From positions 3,472,001 through 3,536,000 of the forward strand of contig NZ_AP017422.1 in assembly GCF_002355595.1 (NCBI RefSeq): a DNA stretch of 64,000 nucleotides, in the 5' to 3' direction. The DNA comes from Filimonas lacunae (GTDB lineage Bacteria; Bacteroidota; Bacteroidia; Chitinophagales; Chitinophagaceae). The notes beneath the pieces are model-generated. The model did not search any database. It was not told the DNA's origin and saw only the letters and a program-made list of their open reading frames with translations. The translations under genes were made by a program, and so were the position numbers. How positions within the stretch are numbered: the first letter of the stretch is position 1; the number at the start of each line of letters is the position of its first letter. Shown one piece after another: positions 1 through 64,000 of this stretch.

Positions 1-183
1 TCTTCCCGAACGTAAAGAAGATGCTATTTTATTACGGTTGTAATCAAGCTTTTCCGCCGCTTCCTGTACCACTTTTTTAGTGGCAGCACTAATTTCAGGA
101 TGATTGGATAAGGCACGGGACACTGTAGCCGGTGTAATGTTCAGCTCCCTGGCAATATCAGCGATGGTAACACGTTTTTTCAA
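1..183 (-). CDS. LacI/GalR-family transcriptional regulator, N-terminal part (truncated by window edge)
   Basis: Only the first 61 codons lie in the window. They encode the LacI-family DNA-binding headpiece: an HTH beginning VTIADIARELNITPATVSRA, followed by the hinge-helix segment that inserts into the minor groove (NRNKIASSLR). The reading frame has a TAA a few codons upstream, so the start must be the TTG at 183 or a rarer codon just before it. No strong ribosome-binding site is visible, as is usual in Bacteroidota. The ligand-binding domain lies outside the window, so the effector is unknown. Such proteins usually repress or activate a sugar-utilisation operon. The family call is secure from the HTH alone. 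Confidence 0.9.
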   Translation of the reverse strand, partial: MKKRVTIADIARELNITPATVSRALSNHPEISAATKKVVQEAAEKLDYNRNKIASSLRSGR

Positions 184-319
184 GTCCGTAATCGTTTACG
201 ATGCCGTAAAGTAATGCGGAATTTTCAAATGAGGGGATATTTTTTGCCGGGGAGATGGAAAATGGCTACTGAAAACAATGAGGAAAGAAGGTGAACGGGA
301 AAAACATATTAATACAGCC

Positions 320-365
320 CTGTACAAAAACAAAACCTCAGCAGGGTCGTAGCCACTACTGAGGT
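320..365 (-). terminator. Rho-independent terminator of the small unknown gene
   Basis: An inverted repeat (335-344 against 356-365, one mismatch) encloses an 11-nt loop. On the minus strand it is followed by a T-rich tract (ggttttgtttttg). It lies about 30 bp past the stop codon at 397. Confidence 0.7.
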
Positions 366-396
366 ACAGTAAATATCTTGTAAAACAGTTAGCTTA

Positions 397-711
397 TTAG
401 GAAGCCCTCACAAACATAGGGTCAGCCGCCAGCAACTGGTCTATTTGCTCAATACATTTGGCATTTTTGCGGGCAACGATACAGGAGGTATTGCTCATGT
501 CTTTCGACAGAACAAAGTTACCCAGATCACTATCCACATTCACCACCATTTCATTGTTTGTCCACAATTCACCAATATTTCTGATCATGGGACGGGCACT
601 GCTTAAAGCACCAAACACATTACGGAAGATGCCATCACTTTCTGTTCCTTTAAAGAATACAATCTGTGCTTCGCCTGCGCTGTACGTCTTTTTGTAGTAG
701 TATTGTTTCAT
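397..711 (-). CDS. Small hypothetical protein (104 aa)
   Basis: The product is not recognised. The likely start is the ATG at 711 (MKQYYYKKTYSAGEAQIVFF). The frame stays open upstream to 852, but that extension reads like non-coding sequence. The protein is soluble with no signal peptide. It has a central segment rich in N, V and D, and a cysteine in each of the motifs NTSCIVARKN and AKCIEQID. It looks like a small compact alpha/beta domain. A good terminator follows it, and it diverges from the ADP-ribosylglycohydrolase gene. It could be a Chitinophagaceae-specific protein; no function can be assigned. Confidence 0.6.
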   Translation of the reverse strand: MKQYYYKKTYSAGEAQIVFFKGTESDGIFRNVFGALSSARPMIRNIGELWTNNEMVVNVDSDLGNFVLSKDMSNTSCIVARKNAKCIEQIDQLLAADPMFVRAS

Positions 712-1087
712 TCGTGCTATCGTTTTAATCAGGATGTAAAAGTAGCAGGCCGCCCATTGAAACGGAAAAAAGTGGCGCAAATGATATCGACATCTTTTCC
801 AACTCCCCTGATATATAGGAGTGGATAACCTGTTGATTGTAAGTAAATACAAATGAGCAGATCAGGGCATAGGTTGTTCGATTTTCACAGCATCATTGTA
901 AACAAATGAATCCCAAACGCTTGCAAAGGCTTACTGAATGTGCATTTGAAGCATTTACTGAATAGCCCGAGGATATTCACACGCCGTTTTGCAGGCCATC
1001 TTATTAACAGTCAACACCAATGTGGATAAACCGTGTAAATTGCAGTTCGTCTCTTTTCACCTTTTCATCCATAAACCAGTTTTAAAC
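712..1087. promoter_or_regulatory. Divergent intergenic region
   Basis: About 375 bp separate two divergent genes, so promoters for both should lie here. No exact TAnnTTTG box was found in a position that would settle either start. No RNA gene or further coding sequence was recognised. Confidence 0.35.
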
Positions 1088-2017
1088 ATGTCTTCTCGTA
1101 CGCCTTTACAGCTGGCCCAACTTTCCCTGCTGGGTTTATCCGTTGGGGATGCATTCGGAGAAACCTTCTTTGGGCCCGTGGATATCATCACCGAAAGGCT
1201 ACAAAACAGAAAACTACAGGAAGGTAACTGGCTTTTTACAGATGATACAGTCATGAGCATTGGCATTTACAACACGCTTGCCCAACATCAACATATTAAC
1301 CAGGATGCACTGGCGAAAGAATTTGCCAATAACTATTTATTGGACGACTACAGGGGATACGGAGGAACTGCCCATGGCATTTTACGCGATTTTGCCGCCA
1401 ACAAGCCCTGGCAGCAAGTGAGCCAGGCAGTATTTGACGGAATGGGCTCTATGGGCAACGGCGCTGCTATGCGCTCAGGTTTAATCGGTGCCTATTTCTA
1501 TAATAATACAGATAAGGTAATTGAACAATCCACCCTGGCGGCAGAGATCACACATTTTCACACAGAAGCCATTGCAGGTGCCATTGCGGTGGCACTGGCT
1601 GCATGTATTTGTACACGTTCCGGAGTGAATAACCAGACATTACCACCGGAGGAGTTTTTTGCCTTTATAATAGAACATACACCCAATGGAGAGGTAAAGC
1701 AATTGCTTAAAAAAGCCGCTACCCTGCCTGCTGATTACGACATACGCACCATTACAGCTATATTAGGTAACGGCACCCGGTTAACAGCGCAGGACACGGT
1801 GCCCTTTGCACTCTGGTGCGCTGCCCACCACCTGACTTCCTTTTCCGAAGCTATCTGGACAGGTGTAAGCGGGCTGGGCGACAGGGATACTATCTGTGCC
1901 ATCATTGGCAGTATCGTTGTTTTGCAAACCGGAGCTTCGGCCATTCCCCAGCAATGGCTGCTGCAAACAGAACCCTTTGATAAGTCTGTATTTTATAGAG
2001 GTGGTCATCAGACTTAA
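1088..2017 (+). CDS. ADP-ribosylglycohydrolase family protein
   Basis: A 309-aa protein of the ADP-ribosyl-glycohydrolase (DraG/ARH) family, which removes ADP-ribose from modified proteins, nucleic acids or metabolites using two Mg ions. Visible family motifs are GDAFGE near residue 19, FTDDTVMS near 49 (the acidic metal-binding cluster), a GNGAAMR segment, and SGLGDRDT near 261, which supplies the C-terminal metal-binding Asp pair. The length is normal. The ATG at 1088 was chosen because the family fold begins directly after it; an upstream in-frame start at 989 would add 33 residues with no family resemblance. There is no signal peptide, so it is cytoplasmic. It appears monocistronic, so its substrate cannot be inferred from neighbours. 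Confidence 0.9.
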   Translation: MSSRTPLQLAQLSLLGLSVGDAFGETFFGPVDIITERLQNRKLQEGNWLFTDDTVMSIGIYNTLAQHQHINQDALAKEFANNYLLDDYRGYGGTAHGILRDFAANKPWQQVSQAVFDGMGSMGNGAAMRSGLIGAYFYNNTDKVIEQSTLAAEITHFHTEAIAGAIAVALAACICTRSGVNNQTLPPEEFFAFIIEHTPNGEVKQLLKKAATLPADYDIRTITAILGNGTRLTAQDTVPFALWCAAHHLTSFSEAIWTGVSGLGDRDTICAIIGSIVVLQTGASAIPQQWLLQTEPFDKSVFYRGGHQT

Positions 2018-2086
2018 TATAGTAAGTCCGACGGAGGAAATGAACCTGTTGCGTAATCAAAGTATTAATTAAAATAGAAGAAACAG

Positions 2087-2112
2087 AAAAGCCCACATCA
2101 CTGCGGGCTTCC
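2087..2112. terminator. Short hairpin terminator after the ADP-ribosylglycohydrolase gene
   Basis: Arms aagccc (2089-2094) and gggctt (2105-2110) pair around a 10-nt loop. There is an A-run on the left but no long T-tract on the right, so it is a modest terminator. Confidence 0.45.
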
Positions 2113-2133
2113 CATCTATAACTATAAAACACT

Positions 2134-2375
2134 TTAATTCCTTCGTCTCCTCAACAGCAGCACCACTGCAAATAAGGCGATAGCACCAGGCAACACGCCC
2201 AGCAATACCAGCCTGTACATACCTACCTGCTTTCTATCTACCAGCAACCGGTTATCCGGCGGCATAGGCCTGTCTACATTTACCGGAAAGTGTCCCTCAC
2301 TTAACCGTTGGTTTTTACCAGGAAAGCGATGATAGATTTTTCTGCAATGTTATCCGGAAAATTGCCTAATAGCAT
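2134..2375 (-). pseudogene. Decayed 3' end of a membrane protein gene, possibly Gldg-family ABC transporter component
   Basis: On the minus strand the last open frame ends at 2134-2136 and encodes HFPVNVDRPMPPDNRLL, a linker, one hydrophobic segment (MYRLVLLGVLPGAIALFAVV) and a terminal RRRRN. This resembles the C-terminus of auxiliary subunits of Gldg-family ABC exporters, which end in a single transmembrane helix and a basic tail. No start exists in that frame: a TAA sits about 70 codons upstream, and the sequence further upstream reads MLLGNFPDNIAEKSI in a different frame. The piece is therefore a broken remnant next to the Tc operon terminator. The family identity is tentative; the coding look of the tail is clearer. 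Confidence 0.35.
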
Positions 2376-2376
2376 G

Positions 2377-2416
2377 AAAAAGGCGTCTCCTGTTACCCGG
2401 GAGACGCCTTCTTTTT
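2377..2416 (-). terminator. Strong (bidirectional-capable) terminator of the Tc toxin operon
   Basis: An 11-bp perfect stem (aaggcgtctcc, 2380-2390, against ggagacgcctt, 2400-2410) is flanked by an A-run on the left and CTTTTT on the right. It therefore reads as a classical intrinsic terminator in both directions. It lies 25 bp after the nucleotidyltransferase stop codon and marks the 3' end of the operon starting at 19824. Confidence 0.85.
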
Positions 2417-2440
2417 AAATTTCCGCTACAGCTATGTTAT

Positions 2441-2770
2441 CTATACAGCTGCCTTGCTTTTATCGTACCATACCTTCCCTGTCTTCATTACAGAATAGAC
2501 AAAGGAATATTGCTCGGCAATATATACTTCCACCTCCTCCGGCGTGTATACATGCACGTCTACCTTCAATAATAACTGCGACAACAAAGGCCGCACTTCC
2601 AGTGCCCGTGAGGATGGTGGCAAGTACGTGTCTTTTATCACAAATAAATCCAGATCGCTTTTGTACGTGGCGGTGCCTTTGGCATACGAGCCAAACACAA
2701 TCACCTTTTCCGGCTGTATACGTTGCACTATTTTATTTACCAGTGCCTGTATTTCTGTTTCTGTAAACAT
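2441..2770 (-). CDS. MNT-type nucleotidyltransferase domain protein coupled to the Tc operon
   Basis: A 109-aa minimal nucleotidyltransferase of the MNT/KNTase-like group. The signature is VIVFGSYAKGTATYKSDLDL: the G-S-x-A-x-G loop near residue 26 and the DxD metal-binding pair near 38. Such proteins transfer nucleotides (often AMP) to proteins or small molecules, and several act as antitoxins that AMPylate a HEPN-domain toxin. Its ATG (2768-2770) overlaps the TcA stop codon (2770-2772) by one base, giving TAATG, so translation is probably coupled. No HEPN gene is next to it; a strong terminator follows instead. Its role in the Tc operon is unknown. Modification or control of the toxin, self-protection, or chance co-transcription are all possible. 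Confidence 0.85.
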   Translation of the reverse strand: MFTETEIQALVNKIVQRIQPEKVIVFGSYAKGTATYKSDLDLFVIKDTYLPPSSRALEVRPLLSQLLLKVDVHVYTPEEVEVYIAEQYSFVYSVMKTGKVWYDKSKAAV

Positions 2771-5700
2771 TAGCTGATAGCGTAATTAATGATTAAAAAG
2801 AGTTCTGTAATAGCATCTGCCGGCAGTGATTTAAAATCGGTGGCCCCGTCTTCCTGAATTTTTACCGTCCAGGAGTTCAGGTTTACTTCGTTGCCGGTAA
2901 GGTCTTTTAACACACTGTTCAAACCCTGGTAAGTGCCGCCGGCAGATAGTGTGAGGTAATCGCCCGGAGTAGTACCTACTGGCGACAGCATTATTTTGTA
3001 GGTTTTAGCACTGTCTTTCAGCAAGGCTACCAATTCTATTTTAGATACCTTTTTATTAGCAAAGCCCCTGGTATAATAAGGCAGGCGCTGCTGCAGGTTT
3101 TCCAGCACCAGCTCCTGGTCGTCGGTGTTATTCGCCGGGTGCATGAATTGATACCATTGTGAAGAAAATTCCTTTCTGATATCATACACGCGGAATAAAC
3201 CTTTTTTGTTCTCCGCCAGGCCCAGTGCGTTCAACTTCTGATTAAAGTCTTTCACCACTTCTGTTTTCAGGGCATCCCCTCCTTCCCTGGCGGTGTAGTG
3301 CACATGTAATATCACATCAGAGATAGTAGCGGGATCAAACTGCTGGAAATGTTTGTTTATTTTAATGTGCCAGGTGCCAATAGCGCCTGCGCCTTCAAAG
3401 GGCAGATAGCGGTCGTCGCGAAAATCCAGTTCAAACATGCCACTGTCGTTTTGCGCCGAGCTGGTGGCGATAGATTGTATCAGGGATGTTTCATCTCTGA
3501 AGCGTGGATCGTCGATAGTAAGATCACGCTCGTATTTACCGCCCAGCAAGGTGGAATCTTTTCTCAGGTGGTTGCTGGTGAGGGTAAGCGTGCAGGCAAT
3601 AGTAGTATAAGGGCCTGTAATGCAGGGAATGGATAAGCTTACAGCTTTTACACGTCTGAAATAATGACCAGGATAATCCATATCATATACCAGCTCAGGC
3701 ACGTTTACAATACACTCGCCGTTCTGGCGCAGTTTTACCAGGGCTACGGGGTCTAACTGTTCCAGCGATATATGTTTGCTCAGTTCATATTCACGGCGGT
3801 TTTGCTCGTAGTAAGCCGTTTCCAGGCGTTTCAGATCGTAATATAGTTTCTCACCGGACAGCAGGCCTTTTTTCAGGCTGTCCCAATAGCCAAACTGTAT
3901 ATAGCCCGAATCACTTAAACCCAGCTCGTACCGGAAGCAACGTTCTGCACGTTTGGCAATATCATAGGCCAGTTGGTAGCTCTGGAAGTATACGGTAGAC
4001 AGCTGGTTAATCATCCAGTCGTACAGTTCTTTGTTGGTGAACTTGGTGGTCATAAACTCCAGCTCTTTCTCCAGGTTCTCTTTCTGTTTGTCGTGGTTCA
4101 CCAGTTCTACATCTGCCAGTTGTTTTTGTATAATGGCAGCGGCTATTTGTTTGTCTAACTGCGGTAGTTCTTTTTCTGCAAGACGTTTCTGGAAGTCCCA
4201 CTCATCGGCGCGCCTGTTATATTCAGAAACAGTGGTGATTAAAGAGGCTGTTTTATCCAGTGTAGCAGCAATGGTTTCCAGGGTACGAACCGCCATTTCC
4301 GCGCCGTTACCAACTTGCGGACCACCAAAGCTGCCCGACACCTCCGGTGTACCACCAAAGCCGGCGGCGCCTACCAGGAAAGAAGGGATCAATTTAAGGC
4401 CACCTGATATAATGTAACCGGCAGCCACAGCAGCGCTCATTACTGTAGAGGCAGTAGATAAGCCAAATGCAGTTATTTCACCGGCATTCCATCCGTCTTT
4501 TACCAGTTTGGCATAATGGGCCCGCCTTTCCTCTGTTACTTTTTTCCCTTCTATCAATGCCTCCCAGTTACGTACTGCCAGGTTAATCTGTTTGGCTTTT
4601 ACGTTTCTTACGGCATTCATCATGGATATTTCGTGGCTGGAACGCAGTAAAGAAAATGCTTCTGCATCTTTCTTTTCCAGCGCTGCCAGCATAGCCCCGC
4701 CCAGCGATTTAACTTCACTACACAAATCCAAAGCACGTTGTATCATAAAGCTGAACCGGTACAGTGGCAAAGGCGCATTTAAATCGGATAAGATAGAACT
4801 GATGTCCAGGCCACCGGCAGCCGCGCGCACCAGCGCACCAGGATCGATAGGCGGATCAAACAACGGAAGTTGTTGCACCAGCCCGTCTATATTCATGCTG
4901 TGGCGTATTTTAAATAACCTGTCAGCTACCGTATCCCATAAGGTTAATAACTTATCGTTGTTGGGAATGCCAAAGTACAGCACATCCAGGTGCGGCAGCT
5001 CAGGTGTTTCTTCGCCCAGTGTGCCGGAAGAAGAAGTGTTGGGCAGCAGGTTTTCTACCTCCATCAACACGTTGCCAAAGGCATCAACGCCTTCTTTCTC
5101 TAACTGATAGTAGGTCTTTACCGGGTTGGCTACTTTTTTAGGAATGCTTTTAGGACGCGGCCCAAGCACGGCATCGGCCATTACATATAGCTGAGTGGCT
5201 TCGTTAATGGTTTCAATGGTGTTTTGGCGAAACAACTGATCGCCCCAGGCTATCAGTGTTTGTATGTATTTAATCAACACACTTTTCTGATAAGCCACCG
5301 TGCGCATACGCGCTATCAGGTGCGGATTAAACGGATTGTCGCGCCATTCTTTTACCTGTTCTATTACGCCCGATTCCCCTTTGGCTATTTCCAGCAACAG
5401 GTTTTCTATTTTCTGTTTATAGTAATCGGCTTTAGTGGTTTCGTAAAAGGGTTTGGTTATCCAGAACTTCTGTTGTGGCGTATCGTTATCCTGTACGGTA
5501 TTATCGGTGTTGGTGGGGTTAAAGATGTAATGATACCATTCCAATGCTTCTTCAAAGCGCTGGTTGTTTGCCAGCTTATTGGCAATATGAAAAGGCGCAT
5601 GAAAAAACAGTTCCCAGTTATACAACGAATAACCGCCCAGGTAACTGAAGTCAACATCTTCTACCGGGTAAGATGCGGTTTTGTTAGGCAGTGTATAGTT

Positions 5701-8700
5701 TTTAGACACAACCGATGTAGGAAGGTAATCGGCAAAATTGAACAACGCAGGGCTGCCTGGTATGTTTTGCGGCGTTACCTGTATTTGCCTGTTCAGCAAA
5801 CCACTGATACCCCACACGTTCAACTCTTTAATAAACAACTCGGTAAAGGGATGATAATGGATATAAAATTTAAAGTCTCTTTCTTTTTTCACATATCCTA
5901 CACCCGAACTGGTATATGCTGCCGAATCGTTCCAGACATAATCCACGTGATAATTGCGGGCACTGTTCCAGTAAAAGAAAGTGCCCTTGCTTTCCAGTGT
6001 TTGTGCTTTACTGTCTATTACGGTATAGTTGGCCTGCTTAGGGGTATCCAGCACTTTAACGCTATTGGTTAAATCCCTGGTATCGTTATTTACCCACACA
6101 CTGCCATAACCGTAGAAGAAATAGAAAGGCGTATTATAACCATCGTTCTTTATCAGGTTAAAATAAAAGGTGCCGTTTGCCGGTGCAATTAAACCTTCCG
6201 GGTTTACCTCTTCTTCTTCCTGTCCAAACACTTCAATTTGTTTGCCCAGCTTTTGATAACCGTAATTGCCTATAGGGAATTTATTATTGCTGTAATTGGT
6301 TTTAAATATTTTGGCATAGATATTCGGTATCTGTCGCATCCGGAAAGCAACCCTGTCCAGGTTATTACCTCCTACCATAGAATGGCTTAATGTATTCTGG
6401 TATTCGGATAATATTCTCGGTGTCCATTTGCCTTTTTTCAGTTCGCTCCAGAACATCCTTATTTCCCAATAACGAACGGGCGAAAGACTCATTGTGCCGC
6501 CTGCGCTGGGAACAGCAAACTGGGTAGGCTCTACTGCTTTTTCTATAAACTGTGGCCATAACAAGTGCAATCTTCTGTTATGAATACCTATTACCAGGTG
6601 ATTGCCTTCAATTTCCAGATCTATTTTTTCCCAGGCGGTAAACCTGCCACGGTTAATGCGTTTGCGATAAAAATATTCAGGCGAATGACTGCTGCGGGTT
6701 CGGCCAATCACATGCAGTATCTCTTCATCGGCACTGATCACTTCCTTGTAAATAGCCCTTGTTTCCAAGTTGCTTACTTTATCCAGTTTTTCCAGGTAAT
6801 TGATATAAGCCTGCTCTGCCGTATCTTTTGTGATATCGTTTTGCATCAGCTCATTTTCCAGCTCGGTAAAGAAGGGCGATTTCTCATCTCTTAATTCAGG
6901 CTCAATCCAGTTTTCGGGATACAGGAATATTTTCCGGTTGGCTTCCCATACCCGGTAATACTTCATCCATTTCCATTGTTTCCATTTAGAATCGGCCTGG
7001 GTATCGGAAGCATCTATTTTTTGTGAGCGAACGATAATGTCTTTTTCCAGGTTCATTAAACAACGCTGCACAAACAGCTGGGTAGAAGCTACGGCCTGCT
7101 TTAAGCGCGAGGTAAGCATTGCCGAACTCATTTCTACGTCAATCAGAAAATAACTGTACAGCGCGTTGGCATCCATCCAAAACTGGTTGCTTTGTGCGGT
7201 TAACCATCCTACCAGTGCATCGCGCTTTTGTTCGCGAAAAGCATCCTGCAGGGGCTGTATCACCTGCTGCCACTGAACCAGGTCGTACCGGGCCTTTACA
7301 GCCTGTTTAATACTTTCGGCATCGGCAAAGGTGGGTTCGGCTTTAGCCCAGGCAATGGCGCGGGCAGCACTAACACCCAGCTTTCTCAAGGCAGCAAAAC
7401 CGTTGCTGAGCCTTAACAGTGAAGCCGACTTTTTAAACTCCTGCTTTACATCCCAACGGTAGGCGTTTACCCTGTCTTTAATGTCCTGCACTTCCCACGA
7501 GCTTAATAAAGACAGTGCATTGATGCAATTAGTAGCCGTAGAGCTGCCATTTAACACCACATCCAGGAATTCAAACGCTGTTTGTTCCGCAACCGGCAGT
7601 GCGCTTTTCCATACAAAGAAGCCGGTTAACTGCAACCACGAAGTAAGTGCAATAGTGATGCCTGTGCTCACCGGAAATTGTGCGGGATGCGGCCAGCCCA
7701 TGTCTGCGGCATGTGTGCCGGTTAGCCACCAGGCCAGCTCATCGGGTTTTATTTTTAGTTTGCTTATAATCAGCCCGTTCTTATGCAACAGGCGTAACGC
7801 CTGGTAGGCATTGGCAAAATTGGCTTCGTTAATGTCGAAGGTATAAGTGCCGTTGGACTGCTGTTGCAACAGGTTGCTGCTGTTAAGGTGCTGAATTAAA
7901 GCAATGGTGTTGCCGCTTAATTGCAAACGGGTAAGTAAGGCATCGGCAACAGGCACTTCCAGCTGTAACAGCTCCGCTATCTTTTGTTTAATGAAAATCT
8001 CTTTTTTTGTTTGCAACAGGTAGCCCTGTAACACAGGCTGAAACCAGGCAAAGCGATTGGCAACAGTCATGCCTGTTCCTCCTGGCGGTGGTGCAGCCAG
8101 GTTGGTTTTGGCAACGGTTACCTCTGTTACCTGCGCAAAGTAGGCATCGATGATGGTGTTGTAGGTTTCTGTTGGCGTATCTATCCAGGTGCCGTTAATC
8201 ACTGACCATGCTTTTACCTGGTCGCTGTCTTTGGTTAAAGCAGGCAATAGTCCCAGTTTACTTTTAATGTATTCTTCCTGTGTTTCTTCCGGCTTTATAC
8301 TCAGATCTTCTATAAGGGCATGCAACCCTTCTCGAATGGCTTTTAAAGCATTTACAATGGCTTTGTCTTCCAGTGCAATGCCGCCGTTTACTTTATATTG
8401 ATGCGCCAGCAGGTAATCCACTTCCCAGATAGAAAAACCGGAAGCTACGATATTGTCTGCCAGCTCTATCAACGCTAAAGCATTGGCCGGGCTGGTGAAT
8501 GGATTGGTACCGGATAACCGGATCAATCGTAACAACTGATCGGTAGTGAAGGATAGTCCTTTGCTTAATATGGTAATGCGATATATCTTATTCAACACCT
8601 CCCAGCTCAACGTACTGGTAACAGTCAATGCTAAATGTTCCAGTATCAGGTTCACATCTTCTTCTGTAATACGGAAGGCAGCCAGTATGCCGGGTATTTT

Positions 8701-11700
8701 ATCGGGAATGGAGGTGGCCAAATCTCCACCAATAGGGCCGAATAACTGGGCGGGGCTTTCGGGGAATACAGTAGTGGCATCTACCAGCTTGTTGCGAAAC
8801 AGTTGCTGATACAGGGTTTGAATAGCAGGTGCTTCTGTTTTGCTTCTGTCTGCATAAGCCGTATGCCCTATGCCGGTAAACAACGCCTGCACCACTGGCC
8901 AGTCTAAGCCCAGTTTTTCGCGTATACGTTGCATGCGCGAAATATCCTGTAATACGGCATCGGTTAATTGCTTATCTGTAACAGCAGCATCCGCATTCCC
9001 ATCAGGCAGCATCATATCCAGCTCCCACATGGAGCATTGCAAGCGCCGCCACAGTCTTATAAAACGATGAATGCGGTTCAAGGCATCCTGTGTAAGCCCT
9101 ACAATAGTAAAGCGGGTGGTATCGCAGTTGGCGGCATTAGCATCGGCATTGTCGTTAATGAAAATACTGCCATTAGGGTTTATAAACTGCATATCCAGCA
9201 ATTGCAGCAGCGCTTTATAAGAAAGCCCAGTGCGGTGCAGCATAACAGATACATTGCTTAACACCTGTATCCAGCTACCGGTAACATGGGTGGTGGCATC
9301 GGCAGGCGTTTCCGGGTGCACCAGGTTGTTGCCGTTTTCTACCAGGCCCCAGAAATCCCAGGATTGCTTGCCAGCCAGCGTGGCTGTAATAATTTTTCTT
9401 TCTGTTTCCGCTATGCCCAGCCAGGCGCTGTCAATCTGCACCAGTGTGGGCGCTAACGTAACATTATCGGCCTGCTTTTGCTGAAACAGTTCAAACAACT
9501 TCGGCTGTGCCACGCCCAGGTGGTTCAGGTAAGCGGCAGACTGCACATACCCCAGGTTATAAGGCAAGCCAAACGGAAACACCGCTTTGGATAATTTATC
9601 ATACGCTGCAGAGTTCGTGTATTCCGGATTGGCGCGTAGTTCGGCAGCCGTAAGGTGGGTTTGTTTGGAAGGCAGCAACACCAGCTGGGTAACCTGTTTA
9701 AACACCTGGTACGAACGTTGTTTATCTCTGATCACCCAACGGTTGCGGCTATCAGGCGCATATACCAATGCATCGCTATCAATGGATAATTGTTTTTGTG
9801 CCAGTTCATTCCTTACACTGGTTTTGATGGTACCTGCTGCCAGGTCGGCTTCAATAGCAGCATTCAAGGTAATGGGTGCCAGGGGCGACACTATATCTTC
9901 CAGAATTTCATTTACCAGGTCGATATAAGGCAGTGGCGTATTGGTGTTTTCGCAACTCAGTTCTATATCTCCCAGGTCGGGCCTGCGTTCCAGCAACACC
10001 TGCTTTACTTTTTTACCGGCATGTGCTCCTGTTCCATTGGTGTTACGCTCTCCTAAAAAGCGCAATATGTCCACGTAATGGGCAGCAGCACTGTATACGG
10101 AACGGCACTCAGTTACTTCGCAATAATCCAGCGAACCAAACAGGGTTTGCAGGTTAGGCAGGCTGTTATTGGCCGGGGCGATGCCTGTTAAATTACCCAG
10201 CTTACCCAATCCGGCAATAATACCGGATACATCCGGCACCCCAAGCGGAGTAAGGCCATTGAGTGCCACGTTATAGTTGCCAAAATAGTGTAAGGCCAAT
10301 GCATAGGTGTTCTCGGCTTTCTGGTATATTTTTTTGCTTTCCAGTTTATTAATGCCGGTGTCTTTTAAGGTGGCCACAAACTGCTCGCGCCCCATAAAGT
10401 AAATTTGCTGGGCCGAAACAATGTTTTGCGACATAAGCGTGTCAACTGCCTTGTAAGTGGCATTCAGTTTAAATACACGCTGTATGGATTTTAAATCGTT
10501 GAGCAGGCCTTCTTTGTCTTTTACCTCTTTTAAGGCGCCTTCGTTTTTCGCAAGGTAATGATCGATACGGTAACGATCGAGGTAAAATTCGGGATTGGCA
10601 TTTAAAAACTGTGCCACTTCCTGCCTGGCGGCCAGCGGGCTTTTTTCATTTTTTTCCAGGCGCGCACTAAAGGCAGTGGTAGGGTAAGCGCGCTCCCAGG
10701 TACGTTCCAGTATAGTGCCAAATTCAGCGTATTTCTCTTCCTCTGTATCGCCATCCATATTGCCGGGTATGCCTATTGTTTCGCCCGCAATGGTTTTTTC
10801 TTTTAACAGGGCTATCCAATCGTTTTTATCCAGTTTGGCCAGCTGGCGTTTGGCGGTTAATTCGTTGGCTTTGAATTTCTGGTTTAAAGCGGCTACCAGG
10901 GGAATATGGTTGCGTACCAATGCACCCAGTTGAAAGTTCAGCCTGGCATCTCTCACGACTTCTTTATCAAAAACATTCTCTGTTTCCAGTTGCTTCCAGA
11001 AGGTAGATAAGGGGCCTTCGAATGTAGTGAATGCAGCCATAAACTTCGTCTGGTCTTTGGCCAGTTCCGGCGTCAGTTCCAGCAGTTGCCCGATGGTACC
11101 TTTACCCCCTCCTATAATGGTTTTGGCTGCATAGCGTAGTTTTATCTGCTGCAATATTTCCAGTATCTTTTCTATAGCTGCTTTTATTTCGGCAGGTATA
11201 ATATTCTCTGTTAACGCCTTTTGCAGCGCCTGCGCCTGCAGGTCTTTACTAATGAGCGTTAAATTTTCCAGTAGCTTGTCTTTTAACAACTCCATGCGTT
11301 CGGGCACCTGCAAATCCAGCAATAAACCTTCATACCACACAGCCGGCTGCCCCTGTTGTATAAAGCCGTAAAACACCGGTGCTTCCAGTGGTGTGTCTTC
11401 CCGTTTTGTTTTTTCAGCCATATGATAGCTCACTATCCACATGCCTATCTGTAACTGGCTAAAACCGGTTTCGCCGGATAAAAAACTAACATCCTGGTGC
11501 TTCTCATCTTCTCTTAGCTCCAACGGCGATAGGCCTTCCAGCAGTGGGGTAAGGGCGGCTTCCAGCGCATCCCATTCACAAGCTCCTTTGTATTCATTTC
11601 CCTTTACATTTACGTTTACTTCCAGCGCTTCTGACGCGTTATAAAAGATGGCTGATTTATACAATTCGCCCCCATTGGCATCCAGCACTTTTACCACTAT

Positions 11701-12153
11701 ATCGGCAGCACCTTTTTCTATGCGAATAAACTGCTCCTTCCGGTACTGTATTTCGTAACGTCCTTCTTTGGGATATGTCTCGCCCAACAGTTCTTCCTTA
11801 CGCAGGTCGCGATCAAACGCCTGCACCCTTACCTCATTTAATAGCCGTCCGTATTCGTCGCGTACTATACCGTAGACTTTTAATACAGGCTGTTCTTCGT
11901 CCAGTAATCCTCTTACTTTTAGCTCTTCATTAATCAGAAGGGCGGTAGCTTCATCTATCACGAGGTCGGCATGATAACGAACCGTATAATGTTCCTGCAG
12001 GGCACGCACCATTTTTAAAGTGACCTCTCCTGCAATACCTTTTTTTATTTCGGATGCATCTGACGGAAAGCCCAATGCTTCTAACGCCTGGTGTAATACC
12101 CGCACGTTATCCGAAGCTTCGTTTACATAAATAGGATAAGAAATAGCGATCAT
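2770..12153 (-). CDS. Tc toxin A component (TcA-like, neuraminidase-like/TcB-binding domains)
   Basis: A giant 3127-aa protein of the TcA family, the pentameric injector of ABC-type toxin complexes, which binds target cells and drives a central channel through the membrane. The N-terminus (residues 10-80) resembles a peptidoglycan-binding (PGB_1-like) fold, followed by a beta-rich regulatory-like domain. Family hallmarks are the VRP1 segment SLDYCEVTECRSVYSAAAHY near 675, the helical SMWELDMML region, an ABC-toxin N-terminal region near 1658 (WMDANALYSYFL), the neuraminidase-like domain near 1738 (NRKIFLYPENW), the WHYIFNPT motif near 2205, a long heptad-rich channel segment around 2500-2750, and the C-terminal TcB-binding domain near 2830-3110. 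Photorhabdus TcdA1 is about 2500 residues, so this one carries extra N-terminal sequence. No signal peptide is seen. It lies 21 bp after the TcB-TcC gene, in one operon. Confidence 0.93.
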   Translation of the reverse strand: MIAISYPIYVNEASDNVRVLHQALEALGFPSDASEIKKGIAGEVTLKMVRALQEHYTVRYHADLVIDEATALLINEELKVRGLLDEEQPVLKVYGIVRDEYGRLLNEVRVQAFDRDLRKEELLGETYPKEGRYEIQYRKEQFIRIEKGAADIVVKVLDANGGELYKSAIFYNASEALEVNVNVKGNEYKGACEWDALEAALTPLLEGLSPLELREDEKHQDVSFLSGETGFSQLQIGMWIVSYHMAEKTKREDTPLEAPVFYGFIQQGQPAVWYEGLLLDLQVPERMELLKDKLLENLTLISKDLQAQALQKALTENIIPAEIKAAIEKILEILQQIKLRYAAKTIIGGGKGTIGQLLELTPELAKDQTKFMAAFTTFEGPLSTFWKQLETENVFDKEVVRDARLNFQLGALVRNHIPLVAALNQKFKANELTAKRQLAKLDKNDWIALLKEKTIAGETIGIPGNMDGDTEEEKYAEFGTILERTWERAYPTTAFSARLEKNEKSPLAARQEVAQFLNANPEFYLDRYRIDHYLAKNEGALKEVKDKEGLLNDLKSIQRVFKLNATYKAVDTLMSQNIVSAQQIYFMGREQFVATLKDTGINKLESKKIYQKAENTYALALHYFGNYNVALNGLTPLGVPDVSGIIAGLGKLGNLTGIAPANNSLPNLQTLFGSLDYCEVTECRSVYSAAAHYVDILRFLGERNTNGTGAHAGKKVKQVLLERRPDLGDIELSCENTNTPLPYIDLVNEILEDIVSPLAPITLNAAIEADLAAGTIKTSVRNELAQKQLSIDSDALVYAPDSRNRWVIRDKQRSYQVFKQVTQLVLLPSKQTHLTAAELRANPEYTNSAAYDKLSKAVFPFGLPYNLGYVQSAAYLNHLGVAQPKLFELFQQKQADNVTLAPTLVQIDSAWLGIAETERKIITATLAGKQSWDFWGLVENGNNLVHPETPADATTHVTGSWIQVLSNVSVMLHRTGLSYKALLQLLDMQFINPNGSIFINDNADANAANCDTTRFTIVGLTQDALNRIHRFIRLWRRLQCSMWELDMMLPDGNADAAVTDKQLTDAVLQDISRMQRIREKLGLDWPVVQALFTGIGHTAYADRSKTEAPAIQTLYQQLFRNKLVDATTVFPESPAQLFGPIGGDLATSIPDKIPGILAAFRITEEDVNLILEHLALTVTSTLSWEVLNKIYRITILSKGLSFTTDQLLRLIRLSGTNPFTSPANALALIELADNIVASGFSIWEVDYLLAHQYKVNGGIALEDKAIVNALKAIREGLHALIEDLSIKPEETQEEYIKSKLGLLPALTKDSDQVKAWSVINGTWIDTPTETYNTIIDAYFAQVTEVTVAKTNLAAPPPGGTGMTVANRFAWFQPVLQGYLLQTKKEIFIKQKIAELLQLEVPVADALLTRLQLSGNTIALIQHLNSSNLLQQQSNGTYTFDINEANFANAYQALRLLHKNGLIISKLKIKPDELAWWLTGTHAADMGWPHPAQFPVSTGITIALTSWLQLTGFFVWKSALPVAEQTAFEFLDVVLNGSSTATNCINALSLLSSWEVQDIKDRVNAYRWDVKQEFKKSASLLRLSNGFAALRKLGVSAARAIAWAKAEPTFADAESIKQAVKARYDLVQWQQVIQPLQDAFREQKRDALVGWLTAQSNQFWMDANALYSYFLIDVEMSSAMLTSRLKQAVASTQLFVQRCLMNLEKDIIVRSQKIDASDTQADSKWKQWKWMKYYRVWEANRKIFLYPENWIEPELRDEKSPFFTELENELMQNDITKDTAEQAYINYLEKLDKVSNLETRAIYKEVISADEEILHVIGRTRSSHSPEYFYRKRINRGRFTAWEKIDLEIEGNHLVIGIHNRRLHLLWPQFIEKAVEPTQFAVPSAGGTMSLSPVRYWEIRMFWSELKKGKWTPRILSEYQNTLSHSMVGGNNLDRVAFRMRQIPNIYAKIFKTNYSNNKFPIGNYGYQKLGKQIEVFGQEEEEVNPEGLIAPANGTFYFNLIKNDGYNTPFYFFYGYGSVWVNNDTRDLTNSVKVLDTPKQANYTVIDSKAQTLESKGTFFYWNSARNYHVDYVWNDSAAYTSSGVGYVKKERDFKFYIHYHPFTELFIKELNVWGISGLLNRQIQVTPQNIPGSPALFNFADYLPTSVVSKNYTLPNKTASYPVEDVDFSYLGGYSLYNWELFFHAPFHIANKLANNQRFEEALEWYHYIFNPTNTDNTVQDNDTPQQKFWITKPFYETTKADYYKQKIENLLLEIAKGESGVIEQVKEWRDNPFNPHLIARMRTVAYQKSVLIKYIQTLIAWGDQLFRQNTIETINEATQLYVMADAVLGPRPKSIPKKVANPVKTYYQLEKEGVDAFGNVLMEVENLLPNTSSSGTLGEETPELPHLDVLYFGIPNNDKLLTLWDTVADRLFKIRHSMNIDGLVQQLPLFDPPIDPGALVRAAAGGLDISSILSDLNAPLPLYRFSFMIQRALDLCSEVKSLGGAMLAALEKKDAEAFSLLRSSHEISMMNAVRNVKAKQINLAVRNWEALIEGKKVTEERRAHYAKLVKDGWNAGEITAFGLSTASTVMSAAVAAGYIISGGLKLIPSFLVGAAGFGGTPEVSGSFGGPQVGNGAEMAVRTLETIAATLDKTASLITTVSEYNRRADEWDFQKRLAEKELPQLDKQIAAAIIQKQLADVELVNHDKQKENLEKELEFMTTKFTNKELYDWMINQLSTVYFQSYQLAYDIAKRAERCFRYELGLSDSGYIQFGYWDSLKKGLLSGEKLYYDLKRLETAYYEQNRREYELSKHISLEQLDPVALVKLRQNGECIVNVPELVYDMDYPGHYFRRVKAVSLSIPCITGPYTTIACTLTLTSNHLRKDSTLLGGKYERDLTIDDPRFRDETSLIQSIATSSAQNDSGMFELDFRDDRYLPFEGAGAIGTWHIKINKHFQQFDPATISDVILHVHYTAREGGDALKTEVVKDFNQKLNALGLAENKKGLFRVYDIRKEFSSQWYQFMHPANNTDDQELVLENLQQRLPYYTRGFANKKVSKIELVALLKDSAKTYKIMLSPVGTTPGDYLTLSAGGTYQGLNSVLKDLTGNEVNLNSWTVKIQEDGATDFKSLPADAITELFLIINYAIS

Positions 12154-12174
12154 TGTTATAAATTTTTATGTTGT

Positions 12175-15100
12175 TTACCACCAATTGAAATATTTACCTA
12201 AATGATAGGCTCCCACGCCGAGGGCAGCAACAGCACCTCCTATAATTAATACCGGTGCCGCCGCGGCAATTGCAGTACCTGTAACAGCAGCACCCGCCAG
12301 GGCTATAGCGCCGCCTACGGCTATAGAAGCACCTGCTGCTATACCTACACCTCCCACAACAGCCCCCGCTGTATCGCCACGATCCATGGCACGTTTCATA
12401 CTGATGCCCGAGGTGATGGCCATACCTACGCCACCTACTACCAGGCCCAATGGAAGCGCAGCCACACCAGCTATGGTTACCGCCGCTGCGGAGGTGGTTC
12501 CCGAGGCCGCTGCTGCGCCGGCAGAGGCATATAGTGCATATAATTCCATAGCACCACCCGCCACGGTTAACGAATCGCCCGCTGCCATTGACCAATCTTT
12601 GTGGTATAAATCATTGCCTAATGCTAACACTGATAACACCGCACCTATAGGTCCCAGCACGCGGCCGGCTTTTGCCAGGTAGCGCATACTAGGCCGGCTT
12701 TCACCTGCTGCCACTGCAATTCTTCTGGCTATTTCAAACTCATCATCTGTATGGCCTAATGCACCAATATTGGAGGCATTTTTTTCTACACTAGGCACCC
12801 GGTTGGTGTATCGGTCGCGCATGAGCGGAAAATCACTGGGCTTTTCAATGGCTTGTGATATAGCTCTGCCATGTGGTGTTAACAAGCCCTGGGTATTGGT
12901 TCTGCGCGTGTTTCTCAAAGTAGACACTTCCTCAGCAGTTTTCATAGCTCCGGCAGAGTCACCTCTTGCCCTGGCTTCCGCAATACCTTCCTGTGCCCCC
13001 CGGGATGCGGCACGGTCGGTAGTTTCATACCTTTTTCTCTGGTACGAGTCGTTGGTAGTAGCTGCCCCTGTTACACTGCCACCACTTCTATCGTTGTCAT
13101 CCGCCACAGGTGCGGCCGGTTCTGCATTGGCAGGCGGCGTGGAAGGAGCCCCCCCGGCAGAGCTGCCGCCATCAGTAGCAGAAGCATCCGGATGGCTACC
13201 CGCATCAGGTGGATCGGGCGCTACTGGTGGTGGTATGGATTCATACACATCCCATGTATTCGTTTTCGGATTCCAGTATTTACTGTAATTACCGGCCGTT
13301 ACATGATCCATGACCCGAAGACCTTCTGGTGCATACTTGCTTAAATCAGCAAAAGAAGCTTTGCTGTTCAGCTTATCATTCCTGAAAAGCACATCCGTGC
13401 CATTAGGATCCTGATAATTAACAGGATTATTGATACAATACCTGTACAGATTAAAGCCATCTACAAAACCGGCAGGATCGCTGCTGGTCCACCGGGCCAG
13501 CCAGGCAGCATAATACCTGGCTCCATAGTAATAAAAGCCGGTTTCCTCGTCTTTTTCCTTACCGCAAAAGCGATAACGCTTCAGGCTGATGTCGCTGCCC
13601 GTTTTGCTAATGCGGTAAGCAGAAGTGCCATAAGGGTAATATTCTTCGTAAGAAAGGATATTACCATCGTTGTCTGTTTCCAGTGTGGCAGAACCGATAT
13701 GATTACCGTATTGGTAACGGATATTATTTTCGTTTAACAGGTTTACGGTGTCGCTGCCCAACGTGTCGATGGTTTTGGTATCTACCTGTGCTATTTTACC
13801 GGTATTATCTGCTATGTGAAGTGTATAGCGTTCCAGCACAGGGGCGCTGCTACCTTGCCGTTCGCGGTATATTTCTACCGAACCCAGGTTAATACGTTCC
13901 AGTATTTTGCCGCCTATGCGTTCTATTACCTTTCTAACGCGGTTGCCTCCTACCCCATATACATACCAGGCATTGCCGCCCCCGCCCAGGTTCACATGCT
14001 GTAACTGATCCATCGCATTCCATTGCAGGCTGTCCGCTGCGCTCAAATGCGGCATAGCAGTAATGTTACCCCACAGGTTATGCGTATAGATACCGGAGAA
14101 AACCCCATCTGCATCACCCGCCAGGCTGGTAGCCAATAAGCGGTTGGTGGCATTGCTGGCATCTTCTTCATACGCATATTTATAACGGCGGCTCCACGTG
14201 TTGCTGCTGCTATCGGCGTTTTTAACGGAATGCTGTAACTTTTTAATATTACCGCAATCGTCGTACTCGTATTTCTCGGTATAGGTTACTACTGCGTTGG
14301 CATCGTTTACATGCGGCAGCTGTGCTATATTGGATAAATCGCTATCTGCATAGGGAGCCAGGCCGCCATTCACATGCTCGCGGCCGGTGGCTTTGGTTAG
14401 TTGGTACAGTGCATCGTATTCAAATTTGTTTTCGGGATATACTACCGAGTTTTTAAAGAAATGTGTTTGCTGCGCATCATCTCTTATCTGCACCAGGTTG
14501 CCCACAGGATCGAAAGTATACAACAGGTTTTGCAAGGCAGCACCGGCCGCATCCGCATCGTGCTGTTTGGTCAATGTTTGCAGTAAACGTTGTGTATAAG
14601 GATCGTAGAGGTAGGAAGAAGTAGTTCCGTTGCCATAGCGCGCCATTAAACGCTGGCCTTTTTCATTATACTCCTGTTTATCAAGGAAAGTAATAAAGCC
14701 CCCCGCGCCCCTTATTTTCACTTGTATAGAATCGGGATAGCCGCCTTCATTGAATGCTACTTTTACAATAGAGTTATCGGGCAGGGTTACTTCCTGTGGC
14801 CGGTTAAAGGCATCCAGCACCGAGCTGCCTGCAAATACTTCTGCTTCCAGCTTAGCAGCAGCAGCGGTTTCAATATCGGTGATATTATCCAGGCCAGCCA
14901 GCACGTCCCATACCTGTGTTTGCTGATAGTCTTTGGCTAATCTTCTTTCTACACGGGTGTTGTTGCCTTTAAAATCTATAGAGGCAAAGGTTACTACCCC
15001 GCTTTGATCGTATAGCTGGTAAGCGCGTCCTTTCCGGTTGGCAGCTATGGCTGCTGCATCAGGTAGCATATCACCATATACCATATACCCAACCATTTTT

Positions 15101-18100
15101 TCTACGCCGCCCTCTTTAATAAAAGAACTTACCGGGCGGTTCAAGGCATCGAACGTACTGTATATTTCGCGCTCGTTGTTGTCCCATACTTTTACCAGCC
15201 TTCCTGCAACATCTGTAAATGACCATCGTTCGCCTTTCTCGGCCGATTTGCCATAGATATTTACACCAATCATATTAGCACGTCCTTCCGAAACAAGTCG
15301 CCCCAATTGGTCGTACAGTTTACCATAATGCTGCGTGGTGTCCGATTCGGCAGAAGACGCTATGGTTTTACCATTGCCGCAATCTTCTACTACATAGGTG
15401 GTTCTGCCTAAAATATCCAGGTAGGTAACAGCAGGTGTGTTGGCATGTCTGGCTACCAGCCAGGCTGCCCTGGTTTCGGCATCAGTGGGTTCTGCTGCCA
15501 GCGGATCGGGGCTGCCACGTTTAGCATACCATTCACTTTCCAGTATGGTATCATTGACATCATACGCCCGGGAATGCCAGGGATCGTATACCGTTGTTGA
15601 GAAGGTGCCGTTGGGGTATTCTTTTTTATAGTTTCTGCCGGCAGCATCGTAATAGGTAATGCTGCTGAACCCAGTTTCCACTAAAGCCGCTTCGCTTTCA
15701 TAGTGGTGTGTGGTACTGAAATAAGGTTCGTATTGCTTTACAGGGTTGCCTTTATTATTGAAGATGGTGCGCCCATTACCCACCCACCGGGTGGCTGCTG
15801 CTACTTCTTCTACCTGTTTGGTTGCATTGTTCCAGATGCGGGCTTTTCCTGGTGCAACCTTTACCTTGGTCATAATAGTGCCGCCACCACCATCGGTATA
15901 AGCATAGCTTTCCTGCCAGCGGGCATTGGCAGCGCCATGCCATTCCCTGGCCAGGGAGTGCGTATAATTAGGCTGCTGGTTGTTTTGCCAGTTTAATACA
16001 TCATATTCCACTTTTATAGTAGGGTCGGCCAGCGTATCGCCTTCCCCTGCTCCATCTTTGCCCATCAATGCCGTGGCGGTTACCATACCCAGCTCATCAG
16101 TAGCTATTGCACCGCGATTTAAATTGGCATCTGTTATCAGCACCGGTGCCAGCAGCCGGTAATCATTTACTGCGGTAGTGGTATTGCCAATGGCATCTGT
16201 TGAAGCAGTAGTTAAAAAAGTATACGTATCATATTGCACATGGCTTTCATTGCCATACACATCACGCATGCCTGTGGGCTTATAAAAGGCGGCTTTGGGA
16301 TTAGCGGGATATATTGCTTCACCCGGTTGCAGCCACCAGTGCGCATCTCCCTCTATATGCACATATTGGGCATCTTCCAGCATTTGATCCGTTACCTTAC
16401 TGCCATAATATTTGCTTACCATCTTTTGGGTAAATGCCATCTGGTACGACTTATAGGGAATAGCTAAGGCCGGCAGCTCACCTGCTGCCAGTGGCCCGCT
16501 TAAATCGTCTTTATAAAAGTAGCCACGGCTGTGAGCGGTTAATTTTTTCTGCAAAGAGCCATCCCAGTCTTCTTCAAACGACAGGGGTTGGGCATTGTTA
16601 ATAGCAGTAAGGATATCTGCTTTTTGAAAGAAGAAACCAGCTGGCAGCGACAAACCACCCAATTCGTATGATTGGGTATCATATATAATCCGTAGCCGGT
16701 ATACGTTTGCAGCGGCATCTATTTTGTCTTTGGTAAACAATGCTTCATCATACACAATAGCCAGCTTATTCTGGCTATCCCACACTTTATCGGGAATAGC
16801 TGCGGAGCCTGTGGGCCGCTGCTTACGGGGATATGTGATAGCGGCAGAGCTGGTTACATTGCCCCATACGTCCGCAGCCAGAATCATCACCTGTGATATC
16901 CTGGGGTCGGTTGCGTTTCTATCGTAGTTATAGGTAATAGCCCCGTCAGATATCAGCAGGAAAGATGCATGGCTATTGTTCTCCTTCGGCTGCACCAGCC
17001 GTATTTCAAAAGAGGATTGGGTAACGGTATAAGGAATAGCGCTTTTATCAGAGGCATCTTCTCCATACACCTCTGTGCGCAAGGCTATGCCCTTGCAACA
17101 ACGATATGCCTCCTGCAATTCCGTACCGGATAACCCTGCGGGCAACATGGGGTCGGGAAACACATATTCCGCAAAATCGTTGTTCGCAAAATATTCGCTT
17201 TCGCATTGGTGAAGTATTTTCCGGTTACGCATATAAGCGCCGGTATGATACCAGGTAATAGTTTTAACCGGTGGCTGATGCAGTGGCTTCTCCACTACAT
17301 TCTTTGCATTGTTTACCGCAAACTGTTCAAAAACTTCTGTATCCAGCTGCTCTACCCGGGCAAAGCCCCTGAACTCTCCTTCTTCATAATCGTAATAGCC
17401 ATGCCGGTAGGCATAGGAGCTGGTAAATACAGTTTCCCTTATTTTATCCTCCGTTTTTACACTGGCAATGCAATGCACCGGAAAAGGCAACCTGGTAATC
17501 CAGGCGTTGCCTTCTTTTTTATCCTTCAGGTAGTAGTAAGTAGAGGGCTGATAGGCAATGGTGACTTCCAGGCCACAGTTGTTTTTATAACCGCTTAACA
17601 AATGTGGCTTCCTGCCACCCATCAGGTTAATATATTGTACGGGCTGGTGTGTAAGTGGCGAAGTATATACAATACAGGCAGTGCCCTGCCCCAACAGGTC
17701 GATGACATCAATATCGGCTACATTGTCTATACCAGGAAAGGCATCCAGAATCAGCGGCGCATCTGACCAGCGGTTTCCATTCCCGTTCATCCATACCCGA
17801 AAATCATTCTTGCCCAGATATATTACATCAATAGTGCCGGAGCCATCTATATCGGCCAGCCTGATATAAGAAGCATTAAAGGCCCCATGATGGTCAAATA
17901 CCGGCGCATTATCCATCGTAACCTTAGCGCCAAATTTTCCATAACCTATATTGGGCCAGTAGCATATTTCGCCATTGCGAATGCGCACAATATCACTTAA
18001 TCCATCCCCGCTCATATCGGCCAGAAAAATCTGTTGTTCCGTATCGGCAAATACAATAGCCGGGCCTTTTTCTTCGTCTATGGCTTTGCTAATGGTACAA

Positions 18101-19824
18101 GGCAGCTCAAATCCTTTTTCGCCCGCAGAGGGATACCAGCGCATACTATCCTGCTCTGTGACCAGCAGATCGGCACGACCATCGCCATCCAGATCTACCA
18201 GGCGTGCATGCGGATTCGCTAAAGAAACAGTAGGATTGCTTTCAAACAACTGCATAGACTGCCAGGCATCTTCTGCCGTTAGTTTGAAAAAGCCTTTAGG
18301 CTCCTCATCCAGCCTTGCCAGGTATTTGATACCATTGCCTTCCAGGTCAATTACGGCCAGCCGTCCGGTGGCAAGGCCGCCGGAAGTGGCGGGTCGGGGA
18401 TTCACCGTACCAGGTTTGGAAAAATGGCCATTACCCAGGTTATGTTGATAATACCATTCGTTGGATTGTTCTGTTAAAATACCGGTAACCCCTTCATTAA
18501 ACAGATCAATCCATATATGTGATTTATCATGTAATACTATTGGCAACTGTTCTGCATCCCCTGGCAAAAGGCTTTCGATAGTGGTATTCCATTCATGTTG
18601 CTGATACTGTATAACAATATCCGGTAAGCTTTTCGTGCTGTAGCTTTGTGTATCATCCTTCCATAAATGCCCGTTATGCCTGGCTTTTACCAGGAAGGAG
18701 TAGCCGGGTATGTTTTGAGAGTTGTTAGGTAAGGGCAGCTGATCGTTGTACAACAGCTGCAAAGAATTTACCAGGTAAGGCGTAAGGGGCAGCTCGCTAA
18801 AGCAGTGAAATAATAATATTCTTTCGCAACGGCGGTAGGTGCGCACTTCAAACCCCTGGCGATAGCTGGAAAAAGGATCTTTCCGGCATGCCCAGGTATT
18901 TTTTTCCTGGTCAATGGTTTTTACAAACGGCATTGCGGCATCATGTTCTCCATAGTCTAGTATTACCTTAAACATAAAATCCTCTTCGCCAGGAATATCA
19001 TCCCCCAGATAGTAGGCTTTTTTATTACCGTATACTACCTTTTTTAAATACGCTTGCGTAGTATGCTGCGCTTTATTCTTTTCGTGTAAAGCAGCCGGAA
19101 TACCCTGATGATCTTCCTTCTTATAATAATATATATAAATATTCCCCTTATCGTCGTGCGTTCTGGTGAGCAGCCAGGAAAACACACGCAGGGGATTATC
19201 CGGGTCACTGATACGGCTTTCGCTGTTATCACCATAGTAAGAACGCAGGTTATCGCCGGATACGGTGCGCCAGAAAGTTTCGCCCGTAGCGTTATTCCGC
19301 CATTTTTCAATTAAGGCAAAAGCGCCTTCCGTGCGTGGACGGTATTGCTTTACCGTAAAAGCTACCCCATTTTCAGTAATCGTTTGTATTACTGTTTTCC
19401 AGGATTGATCTGGCTGTTGTTGTAAAAAGGGCACCAGGTCTTCTCCGCCTGCTATAAACGTATCCGACTCTTCTTCATCCTGGTATAGGGGGAGTTTTTT
19501 ATCTGTTCGCCGCGAAATAGCTGGTGTATCCATCTGCCAGCCCAGCCCAAAAGCCGTATTCCCGGCCCCTGAATTGTAGGTGAGCGATAATGCCGGTGCA
19601 AAGCCATTCCTGGAAGCACTTAGCGGAACGGGAATAGAAAAGGAAGAAGTTCCTGTAACAGCATTTACCAGGAATTTTTCATCTATACCCCTGACAGCGC
19701 CGCCCCCTTTAGGCAGGGCCACAGAAGGAATAGAAACAGAGCTGTTGCTGCCCTGTTTACCGGATAGCAATGACGGGCCGGAGGCATTACGCCCCTGCTG
19801 ATTCCTTTCAATAGGTTTGTCCAT
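12175..19824 (-). CDS. Fused TcB-TcC toxin component (SpvB/RHS protein with C-terminal toxin domain)
   Basis: A 2549-aa fusion of the TcB and TcC cocoon components. Residues about 30-140 form the SpvB-type start (ALPKGGGAVRGIDEKF, then LSLTYNSGAGN and FGLGWQMD). FG-GAP/VCBS-like repeats DLDGDGRADLL, DMSGDGLSDIV and DIDGSGTIDVI lie near 542, 605 and 660 and belong to the TcB beta-propeller. RHS/YD repeats follow, with the RHS-associated core near 2081-2138 (GARYYAAWLARWTSSDPAGF, ending in DPNG). The last 410 residues are the variable cargo domain: a Pro/Ala linker, a charged stretch, then about 190 residues of Gly/Ala-rich hydrophobic helices ending YHLGKYFNWW. In known Tc systems the core autoproteolytically releases the C-terminal domain into the cocoon. 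It is the first gene of the operon, before TcA. Fused B-C genes differ from the separate Photorhabdus genes. Confidence 0.92.
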   Translation of the reverse strand: MDKPIERNQQGRNASGPSLLSGKQGSNSSVSIPSVALPKGGGAVRGIDEKFLVNAVTGTSSFSIPVPLSASRNGFAPALSLTYNSGAGNTAFGLGWQMDTPAISRRTDKKLPLYQDEEESDTFIAGGEDLVPFLQQQPDQSWKTVIQTITENGVAFTVKQYRPRTEGAFALIEKWRNNATGETFWRTVSGDNLRSYYGDNSESRISDPDNPLRVFSWLLTRTHDDKGNIYIYYYKKEDHQGIPAALHEKNKAQHTTQAYLKKVVYGNKKAYYLGDDIPGEEDFMFKVILDYGEHDAAMPFVKTIDQEKNTWACRKDPFSSYRQGFEVRTYRRCERILLFHCFSELPLTPYLVNSLQLLYNDQLPLPNNSQNIPGYSFLVKARHNGHLWKDDTQSYSTKSLPDIVIQYQQHEWNTTIESLLPGDAEQLPIVLHDKSHIWIDLFNEGVTGILTEQSNEWYYQHNLGNGHFSKPGTVNPRPATSGGLATGRLAVIDLEGNGIKYLARLDEEPKGFFKLTAEDAWQSMQLFESNPTVSLANPHARLVDLDGDGRADLLVTEQDSMRWYPSAGEKGFELPCTISKAIDEEKGPAIVFADTEQQIFLADMSGDGLSDIVRIRNGEICYWPNIGYGKFGAKVTMDNAPVFDHHGAFNASYIRLADIDGSGTIDVIYLGKNDFRVWMNGNGNRWSDAPLILDAFPGIDNVADIDVIDLLGQGTACIVYTSPLTHQPVQYINLMGGRKPHLLSGYKNNCGLEVTIAYQPSTYYYLKDKKEGNAWITRLPFPVHCIASVKTEDKIRETVFTSSYAYRHGYYDYEEGEFRGFARVEQLDTEVFEQFAVNNAKNVVEKPLHQPPVKTITWYHTGAYMRNRKILHQCESEYFANNDFAEYVFPDPMLPAGLSGTELQEAYRCCKGIALRTEVYGEDASDKSAIPYTVTQSSFEIRLVQPKENNSHASFLLISDGAITYNYDRNATDPRISQVMILAADVWGNVTSSAAITYPRKQRPTGSAAIPDKVWDSQNKLAIVYDEALFTKDKIDAAANVYRLRIIYDTQSYELGGLSLPAGFFFQKADILTAINNAQPLSFEEDWDGSLQKKLTAHSRGYFYKDDLSGPLAAGELPALAIPYKSYQMAFTQKMVSKYYGSKVTDQMLEDAQYVHIEGDAHWWLQPGEAIYPANPKAAFYKPTGMRDVYGNESHVQYDTYTFLTTASTDAIGNTTTAVNDYRLLAPVLITDANLNRGAIATDELGMVTATALMGKDGAGEGDTLADPTIKVEYDVLNWQNNQQPNYTHSLAREWHGAANARWQESYAYTDGGGGTIMTKVKVAPGKARIWNNATKQVEEVAAATRWVGNGRTIFNNKGNPVKQYEPYFSTTHHYESEAALVETGFSSITYYDAAGRNYKKEYPNGTFSTTVYDPWHSRAYDVNDTILESEWYAKRGSPDPLAAEPTDAETRAAWLVARHANTPAVTYLDILGRTTYVVEDCGNGKTIASSAESDTTQHYGKLYDQLGRLVSEGRANMIGVNIYGKSAEKGERWSFTDVAGRLVKVWDNNEREIYSTFDALNRPVSSFIKEGGVEKMVGYMVYGDMLPDAAAIAANRKGRAYQLYDQSGVVTFASIDFKGNNTRVERRLAKDYQQTQVWDVLAGLDNITDIETAAAAKLEAEVFAGSSVLDAFNRPQEVTLPDNSIVKVAFNEGGYPDSIQVKIRGAGGFITFLDKQEYNEKGQRLMARYGNGTTSSYLYDPYTQRLLQTLTKQHDADAAGAALQNLLYTFDPVGNLVQIRDDAQQTHFFKNSVVYPENKFEYDALYQLTKATGREHVNGGLAPYADSDLSNIAQLPHVNDANAVVTYTEKYEYDDCGNIKKLQHSVKNADSSSNTWSRRYKYAYEEDASNATNRLLATSLAGDADGVFSGIYTHNLWGNITAMPHLSAADSLQWNAMDQLQHVNLGGGGNAWYVYGVGGNRVRKVIERIGGKILERINLGSVEIYRERQGSSAPVLERYTLHIADNTGKIAQVDTKTIDTLGSDTVNLLNENNIRYQYGNHIGSATLETDNDGNILSYEEYYPYGTSAYRISKTGSDISLKRYRFCGKEKDEETGFYYYGARYYAAWLARWTSSDPAGFVDGFNLYRYCINNPVNYQDPNGTDVLFRNDKLNSKASFADLSKYAPEGLRVMDHVTAGNYSKYWNPKTNTWDVYESIPPPVAPDPPDAGSHPDASATDGGSSAGGAPSTPPANAEPAAPVADDNDRSGGSVTGAATTNDSYQRKRYETTDRAASRGAQEGIAEARARGDSAGAMKTAEEVSTLRNTRRTNTQGLLTPHGRAISQAIEKPSDFPLMRDRYTNRVPSVEKNASNIGALGHTDDEFEIARRIAVAAGESRPSMRYLAKAGRVLGPIGAVLSVLALGNDLYHKDWSMAAGDSLTVAGGAMELYALYASAGAAAASGTTSAAAVTIAGVAALPLGLVVGGVGMAITSGISMKRAMDRGDTAGAVVGGVGIAAGASIAVGGAIALAGAAVTGTAIAAAAPVLIIGGAVAALGVGAYHLGKYFNWW

Positions 19825-20277
19825 TAAATAAATTTTAATTAAGCGGTGAAATGCATACCCTTCCGGTATGCCGGGAAAGAAAAATAACTGCTGCTATGTA
19901 TGTGCCTGCATCAACTGCACAGCATTAGCAGTTACCGCTGGCGGTAAGCAATAAAAACATAACATCAATAGTGAAAATGTTGTAAACCAGTAATGAATGG
20001 GGGTTCATTAAGTAGTGTAAACCGATGATACAACTTGCCAGAACGCAGCTTCGCTAACTCCAGGACACAGGCCAGGTCAGTTAATAGGTGTCAGCGATGT
20101 TTGCAATCAAGATATAGACTATTTGGGAAATTACAAAACGTTCCTGTGTTAAATATTTTTTATCCTATTATGGCAACAGACCCAATGTTAGCTTTCTTTA
20201 TCGTATTCCAGCTGACGCTCTTTGAGTAGATTTTTTTTATAGCAATGGACACTTTTATGGAATCTGATTAAAAGCAG
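19825..20277 (-). promoter_or_regulatory. Upstream regulatory region of the Tc operon with several dyads
   Basis: About 450 bp of non-coding DNA lie before the TcB-TcC start. They hold a perfect dyad TTACCGC-TG-GCGGTAA (19932-19947), a second perfect dyad TAATGAA-N6-TTCATTA (19991-20010), and a direct repeat TGTAAACC (19981-19988 and 20016-20023) that brackets the second dyad. No exact TAnnTTTG box was found for the minus strand. The dyads are candidate operators 110-190 bp upstream of the start codon; no regulator is assigned. Confidence 0.45.
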
Positions 20278-20306
20278 AAGGTCTGCATTATAACAATGCA
20301 GACCTT
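20278..20306 (-). terminator. Terminator after the pqaA-like gene
   Basis: A perfect 12-bp stem (aaggtctgcatt against aatgcagacctt) with a 5-nt loop is followed on the minus strand by a T-rich stretch. It lies 45 bp past the stop at 20351 and ends the sigma-factor/Sus operon. Confidence 0.85.
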
Positions 20307-20350
20307 CCTGGTAAATTATATAATTGCTGGCCCTGTTCGCAGCAACATAT

Positions 20351-21697
20351 TTAATGCAACAATACCGTTTTCTGATCCAGCACAAACATTCGGGTGCTTT
20401 CTGTATACGTGCCGCCATTCGGATCGGCATATACCAGGTCTACATAAAACGCGCGGAAGCCGGTGGCAGGATAAGCAACAGTAACGCTTTGGTTGGCAGC
20501 GTCTTTTTTAGCCACCTTGCTACTCTCCCATTTTTGTTTGGTAAAAAGCATATTCTCCGAATCAGCCTGCCATAAAACTACCTCCTGCAATACAGCATTC
20601 GTAGCCTTTACCTGGATGGTAACTTCTTTTTTAGATGCTTTGGCATTCCATTGACAAACAGGATAAGGTTTATCAGCCACGGTTAAGCCAAAGAAAGCAC
20701 TTAATGCTTCCATAGCGCTTTTGCCATCACCCAGGTTATGGCCTGCATTAGGCACATAATGGATCAGGTTCTGACCCGGGATGCTGTCGTAATAATTTTT
20801 AATAGCATCTACCGTCCAGTACTCATCATTGGTGCCCATGAAAATCATCTTAGGCATTGTCAGTTGTCTGCGGTATGAGTATGGATCAACCATAGTAGTA
20901 ATGGCTGTGCCTTTATCGGAATGTACCGATTGCGGAATTTCCAGGTTTACATAGTCTTCTATCTGCGGGCTATATTCTTTCCATACTTTCATCTGGTAGT
21001 CCAGGTTAACGGGCATATTCAATATATCTATTACCATAGGGGCAATAGCTGCCACGCGTTTGTCGCTGGCGCCTGTTAACCAGGTAGTCCAGCCACGTTT
21101 AGAAGCACCGGATACTACAAATCTGCGCAGTGGATGATGTAAACTGTCTCCCGCAAATGCCTGCAAGGCATCCATGGAGCGTACAGCCGATTTTACCATC
21201 GGGAAAAGCAAAGGCCAGGTATAATCTCCATCCTCTTTAAACTGGTGAAGCGTGTAAGAGATCAATGCATCTTCTTTCAGGTTATTGAACGAAGGCTGGT
21301 TCGGCGTTTGTTTTAACAGCGCAACGATGGCCTTGTTTTTATCGGCCATAGCCGCCATGCCGTTAGAAAAAGCATCACCCTGGCCAGTCCAGTTTGGATA
21401 ACCCTCTTTTACGCCGCCACCGGCAATAAATAATAAAGCGCCATCGGCAGTAACTTCTTTAGGTACAAAAACGGTCAGCTGGTGACGCCAGGTAAGGCCA
21501 CGCCATTGCTGCGACGTAAGTAATAAGCCATACACTTTTACAGTGCCTGTTTCATAAGTTTCTTTTACTTCCCAATGAAAGCAGGTATCGCCATTACCCA
21601 GGTAATGTTGCAGCGCTGTTTCAGGCGTTTGCGCATAACCCGCAGCGGCAGGATATAGCAGTATTACAGCAAGCACGTATACAAAGTATTTTTTCAT
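20351..21697 (-). CDS. pqaA: PhoPQ-activated pathogenicity-related (PqaA-type) protein
   Basis: A 448-aa exported alpha/beta-hydrolase-like protein of the PqaA family. A Sec signal peptide (KYFVYVLAVILLYPAAAGYA) precedes the family segment FHWEVKETYETGTVKVYGLL and the domain containing WRHQLTVFVP. The putative catalytic triad is visible: Ser about 196 in SGASKRGW, Asp about 286 in MGTNDEYW and His about 318 in NAGHNLGDG. The family is linked to antimicrobial-peptide resistance in Salmonella; its substrate is not established. It is the last gene of the SusC-SusD-GDPD-PqaA run, 19 bp after the phosphodiesterase, which suggests joint processing of an imported or surface phosphodiester/lipid compound. 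The length is normal for the family. Confidence 0.88.
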   Translation of the reverse strand: MKKYFVYVLAVILLYPAAAGYAQTPETALQHYLGNGDTCFHWEVKETYETGTVKVYGLLLTSQQWRGLTWRHQLTVFVPKEVTADGALLFIAGGGVKEGYPNWTGQGDAFSNGMAAMADKNKAIVALLKQTPNQPSFNNLKEDALISYTLHQFKEDGDYTWPLLFPMVKSAVRSMDALQAFAGDSLHHPLRRFVVSGASKRGWTTWLTGASDKRVAAIAPMVIDILNMPVNLDYQMKVWKEYSPQIEDYVNLEIPQSVHSDKGTAITTMVDPYSYRRQLTMPKMIFMGTNDEYWTVDAIKNYYDSIPGQNLIHYVPNAGHNLGDGKSAMEALSAFFGLTVADKPYPVCQWNAKASKKEVTIQVKATNAVLQEVVLWQADSENMLFTKQKWESSKVAKKDAANQSVTVAYPATGFRAFYVDLVYADPNGGTYTESTRMFVLDQKTVLLH

Positions 21698-21716
21698 ATC
21701 AATGATCGGATTTTAA

Positions 21717-22520
21717 TTATCGGAGATTGTTTTTTACAAGATAAGCTATTAAAGCGGCAGGCTGATCGGTCTGTAATCCCTGAATGCCTTTTTGAATAGC
21801 AGCCTGCCAGGTGGCAGGGCCTTCGCCTTTGTGTTGTGCATCCAGCCATACCTGCACCTGTTGCTCCCGTGTAACGCTGAGCATGGCGCTGTCGGTAATA
21901 TTATCAAAGGCGCTGATCCGGTATTTGTTCAAAGCATACCGGAGCGTTTGCGCATCCGTTACTTCGGATGGCAGGCTGGTCATCAGCGGCATTTGCGGCG
22001 CCACGGACTGCCAGGGTTTGTATTGTTCTTTTGCATTCATATACACTACCACCTGGTTTTCCATACCAGCAGCTTTGATAAGCGCATAGGTGTTTGCTAC
22101 ATCTGCCACTTTAAAGTCCAGGTAAATATGGATCTTATCTTTACAGGCTGCCAGCGCTTCTTCCAGGGTGGGCACCTTGTAGGTTTTGCCATCGGTAGCT
22201 TTCAGCTGCAATGCTCTTACCTCGTTAAACGTAAGGCTGGCAACATTTCCCTCCCCGTTAGTAGTACGGTTTACAGTAGCATCGTGCATCAACACCAGTT
22301 TGCCATCGGCGGTAGTTCTCACATCCATCTCCACATAATCGGCACCGCAGGCAATAGCCTGCTCTATCGCAGCAATGCTATTTTCAGGTACGGCTACATG
22401 GTTGCCCCTGTGTGCTATAACTATCAATGAATGTTTGGGAGCAGGCAATGCAGGCCTGGTTTGCGCGGCAACACTCCCTATGGTAAAAGCAAGACAACAG
22501 TATACAAGTATTTTTTTCAT
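21717..22520 (-). CDS. Exported glycerophosphodiester phosphodiesterase
   Basis: A 267-aa GDPD-family enzyme that hydrolyses glycerophosphodiesters to glycerol-3-phosphate and an alcohol, using a metal ion. The family signature is complete: IAHRGNHVAVPENS (His37, Arg38, Glu46), DYVEMDVRTTADGKLVLMHD (Glu64, Asp66, His79), then TVNRTTNG. A signal peptide (residues 1-19) indicates periplasmic or surface location. It sits 27 bp downstream of the SusD gene and 19 bp upstream of the PqaA-like gene, so it is probably the degradative enzyme of this Sus-type locus. The substrate may be a deacylated phospholipid or teichoic-acid-like polymer; that part is inference. Confidence 0.92.
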   Translation of the reverse strand: MKKILVYCCLAFTIGSVAAQTRPALPAPKHSLIVIAHRGNHVAVPENSIAAIEQAIACGADYVEMDVRTTADGKLVLMHDATVNRTTNGEGNVASLTFNEVRALQLKATDGKTYKVPTLEEALAACKDKIHIYLDFKVADVANTYALIKAAGMENQVVVYMNAKEQYKPWQSVAPQMPLMTSLPSEVTDAQTLRYALNKYRISAFDNITDSAMLSVTREQQVQVWLDAQHKGEGPATWQAAIQKGIQGLQTDQPAALIAYLVKNNLR

Positions 22521-22547
22521 ATTCTATGATAATGGATAAAGGAATGG

Positions 22548-24257
22548 TTACCACGGTTTGCCTGTGCCCTGGATGATCCAGGGTTTTGACCAGGGACTGT
22601 TTTTAACATCATTAGCACCGTAAGCGGAATAGATAGTCGTTTCCAGCTTTTCATTGGCTGCATTTACATTCGCCTGGTTTAAATTACGTTCGTCCAGCAT
22701 ATAGTATAACCTTACAGGCATTACCGGTGCTTTGGCGGCTGGGCCTGCACTCAGTGCGGGTAATCCGGTTCTTTTATAATCAAACCAGGCTTCGGTAGCT
22801 GCCGTCCAGCTGGCTATCCATTTTTGTTCTATAATCTGTTGTTGCGTATTGTTAAAAGCGACCTGTGGTTGCGTAATATAAGTGGCATAACTGCTGGCTA
22901 CACCCCATGCAGCCAGGGAAGCCTGGATGCCGGCTTTGTAATGATCGGCGGCAACACCTGCTGCCCAGCCTTTTACAGCTGCCGCTTCTGCCAGTATAAA
23001 ATGTACTTCTGCTGCAGAGATAAACCGCGATTTTAATAAAGTGCCTTTGGGCTGCTTGTATATATCGCTGAGCCAGGATACATGCGGATTGGTAGAGCCC
23101 TGTGCCGCATCAGGACTAAGATTATATACAGCCGGGCCATTTAAAGCAACCGGAAGTCCTACAAAATTCACATCCTGGTTAATATCGTTTAAGGTCAGTT
23201 TTTTAGCGGCAAGTACATCCGGCGAAACATAACGCACCTTCCTGCTTTCACCTGCCACTACCGTATCCCTGGTAGCGAATACATTACCTGTACCGGATGG
23301 CAGGTTATCATCTACCAGTAAAAAACAATCTACTTTTTTAGCCCAAACACCTAACCGGGGATCTTGACGGCTTTGCAATATACGCACCAGTGTATTGCAC
23401 ATTTTTAAACGTCTGTAGTTGCTGCCGTCTTTATCATATACGGTATTGGAAGGCCAGGAATCGGTACCGCTGTTACCGGCAAAATCCATAGTAGCATCTT
23501 CCGAAGCATCCGTTTTACTGATAACAGGGTAGTTCACCGGATCTGCTGCTATTTTTTCAATGCCTTCCCTGGCTATTTGTGGCAGCTTCTCTGATAAGCG
23601 CATATAATACCGGAGCGCTAAGGAATTGGCCATTTTGCGCCACCGGATAGGATCGCCCTGAAAATACACATCCACTCCATCTATCGGGTTCAGGTAGGCT
23701 GCCTTGGCTTTAGATAGCAAGGTATTCGCCTTTTCCAGGTCGGCCAGAATGCCTTTATAAATCACCTCCTGTGCATCATAGGCAGGCAGCGTATACACTA
23801 CATCTGCCAGATCGCCTTTCAGGGCATTGGTATAGGGCGCATCCCCCCATAAGTCGGTGATAAGACCAAACACCATAGATTTCATCACCAGGCATACACC
23901 CTGCTGCAACTCCATATTGCCGGCAACGGCCCGGTTATACACCAGTTGGTTATTGCGCAAAATATCATAATAAGGCGTCCATGTGTTAGAGCCACCCCAG
24001 TCATACTCATTATGGCTGGGCGTCCATCCGTCTTTTTGTGTATGCTGCATCACACCCGCAATATCCTGGAAGCCCAGATCGGTATATGCCCTTCCTGCTT
24101 CCGTAAGCACCGTAGATAAAATAAGGTTAGGGTTGGTAGTATTCGGATCAGCGCCATTGGGGTTCTGATTCCATTTCATCAGTTCTTTTTTACAGGAAAC
24201 GGAGGTACCTGCAAGTGCTATCAAGCAAAGCAGCAGTAACCAGTTCTTTCTATTCAT
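22548..24257 (-). CDS. SusD/RagB-family outer-membrane lipoprotein (SusD-like_2 type)
   Basis: A 569-aa surface lipoprotein that acts as a lid and ligand-binding partner on its SusC channel. The lipobox LAGTSVSC gives lipidation at Cys22. The helical repeat region includes the segments ADPNTTNPNLILSTVL, ALRYYMRLSEKLPQIA and EVHFILAEAAAVKGW, typical of the SusD-like_2 group. The C-terminus has the usual IIEQKWIASW and WFDYKRTGLP motifs. It lies 20 bp downstream of the SusC gene. The ligand cannot be read from the sequence; the adjacent phosphodiesterase and PqaA-like hydrolase point away from an ordinary polysaccharide. Confidence 0.93.
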   Translation of the reverse strand: MNRKNWLLLLCLIALAGTSVSCKKELMKWNQNPNGADPNTTNPNLILSTVLTEAGRAYTDLGFQDIAGVMQHTQKDGWTPSHNEYDWGGSNTWTPYYDILRNNQLVYNRAVAGNMELQQGVCLVMKSMVFGLITDLWGDAPYTNALKGDLADVVYTLPAYDAQEVIYKGILADLEKANTLLSKAKAAYLNPIDGVDVYFQGDPIRWRKMANSLALRYYMRLSEKLPQIAREGIEKIAADPVNYPVISKTDASEDATMDFAGNSGTDSWPSNTVYDKDGSNYRRLKMCNTLVRILQSRQDPRLGVWAKKVDCFLLVDDNLPSGTGNVFATRDTVVAGESRKVRYVSPDVLAAKKLTLNDINQDVNFVGLPVALNGPAVYNLSPDAAQGSTNPHVSWLSDIYKQPKGTLLKSRFISAAEVHFILAEAAAVKGWAAGVAADHYKAGIQASLAAWGVASSYATYITQPQVAFNNTQQQIIEQKWIASWTAATEAWFDYKRTGLPALSAGPAAKAPVMPVRLYYMLDERNLNQANVNAANEKLETTIYSAYGANDVKNSPWSKPWIIQGTGKPW

Positions 24258-24277
24258 ATCAGAAGTTGAATCAATGT

Positions 24278-27200
24278 TTAAAAAGTTACGTTGAGTTTAG
24301 CGCCCACAGGAATAGCCCAAGGGGTTACGTTGTATCTTTCAATACCCTGCTTAAACTGCATGCCTGAGCCTTGTACATCGGTAGAAGGCTGATAGGCGTT
24401 TTCCGGGTCGATGCCTATTTTAGCAGCTGTCCATAAAATGATATTCCTGCTGTACACAGAAAAGCTGGCCTGTTGTAGTTTCAATGCTTTCAAGGCTTTG
24501 GCAGGTAAGGCATAGGCAAAGGATACTTCGCGCAGCTTCAGATAAGAAGCGGGGAATAAAAATGCCTGGGTAAACGACCAGGCGGTGCTACCTGCATAAG
24601 GTAGTGTTTTGGTGCCTGCACCACCCAGGTTTTCTGTATAACCGGTGGGGTTGCCACTGGCATCGTAACCAGATGCAGTAACACCCGGTATAAACACGCC
24701 ACCATAGGGCAACACATAAGCGCCGTATACAAACGGAAAACTATTATACTCCGGCGTTGGGCCGCCTACCAGTGGAAAATGGTTGCCTTTAGGTTTTATC
24801 AGTTCATCCTGATGACTTACCAGGTAATCTCTCAGCTCAGTACCACGTTTATTGCCGGGGTTGGTAAGCTTATCCAGGAACAATTGTGAATTGCCATGCT
24901 CCTCACCGTAACGGTAGGTTTGCGAAACAAAATCGCCACCGTTGCGCCAATCGAACGTCATGCTCAGGCTAAAGTTTTTATAGCTTACCGTAGCCTGCAT
25001 ACCCATAATAAACTTAGGGTTAAAATTACCGATCTTGTTACGGGTGTTGATGGCGTCAATGCTTTGCCATTTACCGTTGTTATCCAGTAACGGGAATCCG
25101 TAATAAGGGGAATTTTTATCTTTTACAGTAACCAGTTGTGCATCGTAAATGTCACCAATGTCTTCGCCCAGGTAAGTCCACGCACCACCTTTGCCTTCTT
25201 CCCATAAAGTATAATAAGGCATGTTGTCCGACAAGCTGATGATCTTGGTTCTGTTACGTGTAAAGTTCAGGTTCAGATCCAGCCCCCAGTCTTTGGTTTT
25301 TACCGGGGTACCTCCCAGCGTTAACTCAATACCTCTGCTTCTCAGCAAACCGGCATTGATATTTTTGGAGGAGTAACCGGAGGAAGGTGGTGTTTTGGTG
25401 TTAAAGATCTGGTTCTTGTTTTCAGAGATATAGTAAGTGGCCGAAAAACGAAGCCTGTTATGGAAGAAAGCCACATCTGCTCCCCCTTCATAAGAAGTAG
25501 CGGTTTCGGGTTTCAGATAAGGATTCAATAAGGTGCCCGAAGTAGTTAACCGGGGAATACTGCCCCAGGTGCCTGCATTGGCCAGCGTGGTGGTTAACTG
25601 GTAAGGTCCGGCATCATTGGCCACCTGGGCAATGCTACCTCTTAGTTTTATCAGGTTCACTTTATCGGAATGTAACCTGGCTATTTCACTCACCAATACA
25701 CTCAGCGAAGCAGATGGATAAAAATAGGACGATGCATTAGGCAGCGTGCTAGACCAATCGGTACGGCCGGTAAGGTCAAGATATATTTTATCTTTATAGC
25801 CAATATTGGCCATGCCGTATACGCTGTTCACGCCTTTCTTATACCGGTTATTAGCATAATTCAGGTTCTCCGGTAAAATATTCTGAATGGTATATACACC
25901 CGGCACAATCAGGCCTGTACCGTCTTTGGTAGCAGTGGTGATGTTTTTCCAGAACTGGTAACGCGCATTGCCACCTGCCGAAAAGGAATAATCAAACACA
26001 CCGGATCTACTTTTATACGTTAACAGGAAATCGGCGTTTCTTTCATAGTTATTCAGGTTGATAATGCCGTATGCTCCATTTTTATTATCGAGGTAACTTA
26101 CCGGCACAATGGTTTCGCGCTTTTCGTCATAGTTATCCAGCGCATACCTGGCCATCAGGGTTAAGTGCGGAATAATGGTCCAATCTGCCCGGATGTTCCC
26201 GAACACGCGATCCCTTACAAAACCATTCCTTACTTCATACGCTATGAAATAAGGGTTGTTAAAAGAGCCGTTGTACTGGGTACGTTGCTGAAAGCCTTCC
26301 TGCCCCGGCATCCAATAGTTTTGCAGATCGCGTAAGTCAATATGTGGAGATACACTGTAAGCCCATTGCAGGGAGTTGGTGCCCCTGTCGCCCGCGGGCC
26401 TGTTGTTGCTGTTGTTTCTGCTAAAATCAATATTGGTGCTGATGCTAAACCGGGAAGTAAGCTTTACACTGGAATTGAGGTTAATGGAGTTTTTAAACAG
26501 GTCTGTACCGGGAATAATGCCCCTGTTACGCATATTGGCATAGGATAGCCGGTACGTGATCCATTCATTGTTATTGGCCAGTGATACGTTGGTGATGGCG
26601 GTAACACCTGTTTGCACAAAGTTTTTTACGTTGTTTTTATGCGATACCAATGGCATGGCTACCTTTTTACCATTTTCATCGGTAGGACTGTTCCATTGTA
26701 CTTCTTCATATCCCATATCCAGTTGAGCGCCAAAGGTGCCATCTACATTTTCCTGTATCAGGCTGCCAAAGGGATTGGTAAGCGGGTTACCACTTCTTGA
26801 AACCGGGATGGCTGCCAGTTGTCCTGCGCCAAATTTGGTTTGCCATTTCAGAAACTTATAGGGAATATCAAACACAGTATTGAACGATGCGTTCACCGTC
26901 ATCTTTTTGGCATTCTTACCGCTTTTAGTAGTAATAAGCACCACACCATTACCTGCCCGGGAGCCATACAACGCAGCAGCGGCAGCACCTTTCAGGATAG
27001 ACACGTTTTCAATGTTATCCATATTCAGATCAGCAATAGCATTACCATAGTCTACTTTGTTGTTAGTACCTATCTGGCTGATGTTGTTCAGCGTATTGGC
27101 CAACGGCACACCATCCACCACAAACAAGGGCTGGTTATCGCTGCTGAGGGAGGTGGCTCCACGAATGATCATGCTTACAGAAGAACCGGTGCCGCCTGTG

Positions 27201-27724
27201 GAGTTGATGGTAACACCCGCTATTTTACCAGACATGGCATTGAGAAAATTCTCCTGGTTCACCCGTACAAATTCTTTACCGTCCAGCTCTTCTACCGAGT
27301 AGCCCAGCGATTTCTTTTCTCTTTTAATACCCAGGGCAGTTACCACTACCTGGTCCAGGTTCTTATTCTGTTGGCGTAAAATAACAGAGAGTGTTAACTT
27401 GCTGGTTTCGGTGATCATATGCCCTTTCAACGTGTCTGCCATATAGCCCACATGCTTAAAAGTGAAATGATAAGGCCCACCGGGAGGAAGTTTGGTAAAT
27501 ACAAAGATGCCTCTATCGCTGGTAAGTGTGGTTTCCAACGTTTTATCCGCAGCGTTCTCTACCGTTACATATACATCTTTTAAAGGTTCGCCCTGTTCAT
27601 TTTTTACAATGCCCGCGGCAGACGGGGCGCCTGTTTGTGCCCGCAGGTTTGCTGCACAACATAGTAGCAGTAACAAGGGCCAGCACACGAAGTGCATTTT
27701 TAACCAGCTGTTTTTTAAGCTCAT
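24278..27724 (-). CDS. SusC/RagA-family TonB-linked outer-membrane transporter
   Basis: A TonB-dependent channel of 1148 aa from the ATG at 27724; an upstream ATG at 27760 would add 12 residues before the signal peptide. After the signal peptide (hydrophobic WPLLLLLCCAANLRA) come a carboxypeptidase-regulatory-like domain (residues about 35-120), the plug with the SusC signatures SMIIRGATSLSSDNQPLFVV and GAAAAALYGSRAGNG, and a 22-strand barrel ending in VGAKLNVTF. No STN signalling domain lies between the signal peptide and the regulatory-like domain, although a FecI/FecR pair is directly upstream. It imports its ligand across the outer membrane together with the SusD protein. Confidence 0.94.
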   Translation of the reverse strand: MSLKNSWLKMHFVCWPLLLLLCCAANLRAQTGAPSAAGIVKNEQGEPLKDVYVTVENAADKTLETTLTSDRGIFVFTKLPPGGPYHFTFKHVGYMADTLKGHMITETSKLTLSVILRQQNKNLDQVVVTALGIKREKKSLGYSVEELDGKEFVRVNQENFLNAMSGKIAGVTINSTGGTGSSVSMIIRGATSLSSDNQPLFVVDGVPLANTLNNISQIGTNNKVDYGNAIADLNMDNIENVSILKGAAAAALYGSRAGNGVVLITTKSGKNAKKMTVNASFNTVFDIPYKFLKWQTKFGAGQLAAIPVSRSGNPLTNPFGSLIQENVDGTFGAQLDMGYEEVQWNSPTDENGKKVAMPLVSHKNNVKNFVQTGVTAITNVSLANNNEWITYRLSYANMRNRGIIPGTDLFKNSINLNSSVKLTSRFSISTNIDFSRNNSNNRPAGDRGTNSLQWAYSVSPHIDLRDLQNYWMPGQEGFQQRTQYNGSFNNPYFIAYEVRNGFVRDRVFGNIRADWTIIPHLTLMARYALDNYDEKRETIVPVSYLDNKNGAYGIINLNNYERNADFLLTYKSRSGVFDYSFSAGGNARYQFWKNITTATKDGTGLIVPGVYTIQNILPENLNYANNRYKKGVNSVYGMANIGYKDKIYLDLTGRTDWSSTLPNASSYFYPSASLSVLVSEIARLHSDKVNLIKLRGSIAQVANDAGPYQLTTTLANAGTWGSIPRLTTSGTLLNPYLKPETATSYEGGADVAFFHNRLRFSATYYISENKNQIFNTKTPPSSGYSSKNINAGLLRSRGIELTLGGTPVKTKDWGLDLNLNFTRNRTKIISLSDNMPYYTLWEEGKGGAWTYLGEDIGDIYDAQLVTVKDKNSPYYGFPLLDNNGKWQSIDAINTRNKIGNFNPKFIMGMQATVSYKNFSLSMTFDWRNGGDFVSQTYRYGEEHGNSQLFLDKLTNPGNKRGTELRDYLVSHQDELIKPKGNHFPLVGGPTPEYNSFPFVYGAYVLPYGGVFIPGVTASGYDASGNPTGYTENLGGAGTKTLPYAGSTAWSFTQAFLFPASYLKLREVSFAYALPAKALKALKLQQASFSVYSRNIILWTAAKIGIDPENAYQPSTDVQGSGMQFKQGIERYNVTPWAIPVGAKLNVTF

Positions 27725-27812
27725 ATTATTTTTATTTAAGGCAATAGGGATACTGTGCATTCATGGGAGAATACATTACAGAACCGTTTCTGTCAAAACA
27801 GGAATACTACTG

Positions 27813-28868
27813 TTAGGGTGTGATGTACACCACGTTTTCCTTTGTATTAATTGTTAGATTATTTAATGCAGCAATGTCCGACAGGAATATGCTTAAGGAA
27901 TCTTTACCTACTGTAAAGGAGCCGGTAAAATTGCGATCTGTCAGAATACTCTTATTATACACAAAACGAACACCGCACTTTGCTTCTATGTCACTGAACA
28001 CATTCATTAGCGGTTCATCATTAAATGTTAGTGCATCCAGTATTTTACGGGCAGGCACTACTGTAGTTGCTATAGCGGGCACTTTGCCTTGCTGCTCGTT
28101 GATACTGTTAACGGTTATCAATTTTCTGAGTGCATTGTATTGCAGCTCTTGTCCCGGTTGCAGGTAGGTAGTGCGCATGCTTTCATCCGGCAGCAAGCTA
28201 TCTGGCGTTACCATCACTTTACCACTTAACAACTGCACCCGGATGTTCTTAGCCCGGTTGTTCCAGGCAGTTATCTTAAACACCGTACCCAGCACAGTGG
28301 TGGTCAATCCTCCGGCATGTACCATAAAAGGTTGCTTCCGGTTGCCTGTTACTGAAAACAAGGCCTGTCCTGTTAAATACACTACCCTGTCTTTCTTACT
28401 AAAATCTTTCCGGTATTTTATTGCACTCTCTGGTTCCAGCGTTACTTTACTGCCATCTGTTAATGTAAGCACCTTGCTTTTATTTGTGGTATTTTGCAAC
28501 TGCACCCATAAGCTATCTGCCGCACCCGATGCCATTGCCAGCTTATCCTGTGCCGGCCTTTTGTCCCTGGTAACCAACAATGCGGCAATGATCAAGGGCA
28601 ATAACACGGCTGCTGCCACTAATCCTTTGCGTACCATGGTTCTCAGCCTGGCTTTCTGTGCCACACTTGCTTCAATAACGTTCCGCATTTTGTCAGAAAC
28701 AGCAGACGGCAACGCTTCTGATGGTTGAAAATGCTGCCAGCTTTCGGGTGTAACATATTGCGCCCAGCTATCCGGATGATCTTTAAAATAAGCCATCACC
28801 GCTGCCTTTTCTTCCTCACTGCATGTACCCCTGAAAAACCGTTCTATTACTATTTCTGAGATATTCAT
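27813..28868 (-). CDS. FecR-family anti-sigma factor
   Basis: A 351-aa membrane-bound regulator of the ECF sigma factor encoded just upstream. The N-terminal cytoplasmic part (residues 1-80) would hold the sigma factor; one transmembrane helix lies at about 82-99 (GLVAAAVLLPLIIAALLV). The periplasmic FecR domain follows (ESAIKYRKDFSKKDRVVYLT, GLTTTVLGTVFKITAW). The C-terminal DUF4974 domain (about 275-350; LTFNDEPLMNVFSDIEAKCG) has an STN-like fold that contacts the receptor in related systems. It lies between the sigma factor and the SusC gene, the standard order for signal-controlled Sus loci in Bacteroidota. A conserved 38-nt element sits right before its start. Confidence 0.93.
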   Translation of the reverse strand: MNISEIVIERFFRGTCSEEEKAAVMAYFKDHPDSWAQYVTPESWQHFQPSEALPSAVSDKMRNVIEASVAQKARLRTMVRKGLVAAAVLLPLIIAALLVTRDKRPAQDKLAMASGAADSLWVQLQNTTNKSKVLTLTDGSKVTLEPESAIKYRKDFSKKDRVVYLTGQALFSVTGNRKQPFMVHAGGLTTTVLGTVFKITAWNNRAKNIRVQLLSGKVMVTPDSLLPDESMRTTYLQPGQELQYNALRKLITVNSINEQQGKVPAIATTVVPARKILDALTFNDEPLMNVFSDIEAKCGVRFVYNKSILTDRNFTGSFTVGKDSLSIFLSDIAALNNLTINTKENVVYITP

Positions 28869-28878
28869 TGTACCATGT

Positions 28879-28916
28879 ATTCGTTTGTGAAAGGAAAATC
28901 CCTCACCCGTAACAAT
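28879..28916 (-). promoter_or_regulatory. 38-nt conserved element upstream of fecR (copy 1)
   Basis: This stretch matches 30165-30202 at 32 of 38 positions, including an uninterrupted 16-base core (aaggaaaatccctcac on the plus strand, GTGAGGGATTTTCCTT on the minus strand). Both copies are oriented towards a minus-strand start codon: 10 nt before the fecR ATG here. It may be an ECF-sigma promoter, an attenuator or a leader element. Confidence 0.55.
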
Positions 28917-28929
28917 TCGTTAATATGGG

Positions 28930-29475
28930 CTAACGGCGGGATTGCAGCCAGAGTATAAAAGCGAGCATCAGCGCATCTTTCAGCTGACGCACGGCACGCA
29001 GTATCTGATTTTCTACAGCTTTGGGAGAAATGGAAAGCTTTTCTGCTATTTCTTTATGAGACAACCCTTCAAAACGATTGAGCTTAAATACCAGTTTGCG
29101 GAGGGGCGATAACTTTTCTATATGATCATATACTTTATGTAGAGTATATTTTGGAGTAAGATCTGTTTCTATGTACTGCGCCACTGTTTCAGCAAAAGCA
29201 TGCTGGTGGGTTTGCTGCACCTTTTGTTTCCGTATCAGGTCAATCATAATGCTTTTAGCAATGCGAAACAGCTGAACAGACAAATCGAAATGATTAGAAA
29301 GCGAAGCTCTTTTTTCCCATAACTTGATAAAACTCAGTTGTACGGTTTCCTCGGCCAGGTATTCGCTCTGGGTATGCTTGAATGCATAGTAATACAGCTT
29401 AACATGGTATTCCTGGTAGGCAGCTCTAAAACTGTCCAGGTTGCCGTCTTTTATATCCTGTAATGTATTACACAT
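28930..29475 (-). CDS. ECF RNA polymerase sigma factor (FecI-like)
   Basis: A 181-aa sigma-70 family ECF factor. The ATG at 29475 (MCNTLQDIKDGNLDSFRAAY) is preferred over a TTG four codons upstream. Region 2 is recognised by YLAEETVQLSFIKLWEKRAS and the helix FRIAKSIMIDLIRKQK; region 4 by FEGLSHKEIAEKLSISPKAV, the HTH that reads the -35 element. It directs RNA polymerase to the downstream Sus-type operon when FecR releases it. It is followed by FecR with a 61-bp gap that contains the 38-nt repeat element. Confidence 0.93.
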   Translation of the reverse strand: MCNTLQDIKDGNLDSFRAAYQEYHVKLYYYAFKHTQSEYLAEETVQLSFIKLWEKRASLSNHFDLSVQLFRIAKSIMIDLIRKQKVQQTHQHAFAETVAQYIETDLTPKYTLHKVYDHIEKLSPLRKLVFKLNRFEGLSHKEIAEKLSISPKAVENQILRAVRQLKDALMLAFILWLQSRR

Positions 29476-29562
29476 AAAGCACCACAAATATGGAATTATA
29501 AATCCCCGCGTTTACCGGAACCGGGATTATGATATTGTTATGTTAGGTGTTATCATAAAAAT

Positions 29563-29590
29563 TGCCGTCGCGTATAAAAACGCAACGGCA
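29563..29590 (-). terminator. Terminator of the lipocalin-like lipoprotein gene
   Basis: An 11-bp stem with one mismatch (tgccgtcgcgt against acgcaacggca) encloses a 6-nt loop. On the minus strand it is followed by ATTTTTATG. It lies 23 bp after the stop at 29613 and separates this gene from the sigma factor gene. Confidence 0.7.
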
Positions 29591-29612
29591 GTAGCTTGCC
29601 CGTTAAAATTGC

Positions 29613-30128
29613 TTATTGTTTTTGCAAAACCAGTGTTAACGGCGCTGTTCCTACGCCAGGTATGGTAACGGAACAGGAAAGTTTCAATGTAGTAGAGGAA
29701 ATATCATCTATCCAGTGCGGATCATCTCCATTCTTTTCGGTATTCAGTTTAAACACCGCATCATAGATGTCTAATGTCCATTTACCCGCTGCTCCTGCTT
29801 TAGGAAACAGCAAATCGGTACAGCCATCAATAGCAAAGCTACCATCGGCATTAAAAGTATAAGTAGTGGTTTTAGTGCAGGTAAATAAAGCGCCAGCCGA
29901 ACCCAGCAGCGGCGCAATGGCAATAATACTGGTGCCCGCAGGTAACGACTGACCACCCAGCTTTACGCCTACCGCCAGCAAAATATCTTGTTGTTTCCAG
30001 GTGCCGGCAATCATGGTATACTTTTCAGATTTCTCCGGCACATCAGAATGGCTTTTTTTACAGGAAAATAAAAACAGGGAAAGGCAAGCCACGAAGAGGA
30101 CGAAACGGCCGTACATCAATATGCGCAT
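29613..30128 (-). CDS. Lipocalin-like lipoprotein of unknown function
   Basis: A 171-aa lipoprotein. MRILMYGRFVLFVACLSLFL leads into a lipobox ending FSCKK, so the mature protein begins at that Cys. The body has the pattern of the small Bacteroidota lipocalin-like domains: an early IAGTWKQQDI, then TTTYTFNADGSFAIDGC, then GKWTLD and strands to the end. Starts at 30161, 30128 and 30116 are all ATG; the middle one gives a signal peptide of normal length. If 30161 is used, the conserved 38-nt element ends 3 nt before it. The gene precedes the sigma/FecR/SusC locus but has its own terminator. The ligand is unknown. Confidence 0.7.
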   Translation of the reverse strand: MRILMYGRFVLFVACLSLFLFSCKKSHSDVPEKSEKYTMIAGTWKQQDILLAVGVKLGGQSLPAGTSIIAIAPLLGSAGALFTCTKTTTYTFNADGSFAIDGCTDLLFPKAGAAGKWTLDIYDAVFKLNTEKNGDDPHWIDDISSTTLKLSCSVTIPGVGTAPLTLVLQKQ

Positions 30129-30164
30129 AGTTATTTGTTTACAGGTGAGGGATAGTTTCATTCA

Positions 30165-30202
30165 ATTCGTTTTGAAAAGGAAAATCCCTCACGAGTAATA
30201 AT
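30165..30202 (-). promoter_or_regulatory. 38-nt conserved element upstream of the lipoprotein gene (copy 2)
   Basis: The partner of the element at 28879-28916 (32 of 38 identical). Here the GTGAGGGAT core (minus strand) is mirrored by a GTGAGGGAT on the plus strand at 30145-30153, giving a 9-bp inverted repeat with about 30 nt between the arms. It faces the start codon of the lipoprotein gene. Confidence 0.5.
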
Positions 30203-30404
30203 TACTTAACATCAGCAGCATTGATACCTGTTTTACCATGCAATCGCCCTTTTGGCTATTATCCTTACCCATTTCGGGTTTAAAACAGAAAACTACGTCC
30301 ATTCAGCACGCTACCTGTAAAAATGGTAGCAAAAACTGTTATTTATATCATCCATCTTAACCTACACGGTACGACCTTTGATCCTAATACATAAAATACC
30401 TCAT

Positions 30405-30821
30405 ATGCCAGCCATCCATCACACGCTCCTCTCAGTACTACTGATCATCGGCATCCTTACTACAGGCACCCAAAGTGCATTGGCGCAACAGGATCAAAGG
30501 AAAATACGCATTGCAAAGCTGGAAATACACCCCGCTTATCTTACTGCCTATAAAGCGGCACTGGCTGAACATGCTAAAATAGCGGTGCAGGTAGAAAAAG
30601 GCGTACTGGCCTTGCAGGCGGTTTATGACAAAGCACACCCCGAGCTCGTTACTGTTTTTGAAATATATGCCAGTGAAGAAGCCTACCAGGCGCATTTGAA
30701 AACTCCGCATTTTTTAAAGTACAAAAGCAGTACACTGCCTATGGTAAAATCGTTGGAGTTAGTGGATGTGGCACCTATAGCTATAGAAATAAAGCCTAAA
30801 CTGCAAAAGCACCCTATATAA
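30405..30821 (+). CDS. Exported antibiotic-biosynthesis-monooxygenase (ABM)-domain protein
   Basis: A 138-aa protein with a signal peptide (SVLLIIGILTTGTQSALAQ) followed by one ABM ferredoxin-like domain: IRIAKLEIHPAYLTAYKAAL, then HPELVTVFEIYASEEAYQAH and LKTPHFLKY. This is the pattern of putative quinol monooxygenases that act on small aromatic or quinone compounds. The ATG at 30405 is preferred; an upstream TTG at 30378 would add nine residues. It converges with the metallo-hydrolase gene. A short stem-loop (GCTACC-N9-GGTAGC, 30310-30330) lies in its leader. Substrate unknown. Confidence 0.8.
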   Translation: MPAIHHTLLSVLLIIGILTTGTQSALAQQDQRKIRIAKLEIHPAYLTAYKAALAEHAKIAVQVEKGVLALQAVYDKAHPELVTVFEIYASEEAYQAHLKTPHFLKYKSSTLPMVKSLELVDVAPIAIEIKPKLQKHPI

Positions 30822-30905
30822 GCATCCGCAGTAGTTCCTATCCCTGCACAATCTACTTTTACCACATCCACTTACAGAATCAATTTCTGATAGACAACCT
30901 ATTCC

Positions 30906-31889
30906 TTAACGGGATACTTTCGTAACAACTCCCCCACCATTCACCGGCACCCACTCATAACGTTTGCCCACCGCTTTCACATGACCAATGCCCGGAAAAG
31001 CCAGGTGTGGCGCTGCAATCCAGTAGCCTTTTTTAACCGCATCGGTAAATGCTTTCTTACGTGTAGCTTCCGCAGCAGCCAGGTCTACATCAAAATCAAT
31101 AGTAATAGAGGGGTTAGCAAATTGTATAGCGCCTGCATGTATTACATCACCCCAAAACATCAGCTTTTGTCCCTTGCTTTCCAGTATATAAAAGCTTTCT
31201 CCCGGTGTATGCCCGAAAGAGGGAGCAGAGCTGATACCAGGGAATAACTGTGCGCCAGGTTGAAAGGTTTTTACTTTACCGGCCTTTTGATACGGTGCTA
31301 TAGCAGCCTGCGCTCCATCGAAAAAGGGTTGTGCGCGTTTGTTAGCGGTGGCCTTGTTGGCTGCGTTCAGCCAGAAATCCGCTTCCGGCTGGGAAATGTA
31401 TAGCATGGCGTTGGTAAATACCCTGTTACCATTATTTACCAGTCCCCCTACATGGTCTGCATGTAAATGGGTAAGCAGTACGGCATTGATATCTTCCGGA
31501 CGAGTGCCTGCTGCCAGCAAATTCGTAGTTACTTTCCCCAATGAGGCTCCAAAGAAGCTGCCGCATCCGGCATCCATTAAAATCTGTTGACCGTTGCCTT
31601 TTACCAGGAAGGCAGTAATGGCTGTTTGTGCAATGCTATCCGGAAAATGCTGTTGCATCAGGCTGTCCAGTTCGCCGGGCGTGGCATCGTGCAATAAGGT
31701 ATGCAGGTTTAGTGCAATAGTGCCGTCTGATATAGCAATTACCTCAAAATTGCCCAGTGGCATTTGATAAGTACTTGTTTGTGAGGGGGACGCAGTGCTG
31801 GTGCTTTGTGCATTGGCTGATAAAAATATACCTATCATTGCGCCTATCGTTAACAGCCCTTTCAGGGAAATTGAATTTTGTAAAGTCAT
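30906..31889 (-). CDS. Exported metallo-beta-lactamase-fold hydrolase
   Basis: A 327-aa MBL-fold protein. The ATG at 31889 opens a signal peptide (KGLLTIGAMIGIFLSANAQ). The metal-binding motif HxHxDH is present as LLTHLHADHVGG, with later ligands in FGHTPGESFYI (His), MFWGDVIHAG (Asp/His) and a C-terminal AAPHLAFPGIGH. The arrangement resembles the lactonase/AidC-like branch, but no lactone specificity is proven. A Crp/Fnr-type regulator gene lies 89 bp upstream on the same strand and may control it. The length is normal. Confidence 0.88.
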   Translation of the reverse strand: MTLQNSISLKGLLTIGAMIGIFLSANAQSTSTASPSQTSTYQMPLGNFEVIAISDGTIALNLHTLLHDATPGELDSLMQQHFPDSIAQTAITAFLVKGNGQQILMDAGCGSFFGASLGKVTTNLLAAGTRPEDINAVLLTHLHADHVGGLVNNGNRVFTNAMLYISQPEADFWLNAANKATANKRAQPFFDGAQAAIAPYQKAGKVKTFQPGAQLFPGISSAPSFGHTPGESFYILESKGQKLMFWGDVIHAGAIQFANPSITIDFDVDLAAAEATRKKAFTDAVKKGYWIAAPHLAFPGIGHVKAVGKRYEWVPVNGGGVVTKVSR

Positions 31890-31977
31890 ATATCTTTGAT
31901 TTAATGACACAAAATTCAGCCGTCCTTCTCCTGTGAGAAAGCACAAACCTCACATTAAAATTGTGACATTTGTGGCG

Positions 31978-32544
31978 TTATTTCCGGTACAAACGACTTA
32001 AGGTTTCCCGCGAAACGCCCAGGTAAGAAGCGATCATAGTTTTAGGTACGCGGTTATATAAGTGCGGGTATTGTGCTACAAATTGTTCAAAACGTTCTTT
32101 GGCACTGCCGGTGATCATCAGCTGTAAGCGCTTTTGCAGGGCAATATATCCAAGATTGGTTTTCTCGGCTACATAATGCTCGTATTTCCACAGATCCCTG
32201 CCCAGCTTCATCCTGTTTTCATGGGTAAGCGCTAACAGTTCGCAATCTTCCAGGCATTCTACGGTGGTAGTGGCGGGTTGGTGTTTGGTAAAGGCTTCCC
32301 TTTCTGTTACCCACCAGGTTTCAGCAGCAAAGCTATAAGTGAAATCTTTGCCGGTGCTATCCGTGATATAGGAACGCAGGCAGCCTTTTAATACGAAATA
32401 TTCCTGTTTTACCAGGTCGCCTTCTCTTACCAGTTGGGTGTGTTTCTTGTATTTTACGGGGGTGAAATGCGTGAGTACATGCTCAAACTCTTCATCAGTG
32501 AGCTTGCTGATCGATTCAATATGTTTCCGTAAGGGATGCACCAT
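31978..32544 (-). CDS. Crp/Fnr-family transcriptional regulator
   Basis: A 188-aa protein with an N-terminal cyclic-nucleotide-binding-like jelly roll (residues 20-130; LVREGDLVKQEYFVLKGCLR, YSFAAETWWVTEREAF) and a C-terminal HTH (about 155-188; TMIASYLGVSRETLSRLYRK). It belongs to the common Bacteroidota Crp-like group that lacks the canonical cAMP phosphate-binding cassette. No cysteine cluster for an Fe-S centre is visible. It is upstream of, and co-directional with, the exported MBL hydrolase gene. It may be autoregulated from the 180-bp region upstream; no target site was recognised. Confidence 0.9.
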   Translation of the reverse strand: MVHPLRKHIESISKLTDEEFEHVLTHFTPVKYKKHTQLVREGDLVKQEYFVLKGCLRSYITDSTGKDFTYSFAAETWWVTEREAFTKHQPATTTVECLEDCELLALTHENRMKLGRDLWKYEHYVAEKTNLGYIALQKRLQLMITGSAKERFEQFVAQYPHLYNRVPKTMIASYLGVSRETLSRLYRK

Positions 32545-32726
32545 AGGACGGCAAATTACAATAAAAAAGAAGCTATGCCATAACCCGCTGTCATTGTTGC
32601 ATTTTTTTCAGATTACCTGGAATATTAGTAATAAATTGGCCATGAGTTCAACCATATCAACACTCACCATCAAACCCCTTGTCGCTGGCCACACCATTTA
32701 TTTCACACTAACCTCAATTCACACAA

Positions 32727-32816
32727 ATGAAAAAGAAAGCAACCCAATGGGCATTGCCATTAGCAATCCTCTTATGTGCTATTACCTGCTTTCAGCACAC
32801 ACTCACCCAAACATGA
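32727..32816 (+). CDS. Tiny signal-peptide-like ORF (29 aa), doubtful
   Basis: A start codon followed by KKKATQWALPLAILLCAITC and a short tail gives a 29-residue peptide made almost entirely of a Sec-type signal or single membrane helix with two cysteines. It lies between the Crp/Fnr gene and the convergent DUF4249 gene. It could be a small membrane peptide, the remnant of a truncated exported protein, or chance. No ribosome-binding site supports it. Confidence 0.25.
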   Translation: MKKKATQWALPLAILLCAITCFQHTLTQT

Positions 32817-32825
32817 AAAGGCCCA

Positions 32826-33638
32826 TCAATCCTCCACCTTCATCTTTTTCACCTGAGATGTATGTGCACTGAAATAGCCCAATGCGCCGCCTGTGATATT
32901 ACTTACCGGGTTGGCCGGCGTAGCCATTAAACCCTCCCCGCTGGCGCCGGTTTTTAAGCTATACCAGTATCTATACACATTGGCATCAATACATTGCATT
33001 TCAACCTGCAGCGAATCTCCTTTGTCTATTTCCGTTAAATAACTATCGGTAATGGTGGTACCGGTAAGTAACAAAGGTAAACTTACATCGTTGCCATTGG
33101 TTAAATGATCTTCCTGTATAAAGACCAATCCAGCTGATTTACGGTTCACCACCTGTACAAAATTATAATAATTGGCTATGGCAGCAGGATCGGAATAGGT
33201 AACTACGGGCACATACTTTTTTTTGCCGGCTATATTCCGATTACTCACATACAGTGAGTTCATGTTTACCTGTTGCGGCATGGTGCTGGAAGCGGTAAAT
33301 ACATTTCCATTAATCACCACCTGTAAAGAATAGGTTTTACCGGGCTCTCCTGTATAGGAGGTGTAATAAGATCCTTTTTTAATTCGCTTCAGGTAAATTA
33401 AAGAATCACCCGCCACCGTAAGCGTCACCACTGCACTATCCACACCCTGAAAACCACTTACCGTGTTAATATCTTCTGTAGTAGACAGCAACACACTGCA
33501 TCCACTGGTATTATCCAGCTTCCCTTCTATCACATATTTGCTATCGGCACCTGCCAAAGAAACACTAATTACCTTTTTGCAACCAGCTATGGCCAGTATT
33601 ACTATAGCCATCAGTGCTGTCACCCATCGAACGTGCAT
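32826..33638 (-). CDS. DUF4249 outer-membrane lipoprotein partner of a TonB receptor
   Basis: A 270-aa lipoprotein with lipobox VILAIAGC (Cys19) followed by KKVISVSLAGADSKYVIEGK, the typical opening of DUF4249 proteins. Members are nearly always encoded next to a TonB-dependent receptor and are thought to act as its extracellular partner. Its ATG is 6 bp after the receptor stop codon, so the two are co-transcribed and probably form one complex. At 270 residues it is slightly short for the family. The transported ligand is unknown. Confidence 0.88.
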   Translation of the reverse strand: MHVRWVTALMAIVILAIAGCKKVISVSLAGADSKYVIEGKLDNTSGCSVLLSTTEDINTVSGFQGVDSAVVTLTVAGDSLIYLKRIKKGSYYTSYTGEPGKTYSLQVVINGNVFTASSTMPQQVNMNSLYVSNRNIAGKKKYVPVVTYSDPAAIANYYNFVQVVNRKSAGLVFIQEDHLTNGNDVSLPLLLTGTTITDSYLTEIDKGDSLQVEMQCIDANVYRYWYSLKTGASGEGLMATPANPVSNITGGALGYFSAHTSQVKKMKVED

Positions 33639-33644
33639 AGTTAT

Positions 33645-35954
33645 CTAAAATTTAAAGTCATAAGAAACAGACGGTACAAAACGAAATAATGATACCTGCA
33701 CCGCCTCAATTTTACCGGGTGTTGCGGCGGCCTGCCTGAAGAAAACGGCATAAGCATTTTCACGCCCATAAGCATTGTACACCCCAAAAGAAAGATCAGA
33801 AGAAAACTTTTTCTTCTTAAACAAGCTGACGGAAGCATTCAGGTCAAGCCGGTGGTAATTGGCCATGCGATGTGCATTCCGGTTCGTATAGTAATATACA
33901 GTACGATTGCCTATATAATATTTGCCTGCGGGATAAGTAACTGCATTACCTGTATAAAATACCCAATTGCCGGAAAGCACCCAGCGGCTGTTCAACTGAT
34001 AAGAAGCCGTCACGGAAACTTCATGGGTTCTGTCCTGTTTTGCATTGTACCAGCGGTTATTATTAATACCATCAATTTTGCGTTCTGTTTTAGATAAGGT
34101 ATACCCAATCCACCCGGTCAATTTGCCCTTTCTCTTTTTTATCAGCATCTCAAGTCCGTATGCCCTGCCCTTACCGTACAGCAACTTCGACTCCAGTACC
34201 TGGTCATCAAAAACATCTGCTCCGTCTTTGTAATCAATCTGGTTCTGCATCTGCTTATAATAGGTTTCTACACTAAACAGGTATTGATACCCGGCTATAT
34301 TTTTATAGTAGCCCAGGCTCACCTGGTCAGCCAGTTCCGGCTTAATAATATTGGTGCTCGACACCCACCTGTCGGTAGGCGCCGCTGAAGTGGCATTGGC
34401 TACCAGGTGCAGATTCTGCACGTTGCGTGTATAAGAAGCCTTTACCGATGCAGAGGAAGAAAGCAGGTAACTGGCAGATACACGCGGTTCAGGGTTCAGG
34501 TATGTTTTTACCACCTGCCTGTTTTTGTAAAACAAAGTATCGGTAACATTTCCCTGCTTATCCAACTCGTAAAAACCGCCGCCGCCCATGATACTAAAAG
34601 CCGTAAGTCGCAACCCATACGACAATTGCAGCTTATCAGATGCCTTCCAGTCGTGGTTTACATATAACGCATTTTCAAAGGAACGCCTGCGTTGCTGTTG
34701 CTGACTGTTAACGCTGCTTTTATCGGAAGCACTGATTTTGCCCGGGTTCATGTTATGATAAATGCCACTTACCCCCATGTATATTTTGCTGCGCGTGCCG
34801 GGTGAATAGATCCACTCTGTTTTTCCGCTTAGATCTTTGATCTGGGAATACATTGACATATTATAATTATTCTGTTCCACCGCAGCAGTAAAGTTAAAGC
34901 TGCTGTAGGCTACTGATGTATGCGCCAGCAACCGGTTGTTAAACGTATGCGTCCAGCGCGCTGCCGTCGTTTTATTACCCCAGTCCAGGCCAAACAAGCC
35001 GGCAACCAGTAATACATCATGGCCCATATATCCGGAGATGCTTATTTTATCTTTCTTTCCCAGCACATAAGCCAGTTTCAGATTCAGATCATAAAAGTTC
35101 AGCTTATTCCTATTCAAAGAAGAATCGCTCAACAACTTCAGATACATATCAATATTCGTACGGCGTCCTGATAACAAAAAAGAAGATTTATCCTTTTGCA
35201 AAGGACCTTCTACACTTAACCTCGTTGCCACCAGCCCCACACCACCACTCACCTTGTATTCCTGGTTACTGCCATCGTTGGTACTGATATCCAGTACAGA
35301 AGACAAACGACCGCCATATTGTGCCGGCATCGCCGCCTTGTATAAAGACAGTTCTTTAATCGCATCGGTATTGAACGTGGAAAAGAAACCCAGGAAATGC
35401 GAAGCATTGTACACCGGAGCGTCGTCCAGTAAAATAAGATTCTGATCGGCACTGCCCCCTCTTACATAAAAACCACTATTCCCATCTCCTGCCGATTTTA
35501 CCCCCGGCAGCAACTGAATGGTTTTTAAGAGATCCCGCTCCCCCATTAAAACAGGCATATTCCTGGTTTCGTTTAAAGAAAACCTTTCCAGTCCGGCTTG
35601 TGGTTGGGTAAGCAGTTGCTGAGCCGAAGACCGAATGGTAACCTCCTGTAAAGTATTGGCAGTTTCTTTTAACCCGATATCCAGCCTGGTATTTTTATCA
35701 ATGGCCAGCTCCAGTATCTGCTGTCCGTATCCACTACCTTCAACGGCTATTTTATGCCTGCCTTCTAACAGCGGCAAACTATAAAATCCGGATGCATCAG
35801 AAACAGAAACCACCTGCTGGCCCATTTCCTTAACAGAAGCGCCCGGCAGCACTTCACCTTTGCCGGAAGTAATATACCCGGTTAACAGGCATTTCTTTTG
35901 TGCATGAGCGGTAATAGCAATAACCGTTGCTATTACCAGTAAAATTGGTTTCAT
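33645..35954 (-). CDS. TonB-dependent receptor (carboxypeptidase-regulatory-like domain plus barrel)
   Basis: A 769-aa outer-membrane receptor. A signal peptide (KPILLVIATVIAITAHAQ) is followed by a carboxypeptidase-regulatory-like domain (residues 24-95; LTGYITSGKGEVLPGASV), a plug (about 105-230; LLKTIQLLPGVKSAGDGNSG, FYVRGGSADQN, YGGRLSSVLDI) and a barrel ending in FVPSVSYDFKF. It is smaller than SusC-type channels and is paired with the DUF4249 lipoprotein rather than SusD. Its promoter must lie in the divergent region before the histidine kinase gene. Substrate unknown. Confidence 0.93.
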   Translation of the reverse strand: MKPILLVIATVIAITAHAQKKCLLTGYITSGKGEVLPGASVKEMGQQVVSVSDASGFYSLPLLEGRHKIAVEGSGYGQQILELAIDKNTRLDIGLKETANTLQEVTIRSSAQQLLTQPQAGLERFSLNETRNMPVLMGERDLLKTIQLLPGVKSAGDGNSGFYVRGGSADQNLILLDDAPVYNASHFLGFFSTFNTDAIKELSLYKAAMPAQYGGRLSSVLDISTNDGSNQEYKVSGGVGLVATRLSVEGPLQKDKSSFLLSGRRTNIDMYLKLLSDSSLNRNKLNFYDLNLKLAYVLGKKDKISISGYMGHDVLLVAGLFGLDWGNKTTAARWTHTFNNRLLAHTSVAYSSFNFTAAVEQNNYNMSMYSQIKDLSGKTEWIYSPGTRSKIYMGVSGIYHNMNPGKISASDKSSVNSQQQQRRRSFENALYVNHDWKASDKLQLSYGLRLTAFSIMGGGGFYELDKQGNVTDTLFYKNRQVVKTYLNPEPRVSASYLLSSSASVKASYTRNVQNLHLVANATSAAPTDRWVSSTNIIKPELADQVSLGYYKNIAGYQYLFSVETYYKQMQNQIDYKDGADVFDDQVLESKLLYGKGRAYGLEMLIKKRKGKLTGWIGYTLSKTERKIDGINNNRWYNAKQDRTHEVSVTASYQLNSRWVLSGNWVFYTGNAVTYPAGKYYIGNRTVYYYTNRNAHRMANYHRLDLNASVSLFKKKKFSSDLSFGVYNAYGRENAYAVFFRQAAATPGKIEAVQVSLFRFVPSVSYDFKF

Positions 35955-36399
35955 ATTGGGGGGAATTATGAAATATAAAAACTACAAAAGACCTTACTAC
36001 TCCTACTTATAAATCTTTCATTACTCAAAAAGAAGCTATTTTTTCTATACATTACAGCCATCCCCTAAGTGAAGGGATGTGTCCACATGATGCGCTGCAT
36101 CCTGATTTCCGACAGCAAAATAATAGCGGCTATTTGAGTAACAAACTGTTACGTCATTTAATTGCGGTGGTTATGGTAGAAAGATGTGTGGCAATAGCTG
36201 ATGAAAAAACAGATACAATTTCCCCCACCGGGATATAGGAATGGAGAGAGCAACATCACATTAAGGTGTTTTTAAGCTCGAAATCAATCCATTACCAATA
36301 ACTTTAGTTACAACTTCGGCTAACGACCGCCTACTTCAGAAAAGGATAGATTCAAAAGACTAACGATTAACATTCAGCAGTAACGAAAACCTTAAATTA
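35955..36399. promoter_or_regulatory. Divergent intergenic region, TonB receptor / histidine kinase
   Basis: 445 bp without a gene. It holds a short hairpin (catcccct, 36059-36066, against aagggatg, 36072-36079, one mismatch) and a GTAAC-N5-GTTAC dyad around 36139-36153. A near-consensus -7 box TAACTTTA (36299-36306) faces the kinase gene. The TGAC-N4-GTCA palindrome of the downstream stress promoters was not found here. Confidence 0.4.
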
Positions 36400-38043
36400 A
36401 TGGACAAGGGCACTGAGGTTACGTTTGATATATTGTTTAGTAACGCATCTATGGGCATTCTTGTAACGAATGAACAAGGCATTATTGTGCTGGCCAATCC
36501 TTTTTTACTTTCCCAGTTTCAATATACAGCATCAGAATTACTGGGGGCTCCCCTGGCAAAATTGATTCCCTCGCGCTTTCATCACAGGCATTCTTCGCAC
36601 GTAGCCAACTATCACACCCATCCTAAAAGCCGTCCAATGGGGTTGGGAATGGATCTGTTCGCCGTTAAAAAGAACGGCGATGAATTTCCGGTAGAGGTAA
36701 GCCTGGGTAACTTTGAAACGCAGAAAGGAAAATTTGTAATAGCTTATGTCAGCGATATCTCCTTACGCAAAAAAGCGGAGGAGGAATTGAAGCATTTGAA
36801 TGAAGAACTGGAAGAAAAAATTGCGGAGCGCACCTCTTCTTTAACCAGTACGGTAAAGCAACTGGCAGAACTGATTACACAAACCGAAGCAAAAGATGTG
36901 GAGCTAAGACGGGTAAACATTTTTTTGCACAACGTATGGGAACATGCGGGCGCTATTATTTTTGCCACAGACCCTGCCGGCACTATCACCCTGTTTAACC
37001 CCTCTGCCGAACTTCACCTGGGCTATAAGGCCAATGAAATTATTCAGCATACTTCCCCGGTTATTTTTCACCAGGAGCAGCAGTTAAAACAAACTGCCAG
37101 AACCCTTTCTGCCGAGGCAGGCTTATCCATAGCTCCCGATTTTGCGGTATACCAGCAAATTGCCCAAACCAACCAACCTAAAGAATTTGAGTTCACCTAT
37201 GTAAGAAAGGATCATTCCACCTTTCCTGTTTCACTCAATATCACTGCCATGCGCAATAAAGAGGGCTGTATTGAAGGCTACCTGGGCATCGCCATAGACA
37301 TTACCGAACGTAAAAAAGCAGAAACGGATTTAAGACTGGCCCTCCATAAAGAAATAGAATTAAGCGAATTAAAATCCCGCTTTGTTTCTATTGCGTCCCA
37401 TGAGTTTCGTACACCATTAAGTACTGTGCTTTCTTCCGCGTACCTAATTTCAAAGTATACAGAGTCGAGCGATCATGCAAAGCGGCAAAAACATGTACAA
37501 CGCATCATTTCATCGGTGAATCTGCTAACAGATATTTTAAATGACTTTTTATCGGTGGGCAAAATTGAAGAAGGTAAAATTATAGTACGGCCCGCCTCTT
37601 TCCAGGTGAAAGAACACATCCAAAACATTGTTAGTGAATTGAATGGCCTGATGAAGAAAGGCCAGAAAATAGTGTATACACACGAAGGATGCACAGAGCT
37701 GACAATGGATGCTACCATGTTAAAACATATAGTACTGAACCTGCTATCCAATGCCATTAAGTTTTCACCGGAAAAAACCATTATTCAGCTAGCCAGCAAA
37801 CAAAACCAGACAGGATTTTGTTTAACATGCAGAGATGAAGGCCTGGGCATATCGGAAGAAGACCAGCAGCACCTGTTTGAGCGTTTCTTCAGGGGAAGCA
37901 ATGTATCCAACATACAGGGAACGGGCCTTGGGCTTCATATTATCAGCAAGTATACCGAACTGATGAACGGAACCATATTCTGCAAAAGCAAATTAAACGA
38001 AGGCACTACATTCGAAATACATTTCGCCATTCAACCATGTTAA
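36400..38043 (+). CDS. Soluble PAS-domain sensor histidine kinase
   Basis: A 547-aa cytoplasmic kinase with no membrane segment. PAS domain 1 spans about residues 8-125 (FSNASMGILVTNEQGIIVLA), then a coiled coil at 127-170, then PAS domain 2 at about 172-305 (FATDPAGTITLFNPSAELHL) with a PAC segment. HisKA follows, with the phospho-acceptor His334 in SIASHEFRTPLSTV, and HATPase_c with NLLSNAIKFS and GTGLGLHII. The architecture matches FixL-type soluble redox/oxygen/ligand sensors; whether a PAS domain binds heme or flavin cannot be told. Its stop codon abuts the ATG of the response regulator at 38044, making a clear two-component pair for the stress island. Confidence 0.93.
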   Translation: MDKGTEVTFDILFSNASMGILVTNEQGIIVLANPFLLSQFQYTASELLGAPLAKLIPSRFHHRHSSHVANYHTHPKSRPMGLGMDLFAVKKNGDEFPVEVSLGNFETQKGKFVIAYVSDISLRKKAEEELKHLNEELEEKIAERTSSLTSTVKQLAELITQTEAKDVELRRVNIFLHNVWEHAGAIIFATDPAGTITLFNPSAELHLGYKANEIIQHTSPVIFHQEQQLKQTARTLSAEAGLSIAPDFAVYQQIAQTNQPKEFEFTYVRKDHSTFPVSLNITAMRNKEGCIEGYLGIAIDITERKKAETDLRLALHKEIELSELKSRFVSIASHEFRTPLSTVLSSAYLISKYTESSDHAKRQKHVQRIISSVNLLTDILNDFLSVGKIEEGKIIVRPASFQVKEHIQNIVSELNGLMKKGQKIVYTHEGCTELTMDATMLKHIVLNLLSNAIKFSPEKTIIQLASKQNQTGFCLTCRDEGLGISEEDQQHLFERFFRGSNVSNIQGTGLGLHIISKYTELMNGTIFCKSKLNEGTTFEIHFAIQPC

Positions 38044-39102
38044 ATGCAAACCATCTTACTTATTGAAGACAATAACGATATCCGTGAAAATATGGCCGAG
38101 ATACTGGAACTGGCAGGTTACCAGGTAATTACAGCGGAAAACGGAAAAATAGGTATTGAACAGGCTAAACAAAAAAATCCCGACCTGATTATCTGTGATA
38201 TTATGATGCCTGTTTTAGATGGATATGGCGTATTACACCTGTTGCAACGTGATCCGGAGCTGCAATCGATTCCTTTCATTTTCTTAACTGCCCGAACAGA
38301 AAGAACAGACATCAGAAAAGGTATGGAAATGGGCGCTGATGACTACATCACTAAACCCTTTGAAGGCACAGAATTATTGAGTGCTGTAGAAAGCAGGCTG
38401 AAAAAAACAGCAATGCTTAAAGCTGACTTTTCCAATAACCTCAACGGCGTAAATGAGTTAATTGAAGTGGCAGCAAACAAAGATTATTTAAGCGAACTCA
38501 AAGAAAACCGCAGCATTAATTATTACAAGAAAAAACAGTTAATATATACCGAAGGAAATCATCCATCCCGCCTCTTCTATATTCAAAAAGGAAAAGTGAA
38601 ATGCTTTAAAAGAAATGAGGAGGGTAAAGAACTGATCCTTAAACTCTATAATGAGGGAGAGTTTTTAGGATATATGCCTTTGCTGGAAGGCATTACCTAC
38701 AAAGAAAGCGCAGAAGCATTGGAGGAAACAGAGCTGGCTGTTATTCCCCGCGCAGAATTTGAAGAATTGGTGAACAGCAACCCATTGGTGATGAAAAAGT
38801 TTATTCATATACTGGCAGTCAACATCCATGAAAATGAAAGCCACTTGCTGGGTTTGGCTTTTCATTCCGTTCGAAAGAAAGTAGCTTTTACTTTAGTTAC
38901 CTTATATAAAAAATACCATACTCCCGGCGATACCGATTTCACCATTGATATCTCCCGGGATAACCTCGCCTCTTTAGCAGGCATTGCCAAAGAATCAATG
39001 ATAAGAACCTTGGGAGATTTTAAAGAGGAAAAGCTTATTCAAATCCAGGACAATCGCATATTTATTTCCAACCTGCATAAACTGGAAACATTAATAGATT
39101 AA
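38044..39102 (+). CDS. Response regulator with REC, cNMP-binding-like and Crp-type HTH domains
   Basis: A 352-aa regulator that fuses an N-terminal receiver domain (residues 1-120; acidic pocket IEDNND, phospho-acceptor Asp52 in LIICDIMMP, Lys in YITKPF) to a Crp-like module: cNMP-binding-like fold at about 150-265 (IYTEGNHPSRLFYIQKGKVK) and winged HTH at about 285-345. The recognition helix reads AKESMIRTLGDFKEE and keeps the Glu and Arg that read the TGA half-site in Crp/Fnr proteins. Phosphorylation by the adjacent kinase presumably switches it on. The (A/T)TGAC-N4-GTCAT palindromes upstream of the stress genes have exactly the Fnr-type 5+4+5 layout, so this protein is their most likely reader (inference). 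Confidence 0.93.
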   Translation: MQTILLIEDNNDIRENMAEILELAGYQVITAENGKIGIEQAKQKNPDLIICDIMMPVLDGYGVLHLLQRDPELQSIPFIFLTARTERTDIRKGMEMGADDYITKPFEGTELLSAVESRLKKTAMLKADFSNNLNGVNELIEVAANKDYLSELKENRSINYYKKKQLIYTEGNHPSRLFYIQKGKVKCFKRNEEGKELILKLYNEGEFLGYMPLLEGITYKESAEALEETELAVIPRAEFEELVNSNPLVMKKFIHILAVNIHENESHLLGLAFHSVRKKVAFTLVTLYKKYHTPGDTDFTIDISRDNLASLAGIAKESMIRTLGDFKEEKLIQIQDNRIFISNLHKLETLID

Positions 39103-39111
39103 ACAGAAGCA

Positions 39112-39492
39112 TTAAAGATAAGCTGCCAGGGAATTATTAAACTCCCTGGCCATCTTGTCAAATTCCCGTTTTAGTTTTCCCATGTCTTTTTCCAGTGTCC
39201 TGAAACTGGTTAACCATTTATAAAAATCATCATCCCCTTCTACGGCTTTCATTTGTTCCCAAAGCGAGGCAATATCATGTCTCAGTAATGCAATTAACTG
39301 ATCCTGGTTAATACACAGTTGTTGATAATGCTCAGCTATTTCTATAAAAGCAGCATGCACTTCATTTTGTAACGCTTTTGCCAAAAGGCCTTTTAGCAAC
39401 ACGTTTTCATTCCTGACCTTTTCCAAAGTAGAAAGCCAGCCTTCAATGATGGCAGCAGCCAGGGGTTTGGTATGGTGTAAATTACAGTTCAT
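39112..39492 (-). CDS. Helical hypothetical protein, paralogue of the 44457 gene product
   Basis: A 126-aa, almost entirely helical soluble protein with heptad patterns at residues 15-50 and 95-120. It has no known domain that I recognise. Residues 54-82 (EHYQQLCINQ, then LRHDI at 70-74 and MK at 81-82) align without gaps with residues 51-79 of the 125-aa product at 44457-44834 (EHFQNLLVVQ, LKHDI, MK), so the two are paralogues inside the same island. Its ATG overlaps the alcohol dehydrogenase stop by four bases (ATGA), making it the third gene of the operon baeRF-adh-orf. A binding or adaptor role in the stress response is possible; nothing is established. Confidence 0.75.
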   Translation of the reverse strand: MNCNLHHTKPLAAAIIEGWLSTLEKVRNENVLLKGLLAKALQNEVHAAFIEIAEHYQQLCINQDQLIALLRHDIASLWEQMKAVEGDDDFYKWLTSFRTLEKDMGKLKREFDKMAREFNNSLAAYL

Positions 39493-40517
39493 GCTATATC
39501 CAGTACTACCCTGCCTTCAATTTTACCTGCCTTCATATTACCCAGTACTGTATTAATATCGTCCAGCTTAGCGGTATGTATGGTGGCTTTAACCTTTCCG
39601 GCTACCGCAAAATCAATAGCTTCCTGCAAATCCATGCGTGTGCCTACAATAGAACCTCTTACTGTATAACGGTTTAACACAGTTTCAAAAATGGGCAAAT
39701 CAAAACTGCCTGGCGGCAGGCCGTTCAACGCTATGGTTCCTTTACGCCTTAATGCCGAAATGCCCTGACTAAATGCTATGGGCGAAACAGCCGTTACCAG
39801 CATGCCATGCATTCCGCCTGTTTCTTTTTGCAAAAACGCTCCGGGGTCCTGCTTCTTTGCATTTACTGTAAGTTCGGCTCCCAGGCTGCTGGCAAATGCC
39901 AGTTTTTCATCATCTACATCTATAGCCGCCACCTGCAAGCCCATTGCTTTGGCATATTGAATGGCCAGATGCCCCAGCCCTCCTATGCCCGAAATACCTA
40001 CCCATTGGCCGGGCCGGGTATCAGTTTCTTTTAAACCTTTATATACCGTTACTCCTGCACAAATAATGGGCGCCATGGCTTTGCAATCTGTTCCTGCCGG
40101 AAAATGGCCTACATAACGCGCATCGGCCACTACATATTCCGCATACCCACCATCTACACTGTAGCCCCCATTTCGCTGATCGTGGCAAAGTGTTTCCCAG
40201 CCTGTAATACAAAATTCACAGCAACCACAGGCACTATACAACCAGGGCACGCCTACTATATCGCCCTCCTTAACGCCCGTTACGTCTGGCCCCAGGGCTA
40301 CCACATAGCCAATAGCCTCGTGTCCGGGAATCAGCGGCAACTTGGGTTTCACCGGCCAATCACCATCTGCCGCATGCAAATCGGTATGACATACGCCACT
40401 GGCTACCACTTTTACCAGTATTTCATGTTTGCCCGGTGCCCTCACTGGCATTTCTTCTATTTGCAGTGGTTTACCAAACTCCCTTACCACAGCGGCCTTC
40501 ATTGTTGTTGGTAACAT
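39489..40517 (-). CDS. adhP: Zinc-dependent alcohol dehydrogenase (AdhP-type)
   Basis: A medium-chain alcohol dehydrogenase of about 342 aa that interconverts alcohols and aldehydes with NAD. Catalytic zinc ligands are in ASGVCHTDLHAADGDW and PGHEAIG. The structural zinc four-Cys lobe is CGCCEFCITGWETLC. The Rossmann nucleotide loop is GIGGLGHLAIQYAKAMG. Two ATG starts are plausible (40517 and 40502); the longer reading MLPTTMKAAVVREFGK is typical. It lies 22 bp after the ribosome-hibernation gene and overlaps the next gene by 4 bp. In this context it probably re-oxidises NADH by fermentation or detoxifies aldehydes when respiration stops. Confidence 0.93.
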   Translation of the reverse strand: MLPTTMKAAVVREFGKPLQIEEMPVRAPGKHEILVKVVASGVCHTDLHAADGDWPVKPKLPLIPGHEAIGYVVALGPDVTGVKEGDIVGVPWLYSACGCCEFCITGWETLCHDQRNGGYSVDGGYAEYVVADARYVGHFPAGTDCKAMAPIICAGVTVYKGLKETDTRPGQWVGISGIGGLGHLAIQYAKAMGLQVAAIDVDDEKLAFASSLGAELTVNAKKQDPGAFLQKETGGMHGMLVTAVSPIAFSQGISALRRKGTIALNGLPPGSFDLPIFETVLNRYTVRGSIVGTRMDLQEAIDFAVAGKVKATIHTAKLDDINTVLGNMKAGKIEGRVVLDIA

Positions 40518-40538
40518 ATCTATAAACAATTAATGGAA

Positions 40539-41636
40539 TTAGAAAAAGCGGATCAATGCAATTTTCTGATAAGCTGTTAACAGACCTTCATCTACAAACT
40601 CTACATCTCCTCCATTTATTAAAACCTGTTCTATTACATCATCTACTGCATCTTTTATGTAAAATGGTGTAGCTACCTCTTCTTCCAAAGGCTCAATTAC
40701 ATCATCAGCCGCTATATCTTTCATAGCAGGATACATAAAATTTTTCTCTACCACCAGCAGACTGCCATTTTTATGTTGGGCATCCCGCCATACATTATGT
40801 ATGCCTGCTGTTATCTTATTTTCATTTACGGCCATAGCCAGTTTATGAAGAACATTTTGCTGGCATACTCTTTTCCAGTTAGCCACATAAGGGGCCAGCA
40901 CTTTACCAATCTCCTGCTCACCTGCCTTTTCAAAAGAGCCGGATACATATTGTATCACACGTTTATGATGATGGCTTATTTGTTTAAAATGCCCGATCAC
41001 CTGCTCAGGACCTAGTATAAATAAAGGCAAATCGTGCGATAACAATACTCTTCCCAAACAGAGATCGGCCAGTAACAGAAACTTGTTCCTATCTATTTCA
41101 TCCTGGCTGGCAGTGTCCGAAAAATTACCAGTTTGGGAAGGCAGGTCGCGATGAACCGCTTCGGTTTCTTTAACGCTATTAATAATATGTATGAACTGGG
41201 TAGTATTACCAATAATAAACCGGTAATGATCTTCATTCAATACTAATACGAGGTATTTATGCAAATCTTTTTTAGAAAATACCAGATCCCTTATTTCGAA
41301 AGTTTCATCAATAATGATCTTTTCCTCTACGGCAATATCCAGGTAGTATATTTTTTGAAATACAGGCGACACATAAATAGCAATGCTTTTTTTATAGGAA
41401 GAATAATCTATTGTGTTGATGGCTTCTTCCAGTTTGGCATTAACTGCCAACACCTTATCCTTCGAATAGTTTTTAGCCAATTGCTTATGTACTGTCAATA
41501 CCGCCAGGTGTAACCGGTGTTTTAATTCATGTTTACCCGCCATTTTAGGTTCAAAAGGCAGAATAATAGATATAGCAGGCATATAATGCGTGGCTTCTAT
41601 CACTTCAGCGGCTTCGGAAAAGAACGGTTGTATCAT
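40539..41636 (-). CDS. baeRF-type ribosome hibernation factor (AOC03_06830-like)
   Basis: A 365-aa protein of the bacterial archaeo-eukaryotic release factor (baeRF3-like) family, recently linked to ribosome hibernation. The N-terminal alpha/beta domain contains AISIILPFEP and ISHHHKRVIQYVSGSFEKAG; the C-terminal eRF1-domain-3-like part includes DDVIEQVLINGGDVEFV and LLTAYQKIALI. It has no signal peptide. It is first in a minus-strand operon with an alcohol dehydrogenase and a small helical protein. A consensus -7 box (minus-strand TAGTTTTG, 41673-41680) lies 36 nt from its ATG, and a Crp/Fnr-type palindrome is centred 51.5 bp further upstream. This fits a role in silencing ribosomes when the two-component system signals stress. 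Confidence 0.8.
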   Translation of the reverse strand: MIQPFFSEAAEVIEATHYMPAISIILPFEPKMAGKHELKHRLHLAVLTVHKQLAKNYSKDKVLAVNAKLEEAINTIDYSSYKKSIAIYVSPVFQKIYYLDIAVEEKIIIDETFEIRDLVFSKKDLHKYLVLVLNEDHYRFIIGNTTQFIHIINSVKETEAVHRDLPSQTGNFSDTASQDEIDRNKFLLLADLCLGRVLLSHDLPLFILGPEQVIGHFKQISHHHKRVIQYVSGSFEKAGEQEIGKVLAPYVANWKRVCQQNVLHKLAMAVNENKITAGIHNVWRDAQHKNGSLLVVEKNFMYPAMKDIAADDVIEPLEEEVATPFYIKDAVDDVIEQVLINGGDVEFVDEGLLTAYQKIALIRFF

Positions 41637-41672
41637 ATTATAGGTTTTATGGTGTTAAACAATCGCATGCTC

Positions 41673-41680
41673 CAAAACTA
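41673..41680 (-). promoter_or_regulatory. -7 promoter box for the baeRF-adh operon
   Basis: The plus-strand bases CAAAACTA read TAGTTTTG on the minus strand, an exact match to the Bacteroidota -7 consensus TAnnTTTG. The palindrome centre at 41731.5 is 51.5 bp upstream of the box. Confidence 0.6.
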
Positions 41681-41723
41681 CACCTGGCGTCATACAACGA
41701 CGATGAGAAGCATCACCGCTACC

Positions 41724-41739
41724 GATGACAGTTGTCATC
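41724..41739. promoter_or_regulatory. Crp/Fnr-type operator palindrome, site a
   Basis: A perfect dyad GATGACAGTTGTCATC (TGAC-N4-GTCA core) lies between the divergent baeRF operon and the first universal stress gene. It is one of three such palindromes, one in each promoter-bearing intergenic region of the island (others 42683-42698 and 48551-48566). A weak box CTCTTTTG (41782-41789) lies 50.5 bp away on the stress-gene side. Confidence 0.65.
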
Positions 41740-41843
41740 ACCTACCGGCATCTAACAATGATAATTCTCATTCCTCCCACGCTCTTTTGTCATTTCTTCC
41801 GGCAGCAAAACGGGGTACATTCAGTGCATAAAAAAATTTTGTC

Positions 41844-42662
41844 ATGAGAAAAGTTGTCATAGCCTTTAACGGCAGCCATTTTTCGGAAGGTGCTTTTGAA
41901 TTTGCACGCAGGATGAATGTGGAGCGCACGATTTTACTTACCGGTATTTTTTTACCTCAGACAGATTATGCTGGCTTATGGAGTTATGCAGGCCCACTGG
42001 GCGGTACTTTATACGACAGACTGCTGGAAGAAGAACACTCGGAAGACCTGGAAAAGAACATAGCTCATTTTGAATGCCTGTGTAATAAACACCAGATTGC
42101 TTATAGCATACACAAAAACTTTTCCGACTTTGCCTTACCCGGCCTGATAAAGGAAACCCGTTTTTCCGATCTGGCTATTATAAGCTGCGAAACCCTCTAT
42201 TCCAATATGGGGAATGAACATTACGAGTATGTAAAAGAATTGCTGCACACCGCGGAATGCCCCGTAATAATGGTTCCCGAGCAATTTACCTACCCTACCG
42301 GCAATATACTGGCCTATGATGGAAGCGAATCGGCAGCCTACGCTATTAAGCAATTCACCTACCTGTTTCCGGAGTGGCACTCACATAAAACCCTGTTGGT
42401 ATACACACAGGAGACCATGCAGGAAATACCCGACGAATTTTATATTAAAGAGCTCACTGCCAGGCATTTCACTGCATTAACTTCTATGGTATTACCCATA
42501 CAGGAAAGTAAATATTTTTCTACCTGGATAAGTGAGCAGCCCGCTTCTATCCTGGTAAGCGGGGCATTTAGCAAATCGTATTTTGCCAGGATGTTTAAGA
42601 AAAGCTTTGTTGCCGATGTACTGAAAGAGCATTTACTACCTGTATTTATGGCACACCGTTAA
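41844..42662 (+). CDS. Universal stress protein, tandem UspA domains (no. 1)
   Basis: A 272-aa cytoplasmic protein built of two UspA-like halves. The first begins KVVIAFNGSHFSEGAFEFAR and ends at AECPVIMVPEQF; the second begins NILAYDGSESAAYAIKQFTY and ends PVFMAHR. The glycine-rich ATP loop near the C-terminus is reduced (SGAFSKSYFARMFKKS), with only part of the G-2x-G-9x-G(S/T) pattern. The ATG at 41844 overlaps the bases of a GTCATGAG half-site. Such proteins help survival under starvation, hypoxia and oxidative stress; the exact partner is not known. It is a single gene with its own upstream palindrome, and a second palindrome follows it. Confidence 0.9.
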   Translation: MRKVVIAFNGSHFSEGAFEFARRMNVERTILLTGIFLPQTDYAGLWSYAGPLGGTLYDRLLEEEHSEDLEKNIAHFECLCNKHQIAYSIHKNFSDFALPGLIKETRFSDLAIISCETLYSNMGNEHYEYVKELLHTAECPVIMVPEQFTYPTGNILAYDGSESAAYAIKQFTYLFPEWHSHKTLLVYTQETMQEIPDEFYIKELTARHFTALTSMVLPIQESKYFSTWISEQPASILVSGAFSKSYFARMFKKSFVADVLKEHLLPVFMAHR

Positions 42663-42682
42663 TATAACAATAATTTATATAA

Positions 42683-42698
42683 GTTGACGAATGTCATT
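42683..42698 (+). promoter_or_regulatory. Crp/Fnr-type operator palindrome, site b
   Basis: GTTGACGAATGTCATT has the core TGAC-N4-GTCA and one imperfect outer pair. The centre at 42690.5 is 51.5 bp upstream of an exact -7 box, the same spacing as at site a. Confidence 0.65.
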
Positions 42699-42741
42699 GT
42701 CACCTATAGCAGGTATCATCGTAATAAGGAAATACAACTAC

Positions 42742-42749
42742 TAGCTTTG
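42742..42749 (+). promoter_or_regulatory. -7 promoter box of the usp2-ldt operon
   Basis: TAGCTTTG matches TAnnTTTG exactly and lies 17 nt before the ATG at 42767, so the leader would be very short. No TTTG is seen at the -33 position, consistent with a promoter that depends on an activator. Confidence 0.65.
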
Positions 42750-42766
42750 GTATCAAACATATTGTT

Positions 42767-43603
42767 ATGGAAAAGATTCTGGTAACGATGGATGCTACAA
42801 AATTGAACAGAAACCTGTTAGATTTTGCAGCTTATGTAGCAAGGCTTACCCATTCCAAAATAACGGGTGTTTTTTTAGAAAGCCCGGAAGCAGAAGAAAT
42901 AGTTCCGGTAAGAAAATCGGTATTGGGTATGCCTTATGTCGACAGCATTGTAGCTGGCAACTTACCAGAAGTAAAAGAACGAAATAAACTTTACAATGAA
43001 AATGTGAAGCTGTTTAAAGAAGCCTGTGATACACGCGGCATTCCTTACTCATTATGTTATAACCACTGCCTGGCCGATATTATTACAGAAAGCCGGTTTG
43101 CAGATGTATTGATTGTAGATGCCGAAATGTCTTTTAACAGCCAGTACGACGGCACTCCCAGCAGTTTTATCAAAGAGGTACTGGCAAAAGCAGAATGCCC
43201 GGTGATTATAGCCCCCTTTCACTTCACCGCCATTGAAGAAATATTGTTTGCTTACGACGGTTCTATGTCCTGTGTTTTTGCCATGAAGCAGTTCACTTAC
43301 CTTTTTCCCGAACTGGCAGATAAAAAGATACGGGTACTGGAAGTAAACGCACACAAAGACAGCGAAATAACTCAAAGAAATAAAGTAGGCGAATGGCTAA
43401 AAATGCACTATTCGTGCATTGGGTTTGAACTATTGCACGGCAATGCCAGTACTTCCCTGCTACAGCAGCTATTGGGCAAGCAGAACACTTTTGTAGTAAT
43501 GGGGGCATTTGGCCGTAACATGTTATCGGGTTTCTTTAAGCACAGCACGGCCGAATTGGTAATACGTACCATTGATCTCCCTGTATTTATTGCTCACCAT
43601 TAA
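42767..43603 (+). CDS. Universal stress protein, tandem UspA domains (no. 2)
   Basis: A 278-aa two-domain Usp. Half one is KILVTMDATKLNRNLLDFAA through AECPVIIAPFHF; half two starts EILFAYDGSMSCVFAMKQFT. The C-terminal ATP-type loop GAFGRNMLSGFFKHST nearly fits G-2x-G-9x-G(S/T), with His in the last Gly position, so nucleotide binding is plausible for this copy. It is the first gene of the long operon usp2-usp3-orf-M50-ldt (gaps of 6 to 19 bp), transcribed from the box at 42742. It is similar to the products at 41844 and 43614, evidence of local duplication. Confidence 0.91.
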   Translation: MEKILVTMDATKLNRNLLDFAAYVARLTHSKITGVFLESPEAEEIVPVRKSVLGMPYVDSIVAGNLPEVKERNKLYNENVKLFKEACDTRGIPYSLCYNHCLADIITESRFADVLIVDAEMSFNSQYDGTPSSFIKEVLAKAECPVIIAPFHFTAIEEILFAYDGSMSCVFAMKQFTYLFPELADKKIRVLEVNAHKDSEITQRNKVGEWLKMHYSCIGFELLHGNASTSLLQQLLGKQNTFVVMGAFGRNMLSGFFKHSTAELVIRTIDLPVFIAHH

Positions 43604-43613
43604 AATTCATACC

Positions 43614-44450
43614 ATGAAAAAGATAATTGCCGCTTTTGATGGCTTTGATTACTCCACCAGCACCGCCCGCTATGCCATTCAGCTGTGCAAAGAATGTAAC
43701 GCACACCTGGTAGGCGTGTTTTTAGATGATGTTACCTATCACAGCTATAAATTGTCGGAAATAACCGGCAATGGTGGCATACGCACCGAAAAATGGGATA
43801 TGCTGGAAGCCGGCGACAAAGAAAAACGCGAAGAAGCGGCAAGTAATTTTGAACATGCCTGTCAGCAGGCAAAAATTGAATATTCCATTCATCATAATAA
43901 ATATGTAGCCATTCATGAGCTACTGCATGAAAGTATATATGCCGATTTGCTGATAGTGAATAAAACAGAAAGCTTTTCGGCTTATGATGAAAAAACACCT
44001 ACCTTTTTCATGCACGAGTTATTGAGCAATGTGCAATGCCCTGTGCTGGTAACCCCACTTACCTATAATCCTATTGAAAAAATAGTACTGTTATACGATG
44101 GCAGCCCGGCATCAGTATTTGCCATACAAAGTTTCAGTTCCTTATTCAGCTCGCTGAAAAGATTACCTGTAGAAGTTTTAACGGTAAAGAACCATAAACA
44201 CAACTTGCATTTGCCTGATAACAAGCTGATGAAAGAATTTATGAAAAGGCATTTTCCGGAAGCAAAATATATGATTACAAGCGGAAATGCAGATGACCAG
44301 ATTTTAGCTTATTTATTAAAACAGCACGAAAATACTTTACTGGTGCTTGGTGCTTACCAACGCAGTAAAATGTCGAGATGGTTTAAAGCCAGCACGGCAG
44401 ACACGCTAATGGAAAACTCCAGTGTTCCTTTATTCATAGCACATAAATAA
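43614..44450 (+). CDS. Universal stress protein, tandem UspA domains (no. 3)
   Basis: A 278-aa two-domain Usp starting MKKIIAAFDGFDYSTSTARY at 43614; upstream in-frame starts would overlap the previous gene. Half one ends VQCPVLVTPLTY; half two begins KIVLLYDGSPASVFAIQSFS. The C-terminal loop GAYQRSKMSRWFKAST lacks the second glycine of the ATP signature, so ATP binding is doubtful. It lies 10 bp after usp2 and 6 bp before the small helical gene, in the same operon. Confidence 0.91.
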   Translation: MKKIIAAFDGFDYSTSTARYAIQLCKECNAHLVGVFLDDVTYHSYKLSEITGNGGIRTEKWDMLEAGDKEKREEAASNFEHACQQAKIEYSIHHNKYVAIHELLHESIYADLLIVNKTESFSAYDEKTPTFFMHELLSNVQCPVLVTPLTYNPIEKIVLLYDGSPASVFAIQSFSSLFSSLKRLPVEVLTVKNHKHNLHLPDNKLMKEFMKRHFPEAKYMITSGNADDQILAYLLKQHENTLLVLGAYQRSKMSRWFKASTADTLMENSSVPLFIAHK

Positions 44451-44456
44451 ACAGTT

Positions 44457-44834
44457 ATGCTAATTCTCAACATAGAAAATTACCACACCGAAATGGAAGA
44501 ATCCATTGATATGCTTTCTTTTTATAACGATGAAATATCCTCGTTGGAAAAGCGGTTGCAGGAAGTAGTGGAAAAAAACACAAAACAACCGATACTGGCA
44601 CAGGTAGAGCATTTTCAAAACCTGCTGGTAGTGCAGAAAGAAAAATTTGCGCAACTAAAACACGACATCCAACGCCAGAAAGTACGGATGAAAGAATATG
44701 TAACCAAAGAAAAAGAACCATTGAGCGATATCCAGGTAAACAGTCATAAACTACGCGAAGAAATACTAATGACCACTAAAATATTTACAGAGACCAAACA
44801 TACCTGTTACCAGTTTTTAGCAAAAGTATTATAA
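44457..44834 (+). CDS. Helical hypothetical protein, paralogue of the 39112 gene product
   Basis: A 125-aa soluble coiled-coil-rich protein with no recognised domain. Residues 51-79 (EHFQNLLVVQ, LKHDI at 67-71, MK at 78-79) match the 39112-39492 product at the same spacing: EH to HD is 18 residues in both. The N-terminal heptads ISSLEKRLQEV also resemble LSTLEKVRNEN of the other protein. It sits inside the usp2-usp3-orf-M50-ldt operon, 6 bp after usp3. Both small proteins are thus co-regulated with stress genes. A structural or adaptor function is possible; none is known. Confidence 0.78.
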   Translation: MLILNIENYHTEMEESIDMLSFYNDEISSLEKRLQEVVEKNTKQPILAQVEHFQNLLVVQKEKFAQLKHDIQRQKVRMKEYVTKEKEPLSDIQVNSHKLREEILMTTKIFTETKHTCYQFLAKVL

Positions 44835-44853
44835 ACCAATTAATACAATTTTT

Positions 44854-45975
44854 ATGCGCGGAGCCACTAAAATAGCGACAATAAAAAAGGTGAGTGTATA
44901 TATACACTGGACTTTTTTGCTACTACCCGTTTGGATAGTAATGGTATATACCCAGTATGGGGCCAGCCTGTCAGAGCTTTCCTGGGCGTTCGCCTTTCTG
45001 CTGGCAGTATTTGTATGTATCCTCCTGCACGAGCTGGGTCATGCCCTGGTAGCGGCCCGCTTTGGCATTCATTCCAAAAGCATTTTGCTGTTACCCATGG
45101 GCGGCATTGCTAGCCTGGAAAAGCTGCCCGATAATTCCCGGCAAGAGCTGGCTATTAGTGCTGCCGGGCCCCTGGTAAACCTGCTGATAGCAGCCATATT
45201 GCTTGTTTTTGTAAAAGACAAATATGGTTTCTGGCAAACAGATGAACAGTTGAGTATAGCAGAAAAAGAATACTTCCTGGTAAATTTGTATGTAGCCAAT
45301 ATATGGCTGGTTGTTTTTAACCTTATACCAGCCTTCCCTTTAGATGGTGGCCGCATGTTACGTGCGTTGCTGGGTTTTAAACTTAATTATATACACGCTA
45401 CCGGCACAGTGGCTGTTATCAGTAAAATAATAGCGATTGGTTGCCTGATAGCAGGCGTAGCTTTTTTCAATATTCCCTTATTAGCACTGGGCATTTTTAT
45501 AATGTATGCTGCCGGCATGGAAGAGCACTATTTAAAATTGAAAGCACTGGTAAAAGGTATTAAACTGAAGGAAGTGCTGATGCACGATTACAACAGCCTG
45601 CAATGTAACTCCCCCATAAAAGACGCCGCCAATATTCTTATGAACAACCATACCCGGTATTTTATTGTACTGGACAATGGTGCACCCAAAGGCACTATTA
45701 ACAGAATGGATATTATTACGGCCATGGCAGAAAAAAAATACGATTTACCGGTAGGCTCTTTTATGAAAGAGAACCTGAGTTGCCTGGATGGAGAAAAAGA
45801 GGTATCGTCTGTATTGGATAAACTGGCTGGTAATGGAGAACGTATTTACCCGGTAATGGAAAACAGCCGTTTTTCGGGGGTGATCAATTTTACACATATT
45901 ATTGAATACCTGTTGTTAAATAAAGCATCCTCCATCGAATATGATAAAATAAAATCATTGTCGGGCCTGGTATAA
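44854..45975 (+). CDS. Site-2-type M50 membrane metalloprotease with CBS-domain pair
   Basis: A 373-aa intramembrane protease. The zinc motif is HELGH at residues 59-63, and the second ligand is in NLIPAFPLDGGRML near 163. About six hydrophobic segments cover residues 15-225, starting TFLLLPVWIVMVY. A CBS pair (about 240-370; SPIKDAANILMNNHTRYFIV, VGSFMKENLSCLDGEKEVSS) forms the cytoplasmic tail, which in related enzymes binds adenine nucleotides and gates activity. It belongs to the Rip3/YwhC-like subgroup. It lies in the stress operon between the small helical gene and the L,D-transpeptidase. It may cut an anti-sigma factor or other membrane substrate in response to energy state (inference). 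Confidence 0.91.
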   Translation: MRGATKIATIKKVSVYIHWTFLLLPVWIVMVYTQYGASLSELSWAFAFLLAVFVCILLHELGHALVAARFGIHSKSILLLPMGGIASLEKLPDNSRQELAISAAGPLVNLLIAAILLVFVKDKYGFWQTDEQLSIAEKEYFLVNLYVANIWLVVFNLIPAFPLDGGRMLRALLGFKLNYIHATGTVAVISKIIAIGCLIAGVAFFNIPLLALGIFIMYAAGMEEHYLKLKALVKGIKLKEVLMHDYNSLQCNSPIKDAANILMNNHTRYFIVLDNGAPKGTINRMDIITAMAEKKYDLPVGSFMKENLSCLDGEKEVSSVLDKLAGNGERIYPVMENSRFSGVINFTHIIEYLLLNKASSIEYDKIKSLSGLV

Positions 45976-45985
45976 ACCGGTTATT

Positions 45986-47548
45986 ATGATAAAGTATATA
46001 AAAACAGGGTTATTGGCAGCAAGTTTATTGGCCCAGGCTTTCTTTACCCAGGCACAGCTTACACCTGCCACTATTAGGGAATATCTTTTGCAGCCTGTAT
46101 TGCCTGGCCATATTGCGCTTCCCTATCTGCGCCAGGTGAAAATATTTTATGATTGTTATCAATACCGCCCGGCCTGGATAAACGATGACAGCGCCAGGAC
46201 GCAACTGTTAGCTTACCTTTCCCAATCAGCAGCGCTGGGCCTGAATGATAGCCTGTATCAATATACTACCCTGCAATCATTCCGGCATAGCACTACACAA
46301 CTGTTCACAGTTACTGATTCCATCATGGCCGAACTACAGCTAACAGATGCCTGCATCCATTTTCTGGATGAATTATTATATGGAAACGCCACACCAGAAA
46401 CCGGCTACAATGGCCTGGATTATACACCGGGATGCATTTCTGTGGCAACACTGCTGGCCGCTGCCTTACAGGAAGGTAATTTTGGCAGCTTATTGCAGTT
46501 ATACGAAAATACATCGCCCGGATATATAGCAACCAAAAGCAGGTTGGGGCAATTATTACGGATACAGCAAGACAGCTCTTTTCATAGCCAGCGGCCCGTT
46601 AGCTCGCCGGCTGTAACCTGCGCCAACAAACCCCTTCTGTACAAATTATGGCAATACGGTTATTTAACTTCTCCTATTGATTCATTACCTGATGATAGCC
46701 TGAAACAGAAGCTAAAAGAGGTACAACAATTATTCTCTTTACAGGCAGATGGTATATTGCGCCCTAATCTTATGAAAGAATTAAATGTACCTGTGGAGGT
46801 GAGAATACAACAACTGGCAAAGGCACTGAACACCTTTCGCTGGATGAATTGCCTGCGGCAGCAAAACAAATGGGTGGTAGTGGTAAATATTCCTTCGGCT
46901 AACTTGCTGGTATACGAATGCGACACAGTTGTACTGGAGTCGCGCATTGTAGTGGGTAAAAAATCAACTCCCACCCCATTGTTCATCACCAGCATCAGCG
47001 AAGTAGTGATGTACCCTTACTGGACAGTACCCCACTCTATTGCCACCCGCGAATTGATTCCCATGTTTGCATTGAACCCACGCATGGTAGCAGCCAACAA
47101 CTTTTCTATCTTAAACGATCACGGCAACATTGTACCCCCAACCTCTATTAACTGGAAGGCTTTAAAAGGCAAAAACTTCCCATACACCATACGGCAGTCA
47201 ACCGGTTGCGACAATGCGCTGGGCATTATTAAACTAAACTTTTATACGCCTTATGGCGTATACCTGCACGATACCCCCTGGAAAATTTTATTCAATACCT
47301 ACAACCGCTATTACAGTCATGGATGTATGCGGGTAGAAAAAATAATACCACTGGCACACATGGTATTGGAAGGCAATGCCATTGCCATGGATACCATTCT
47401 TCAAAAAGGCAACCTGCTGCATCAACAACCGGTTACCATTCCCGCCACTTCCAAAATCCCCCTACTGGTTTTATATAATACCTCCTGGGTAGACTCAGCG
47501 GCCCACGTAAGGTTTTACCCGGATGTGTATCAAAAACAACGTTATTAG
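45986..47548 (+). CDS. L,D-transpeptidase (YkuD domain, YcbB-like)
   Basis: A 520-aa exported cell-wall enzyme. A signal peptide (GLLAASLLAQAFFTQAQ) precedes the YcbB-like scaffold (VKIFYDCYQYRPAWINDD) and a peptidoglycan-binding-like segment (LKEVQQLFSLQADGILRPNL). The YkuD catalytic domain contains the nucleophile Cys447 in YSHGCMRVEK and an upstream His in GVYLHDTPWK. Such enzymes form 3-3 peptide cross-links in peptidoglycan, which stabilise the wall of non-growing cells. It is the last gene of the usp2 operon, 10 bp after the protease gene, and converges with pfkB. Confidence 0.91.
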   Translation: MIKYIKTGLLAASLLAQAFFTQAQLTPATIREYLLQPVLPGHIALPYLRQVKIFYDCYQYRPAWINDDSARTQLLAYLSQSAALGLNDSLYQYTTLQSFRHSTTQLFTVTDSIMAELQLTDACIHFLDELLYGNATPETGYNGLDYTPGCISVATLLAAALQEGNFGSLLQLYENTSPGYIATKSRLGQLLRIQQDSSFHSQRPVSSPAVTCANKPLLYKLWQYGYLTSPIDSLPDDSLKQKLKEVQQLFSLQADGILRPNLMKELNVPVEVRIQQLAKALNTFRWMNCLRQQNKWVVVVNIPSANLLVYECDTVVLESRIVVGKKSTPTPLFITSISEVVMYPYWTVPHSIATRELIPMFALNPRMVAANNFSILNDHGNIVPPTSINWKALKGKNFPYTIRQSTGCDNALGIIKLNFYTPYGVYLHDTPWKILFNTYNRYYSHGCMRVEKIIPLAHMVLEGNAIAMDTILQKGNLLHQQPVTIPATSKIPLLVLYNTSWVDSAAHVRFYPDVYQKQRY

Positions 47549-47556
47549 TAACAGTT

Positions 47557-48483
47557 TCAGCTATGTATCATCTCATAGATCTTTTCTGCATCTTCCCGTT
47601 TACACAAAGCTGTTCCTTCATTCATGGTAGCAGCCGTTCCGCACGCCACTCCCCACCTCACCGCTTCAGCCAGAGTTTTGGCCTGTGTTAACCCCAACAA
47701 AATGCCGCCTAACATGGAGTCGCCGGCACCTACCGTGCTTTTTACACGCACCGGCGGTGGCACCATATGAACAGAGTCTTTTTCCGTAACGAGCAAGGCA
47801 CCTGCTGCCCCCATAGAAACCACCAGCACTTCGCACGGGTATTGATGAATAACCTGCCTGGCAGTGGCCGCAATTTCCCCGGCATTCAATGCTTGCTTAC
47901 CTACCAGTGATGCTAACTCGCCCAAATTGGGCTTTACTAAATAAGCCCCTGCCTTAGCAGCCAGCAGCAGTCCTTCGCCCGAAGTATCCACCACATATCT
48001 TGCATTTTTAGCCCTGGCAATAGCCGCCAGCCTGGCAAACACTACCGGAGGTATGCCAGGTGATAAACTGCCGCTTGCTACCAGGTAATCTATGGAATTG
48101 ATTTGAGAAAGCTGTTGCATACATCCCTCCCATTCCATAGCGCTTACTTCGGGCCCCGGCATTCCAAACCGGTATTGTAACTGTGTATGACTATCCACTA
48201 CTATCAGGTTTTGCCTGGTATTGTTGCTGATTACATATGGCACTACCTGCACATCCTCCTGCTGTAGCAACTGTTGCAGCAACTGGCCATTGGCTCCGCC
48301 ACTTAAAAAAACGGCCGTAGCTTCACCGCCCATTTTTTGAATAGCCCTGGCCACGTTTATGCCACCTCCGCCCGGCTCATATACCGGTAGCCGGCAATGC
48401 AGTTTCTTTTCCGGAATGAGCGCAGCAACACTGGTTGACACATCTACCGCAGGATTTAAAGTAACAGTAACAATAGCAGCCAT
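47557..48483 (-). CDS. pfkB: PfkB-family hexose-phosphate kinase (1-phosphofructokinase/Pfk-2 type)
   Basis: A 308-aa PfkB-type sugar kinase of the FruK/PfkB/LacC group. It begins with TVTLNPAVDVSTSVAALIP; the substrate-binding glycines are in EPGGGGINVARAIQKMGG; the ATP/anion-hole motif with the catalytic Asp about 253 is VGAGDSMLGGILLGL. It phosphorylates fructose-6-phosphate or a related sugar phosphate. It diverges from usp4 and shares an intergenic region holding palindrome c. A -7-like box (minus strand TAATTTTA, 48500-48507) lies 51.5 bp from the palindrome centre and 16 nt before the ATG. A second phosphofructokinase in a stress regulon fits faster glycolysis without respiration. Confidence 0.92.
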   Translation of the reverse strand: MAAIVTVTLNPAVDVSTSVAALIPEKKLHCRLPVYEPGGGGINVARAIQKMGGEATAVFLSGGANGQLLQQLLQQEDVQVVPYVISNNTRQNLIVVDSHTQLQYRFGMPGPEVSAMEWEGCMQQLSQINSIDYLVASGSLSPGIPPVVFARLAAIARAKNARYVVDTSGEGLLLAAKAGAYLVKPNLGELASLVGKQALNAGEIAATARQVIHQYPCEVLVVSMGAAGALLVTEKDSVHMVPPPVRVKSTVGAGDSMLGGILLGLTQAKTLAEAVRWGVACGTAATMNEGTALCKREDAEKIYEMIHS

Positions 48484-48499
48484 GGAGGTATACTTTCTT

Positions 48500-48507
48500 T
48501 AAAATTA
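48500..48507 (-). promoter_or_regulatory. -7-like box of pfkB
   Basis: Minus-strand TAATTTTA fits TAnnTTTG in five of six defined positions. Its upstream edge is 51.5 bp from the centre of palindrome c (48558.5), equal to the spacing at the baeRF and usp2 promoters. Confidence 0.45.
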
Positions 48508-48550
48508 TATGCTTTCAAAAAATTATACTATGAGCATTGTCACTGCCAGC

Positions 48551-48566
48551 AATGACTCCTGTCATT
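48551..48566. promoter_or_regulatory. Crp/Fnr-type operator palindrome, site c
   Basis: AATGACTCCTGTCATT is a perfect 6-bp-arm dyad around a 4-bp spacer, with the TGAC-N4-GTCA core. It lies between divergent pfkB and usp4. On the usp4 side the -7 box is 29.5 bp away; on the pfkB side it is 51.5 bp away. Confidence 0.65.
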
Positions 48567-48587
48567 TTTGGCGATGATTGTACAAAT

Positions 48588-48595
48588 TAGATTTG
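48588..48595 (+). promoter_or_regulatory. -7 promoter box of usp4-P-ATPase
   Basis: TAGATTTG is an exact TAnnTTTG match, 19 nt before the ATG at 48615. It is 29.5 bp from the palindrome centre, that is 22 bp (two helical turns) closer than in the other promoters. Confidence 0.6.
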
Positions 48596-48614
48596 ACTTC
48601 ATAAAAAAGCATAT

Positions 48615-49436
48615 ATGGAAACCATTATTATCGCAACCGATTTTTCCCATGCAGCCACCAATGCGGCCTTATATGCTGCAGAACTGGCAAACGCATTACA
48701 AAAGGAATTACTGATACTTTATATTGATACGCTGCCGGTAACTTATGCAGACGTTCCTATTCCCACCAGGCTGGAAGAGATGACAGAGATGGGTGAAATG
48801 GAAATTAAAAAACTACAGGAAAGGCTGATACTGCACACCACTGGCAATATATCCATTACCACCGAAATACAAATGGGTACATTTTTTACAACACTTACTT
48901 CGGTTTGTGAGCGTGTACACCCTTACGCTGTAGTAATGGGCAGCCAGGGCACAACCGCCAGTGAAAGGTTCTTCTTTGGCGGGCATACCGTACATGCTAT
49001 GAAGCATTTGAAATGGCCACTTATTACCGTGCCACCACAGGCAAAATTTTCACCTGTTACCCAGATAGGATTGGCCTGCGACTTTGAAAACATTCTGGCA
49101 ACCACACCGTTATCCGGTATTAGAAAGCTGGTAAAAGATTTTCATGCAAAGCTGCATGTATTAAACTCAGGCAGCGGCTCTGAATATAATCCCGATACTG
49201 TTTTTGAGTCTGCCTTATTAGAGGATTTGCTTTCCGGGCTGGATCCTGAATTTCATTATATAACTGATAAAGACCACGATCCGGATAAAGCGCTGGTTGA
49301 TTTTGTTAAAAACAATCATATACAACTGCTGTTGGTATTACCTAAACAGCACCACCTGCTGGAAAGTATTTTTCATAAAAGCCATACCAAACAACTGGTA
49401 TTAAACAGCGATGTACCTGTAATGGCTTTGCATTAA
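48615..49436 (+). CDS. Universal stress protein, tandem UspA domains (no. 4)
   Basis: A 273-aa two-domain Usp. Half one (TIIIATDFSHAATNAALYAA to LKWPLITVPPQAKF) carries the best ATP loop of the four copies, MGSQGTTASERFFFGGHT, close to G-2x-G-9x-G(S/T). Half two (IGLACDFENILATTPLSGIR to VPVMALH) is degenerate in that motif. It differs clearly from the other three, so it is an older paralogue. It is the first gene of a two-gene operon with the P-type ATPase 14 bp downstream, and is controlled from the region holding palindrome c. Confidence 0.91.
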   Translation: METIIIATDFSHAATNAALYAAELANALQKELLILYIDTLPVTYADVPIPTRLEEMTEMGEMEIKKLQERLILHTTGNISITTEIQMGTFFTTLTSVCERVHPYAVVMGSQGTTASERFFFGGHTVHAMKHLKWPLITVPPQAKFSPVTQIGLACDFENILATTPLSGIRKLVKDFHAKLHVLNSGSGSEYNPDTVFESALLEDLLSGLDPEFHYITDKDHDPDKALVDFVKNNHIQLLLVLPKQHHLLESIFHKSHTKQLVLNSDVPVMALH

Positions 49437-49449
49437 CAATAGCACCCTC

Positions 49450-51954
49450 ATGACAGGTAATGATTATTTTAATAGCAGTATTCAGGGGTTAACTACTGCC
49501 CAGGCTCAACTGTTACAACAACAATGGGGCTTCAATGTAATACAATCAAACACTTCACACAGGTGGTTAAAAAAGCTATGGGGCACTGTGAAAGAACCCA
49601 TGTTTGTGCTGTTAAGCATTGCCTGCCTGCTGTATTTTATACTGGGCAATACCTGGGAAGGAAGTGTGATGTCTGTGGCATTGCTCATCATTTCCGCTAT
49701 TTCGCTTTACCAGGAAATAAAAAGTGATAAAGCCATGAGCCGGCTGGTGAAGCTATCGGCCACTAAAATAAATGTAATAAGAGATGGCCGGGTGCAGTCC
49801 CTGGATGAGGAAGCCCTGGTACCAGGCGATATTATACAACTGGAAGAAGGCATGACAATACCCGCCGATGTTGTGGTGTTGCAATTCAACGATCTTACCA
49901 TCAATGAATCTGCCATCACTGGCGAATCATTGCCAGTAGATAAAACAGAAAAGGCAGGATCCAACAAGCTATACCAGGGCACCACCATTAACAGCGGCAA
50001 ATGTGTAGCCCGCGTAACAGCAACCGGCAACCATACTGTTTTGGGCAAGGTGGGAAAAGCGGTGATGGCTTATCATCCCGCTATCACCCCGCTGCAACGC
50101 CAGGTAAACACATTTGTAAAGCGGATGTCATTTTTTGGTATGGCAGGTTTTGCCATCCTGTTTTTTACCAACCTGTTCAGGGGTATAGATTTACCCAATA
50201 GTTTATTGTTTGCGCTCACCCTGGCTATGTCGGCTATACCCGAAGAAATACCGGTAGCTTTTTCCTCCTTTATGGCACTCGGCGCTTATAAATTAAGCAA
50301 AAGGGGTATTATATGCCGCCGCCCGCAAATGATGGAAAGCCTGGGTGAAATAAGTGTATTATGTTTTGACAAAACAGGCACTCTTACACAAAATGAAATG
50401 GAGGTGGCATGGGTATATGACCATGCCACCTACCAACTGGTAGAATGTACCCATACCCCTTCTGTGGCAGCCAACGTAATCAGGTATGCAAAACTTGCCA
50501 GTGAACAACAGCCATTCGATGCCATGGAAATAGCTATTGGTAATCAATACCTGCATTATAACGACGCGGCTTTTGATAACGCCGCCATGATCCATGAATA
50601 TCCTTTGGGTGGCACTCCGCCTATGATGACGCATGTATACACACTGCACAACCAGACAATGGCAGCAGCCAAAGGCGCGGTAGAACGTATTATCCGTGTG
50701 TGTAAACTATCCGGGGCCCACCAGAACATGATTTCCGGCATAGCTACCGGTTTAGCTAATAAAGGGTGCAGAGTACTGGGGGTAGCTTATGCAGTACATG
50801 ACCATCAAAACTTTCCAGAAAACCAGGACGATTATCACTGGCAATTAGCTGGATTACTGGCCTTGTACGATCCTCCTAAGCCTGGCGTAGCAAGTAGCAT
50901 AGCCCATTTTACCAAAGCAGGCATTGCCGTTAAAATGCTTACCGGCGATCATGGTGCCACTGCAGTTACTATTGGAAAGAAAGTAGGGATAAGCCAGAAC
51001 AACACTTTTTATACCGGGCAGCAGGTAATGGATATGGACGAAGATGCGTTAAACAAAGCAGTACAAACCGAAGCTATTTTTGCCAGGATGTTTCCGGAAG
51101 CAAAGTTACGTGTAATAACAGCCCTTAAAAAAAACGGGCAATTGATAGGTATGACCGGAGATGGTGTGAATGACGCTCCTGCACTACAAGCCGCAGATAT
51201 AGGCATTGCTATGGGACGCCGTGGTACAGGAACCGCCCAACAGGCCGCAGACCTCATTGTAACAGACGACCAGCTCGAACACATGGTAACTGCCATTGAG
51301 GAAGGAAGAAAGGTATTGAGCAACTTTAAAAAAGCATTGCGTTATATTCTGTCTATACACATTCCCATTATCCTTACGGCAGCCATTCCTGTAATAGCAG
51401 GATGGCAATATGCCAATGTGTTTGGCCCGGTGCATGTCATCTTTCTTGAGCTGATCATGGGCCCTACCTGCTCCCTGTTTTTCGAAAACGAACCGGCCGA
51501 AGAAGGTATCATGCATTTGCCGCCTATCAGGCAAGGTGGCACCATTATGACGAAAAGGGAAATGGCCGTAAGTGTAAGCCAGGGACTTGTCATTGCCTCT
51601 ACTTTACTGGGCACCTATTATGTACTGATGCAGCAAAACGCCGGAGTAGCCATTACCCGTACCATGGTTTTTATTACCTTGCTATTGTGCAACCTGTTTC
51701 TCACGTTCGTTAACCGCTCTTTTGTGCATTCCTTTTTCACCACGCTGCACTATAAAAACAATCTTATACCTGTTATAGTTTCAGCTTCCCTTCTGTTAAT
51801 TACCGTACTACTTTTCATTCCCCCGGTTCAGCACCTGTTTATGATGACTACGCTTAATCCGATTCAAATATTTATTTGCATTGTCCTGGCTTTTATCAGC
51901 ATTAGCTGGATTGAGGTGTATAAAAAAATACGCCGTTATAAAACATCACAATAG
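49450..51954 (+). CDS. P-type (P2-like) cation-transporting ATPase
   Basis: An 834-aa membrane pump of the Ca2+/cation P2 type. Actuator motif ITGES near residue 157, phosphorylation Asp307 in CFDKTGTLTQNEME, hinge motif TGDGVNDAPALQAADIGIAM near 570-590, and a PEEIPVAFSS metal-site helix (M4) near residue 259. About ten transmembrane helices are expected, including six after the hinge. There is no N-terminal heavy-metal (CxxC) domain, which argues against copper or cadmium as substrate. Its start is 14 bp after usp4. The pairing resembles CtpF in the mycobacterial DosR regulon. The ion cannot be fixed from sequence; calcium is the default guess. Confidence 0.93.
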   Translation: MTGNDYFNSSIQGLTTAQAQLLQQQWGFNVIQSNTSHRWLKKLWGTVKEPMFVLLSIACLLYFILGNTWEGSVMSVALLIISAISLYQEIKSDKAMSRLVKLSATKINVIRDGRVQSLDEEALVPGDIIQLEEGMTIPADVVVLQFNDLTINESAITGESLPVDKTEKAGSNKLYQGTTINSGKCVARVTATGNHTVLGKVGKAVMAYHPAITPLQRQVNTFVKRMSFFGMAGFAILFFTNLFRGIDLPNSLLFALTLAMSAIPEEIPVAFSSFMALGAYKLSKRGIICRRPQMMESLGEISVLCFDKTGTLTQNEMEVAWVYDHATYQLVECTHTPSVAANVIRYAKLASEQQPFDAMEIAIGNQYLHYNDAAFDNAAMIHEYPLGGTPPMMTHVYTLHNQTMAAAKGAVERIIRVCKLSGAHQNMISGIATGLANKGCRVLGVAYAVHDHQNFPENQDDYHWQLAGLLALYDPPKPGVASSIAHFTKAGIAVKMLTGDHGATAVTIGKKVGISQNNTFYTGQQVMDMDEDALNKAVQTEAIFARMFPEAKLRVITALKKNGQLIGMTGDGVNDAPALQAADIGIAMGRRGTGTAQQAADLIVTDDQLEHMVTAIEEGRKVLSNFKKALRYILSIHIPIILTAAIPVIAGWQYANVFGPVHVIFLELIMGPTCSLFFENEPAEEGIMHLPPIRQGGTIMTKREMAVSVSQGLVIASTLLGTYYVLMQQNAGVAITRTMVFITLLLCNLFLTFVNRSFVHSFFTTLHYKNNLIPVIVSASLLLITVLLFIPPVQHLFMMTTLNPIQIFICIVLAFISISWIEVYKKIRRYKTSQ

Positions 51955-52295
51955 CGGGTTAACTGCTACCAGTGTCATCCATCATTTTAATGGTCTACAA
52001 ATGAAAATAACTTCACTGCTACGATTGCATTAATCCCGATCTGTAATATCAAACCAGATAGTATGAAATAAATGGTCGCCGTGGTTAGTTTCCCAAAACT
52101 GGCCCAAGGATAGCATTATTACCCAAAACCTGACATATCTTTTCATGCTGTTTCTTTTCTAAGAATATTCAGAACAATTTACCTATTTAATCTAAAAAAC
52201 ATACATCCCCCGCCCCCCCACTTTTCCTTCTTAGCTTTAGCACTTTTTAATCCGATAATGTACATAATTAAGCCTGCTTTTCTTAATTTCAGCCC
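51955..52295. promoter_or_regulatory. Intergenic region before the ApbE cluster
   Basis: 341 bp without a firm gene. It contains a half-site GTGTCATCC soon after the ATPase stop, a doubtful 38-aa minus-strand reading frame (52030-52146), a poly-C run around 52208-52219, and a near-consensus -7 box TAGCTTTA (52232-52239) 56 nt before the next ATG. Confidence 0.4.
52030..52146 (-). CDS. Possible 38-aa small protein, doubtful
   Basis: A minus-strand frame from an ATG at 52146 reads MKRYVRFWVIMLSLGQFWET followed by NHGDHLFHTIWFDITDRD. The composition (three Trp, two His-rich stretches, acidic end) looks protein-like, but there is no ribosome-binding site, promoter or terminator to support it. 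It may be a chance frame or the end of a lost gene. Confidence 0.2.
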   Translation of the reverse strand: MKRYVRFWVIMLSLGQFWETNHGDHLFHTIWFDITDRD

Positions 52296-52691
52296 ATGAA
52301 GCGTTGGGGAGCAGTTTGGCTGTTATGTATTTATACTGCAGGAGCTACTGAATTACAGCAGTTGCTCAGGTTTCCACTGCTTATTCAACACTACTGTACA
52401 CATAAGACGGAGAACCCCCATATTACTATCGCCCAGTTCCTGACCATCCATTATATAGAGGCGCAGCCTTTTGACAATGATTACGAACAGGACATGCAAC
52501 TTCCTTTTAAACAATCCGACGAACATTGTTTAACCTTTTCGTGGCAGCTACCAGCATCCCCTGTATCAGTATTGGTAAACAGGCAACCAGTTACTTATAA
52601 GCATATTCTTTATAACGACAATATTCCCGCATCCCTTTTTAAGGCAGCAATCTTCAAGCCCCCTGCCACCGCTACCTCCCTGATTGCGTAG
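52296..52691 (+). CDS. Conserved small hypothetical protein at the head of the ApbE cluster
   Basis: A 131-aa protein of unknown function. It resembles a small Bacteroidota family with the pattern hydrophobic-lead, QHYCTHKTENPHITIAQFL, IHY, and an acidic DNDYEQDMQLPFK segment. The N-terminus (WGAVWLLCIYTAGATEL) could be a signal peptide or membrane anchor. His and Cys residues in QHYCTHK and DEHCLTF might bind metal. It lies 92 bp before the thioredoxin gene and is co-directional, so it may be first in that operon; a near -7 box lies at 52232-52239. Family placement is from memory of the pattern only. Confidence 0.65.
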   Translation: MKRWGAVWLLCIYTAGATELQQLLRFPLLIQHYCTHKTENPHITIAQFLTIHYIEAQPFDNDYEQDMQLPFKQSDEHCLTFSWQLPASPVSVLVNRQPVTYKHILYNDNIPASLFKAAIFKPPATATSLIA

Positions 52692-52783
52692 CAATTCCTA
52701 CTCTCATATTATTTCCAGGGCAAAAGCATGGATAATTCTAACAGGTTGTGCATGCACCTGCCGGAACCTCAACTATTAAAGTA

Positions 52784-53227
52784 ATGAAAACAACACTCAA
52801 TGTTTGCATGGCTATTATATTGCTATGTGCATTCCGTGCCGACTGGGAAACCAATTTAGAAAAGGCAAAAATGAAAGCCGCCCGGGAGCATAAATACATA
52901 CTGCTTAATTTTTCCGGATCCGATTGGTGCGGACCTTGTATACGGTTAAAGGAAACGCTGTTTTCCTCTACTGCGTTTGTGCAATTTGCCGATAGCAGCC
53001 TGGTGTTACTAAACGCCGATTTTCCAAGACAAAAGAAAAACCGTTTAACTGCGCAACAACAGCAACTTAACAACCAGTTAGCCGATCAATACAACCCGTC
53101 CGGCAATTTCCCTATGACAATATTATTAAACGCCGAAGGAAAGCCTGTAAAAGAATGGATAGGCATTCCTAAAGAAGATGGATTCGGGTTTATTACCGAA
53201 ATCAATACTATAATACATGGCAAATAG
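52784..53227 (+). CDS. Exported thioredoxin-like protein
   Basis: A 147-aa thioredoxin-fold protein with a short signal sequence (TTLNVCMAIILLCAFRADW). The redox motif WCGPC (residues 48-52, in NFSGSDWCGPCIRLKETLF) and the cis-Pro strand GNFPMTILL are present. The ATG at 52784 is preferred over an upstream in-frame start. It is a member of the thioredoxin_7/DUF255-like exported group. It overlaps the ApbE gene by 11 bp. It probably keeps a periplasmic partner reduced, perhaps the Cys-rich tail of the DUF4266 lipoprotein (inference). Confidence 0.88.
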   Translation: MKTTLNVCMAIILLCAFRADWETNLEKAKMKAAREHKYILLNFSGSDWCGPCIRLKETLFSSTAFVQFADSSLVLLNADFPRQKKNRLTAQQQQLNNQLADQYNPSGNFPMTILLNAEGKPVKEWIGIPKEDGFGFITEINTIIHGK

Positions 53228-54161
53228 TACGATGCAACCGGGTTTGTATAAACGCACCATGAAACTGATGGGAAACCGGTTTGAGATAACCGTTGTGGCT
53301 TTTGATGAATCGTGGGCCGAGGCCTGCATTCACGATGCAGTTACCGAAATACAACGAATAGAAACACTGCTTACCACTTTTCAGGATAACAGTGAAACCA
53401 ACCAGGTAAACCGTATGGCTGGCATACAACCGGTAGAGGTAAGTGCAGAAATGCTGCAACTGGTATCCCGTTCTGTAAAACTGTCAAAGCTTACCCAGGG
53501 GGCCTTTGATATTACATACGGCTCGGTTGACAAGCGATTCTGGAACTTTGACACCACCATGCAATCTTTGCCGGATAAAGCAACCGCAGCTGCTTCCGTT
53601 CGCCTCATCAATTACAGGAACATAGTCATTAACGAAGAACAAAGCACGTTGTTTTTAAAAGAAAAGGGCATGCGCATAGGCTTCGGAGGCATAGGCAAAG
53701 GCTACGCCGCAGAAAGGGCTAAAGCAGTTTTGCAACAGAAAGGTGTAACCAGTGGCATTGTAAATGCGTCCGGCGATCTCACCACCTGGGGCACGCAGCC
53801 AGATGGCCACCCCTGGACGGTGGGCATAGCCAATCCGGATATCCCACATCAGCTGTTTTCCAGTCTTACAATATCCGGGATGGCTATTGCCACCTCCGGG
53901 AATTACGAAAAGTACGTGGTTATTGATGGCAAAAAATATTCCCATACTATTGATCCCTCCACCGGTATGCCGGTGCAAGGCATTAAAAGTGTATCTATTC
54001 TTTGCCCCAACGCAGAAATGGCCGATGCTATGGCTACGCCTGTAATGATAATGGGCATAAAAGCGGGTTTACATATGATTAACCAGATAAAAGGAATGGC
54101 ATGCCTTATTATCAATGACCACAACCAATTATTCACTTCTGCAAACATTCGTTTACAATGA
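53217..54161 (+). CDS. apbE: FAD:protein FMN transferase (ApbE family)
   Basis: A 314-aa flavin transferase that moves FMN from FAD onto Ser or Thr of target proteins using Mg. Visible signatures are MGNRFEITV, IGFGGIGKGYAAERAK (flavin-binding), GIVNASGDLTTWG, YSHTIDPSTGMPVQG and the metal-site Asp in AEMADAMATP. Most ApbE proteins are exported; here no signal peptide or lipobox is seen, since the protein begins directly with MANSTMQPGLYKRTMKLMGN. It overlaps the genes on both sides (11 bp and ATGA), so it is tightly coupled to the thioredoxin and DUF4266 genes. A typical flavinylation target (S/T-G-A-T) is not evident nearby. Confidence 0.93.
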   Translation: MANSTMQPGLYKRTMKLMGNRFEITVVAFDESWAEACIHDAVTEIQRIETLLTTFQDNSETNQVNRMAGIQPVEVSAEMLQLVSRSVKLSKLTQGAFDITYGSVDKRFWNFDTTMQSLPDKATAAASVRLINYRNIVINEEQSTLFLKEKGMRIGFGGIGKGYAAERAKAVLQQKGVTSGIVNASGDLTTWGTQPDGHPWTVGIANPDIPHQLFSSLTISGMAIATSGNYEKYVVIDGKKYSHTIDPSTGMPVQGIKSVSILCPNAEMADAMATPVMIMGIKAGLHMINQIKGMACLIINDHNQLFTSANIRLQ

Positions 54162-54373
54162 AAAGAAAATATCCCTGCTTATCATTACTACTAATTGTGG
54201 TAGTAAGCTCATGTACAACAGTAAAAGAGTATCAGAAAAGCCGTTTGAATGATGGAGAAATGGTATTAAGCAACCGCAAGGCGGAAAAAACAGAGCTTAA
54301 TTTTCAATCCTATCGCGAAGGCGCTTCCGGTGCTAATGCCGGCAAAACCGGTGGAGGATGTGGTTGTAACTAA
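54158..54373 (+). CDS. DUF4266 small lipoprotein with Gly-Cys tail
   Basis: A 71-aa lipoprotein: lipobox VVVSSC gives lipidated Cys19, followed by TTVKEYQKSRLNDGEMVLSN. The C-terminus EGASGANAGKTGGGCGCN is the family hallmark, with the two cysteines in GGGCGCN at residues 68 and 70. The function of DUF4266 is unknown; it is repeatedly found with ApbE, thioredoxin-like and DUF3570 genes. Residues 54-60 (EGASGAN) resemble the ApbE target pattern D-G-x-S/T-G-A-T but lack the acceptor Thr. Its ATG overlaps the ApbE stop by 4 bp (ATGA), indicating coupled expression. Confidence 0.88.
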   Translation: MKRKYPCLSLLLIVVVSSCTTVKEYQKSRLNDGEMVLSNRKAEKTELNFQSYREGASGANAGKTGGGCGCN

Positions 54374-54398
54374 TTTAAAGACTACTAAAACACAATCC

Positions 54399-55601
54399 AT
54401 GAAAAAGATATGCTTAACAGTGGTAGGCCTGTATATAGGTTTACTGGCTGCTTTTTCACAGAATAAAACAGACAGCACCCATTATAAAAACCGGAAACTT
54501 ACGTTTGATGAAGCCAACCTGGTAACCAGCTATTATAAGCAAGATGGCAACAATTCGGCTGTTACCGGGGGAACAGGAACGGAAAACCTGAACGATATAT
54601 CCACTTCTTTTGATGTAAAGCTGAACAGATGGGATAAACATAACAGGAAGCATACGATGGATATAGAATTGGGCATCGACCACTATACATCTGCCTCCTC
54701 TGATAAGATAGATCCTAAAACCGTATCTTCTGCATCGCATGCCGATACACGCATCTATCCTTCGCTTACTTATTCAGTGGAAAACGAAACAAAGGGCACT
54801 ACTTTGTCAGCCGGTCTTTCCGTTTCACACGAGTTCGATTACCAGTCTTACGGCATGAATGTATCGTTTGCACAAAAAACACATAACCGTAATGGTGAAT
54901 TTACCGCCAGGCTGCAGGCTTACCTGGACGATCTTAAGATTATCAAACCTTTTGAGCTACGAACAGCGGCAGAACAACAGGAAACGCATGAAAGCAGTTA
55001 TCCTACCGCCTCACGCAATTCCTTCAGCACCTCCCTGTCTTATTCACAAATCGTTAACGAAAGACTACAGCTGATGATACTTACCGACCTGGTATATCAG
55101 CATGGCTACCTGGGCCTTCCCTTCCATCGTATTTATTTTAACGATGCCTCGGAAGGAGTAGAAAACCTGCCTGGCAACAGGTTTAAAATTCCTATAGGAA
55201 TAAGAGGAAGCTATTTTTTGGGAGACCGGTTTGTATTGAGAGGGTTTTATCGTTTTTACCACGATAGCTGGGGCCTGGATGCACATACTGCCAATATTGA
55301 AACAGTAGTAAAGCTCACCCCCTTTTTCTCAGTAACTCCATTTTACAGGTATTATATACAATCTGCCGTGCGGTATTTTGCGCCGTATAGCGCACATAAT
55401 CCTACCGATCGGTATTATACAAGCAGTTACGACTTATCAGCATTTAACAGTCATTTCTTTGGCGCAGGCTTTAGAATCATGCCTCCTAAAGGCGTTTTTG
55501 GCATGCAACATTTTAATATGCTGGAAATACGCTATGGACATTATAACAGAAGTAACGGAATGCAATCAGATATTATTACGTTGAATATACGTGTTAAATA
55601 A
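54399..55601 (+). CDS. DUF3570 outer-membrane beta-barrel protein
   Basis: A 400-aa exported protein with a signal peptide (KKICLTVVGLYIGLLAAFSQ) and a body of amphipathic strands typical of DUF3570 (SYYKQDGNNSAVTGGTGTEN, DHYTSASSDKIDPKTVSSAS, RDRFV-like barrel strands, last strand SDIITLNIRVK). It is probably an outer-membrane barrel. The start at 54399 gives the signal peptide; an upstream in-frame ATG lies inside the DUF4266 gene. It closes the thioredoxin-ApbE-DUF4266-DUF3570 operon and is followed by a strong terminator. It may carry or dock the redox components at the surface; this is unproven. Confidence 0.88.
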   Translation: MKKICLTVVGLYIGLLAAFSQNKTDSTHYKNRKLTFDEANLVTSYYKQDGNNSAVTGGTGTENLNDISTSFDVKLNRWDKHNRKHTMDIELGIDHYTSASSDKIDPKTVSSASHADTRIYPSLTYSVENETKGTTLSAGLSVSHEFDYQSYGMNVSFAQKTHNRNGEFTARLQAYLDDLKIIKPFELRTAAEQQETHESSYPTASRNSFSTSLSYSQIVNERLQLMILTDLVYQHGYLGLPFHRIYFNDASEGVENLPGNRFKIPIGIRGSYFLGDRFVLRGFYRFYHDSWGLDAHTANIETVVKLTPFFSVTPFYRYYIQSAVRYFAPYSAHNPTDRYYTSSYDLSAFNSHFFGAGFRIMPPKGVFGMQHFNMLEIRYGHYNRSNGMQSDIITLNIRVK

Positions 55602-55618
55602 TGCCTGCATCTATGGGC

Positions 55619-55652
55619 AAACAGCCGTCACCTATGATAGTGACGGCTGTTT
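55619..55652. terminator. Bidirectional terminator between DUF3570 and VIT-type genes
   Basis: A perfect 11-bp stem (acagccgtcac, 55621-55631, against gtgacggctgt, 55640-55650) with an 8-nt loop, with AA before and TTT after. It lies between two convergent genes and serves both. Confidence 0.85.
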
Positions 55653-55657
55653 TGCCT

Positions 55658-56347
55658 TTAGTGTTCCCCAATCATCCTGGCAATACCAAAAGCTGCTCCC
55701 GCAGCCAGCATTCCGGTAACAGCTACCTTCATGGCTCCGGCCATCACAGGTTGACCGGTTACCTTACTTTTAAAGTAACCGAAAACAAAAAGGCATATAA
55801 CAGCTACAATACACGAATAACCCAGCGCATGATTGGCATTGCTGATAATAAAGTAAGGCGATAGCGGGATAAGCCCCCCAACTATATAAGATGCACCAAT
55901 GGTGACAGCACTACGGGTTGCGGCGCTGGGATGAGGCTTTTCCAAGCCTAATTCAAAACGCATCATAAAATCTACCCATTTGTCTTTATTTCTTGCCAGC
56001 TCATCAGCAGCCTGCTGTTGTAACTCACCGGAAAGCCCCATTTCGGCAAATACATCCATCACTTCTTTCTTCTCCTGTTCCGGCATCCTCTCTACTTCAT
56101 CGTATTCTCTTTTTTGTTCGGCGTTAAAGTGATCCTCCTCCGTTTTACCCGCCAGATAGCCACCCAGGCTCATGGCAATAGACCCTGCTACAATTTCTGC
56201 CAGTCCAGCCGTTACTACAATTTTTGAAGCAGCTACTGCACCACTCAACCCTGCCGCCAGCGCAAAAGGCACAGTTAGCCCATCAGACATGCCAATTACA
56301 ATATCCCTGATAGTGTCAGAACTTTTTAAATGATATTCGTTATGCAT
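55658..56347 (-). CDS. VIT1/CCC1-family iron/manganese transporter
   Basis: A 229-aa membrane protein of the VIT1/CCC1 family, which moves Fe(II) or Mn(II) out of the cytoplasm. The first helix pair shows DIVIGMSDGLTVPFALAAGL and AEIVAGSIAMSLGGYLAGKT. The acidic cytoplasmic metal-binding region follows, with Glu/Asp-rich EEDHFNAEQKREYDEVERMP and MPEQEKKEVMDVFAEMG. Three further helices begin near SAVTIGASYIVGGLIPLSPY. The ATG at 56347 is preferred; upstream in-frame sequence looks non-coding. It appears monocistronic. Confidence 0.91.
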   Translation of the reverse strand: MHNEYHLKSSDTIRDIVIGMSDGLTVPFALAAGLSGAVAASKIVVTAGLAEIVAGSIAMSLGGYLAGKTEEDHFNAEQKREYDEVERMPEQEKKEVMDVFAEMGLSGELQQQAADELARNKDKWVDFMMRFELGLEKPHPSAATRSAVTIGASYIVGGLIPLSPYFIISNANHALGYSCIVAVICLFVFGYFKSKVTGQPVMAGAMKVAVTGMLAAGAAFGIARMIGEH

Positions 56348-56677
56348 AATATTTTTAAACAGACAATGCAAAAATATCATTTATACATATCAAAAAACAA
56401 ATCATTTAAAGCAAGTTTACACATTTTACAATATAATTTTATTATATATATATAAAATAAAGACAAAGTCAGTGCCGATTAAAATCGCCTTAAGTTTACA
56501 TAAACTCACCATCTCCTCTTGTAAAAAGAATCGGTATATTTTATATTTGAATTACAGTCCTATAGGCCATTTCACCTATTCCGACACAAAAAATAACCAA
56601 TTTATCCATACATACCTTTTATTGTTAAGCTTACTTGATTTTTAAAAAGTATCACTTAATAATTCATTTGCATTACT
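56348..56677. promoter_or_regulatory. AT-rich divergent region, VIT-type / AraC-type genes
   Basis: 330 bp, very AT-rich around 56430-56460. It has a perfect dyad AGTTTA-CA-TAAACT (56493-56506) and a second copy of its left part, AAGTTTACA (56413-56421). An exact -7 box TATATTTG (56542-56549) points to the AraC-type gene, and TTCATTTG (56663-56670) lies just before its ATG. No coding sequence is seen. Confidence 0.45.
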
Positions 56678-57646
56678 ATGAAGTCGCCCTATCATTTCAG
56701 TTTGCCAGATATACCGTCCAGTAAAATTACCACCCATAACTACTGGCCTAATAAATGTGACTATAAAATTCCATTCGCCACTCCTACCCTTGTTTGTTTT
56801 GAAGAAAAGGGTCACCTGTTTTCACAGACATTTGAGGGTAAGCATTTCCGGATGGTAATGCTTACTGTAAATGCGCAGGAAGATTTTTCTATGTATTGCG
56901 ATGCACTTTATCCTTATGTAAGCTTCAGTTATATTTTACAGGGTAACATAATAGTTCGCTACAAAGGCAATAAAGATTTTTTTGTCATGCGCGAAAACTA
57001 TTGCCGTCCTGGGTTTATTAATACTGGTAAACATCAAATGCATTTTAGAAAAGGAAAAACCGTACTATTTTATTTTATTATGGAAACCTCTTTTTTTGAA
57101 GAAATGCAAATGAATATTCCCTTATTATACAACCTGTTTTACAACTGGAAATTGTGCGCTCATCAAACCGAACTTTTGCAATTCAGGATAGACGCAGCAT
57201 TTGAACGATTAATAAGAGAGCTGCAAAGTAGCACTAAAACCGGGATTGCTTTAGAAACAGAGGTATTAAGCATTATACAGGCGTTGATATTATGTTTTGA
57301 AGAGAAACTTAAAAGCGGCGATAGCTTCATTAATAAACCCGTGTCATTAATAGTACATGATGTTCGTGATTACATTATATCTACCGTAGCCAAAGGCCCC
57401 CGGCAGGATATTTCTATCATAGCCAGCCAATATTATATTGGAGAAAAAACCTTAAGCCGTGTATTCAGAAATACCTTTGGTATAACCCTGAAACAGTTTA
57501 AACTGTCTGAACGTATGAAGGTAGCGGCTCAAATGCGTGAACAAGGCACCAGTTTGCAGGAAATAGCTGTAAAGCTGGGCTATAGTTCTGTACACAATCT
57601 TCAAAGGGAATATATGAAGCATTTTAATTACAAATTGGTAGACTAA
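56678..57646 (+). CDS. AraC-family transcriptional regulator
   Basis: A 322-aa regulator. The N-terminal part (residues 30-150) looks like a cupin-type sensor domain (SFSYILQGNIIVRYKGNKDF). The C-terminal AraC/XylS HTH pair spans about 225-320: QDISIIASQYYIGEKTLSRV, RNTFGITLKQFKLSERMK, then LQEIAVKLGYSSVHNLQREY. The length and order are normal for the family. It is divergent from the VIT-type gene and followed by an uncoupled response regulator gene. Effector and targets are unknown. The dyad at 56493-56506 is a candidate autoregulatory site. Confidence 0.92.
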   Translation: MKSPYHFSLPDIPSSKITTHNYWPNKCDYKIPFATPTLVCFEEKGHLFSQTFEGKHFRMVMLTVNAQEDFSMYCDALYPYVSFSYILQGNIIVRYKGNKDFFVMRENYCRPGFINTGKHQMHFRKGKTVLFYFIMETSFFEEMQMNIPLLYNLFYNWKLCAHQTELLQFRIDAAFERLIRELQSSTKTGIALETEVLSIIQALILCFEEKLKSGDSFINKPVSLIVHDVRDYIISTVAKGPRQDISIIASQYYIGEKTLSRVFRNTFGITLKQFKLSERMKVAAQMREQGTSLQEIAVKLGYSSVHNLQREYMKHFNYKLVD

Positions 57647-57941
57647 AAACCTACCATATTCATTCTCACAATCTTATACAGCAATGGGCATTTTGGAGAA
57701 TAAATATTGGCCATTTTAGGTACAAAACTTATATCATCTTTGTTATACCAAAATAATTTGTTTTTCGAGGGATTGATTCCACCGGGTATAACCTGTTGGG
57801 TCGTTAACGAAGGCCTTCATCATTCCTGGTAAAGTCCAGTATTTAAATCTTAATTAGTATGCGGGGATATGCTGTTTACAGTAACCTGTAAAAACCAACC
57901 CGGCGTATTAATTGCATTCAAACCTAAAACCGCTGCTGACA
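57647..57941. other. Intergenic gap without a recognised element
   Basis: 295 bp between the AraC-type gene and the single-domain response regulator. No open frame of note, terminator stem or exact -7 box was found. An upstream TTG (57912) in frame with the regulator is not needed as a start. Confidence 0.4.
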
Positions 57942-58379
57942 ATGGAGAAACTGGTTATTCTATTAGTGGAAGACGATATTGACGACAGGGAAATTATTGG
58001 ATCGGCCATACAGGAATTAAATATTGATGCGCACCTGGTAGAAATTGTGGATGGCAAAGCACTTGAAAAATTTATAAAGGATGGCATGTCGCCACCTATT
58101 GACTTTATATTTATGGATATTAATTTACCCTGCTATGATGGAAAACAGTGCCTGGAAATAATAAAAAACTCTTTACAATTCAACAACGTGCCGGTAATTA
58201 TGTTATCTACCTCTAACAGAGCTTCAGATATCGACAGTGCTTTTCTAAATGGAGCTACACGTTATGTGGTAAAGCCTTTTACTTACAGTGCTATGCTTAA
58301 AATACTACACGAGGTATGCACCGAATTCAGGCTCTACCGCCAGCTACCATTAACTAAACATAACTTTATTATTACCTGA
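57942..58379 (+). CDS. Single-domain response regulator (CheY/Rcp1-like)
   Basis: A 145-aa stand-alone receiver domain. The acidic pocket is LLVEDDIDDRE, the phospho-acceptor Asp is in FIFMDINLPCYDG, the Thr/Ser switch is in VIMLSTSNRASDI, and the conserved Lys is in RYVVKPFTYS. There is no output domain, so it works as a phospho-relay link or by protein contact, as Rcp1 does for phytochrome kinases. It is unlinked to a kinase gene; the nearby hybrid kinase with an HPt domain could supply phosphate. A terminator follows it. Confidence 0.92.
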   Translation: MEKLVILLVEDDIDDREIIGSAIQELNIDAHLVEIVDGKALEKFIKDGMSPPIDFIFMDINLPCYDGKQCLEIIKNSLQFNNVPVIMLSTSNRASDIDSAFLNGATRYVVKPFTYSAMLKILHEVCTEFRLYRQLPLTKHNFIIT

Positions 58380-58434
58380 CCAGTTGAATATTGTCGTTTT
58401 TCATTTGAATCATTTCCTAGTTTTACGGGCCTGC

Positions 58435-58460
58435 CTTTTGAGGAAGGGCCCCTTTTTTAT
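58435..58460 (+). terminator. Terminator of the single-domain response regulator gene
   Basis: A GC-rich stem (gggcc...ggccc with an internal bulge and a CCT/AGG extension) is followed directly by CTTTTTTAT, about 60 bp after the stop codon. Confidence 0.75.
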
Positions 58461-58527
58461 TTATAGGGTAACATCATTTCACTAAAATGCCTCATTCCTC
58501 ATTTTTTTTATTACATTACATTTAACA

Positions 58528-59895
58528 ATGCAATACTGCCTTATGGAAGCTTATCAGATATTTGTTGTAGAAGATGATGCGTGGTATGGTGAAATATTAG
58601 AATACCAGCTTTCGCTCAACCCCGACTATGCTGTTCAAAGATTTACCACTGCCCAGGAATGCCTGAAAAACCTATATAAAAAACCTGATTTAATTACTAT
58701 AGATTATGCAATGCCAGACATGAACGGCATTACCTTATTTAAAAAAATAAAAGAAACCAATCCCGACACACCGGTAATCATGATCAGTGCCCAGGAAAAT
58801 ATAAGCACTGCAGTGGAGCTGCTTAAACTGGGCATTAACGATTATATTGTAAAAGACGATAATACAAAAGAGCTTTTATGGAATTCGGTGATACGCATTC
58901 GCGAGCACCAGGCGTTAAAGCAAAAGGTAGAAGAACTGAAAGAAGAGCTAGGGCATAAATATGAATTTGACAAAATAATTAAAGGTTCATCACCCGCTAT
59001 TAAAAAGATTTTTGCCTTAATGGAAAAAGCCAGTAATAGCCAGATTAACGTATCCATTACCGGCGAAACAGGTACCGGGAAAGAACTGGTAGCCAAAGCC
59101 ATTCATTACAACTCGGAGAGAAAGAAAAAGAACTTTGTGGCAGTGAACATGGCAGCCATTCCAAAAGAGCTGGTAGAAAGTGAATTGTTTGGCCACGAAA
59201 AAGGCGCATTCACCGGGGCCATTGCCCGAAAAACCGGGCGTTTTGAAGAAGCGAGTAAAGGCACTTTGTTTCTGGATGAAATTGCAGAAGCAGACCTTAA
59301 TATACAAACCAAGCTTTTACGAGTACTACAGGAAAGAGAACTAGTAAGAGTAGGCGGCAATGAAGTAATTAAACTGGATGTGCGGCTGATTGTGGCTACG
59401 CATAAAAACCTGGAAGAAGAAGTACAGCAAGGACGTTTTAGAGAAGATCTTTATTTCAGGATCATGGGCCTGCCTATTGAACTACCGCCCCTGCGCGAAC
59501 GTGGAAATGATACGTTATTGCTGGCCAGCCACTTTATTACCGAAGCCTGCCACGAAAATAAAATTCACCCGGTAGTTACACTTTCTACTGCAGCAAAAGA
59601 AAAATTACTCAAATATCATTTCCCCGGCAATATACGAGAATTGAAAGCCATTATTGACCTGGCCTGCGTTATGTGCAACGGCGCAGAGATACAGCCTGCC
59701 GATATGAAGTTTTCGGTAACTAAACAAAAGCAACTTGCATTTGCCGAAGAGAAAACAATGGAAGAATATTATATAGATATTATCCAGGCTTTTTTAAAGA
59801 AATACAACAACAACGTATTAAAAGTGGCTGATGTGTTACAAATTGGAAAGAGTACCATTTACAAACTCATTAATAACGATAAAATAAAAGTATAG
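58528..59895 (+). CDS. NtrC-family sigma-54-dependent response regulator
   Basis: A 455-aa activator with three domains. Receiver, residues 10-125: FVVEDDAWYG, phospho-acceptor Asp about 59 in ITIDYAMPDMNG. AAA+ ATPase, about 148-375: Walker A GETGTGKELVAKAI near 178, the sigma-54 contact loop GAFTGA near 225, and RVLQERELVRVGGNEVIKLD. Fis-type HTH, about 415-455: NNVLKVADVLQIGKSTIYKL. It opens sigma-54 promoters using ATP. A second ATG at 58543 (MEAYQIFVVEDD) would trim five residues. The kinase partner may be the convergent hybrid kinase just downstream, or one encoded elsewhere. Confidence 0.93.
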   Translation: MQYCLMEAYQIFVVEDDAWYGEILEYQLSLNPDYAVQRFTTAQECLKNLYKKPDLITIDYAMPDMNGITLFKKIKETNPDTPVIMISAQENISTAVELLKLGINDYIVKDDNTKELLWNSVIRIREHQALKQKVEELKEELGHKYEFDKIIKGSSPAIKKIFALMEKASNSQINVSITGETGTGKELVAKAIHYNSERKKKNFVAVNMAAIPKELVESELFGHEKGAFTGAIARKTGRFEEASKGTLFLDEIAEADLNIQTKLLRVLQERELVRVGGNEVIKLDVRLIVATHKNLEEEVQQGRFREDLYFRIMGLPIELPPLRERGNDTLLLASHFITEACHENKIHPVVTLSTAAKEKLLKYHFPGNIRELKAIIDLACVMCNGAEIQPADMKFSVTKQKQLAFAEEKTMEEYYIDIIQAFLKKYNNNVLKVADVLQIGKSTIYKLINNDKIKV

Positions 59896-59912
59896 TAACC
59901 GGGCAGAAGTGG

Positions 59913-62567
59913 TTATGTGCCCATTTTCTTTAACTCATCTGCCACCTCACCTACTACTGTTACCAGTGTATGCACCCATACCGGCAGCATCTCGTTACCG
60001 GGATCTTTTTCAGCCGTAATTTCAATATCCCTCACTACTTCTTTTAAAGTGTGAATATCCAAATTATGAATGGCTGGCTTTAATTTATGTGCCAATGCCC
60101 GCATGGTATCGTAATCGCCGGCATCCAGGGCATGCTGCATGCTATGCACAGAAGCCGGCACCTGTGCTAAAAACAATTCTGTCATTTTTTGAATAAAAGC
60201 CGTGTCACCCCCGCCCAGTTTATTCAGTTTTTCCAGGCTATATAAGGGTATTGCGTCTTCCGTTAAAGATAAAAGCGACTGACCATGCTCCTTCTGCGGC
60301 AGGTTTTCTTCCAGGCAGGCGGCCATGGTGCTTACCAGGTCTTCTTCTTCAAATGGCTTGGATACATAGGCATTCATGCCTGCATTCATACAACGTTCGC
60401 TTTCTCCTTTTACGGCATTTGCGGTTAATGCAATTACAGGTACATTCAAATGCAACTGTTTGCGGATATACTCTGTAGCTTCAATGCCTCCCATTACCGG
60501 CATCTGCACATCCATCAACACCAGGTCAAACGGGTGCAATGTCAGTTGTTCAATAGCCTGTGCGCCATCCTCCACCTCTGTAATATGCATACCGTATTGC
60601 TTCAACATCGTATTTACCACCAACCTGTTCATTTCATAATCTTCTACCACCAGCACTTTTTTATCTCGCAGCACCTGTCGGCTGGTTGCTTTTTCTGGGG
60701 CGTCTGGCAAATCGGCTACGGTACCGGTAGAAAAGGGAATTGTAAAACTTACTTCCGTACCGGCACCTTTAACACTGCTTACTGTGATGTGGCCTTTCAT
60801 TAACTCTACCAGTTGCCTGGTGATAGCCATTCCCAATCCGGTGCCTCCATACTTACGGGCCACACTGGTATCTTCCTGGGCAAACTTATCAAACAGGGTG
60901 GTTAAAAAAGCGGCGTCCATGCCAACCCCGGTATCTTTCACCAGCACTTTTATAGTTTGTTTGCCTGGCCCCATCTCCTGTATACTGCCTATTACGCTCA
61001 CTTGTCCCTTTTCTGTAAATTTGATAGCATTGCTAAGCAGGTTCAGCAACACCTGGTTTAACCGGTGCGGATCGCCTAACAACACGGGCGATATCCCTTT
61101 TTCAAAATGCGCCGTCAGGTCTATTTTCTTTTCCAGGGCACGCGGCATCATCACCTGCACCGCATGCCGTATCACGCCTTCCATATTAAAGCCTATTCGT
61201 TCCAGGTGAAGCATACCTGCATGAATCTTTGACATATCCAGTATGTCATTGATCACTACCATCAGGTGATCGGTAGCGGTATGTACCGTTTGCAGATAAA
61301 GGCGCTGATCTTTATCCAGGGATGTTTTTTCCAGCTGCCTGCTCATGCCCAGTATAGCATTCATGGGAGTGCGTATTTCGTGGCTCATATTGGCCAGGAA
61401 ATTTTCTTTGGTCCGGGCAGATTGTTCTGCCGCTTCCCGCGCTTCATATAAATCAAATTCCAGTTTTTTCCGGTCGGTAAAATCAAGATAAATACCAATA
61501 GAGCCTGCCAGCTCACCCGCATCATCATATAACGGCGCTCCACTGATAAACCACCATTTCAGTTCTCCCCTTTTGTTTTTTACTGCCAGTTCGTAAGCAT
61601 CAGAAATGCCTTTTTTTCTTAACGCTGCCTTTTCTTCTATTAGCTGATTGTTTTCTCCAAAGGTGAATAAAGAGGCAGCCTTCCTGTAAGTAAGTTCGTC
61701 CAGTGCGTAGCCCGACATTTCGCAAAACCGGTGATTGGCATATTGCACCATGCCATTGTTATCTACTTCCAGCAGGCCCAGGTTCATATTGGCGATAATA
61801 TTGCGGTATTTTTCTTCCCGGCGCTTTACCGCCTGCTCGGCCATAATACGCTCGGTAATATCCTTGTAATTCCACAAATGCCCTTTGTATACATCTTCTA
61901 TAAAAATAGGAATGTAGTTTCGTTCAAATATCCTTCCATCGGCCAAACGCAGTTGCTCGTTCACTACCAGCTTTTTATCCTGCAACAGCACATCCATACG
62001 CTGCACAAATTTTTCGGGCTGTGCAAACAACCCTTTATGCTCTTCAATAGCACCGGTACAGTCGGCCCCCACCAACTGCTCAGGGGTGGCCTGTATGCCA
62101 AACATATCGCAAAACACCTGGTTGGTTAACACGATATGCCTGTCTTCATCCCCTACCAGTATTCCGGTTTGCATGTTGCTGATAAGGAAGGCCAGCCGGT
62201 TGGCGGTGGTGGTGAGGGTATCTTCTGCTTCTTTCCGCAGCTGTATCTGCACTTTCAAAAACTGTACAATATCCAGCAGGTTATCGCTTTCTAACGACAA
62301 CCCTTCTTCTGCCATACCCAGTATAGCGCCTTTTAACTGTTCAATGGAAAGGCGCTTTACGGATAGTTCTTCTGTAAGCTGATTGTTCACTGCAATAAAT
62401 TCCTCTTCACTTATTTTAAAAGCCCGTTCTGATAAATCGTGATCGCGCTCATACGAGTGATAGGAAGCATTTACCGCCTGTAAAAAAGCAAGCAATTGTT
62501 CATCGGCGTGCATAGCAGCGGGCAGATGTTTTTGCATCTGGCGCTCCAGTAATTTATTCCACTTCAT
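59913..62567 (-). CDS. Hybrid sensor histidine kinase with PAS, receiver and HPt domains
   Basis: An 884-aa soluble multi-domain kinase. Residues 1-125 are a helical coiled-coil lead. PAS 1 (LISNMQTGILVGDEDRHIVL) and PAS 2 (NIIANMNLGLLEVDNNGMVQ) follow. HisKA has the phospho-acceptor His about 395 in SHEIRTPMNAILGM; HATPase_c has NLLSNAIKFTEKG and GTGLGMAITRQL. The receiver carries Asp about 683 in LVLMDVQMPVMGG. The C-terminal HPt has His about 828 in RALAHKLKPAIHNL. The full relay His-Asp-His lets it pass phosphate to an unlinked receiver. Its start overlaps the end of the FIST gene by 14 bp, so FIST and kinase form one sensing unit. Confidence 0.94.
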   Translation of the reverse strand: MKWNKLLERQMQKHLPAAMHADEQLLAFLQAVNASYHSYERDHDLSERAFKISEEEFIAVNNQLTEELSVKRLSIEQLKGAILGMAEEGLSLESDNLLDIVQFLKVQIQLRKEAEDTLTTTANRLAFLISNMQTGILVGDEDRHIVLTNQVFCDMFGIQATPEQLVGADCTGAIEEHKGLFAQPEKFVQRMDVLLQDKKLVVNEQLRLADGRIFERNYIPIFIEDVYKGHLWNYKDITERIMAEQAVKRREEKYRNIIANMNLGLLEVDNNGMVQYANHRFCEMSGYALDELTYRKAASLFTFGENNQLIEEKAALRKKGISDAYELAVKNKRGELKWWFISGAPLYDDAGELAGSIGIYLDFTDRKKLEFDLYEAREAAEQSARTKENFLANMSHEIRTPMNAILGMSRQLEKTSLDKDQRLYLQTVHTATDHLMVVINDILDMSKIHAGMLHLERIGFNMEGVIRHAVQVMMPRALEKKIDLTAHFEKGISPVLLGDPHRLNQVLLNLLSNAIKFTEKGQVSVIGSIQEMGPGKQTIKVLVKDTGVGMDAAFLTTLFDKFAQEDTSVARKYGGTGLGMAITRQLVELMKGHITVSSVKGAGTEVSFTIPFSTGTVADLPDAPEKATSRQVLRDKKVLVVEDYEMNRLVVNTMLKQYGMHITEVEDGAQAIEQLTLHPFDLVLMDVQMPVMGGIEATEYIRKQLHLNVPVIALTANAVKGESERCMNAGMNAYVSKPFEEEDLVSTMAACLEENLPQKEHGQSLLSLTEDAIPLYSLEKLNKLGGGDTAFIQKMTELFLAQVPASVHSMQHALDAGDYDTMRALAHKLKPAIHNLDIHTLKEVVRDIEITAEKDPGNEMLPVWVHTLVTVVGEVADELKKMGT

Positions 62568-63693
62568 GGAAGGTAGTTATAGTCATGGTTTGATTGTGCA
62601 ACTGGCAGGAACCGCCAGCCACCAGTGGCGACAGCTCGCCATAAGAATAAAATCCCGCCAGCGCTGCCTGGTGTTTGAACACTTCATCTACAGCCTCTAC
62701 TTCTTCTTCGGTACGGGATTGCAACACCAGCTTGCGACCCACACAACTGATCAGTAATGCAAATTCCGGCACCACTTCTTTTCGCATCAGTGATTGCTGC
62801 GCAGCACCAGAGGCGGCGTTGGTAAGCCTGTCAAAATTTGCCTTCATTAAGCGGATACGGGCGCCTTCGGGTATATCCCCGGCAAACGTCATACTGCCTG
62901 CCGCTTCATCAATAGAAAGAATGGTACGCACCACCGATTCCTGCGTGCCCGGAACAGTCACTGACAAGGGAAACAACAAAGCTGCCCAGGGCAGCGCTGC
63001 GGCCTCGGGGCCCAGGTAATGCTTATACATTTCCAATGCGTTCTTCCCTTCTATTTCGTACAGTACGTTCACAGAGGAACGGGTCACTGTTTTTTCCAGG
63101 CCAAATGTTTCCCAGCCTCCTTTTGAGCCATGCCCTACTTTTATACTCTCTCCATAAAATCCAATACCGGCAATCACTCCGGGCGCGGGGTTGGCATTTA
63201 GCCCCACCAGCGTACTGCGAAAGCGATTCCCATCGCCTGCCAGTCCGCCTGTTACCAGCACCGAACCACTTTCCACATTCATACCCTTTACCAGTGCAGT
63301 GCCATTTACCAGTTCGCCATCCGAAAGCACCAGCACATTTTGCAAACCCTGCTGGTTAAAACTATGCATCAAAGCCCTGCCCGCTTCAAAGCTGCCCGCG
63401 TAATCAGCCACATTTACCGTATGTGCCTCCACGGGCGTGTTGTTAAATGTAAGGGCAGCCACAGATACGCCTTCCTCCATTACACTGGTATGGCATATTT
63501 CGCCCGCCGTAGAACAAATAACTATTTCTGCTATAGGAAACCTGTTGCGCAACAGCGGGTACCATTCTTCTTTCTGTAAACGCGATTTGGCTGCAAAACA
63601 TAAAACAAGCGCCACTTTGGCGTCATCCCCGCCTTCTCTTACCTGGATAAGTCCGTTGCCATCAGGCCTGGAGCAATAGAGTGCAGTTTTCAT
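62554..63693 (-). CDS. FIST-domain ligand-sensing protein
   Basis: A 379-aa cytoplasmic FIST protein (FIST_N about 25-220, FIST_C about 225-365). Visible family segments are LVLCFAAKSRLQKEEWYPLL, VICSTAGEI, SGSVLVTGGLAGDGNRF and, near the end, GFYSYGELSPLVAGGSCQLH, the classic FIST_C motif. FIST domains are thought to bind small ligands such as amino acids and hand the signal to a linked kinase. Start ATG 63693 gives MKTALYCSRPDGNG. It overlaps the hybrid kinase gene downstream by 14 bp, so translational coupling is likely. Confidence 0.92.
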   Translation of the reverse strand: MKTALYCSRPDGNGLIQVREGGDDAKVALVLCFAAKSRLQKEEWYPLLRNRFPIAEIVICSTAGEICHTSVMEEGVSVAALTFNNTPVEAHTVNVADYAGSFEAGRALMHSFNQQGLQNVLVLSDGELVNGTALVKGMNVESGSVLVTGGLAGDGNRFRSTLVGLNANPAPGVIAGIGFYGESIKVGHGSKGGWETFGLEKTVTRSSVNVLYEIEGKNALEMYKHYLGPEAAALPWAALLFPLSVTVPGTQESVVRTILSIDEAAGSMTFAGDIPEGARIRLMKANFDRLTNAASGAAQQSLMRKEVVPEFALLISCVGRKLVLQSRTEEEVEAVDEVFKHQAALAGFYSYGELSPLVAGGSCQLHNQTMTITTFHEVE

Positions 63694-63767
63694 AAAGCAT
63701 CGTTTTGTACTATAAAACACCCAATCGTATAGTGCTGATACAAGATAAACATTTTTTTATTATCTTT

Positions 63768-64000
63768 TTATCCAACAGCCAACTCCCTTTTTTTAATAAA
63801 GCGATACCAACGTTGAAAACACGACATGGTATTCACTACCCATACAAAAAACAATACCCATATTGCCTGCGCTACAATAATCCATTGCACACTGATGAAG
63901 CGGGAAGCCAGCGCCGATAATAACACCATCCCTAAATGCATGAACAATAATTTAGTGGTTGCCCTGGAATGCAGCAGGTGATGTTTTAGTAACAAGTGAT
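63768..64000 (-). CDS. Small two-transmembrane protein, probably truncated at the window edge
   Basis: The frame is open to the window edge, so the true start may lie outside. The visible part has two hydrophobic helices (LLFMHLGMVLLSALASRFI and WIIVAQAIWVLFFVWVV) and a basic tail ending RWYRFIKKRELAVG. The layout resembles the 2TM-domain proteins common in Bacteroidota, but no diagnostic motif is seen. It lies 74 bp upstream of the FIST gene and is co-directional. Confidence 0.5.
   Translation of the reverse strand, partial: HLLLKHHLLHSRATTKLLFMHLGMVLLSALASRFISVQWIIVAQAIWVLFFVWVVNTMSCFQRWYRFIKKRELAVG

What the first reader, a model, noticed from the sequence alone, without database searches (positions are those of the whole stretch)
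41673..48595. A Crp/Fnr-type palindrome with fixed promoter spacing governs a stress island
Seen in the sequence: all three promoter-bearing intergenic gaps of the island hold a TGAC-N4-GTCA dyad (41724-41739 GATGAC-AGTT-GTCATC; 42683-42698 GTTGAC-GAAT-GTCATT; 48551-48566 AATGAC-TCCT-GTCATT). The centre is exactly 51.5 bp from the nearest -7 box (TAnnTTTG) in the baeRF operon (exact box), the usp2 operon (exact box) and pfkB (5 of 6 positions); 29.5 bp in usp4 (exact box), two helical turns closer; and about 50.5 bp in usp1 (weak box). A repeated, in-phase spacing like this is unlikely by chance. Known: Crp/Fnr activators bind 5+4+5 or 5+6+5 dyads at fixed helical phases relative to the -10 region. 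Inferred: the REC-cNMP-HTH regulator at 38044 is the reader and activates every operon here.
Basis: partly seen in the sequence, partly recalled or inferred. Interest (0 to 1): 0.88.

Follow-up and report, generated by a model that had tools for sequence, protein, structure and literature searches.

The report
Twin-site low-oxygen gene switch

Summary
The three dyads and both main spacings are confirmed, and they recur far beyond this window. In 1.41 Mb around 80 relatives of the REC-Crp regulator, TGAC-N4-GTCA was the most over-represented of 3,328 palindromes. Boxes lie 29.5 or 51.5 bp from its centre, i.e. at -41.5 or -63.5.

In 31 of 37 promoters of the 51.5 class, half of a second dyad (TCA) sits at -41.5. 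Near REC-Crp, TGA-N6-TCA dyads pair at 22 bp 98 times, against a median of 1 for other spacings. In the window, usp4 and pfkB share one such array.

Array promoters go with REC-Crp: 18 of 22 genomes that have them carry it, against 43 of all 296; 16 of 34 lie within 10 kb of it.

Genes after these sites include ccoN, hemN-like, cytochrome c, pyruvate:ferredoxin oxidoreductase, Usp and baeRF: a microaerobic flavour, not generic stress. A FixL-like PAS kinase precedes the regulator. An FNR-like protein in the same genome has nearly the same recognition helix and may share or dominate the sites. Nothing was tested experimentally.

The parts
36400..38043 (+). PAS-PAS-HisKA-HATPase sensor kinase; first PAS resembles FixL/DosP heme PAS
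   Evidence: Pfam; PDB sequence match 1d06 FixL E 2.4e-9, second to an unnamed-function kinase PAS 10jx E 2.4e-11; proximal His column kept
38044..39102 (+). REC-Crp regulator (Response_reg + cNMP_binding + HTH_Crp_2), likely reader
   Evidence: Pfam; E8 D9 D52 T82 K104 present, T82 is Ser in one of the aligned relatives; co-occurrence
39112..39492 (-). 126-aa protein of unknown family
   Evidence: no Pfam or NCBIfam match; one relative beside a dyad
39489..40529 (-). zinc alcohol dehydrogenase, presumably in the baeRF operon
   Evidence: Pfam; operon inferred from order and gaps
40539..41636 (-). baeRF family 3 protein, related to ribosome hibernation factor family NF052287
   Evidence: Pfam; NCBIfam 200 bits, below the 330 cut-off
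41673..41680 (-). -7 box TAGTTTTG of the baeRF operon
41704..41737 (.). exact 22-bp tandem array; for baeRF 41704-41715 is at -41.5 and 41726-41737 at -63.5
   Evidence: box 4 of 6 read
42685..42696 (.). usp2 dyad at -63.5 (TGACGAATGTCA)
42707..42718 (.). usp2 degenerate dyad at -41.5 (TAGCAGGTATCA, two mismatches; proximal TCAT intact)
   Evidence: position predicted, of which it is one of the 37 rows
42742..42749 (+). -7 box TAGCTTTG of the usp2 operon
42767..47548 (+). presumed operon: usp2, usp3 (not scanned), 125-aa protein, membrane peptidase with CBS domains (by eye and weak NCBIfam matches), L,D-transpeptidase-like protein
47557..48483 (-). pfkB-family kinase
   Evidence: Pfam
48500..48507 (-). 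-7 box of pfkB, TAATTTTA, 5 of 6
48531..48564 (.). exact tandem array shared by two divergent promoters: 48531-48542 is -41.5 for pfkB and -63.5 for usp4; 48553-48564 is the reverse
48588..48595 (+). -7 box TAGATTTG of usp4
48615..49436 (+). usp4 (two Usp stretches), followed by a P-type ATPase at 49450-51954

Best explanation
The dyads are operators of a low-oxygen or redox regulon that often uses 22-bp tandem arrays: two TGA-N6-TCA dyads (strong form TGAC-N4-GTCA) centred at -41.5 and -63.5 of promoters with the Bacteroidota -7 box TAnnTTTG. A PAS kinase of FixL type (36400-38043) senses the signal and phosphorylates the REC-Crp protein (38044-39102). Phosphorylated REC-Crp dimers bind the dyads side by side on one face of the helix. 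The proximal dimer contacts RNA polymerase as a class II activator; the distal one stabilises it. Usp, baeRF, dehydrogenase and transporter genes are switched on when oxygen falls. Shown by computation: the operator, its spacing and phase, the genes beside it, its link to REC-Crp. Inferred: binding, phosphorylation, sign of control, signal, cooperativity. An FNR-like protein may share the operator.
For:: 62 exact dyads in 80 REC-Crp loci against a median of 8 for other spacers; 51 of 62 intergenic where the coding fraction is 0.90; over 124 dyad sides, exact boxes 13 at 29.5 and 6 at 51.5, mean 0.23 per position; in 147 genomes 136 composites at 29.5 (reversed control 14), 37 at 51.5 (control 3), mean 3.2 per spacing between, the two edge spacings apart; partner dyads appear unselected; 98 pairs at 22 bp, median 1; of 196 strand-sides of such pairs 41 have an exact box at the predicted distance; composites in 71 of 107 REC-Crp genomes, 8 of 40 without; 18 of 22 array genomes have REC-Crp (p 1e-13); of 34 arrays in them 16 lie within 10 kb of it and 7 within 200 bp (about 0.15 expected within 10 kb, assuming 4.8 Mb genomes); tandem array upstream of the kinase in 23 of 67 loci; 57 of 534 other genes with a gap of 60 bp or more; microaerobic genes. 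FixL similarity.
Against: Raw dyad excess does not depend on REC-Crp. Four of 22 array genomes lack REC-Crp, one with four arrays. An FNR-like protein in the same genome has nearly the same recognition helix and sits beside an array. Loci of stand-alone Crp homologues of P0002 hold 5 arrays in 104 kb, 48 per Mb, against 128 per Mb in the central 4 kb of 45 full REC-Crp loci. Most 29.5-class promoters show no clear partner (TCA in 54 of 145). The kinase promoter in this window lacks a site. The FixL distal arginine column is methionine here. Spacing +1 is also enriched: 27 at 30.5. Relatedness of genomes was not corrected for. No expression or binding data.
Confidence: 0.72

Rival explanations
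1. The FNR-like stand-alone regulator (cysteine-bearing, beside the cco genes) is the main reader; the kinase-REC-Crp operon is one of its targets and shares the operator by descent. Not exclusive of the best explanation.
For: L327:1539-2282 (-): best NCBIfam match Fnr, 97 bits, below the 228 cut-off; helix GTATESTIRLLS against GTATES.IRTLS; arrays beside it in G000 and G015 and beside a similar protein in G287; arrays in four genomes without REC-Crp.
Against: Array promoters go with REC-Crp across 296 genomes and sit within 34 bp of its gene in seven genomes.
Confidence: 0.4
2. The stand-alone Crp P0002 (own exact dyad upstream, G000:C1:890163) is the reader.
For: Exact extended palindrome before its own gene; 5 arrays and 7 exact dyads in 104 kb around 30 homologues; in the 7 genomes with it but without REC-Crp the dyad excess is highest, 1.74.
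Against: Its presence makes little difference to composites in REC-Crp genomes: 4.6% per dyad with it, 4.0% without. Different helix (LRVETVIRAI) and 20% identity to the Crp part of REC-Crp.
Confidence: 0.1
3. The sites are repressor operators of the same proteins rather than activator sites.
For: Sequence alone does not give the sign of regulation.
Against: -41.5 and -63.5, upstream of the box and two turns apart, are activator-type positions in the CRP/FNR family (recalled).
Confidence: 0.08
4. Chance palindromes.
For: Three exact dyads alone in 64 kb are only mildly unusual: 2 of 100 shuffles; degenerate dyads show no excess.
Confidence: 0.01

Closest known systems
FixL-FixJ-FixK (FixK2) cascade of rhizobia
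   Same: PAS sensor kinase, phospho-relay, Crp/Fnr-type activator, cbb3 oxidase and related microaerobic targets (general knowledge; abstract beginnings of PMC7888657 and PMC6710368 seen in the listings)
   Different: Here receiver and Crp are one protein, with no FixJ-type LuxR output; Usp and baeRF genes at the sites; 22-bp tandem operators; distal heme arginine column not kept in the window's kinase
FNR of E. coli and FnrL
   Same: Dyad geometry TGA-N6-TCA, -41.5 class II position, hemN/ccoN/fermentation-type genes (FNR features recalled)
   Different: REC-Crp starts with a receiver and has no N-terminal cysteine cluster; the base after TCA is mostly T (TCAT) where FNR is recalled to want TCAA; frequent 22-bp partner dyad
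Usp-rich hypoxia regulons (DosR of mycobacteria, Anr of Pseudomonas; recalled)
   Same: Universal stress proteins and dehydrogenases under low-oxygen control
   Different: Different regulator architecture and operator
MalR-like CRP/FNR proteins proposed for Flavobacteriales and Saprospiraceae (PMC8510549, passages read)
   Same: CRP/FNR homologues of Bacteroidota in a community with oxygen cycles
   Different: There proposed to sense carbon and searched with a MalR matrix; no receiver-Crp in the passages shown, and the term TGAC has 0 occurrences in its main text

Membership tests
Crp/Fnr regulator | cNMP-binding fold plus Crp-type HTH | tested here: met
   Pfam PF00027 and PF13545; PDB sequence matches to CRP; by sequence only, no model was built
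Crp/Fnr regulator | Two-fold operator with 5-4-5 half-sites at class I/II positions | tested here: met
   -12 to -5 placement of the box from PMC9723704 (passage); binding itself not tested
FNR proper | Iron-sulfur cysteine ligands | tested here: not met
   REC-Crp begins with a receiver domain and has no cysteine cluster
CRP proper | cAMP-binding residues | tested here: inconclusive
   Compared by eye with recalled CRP positions only; E72 and R82 do not seem kept
Two-component response regulator | Phospho-acceptor Asp and helper residues, kinase gene beside it | tested here: met
   E8 D9 D52 T82 K104; ORF of 300 aa or more directly upstream in 67 of 80 loci, some loci being cut short; these and the two own kinases are listed
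FixL oxygen sensor | Heme PAS with proximal His and distal Arg | tested here: inconclusive
   Proximal His column kept, distal Arg column is Met; the G302 kinase keeps Arg (by eye) and scores 161 bits against the FixL model, cut-off 850; heme not testable
FixJ | REC fused to LuxR-type HTH | tested here: not met
   REC fused to Crp
Balon ribosome hibernation factor (NF052287) | NCBIfam curated score 330 | tested here: not met
   200 bits for the window baeRF

The most novel reading that the evidence does not exclude
Bacteroidota use a two-component oxygen or redox switch in which a FixL-type kinase acts on a receiver fused to a Crp-type activator. Adjacent dimers bind cooperatively in 22-bp phased arrays of two or three dyads, possibly mixed with FNR dimers, so that the arrays integrate two oxygen sensors. 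The regulon couples the high-affinity oxidase and fermentation to Usp and ribosome-hibernation-type proteins, i.e. low-oxygen dormancy.
Probability: 0.4. Interest if true: 0.82.

Novelty: new variant of a known kind. Interest (0 to 1): 0.72.

Why it matters
In the capped listings of my searches (titles and abstract beginnings, open-licence papers only) I saw no paper naming this regulator or operator. PMC9723704 reports cbb3 induction on oxygen limitation in Flavobacterium psychrophilum, and the terms 'Crp' and 'Fnr' do not occur in its main text (passages). If true, the 22-bp array with a fixed promoter distance is specific enough to annotate low-oxygen regulons in Bacteroidota from sequence, and it turns a vague 'stress island' into direct binding and deletion tests. 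The array shared by pfkB and usp4 would be a compact divergent switch.

Tried and rejected
Raw dyad counts per genome as a test of the regulator: no association with REC-Crp (N4 over other spacers 1.29 and 1.19 in two REC-Crp identity classes, 1.27 without). P0002 as reader: not supported by presence or absence, though arrays do lie near its homologues. Reading 51.5 as a lone class I site: rejected after aligning all 37 such promoters. usp1 as a target: box 4 of 6 at 50.5; that spacing is mildly enriched family-wide (11 hits), so it is not excluded. The reversed-pattern control is a weak yardstick, since the reversed dyad is itself more common: over the 21 in-between spacings it gave 172 against 99; the comparison between spacings is the better one. 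Random windows as control are mostly coding; the gene-based control (57 of 534) is fairer. A second signature pattern for the kinases was badly set and matched 16 of 69; the first matched 49 of 69. No structure prediction was run.
Full report
WHAT WAS CLAIMED AND WHAT IS THERE. The three TGAC-N4-GTCA dyads are at the stated places and are the only exact ones in the window. Their distances to the TAnnTTTG boxes are as stated. In PMC9723704 (passages read) this box spans -12 to -5 in a flavobacterium, so a centre 29.5 bp from its first base is at -41.5 and 51.5 is at -63.5. Taken alone, three dyads are a mild surprise, and degenerate dyads show no excess. The own genome (7.81 Mb, one contig) has 30, of which 19 are intergenic by a crude ORF call. 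With spacers 0-12 counted together there are 262.

THE SPACING IS REAL ELSEWHERE. In their 1.41 Mb, TGAC-N4-GTCA ranked first of 3,328 half-site/spacer combinations: 62 against a median of 8 for other spacers. The 62 lie in 43 of the 80 loci and 51 of them are intergenic. Measured on both sides of each dyad (124 sides), exact boxes were found 13 times at 29.5, 6 at 51.5 and never from 24.5 to 28.5 or 30.5 to 35.5; the mean was 0.23 per position. In 147 genomes of the family, dyad plus exact box was found 136 times at 29.5 (reversed-pattern control 14) and 37 times at 51.5 (control 3). The 21 spacings between gave 99 together (reversed control 172), of which 27 were at 30.5 and 11 at 50.5; the other 19 average 3.2. 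So the phase is sharp, with a minor class one base off.

THE 22-BP TANDEM. Aligning all 37 promoters of the 51.5 class brought out an unselected second dyad centred at -41.5: TCA at -38 to -36 in 31 of 37 (0-3 at the other offsets printed), TGA at -47 to -45 in 14 of 37. The 145 distinct promoters of the 29.5 class on hand showed the mirror image in a minority, a second dyad at -63.5: TCA in 54, TGA in 44; the mean over 120 offsets, the fixed dyad included, is 3.8 and 3.7. Four promoters had an exact dyad at -85.5: all four keep TCA at the -41.5 place, three keep TCA at the -63.5 place, and the TGA halves are patchy. In the 80 loci, TGA-N6-TCA dyads pair at 22 bp 98 times against a median of 1 for other spacings (7 at most). 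Of 64 half-site triplets tested, TGA stands alone; the next best gave 5. Of 196 strand-sides of such pairs, 41 have an exact box at the predicted distance. In 96 oriented arrays (box at least 5 of 6) the base after TCA prefers T, 51% at -57 and 66% at -35. In the window, exact arrays are at 41704-41737 and 48531-48564. The usp2 promoter has the strong dyad at -63.5 and a degenerate one at -41.5. The second array serves two divergent promoters: each dyad is -41.5 for one gene and -63.5 for the other.

WHO READS IT. The product of 38044-39102 has REC, cNMP-binding and Crp HTH domains, keeps the phosphorylation residues and follows a kinase-sized ORF in 67 of 80 loci. A tandem array lies upstream of that ORF in 23 of 67 loci, against 2.4% of random, mostly coding windows. 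By gene, a tandem was found for 20 of 72 genes matching the window kinase and 57 of 534 other genes with a gap of 60 bp or more. The own genome has a second REC-Crp, 63% identical. Beside it lie a second usp-baeRF pair, each gene with its own class II dyad. Dyad-plus-box composites occur in 71 of 107 family genomes with REC-Crp and in 8 of 40 without: 125 per 2,951 dyads against 11 per 788, Fisher p 7e-5. Presence of the stand-alone Crp P0002 makes little difference. In a phylum-wide draw of 296 genomes, array plus exact box was found in 22 (reversed control 0); 18 of these have REC-Crp, against 43 of 296 overall at E 1e-60 (p 1e-13). Of 34 arrays in REC-Crp genomes, 16 lie within 10 kb of it and 7 within 200 bp. 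Relatedness among genomes was not corrected for.

RESULTS AGAINST. Raw dyad counts do not track REC-Crp. Four array genomes lack it, one with four arrays. The own genome's array at 6,480,762 lies beside an FNR-like gene with cysteines and a nearly identical recognition helix (Fnr model 97 bits, cut-off 228). Loci of P0002 homologues hold 5 arrays in 104 kb, or 48 per Mb, against 128 per Mb in the central 4 kb of 45 full-length REC-Crp loci and about 0.8 per Mb in the whole own genome. The operator may therefore be shared by two or more regulators.

WHAT IT CONTROLS. Of 145 distinct composite sites on hand, 139 had a downstream ORF; 138 were scanned with Pfam, cut to 280 residues (25 of 116 families shown). 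Members: YiaA/B 14, cytochrome c 8, COX1 4, Usp 4, rhodanese 4, YgaP-like 4, radical SAM 3 (HemN-like by eye), pyruvate:ferredoxin oxidoreductase 2, nitroreductase 2, baeRF family 3 in 2, DoxX 2; the rest belong to other or no families. By BLAST against the window, 8 match the 125-aa protein, 5 a Usp and 4 baeRF. The own genome has six tandem arrays: one, with a perfect box, precedes ccoN at 6,476,529; one lies inside a predicted ORF (2,548,110); three are in the two islands; one is beside the FNR-like gene. An exact dyad, without an exact box in phase, lies between a nitrate/nitrite-type transporter and moaA (names by eye). In seven more distant genomes an array directly after REC-Crp precedes an Hsp20-like gene (3) or a gene that looks like D-lactate dehydrogenase (4, by eye). 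In the 80 loci a class II arrangement was found for 23 of 72 kinase-like genes, 6 of 14 usp, 71 of 534 other genes and 0 of 2 pfkB; no baeRF gene qualified.

HOW IT MOST LIKELY WORKS. The first PAS domain of the kinase matches FixL and DosP heme PAS domains (FixL 1d06, E 2.4e-9; the top hit is a kinase PAS of unstated function, 10jx), with the proximal histidine column kept but the distal arginine column methionine. A kinase directly upstream of REC-Crp in G302 keeps that arginine and hits the FixL model below its cut-off. I infer that the kinase senses oxygen, a related gas or redox state. Phospho-REC-Crp would occupy the dyads on one helix face and activate from -41.5. Binding, sign, signal and cooperativity are inferences.

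NOVELTY. Crp/Fnr activators, FixLJ-FixK and class II sites are known. The receiver-Crp fusion as an apparent counterpart in Bacteroidota, with a strict 22-bp double operator, was not seen in the listings and passages I had. I file it as a new variant of a known kind.

Noticed in passing
window 40539-41636 and L020:4014-5114: The window baeRF scores 200 bits against the NCBIfam ribosome hibernation factor family NF052287, below its cut-off; the relation to Balon (PMC10901736, search listing only) suggests low-oxygen ribosome hibernation. The second copy was not scanned whole.
   Followed up: partly
G000:C1:2187000-2193500 (L020, L311): A second, paralogous island: usp, baeRF, 125-aa protein, REC-Crp and a one-PAS kinase.
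   Followed up: yes
window 44457-44834 and 39112-39492: Small proteins without Pfam match; 8 of 139 genes after composite sites match the 125-aa one by BLAST, so it may be a regulon-specific unknown family.
   Followed up: partly
L155:1563-1955, L274:654-1061, L120:11220-11591, L292: Another recurrent unknown family of about 130 aa (EIQxEFxxxFPFLxxEFF-like) beside sites, seen by eye.
   Followed up: no
L327:1539-2282 (-): FNR-like regulator with N-terminal cysteines a few kb from the cco genes; candidate direct oxygen sensor sharing the operator.
   Followed up: partly
L018 and L122: Stand-alone Crp P0002 has an extended palindrome (TTTATGACGTAGGTCATAAA) upstream of its own gene.
   Followed up: partly
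L049, L050, L057, L064, L070: Five Chitinophaga kinases did not match the FixL-like PAS signature, so the sensor part may vary.
   Followed up: no
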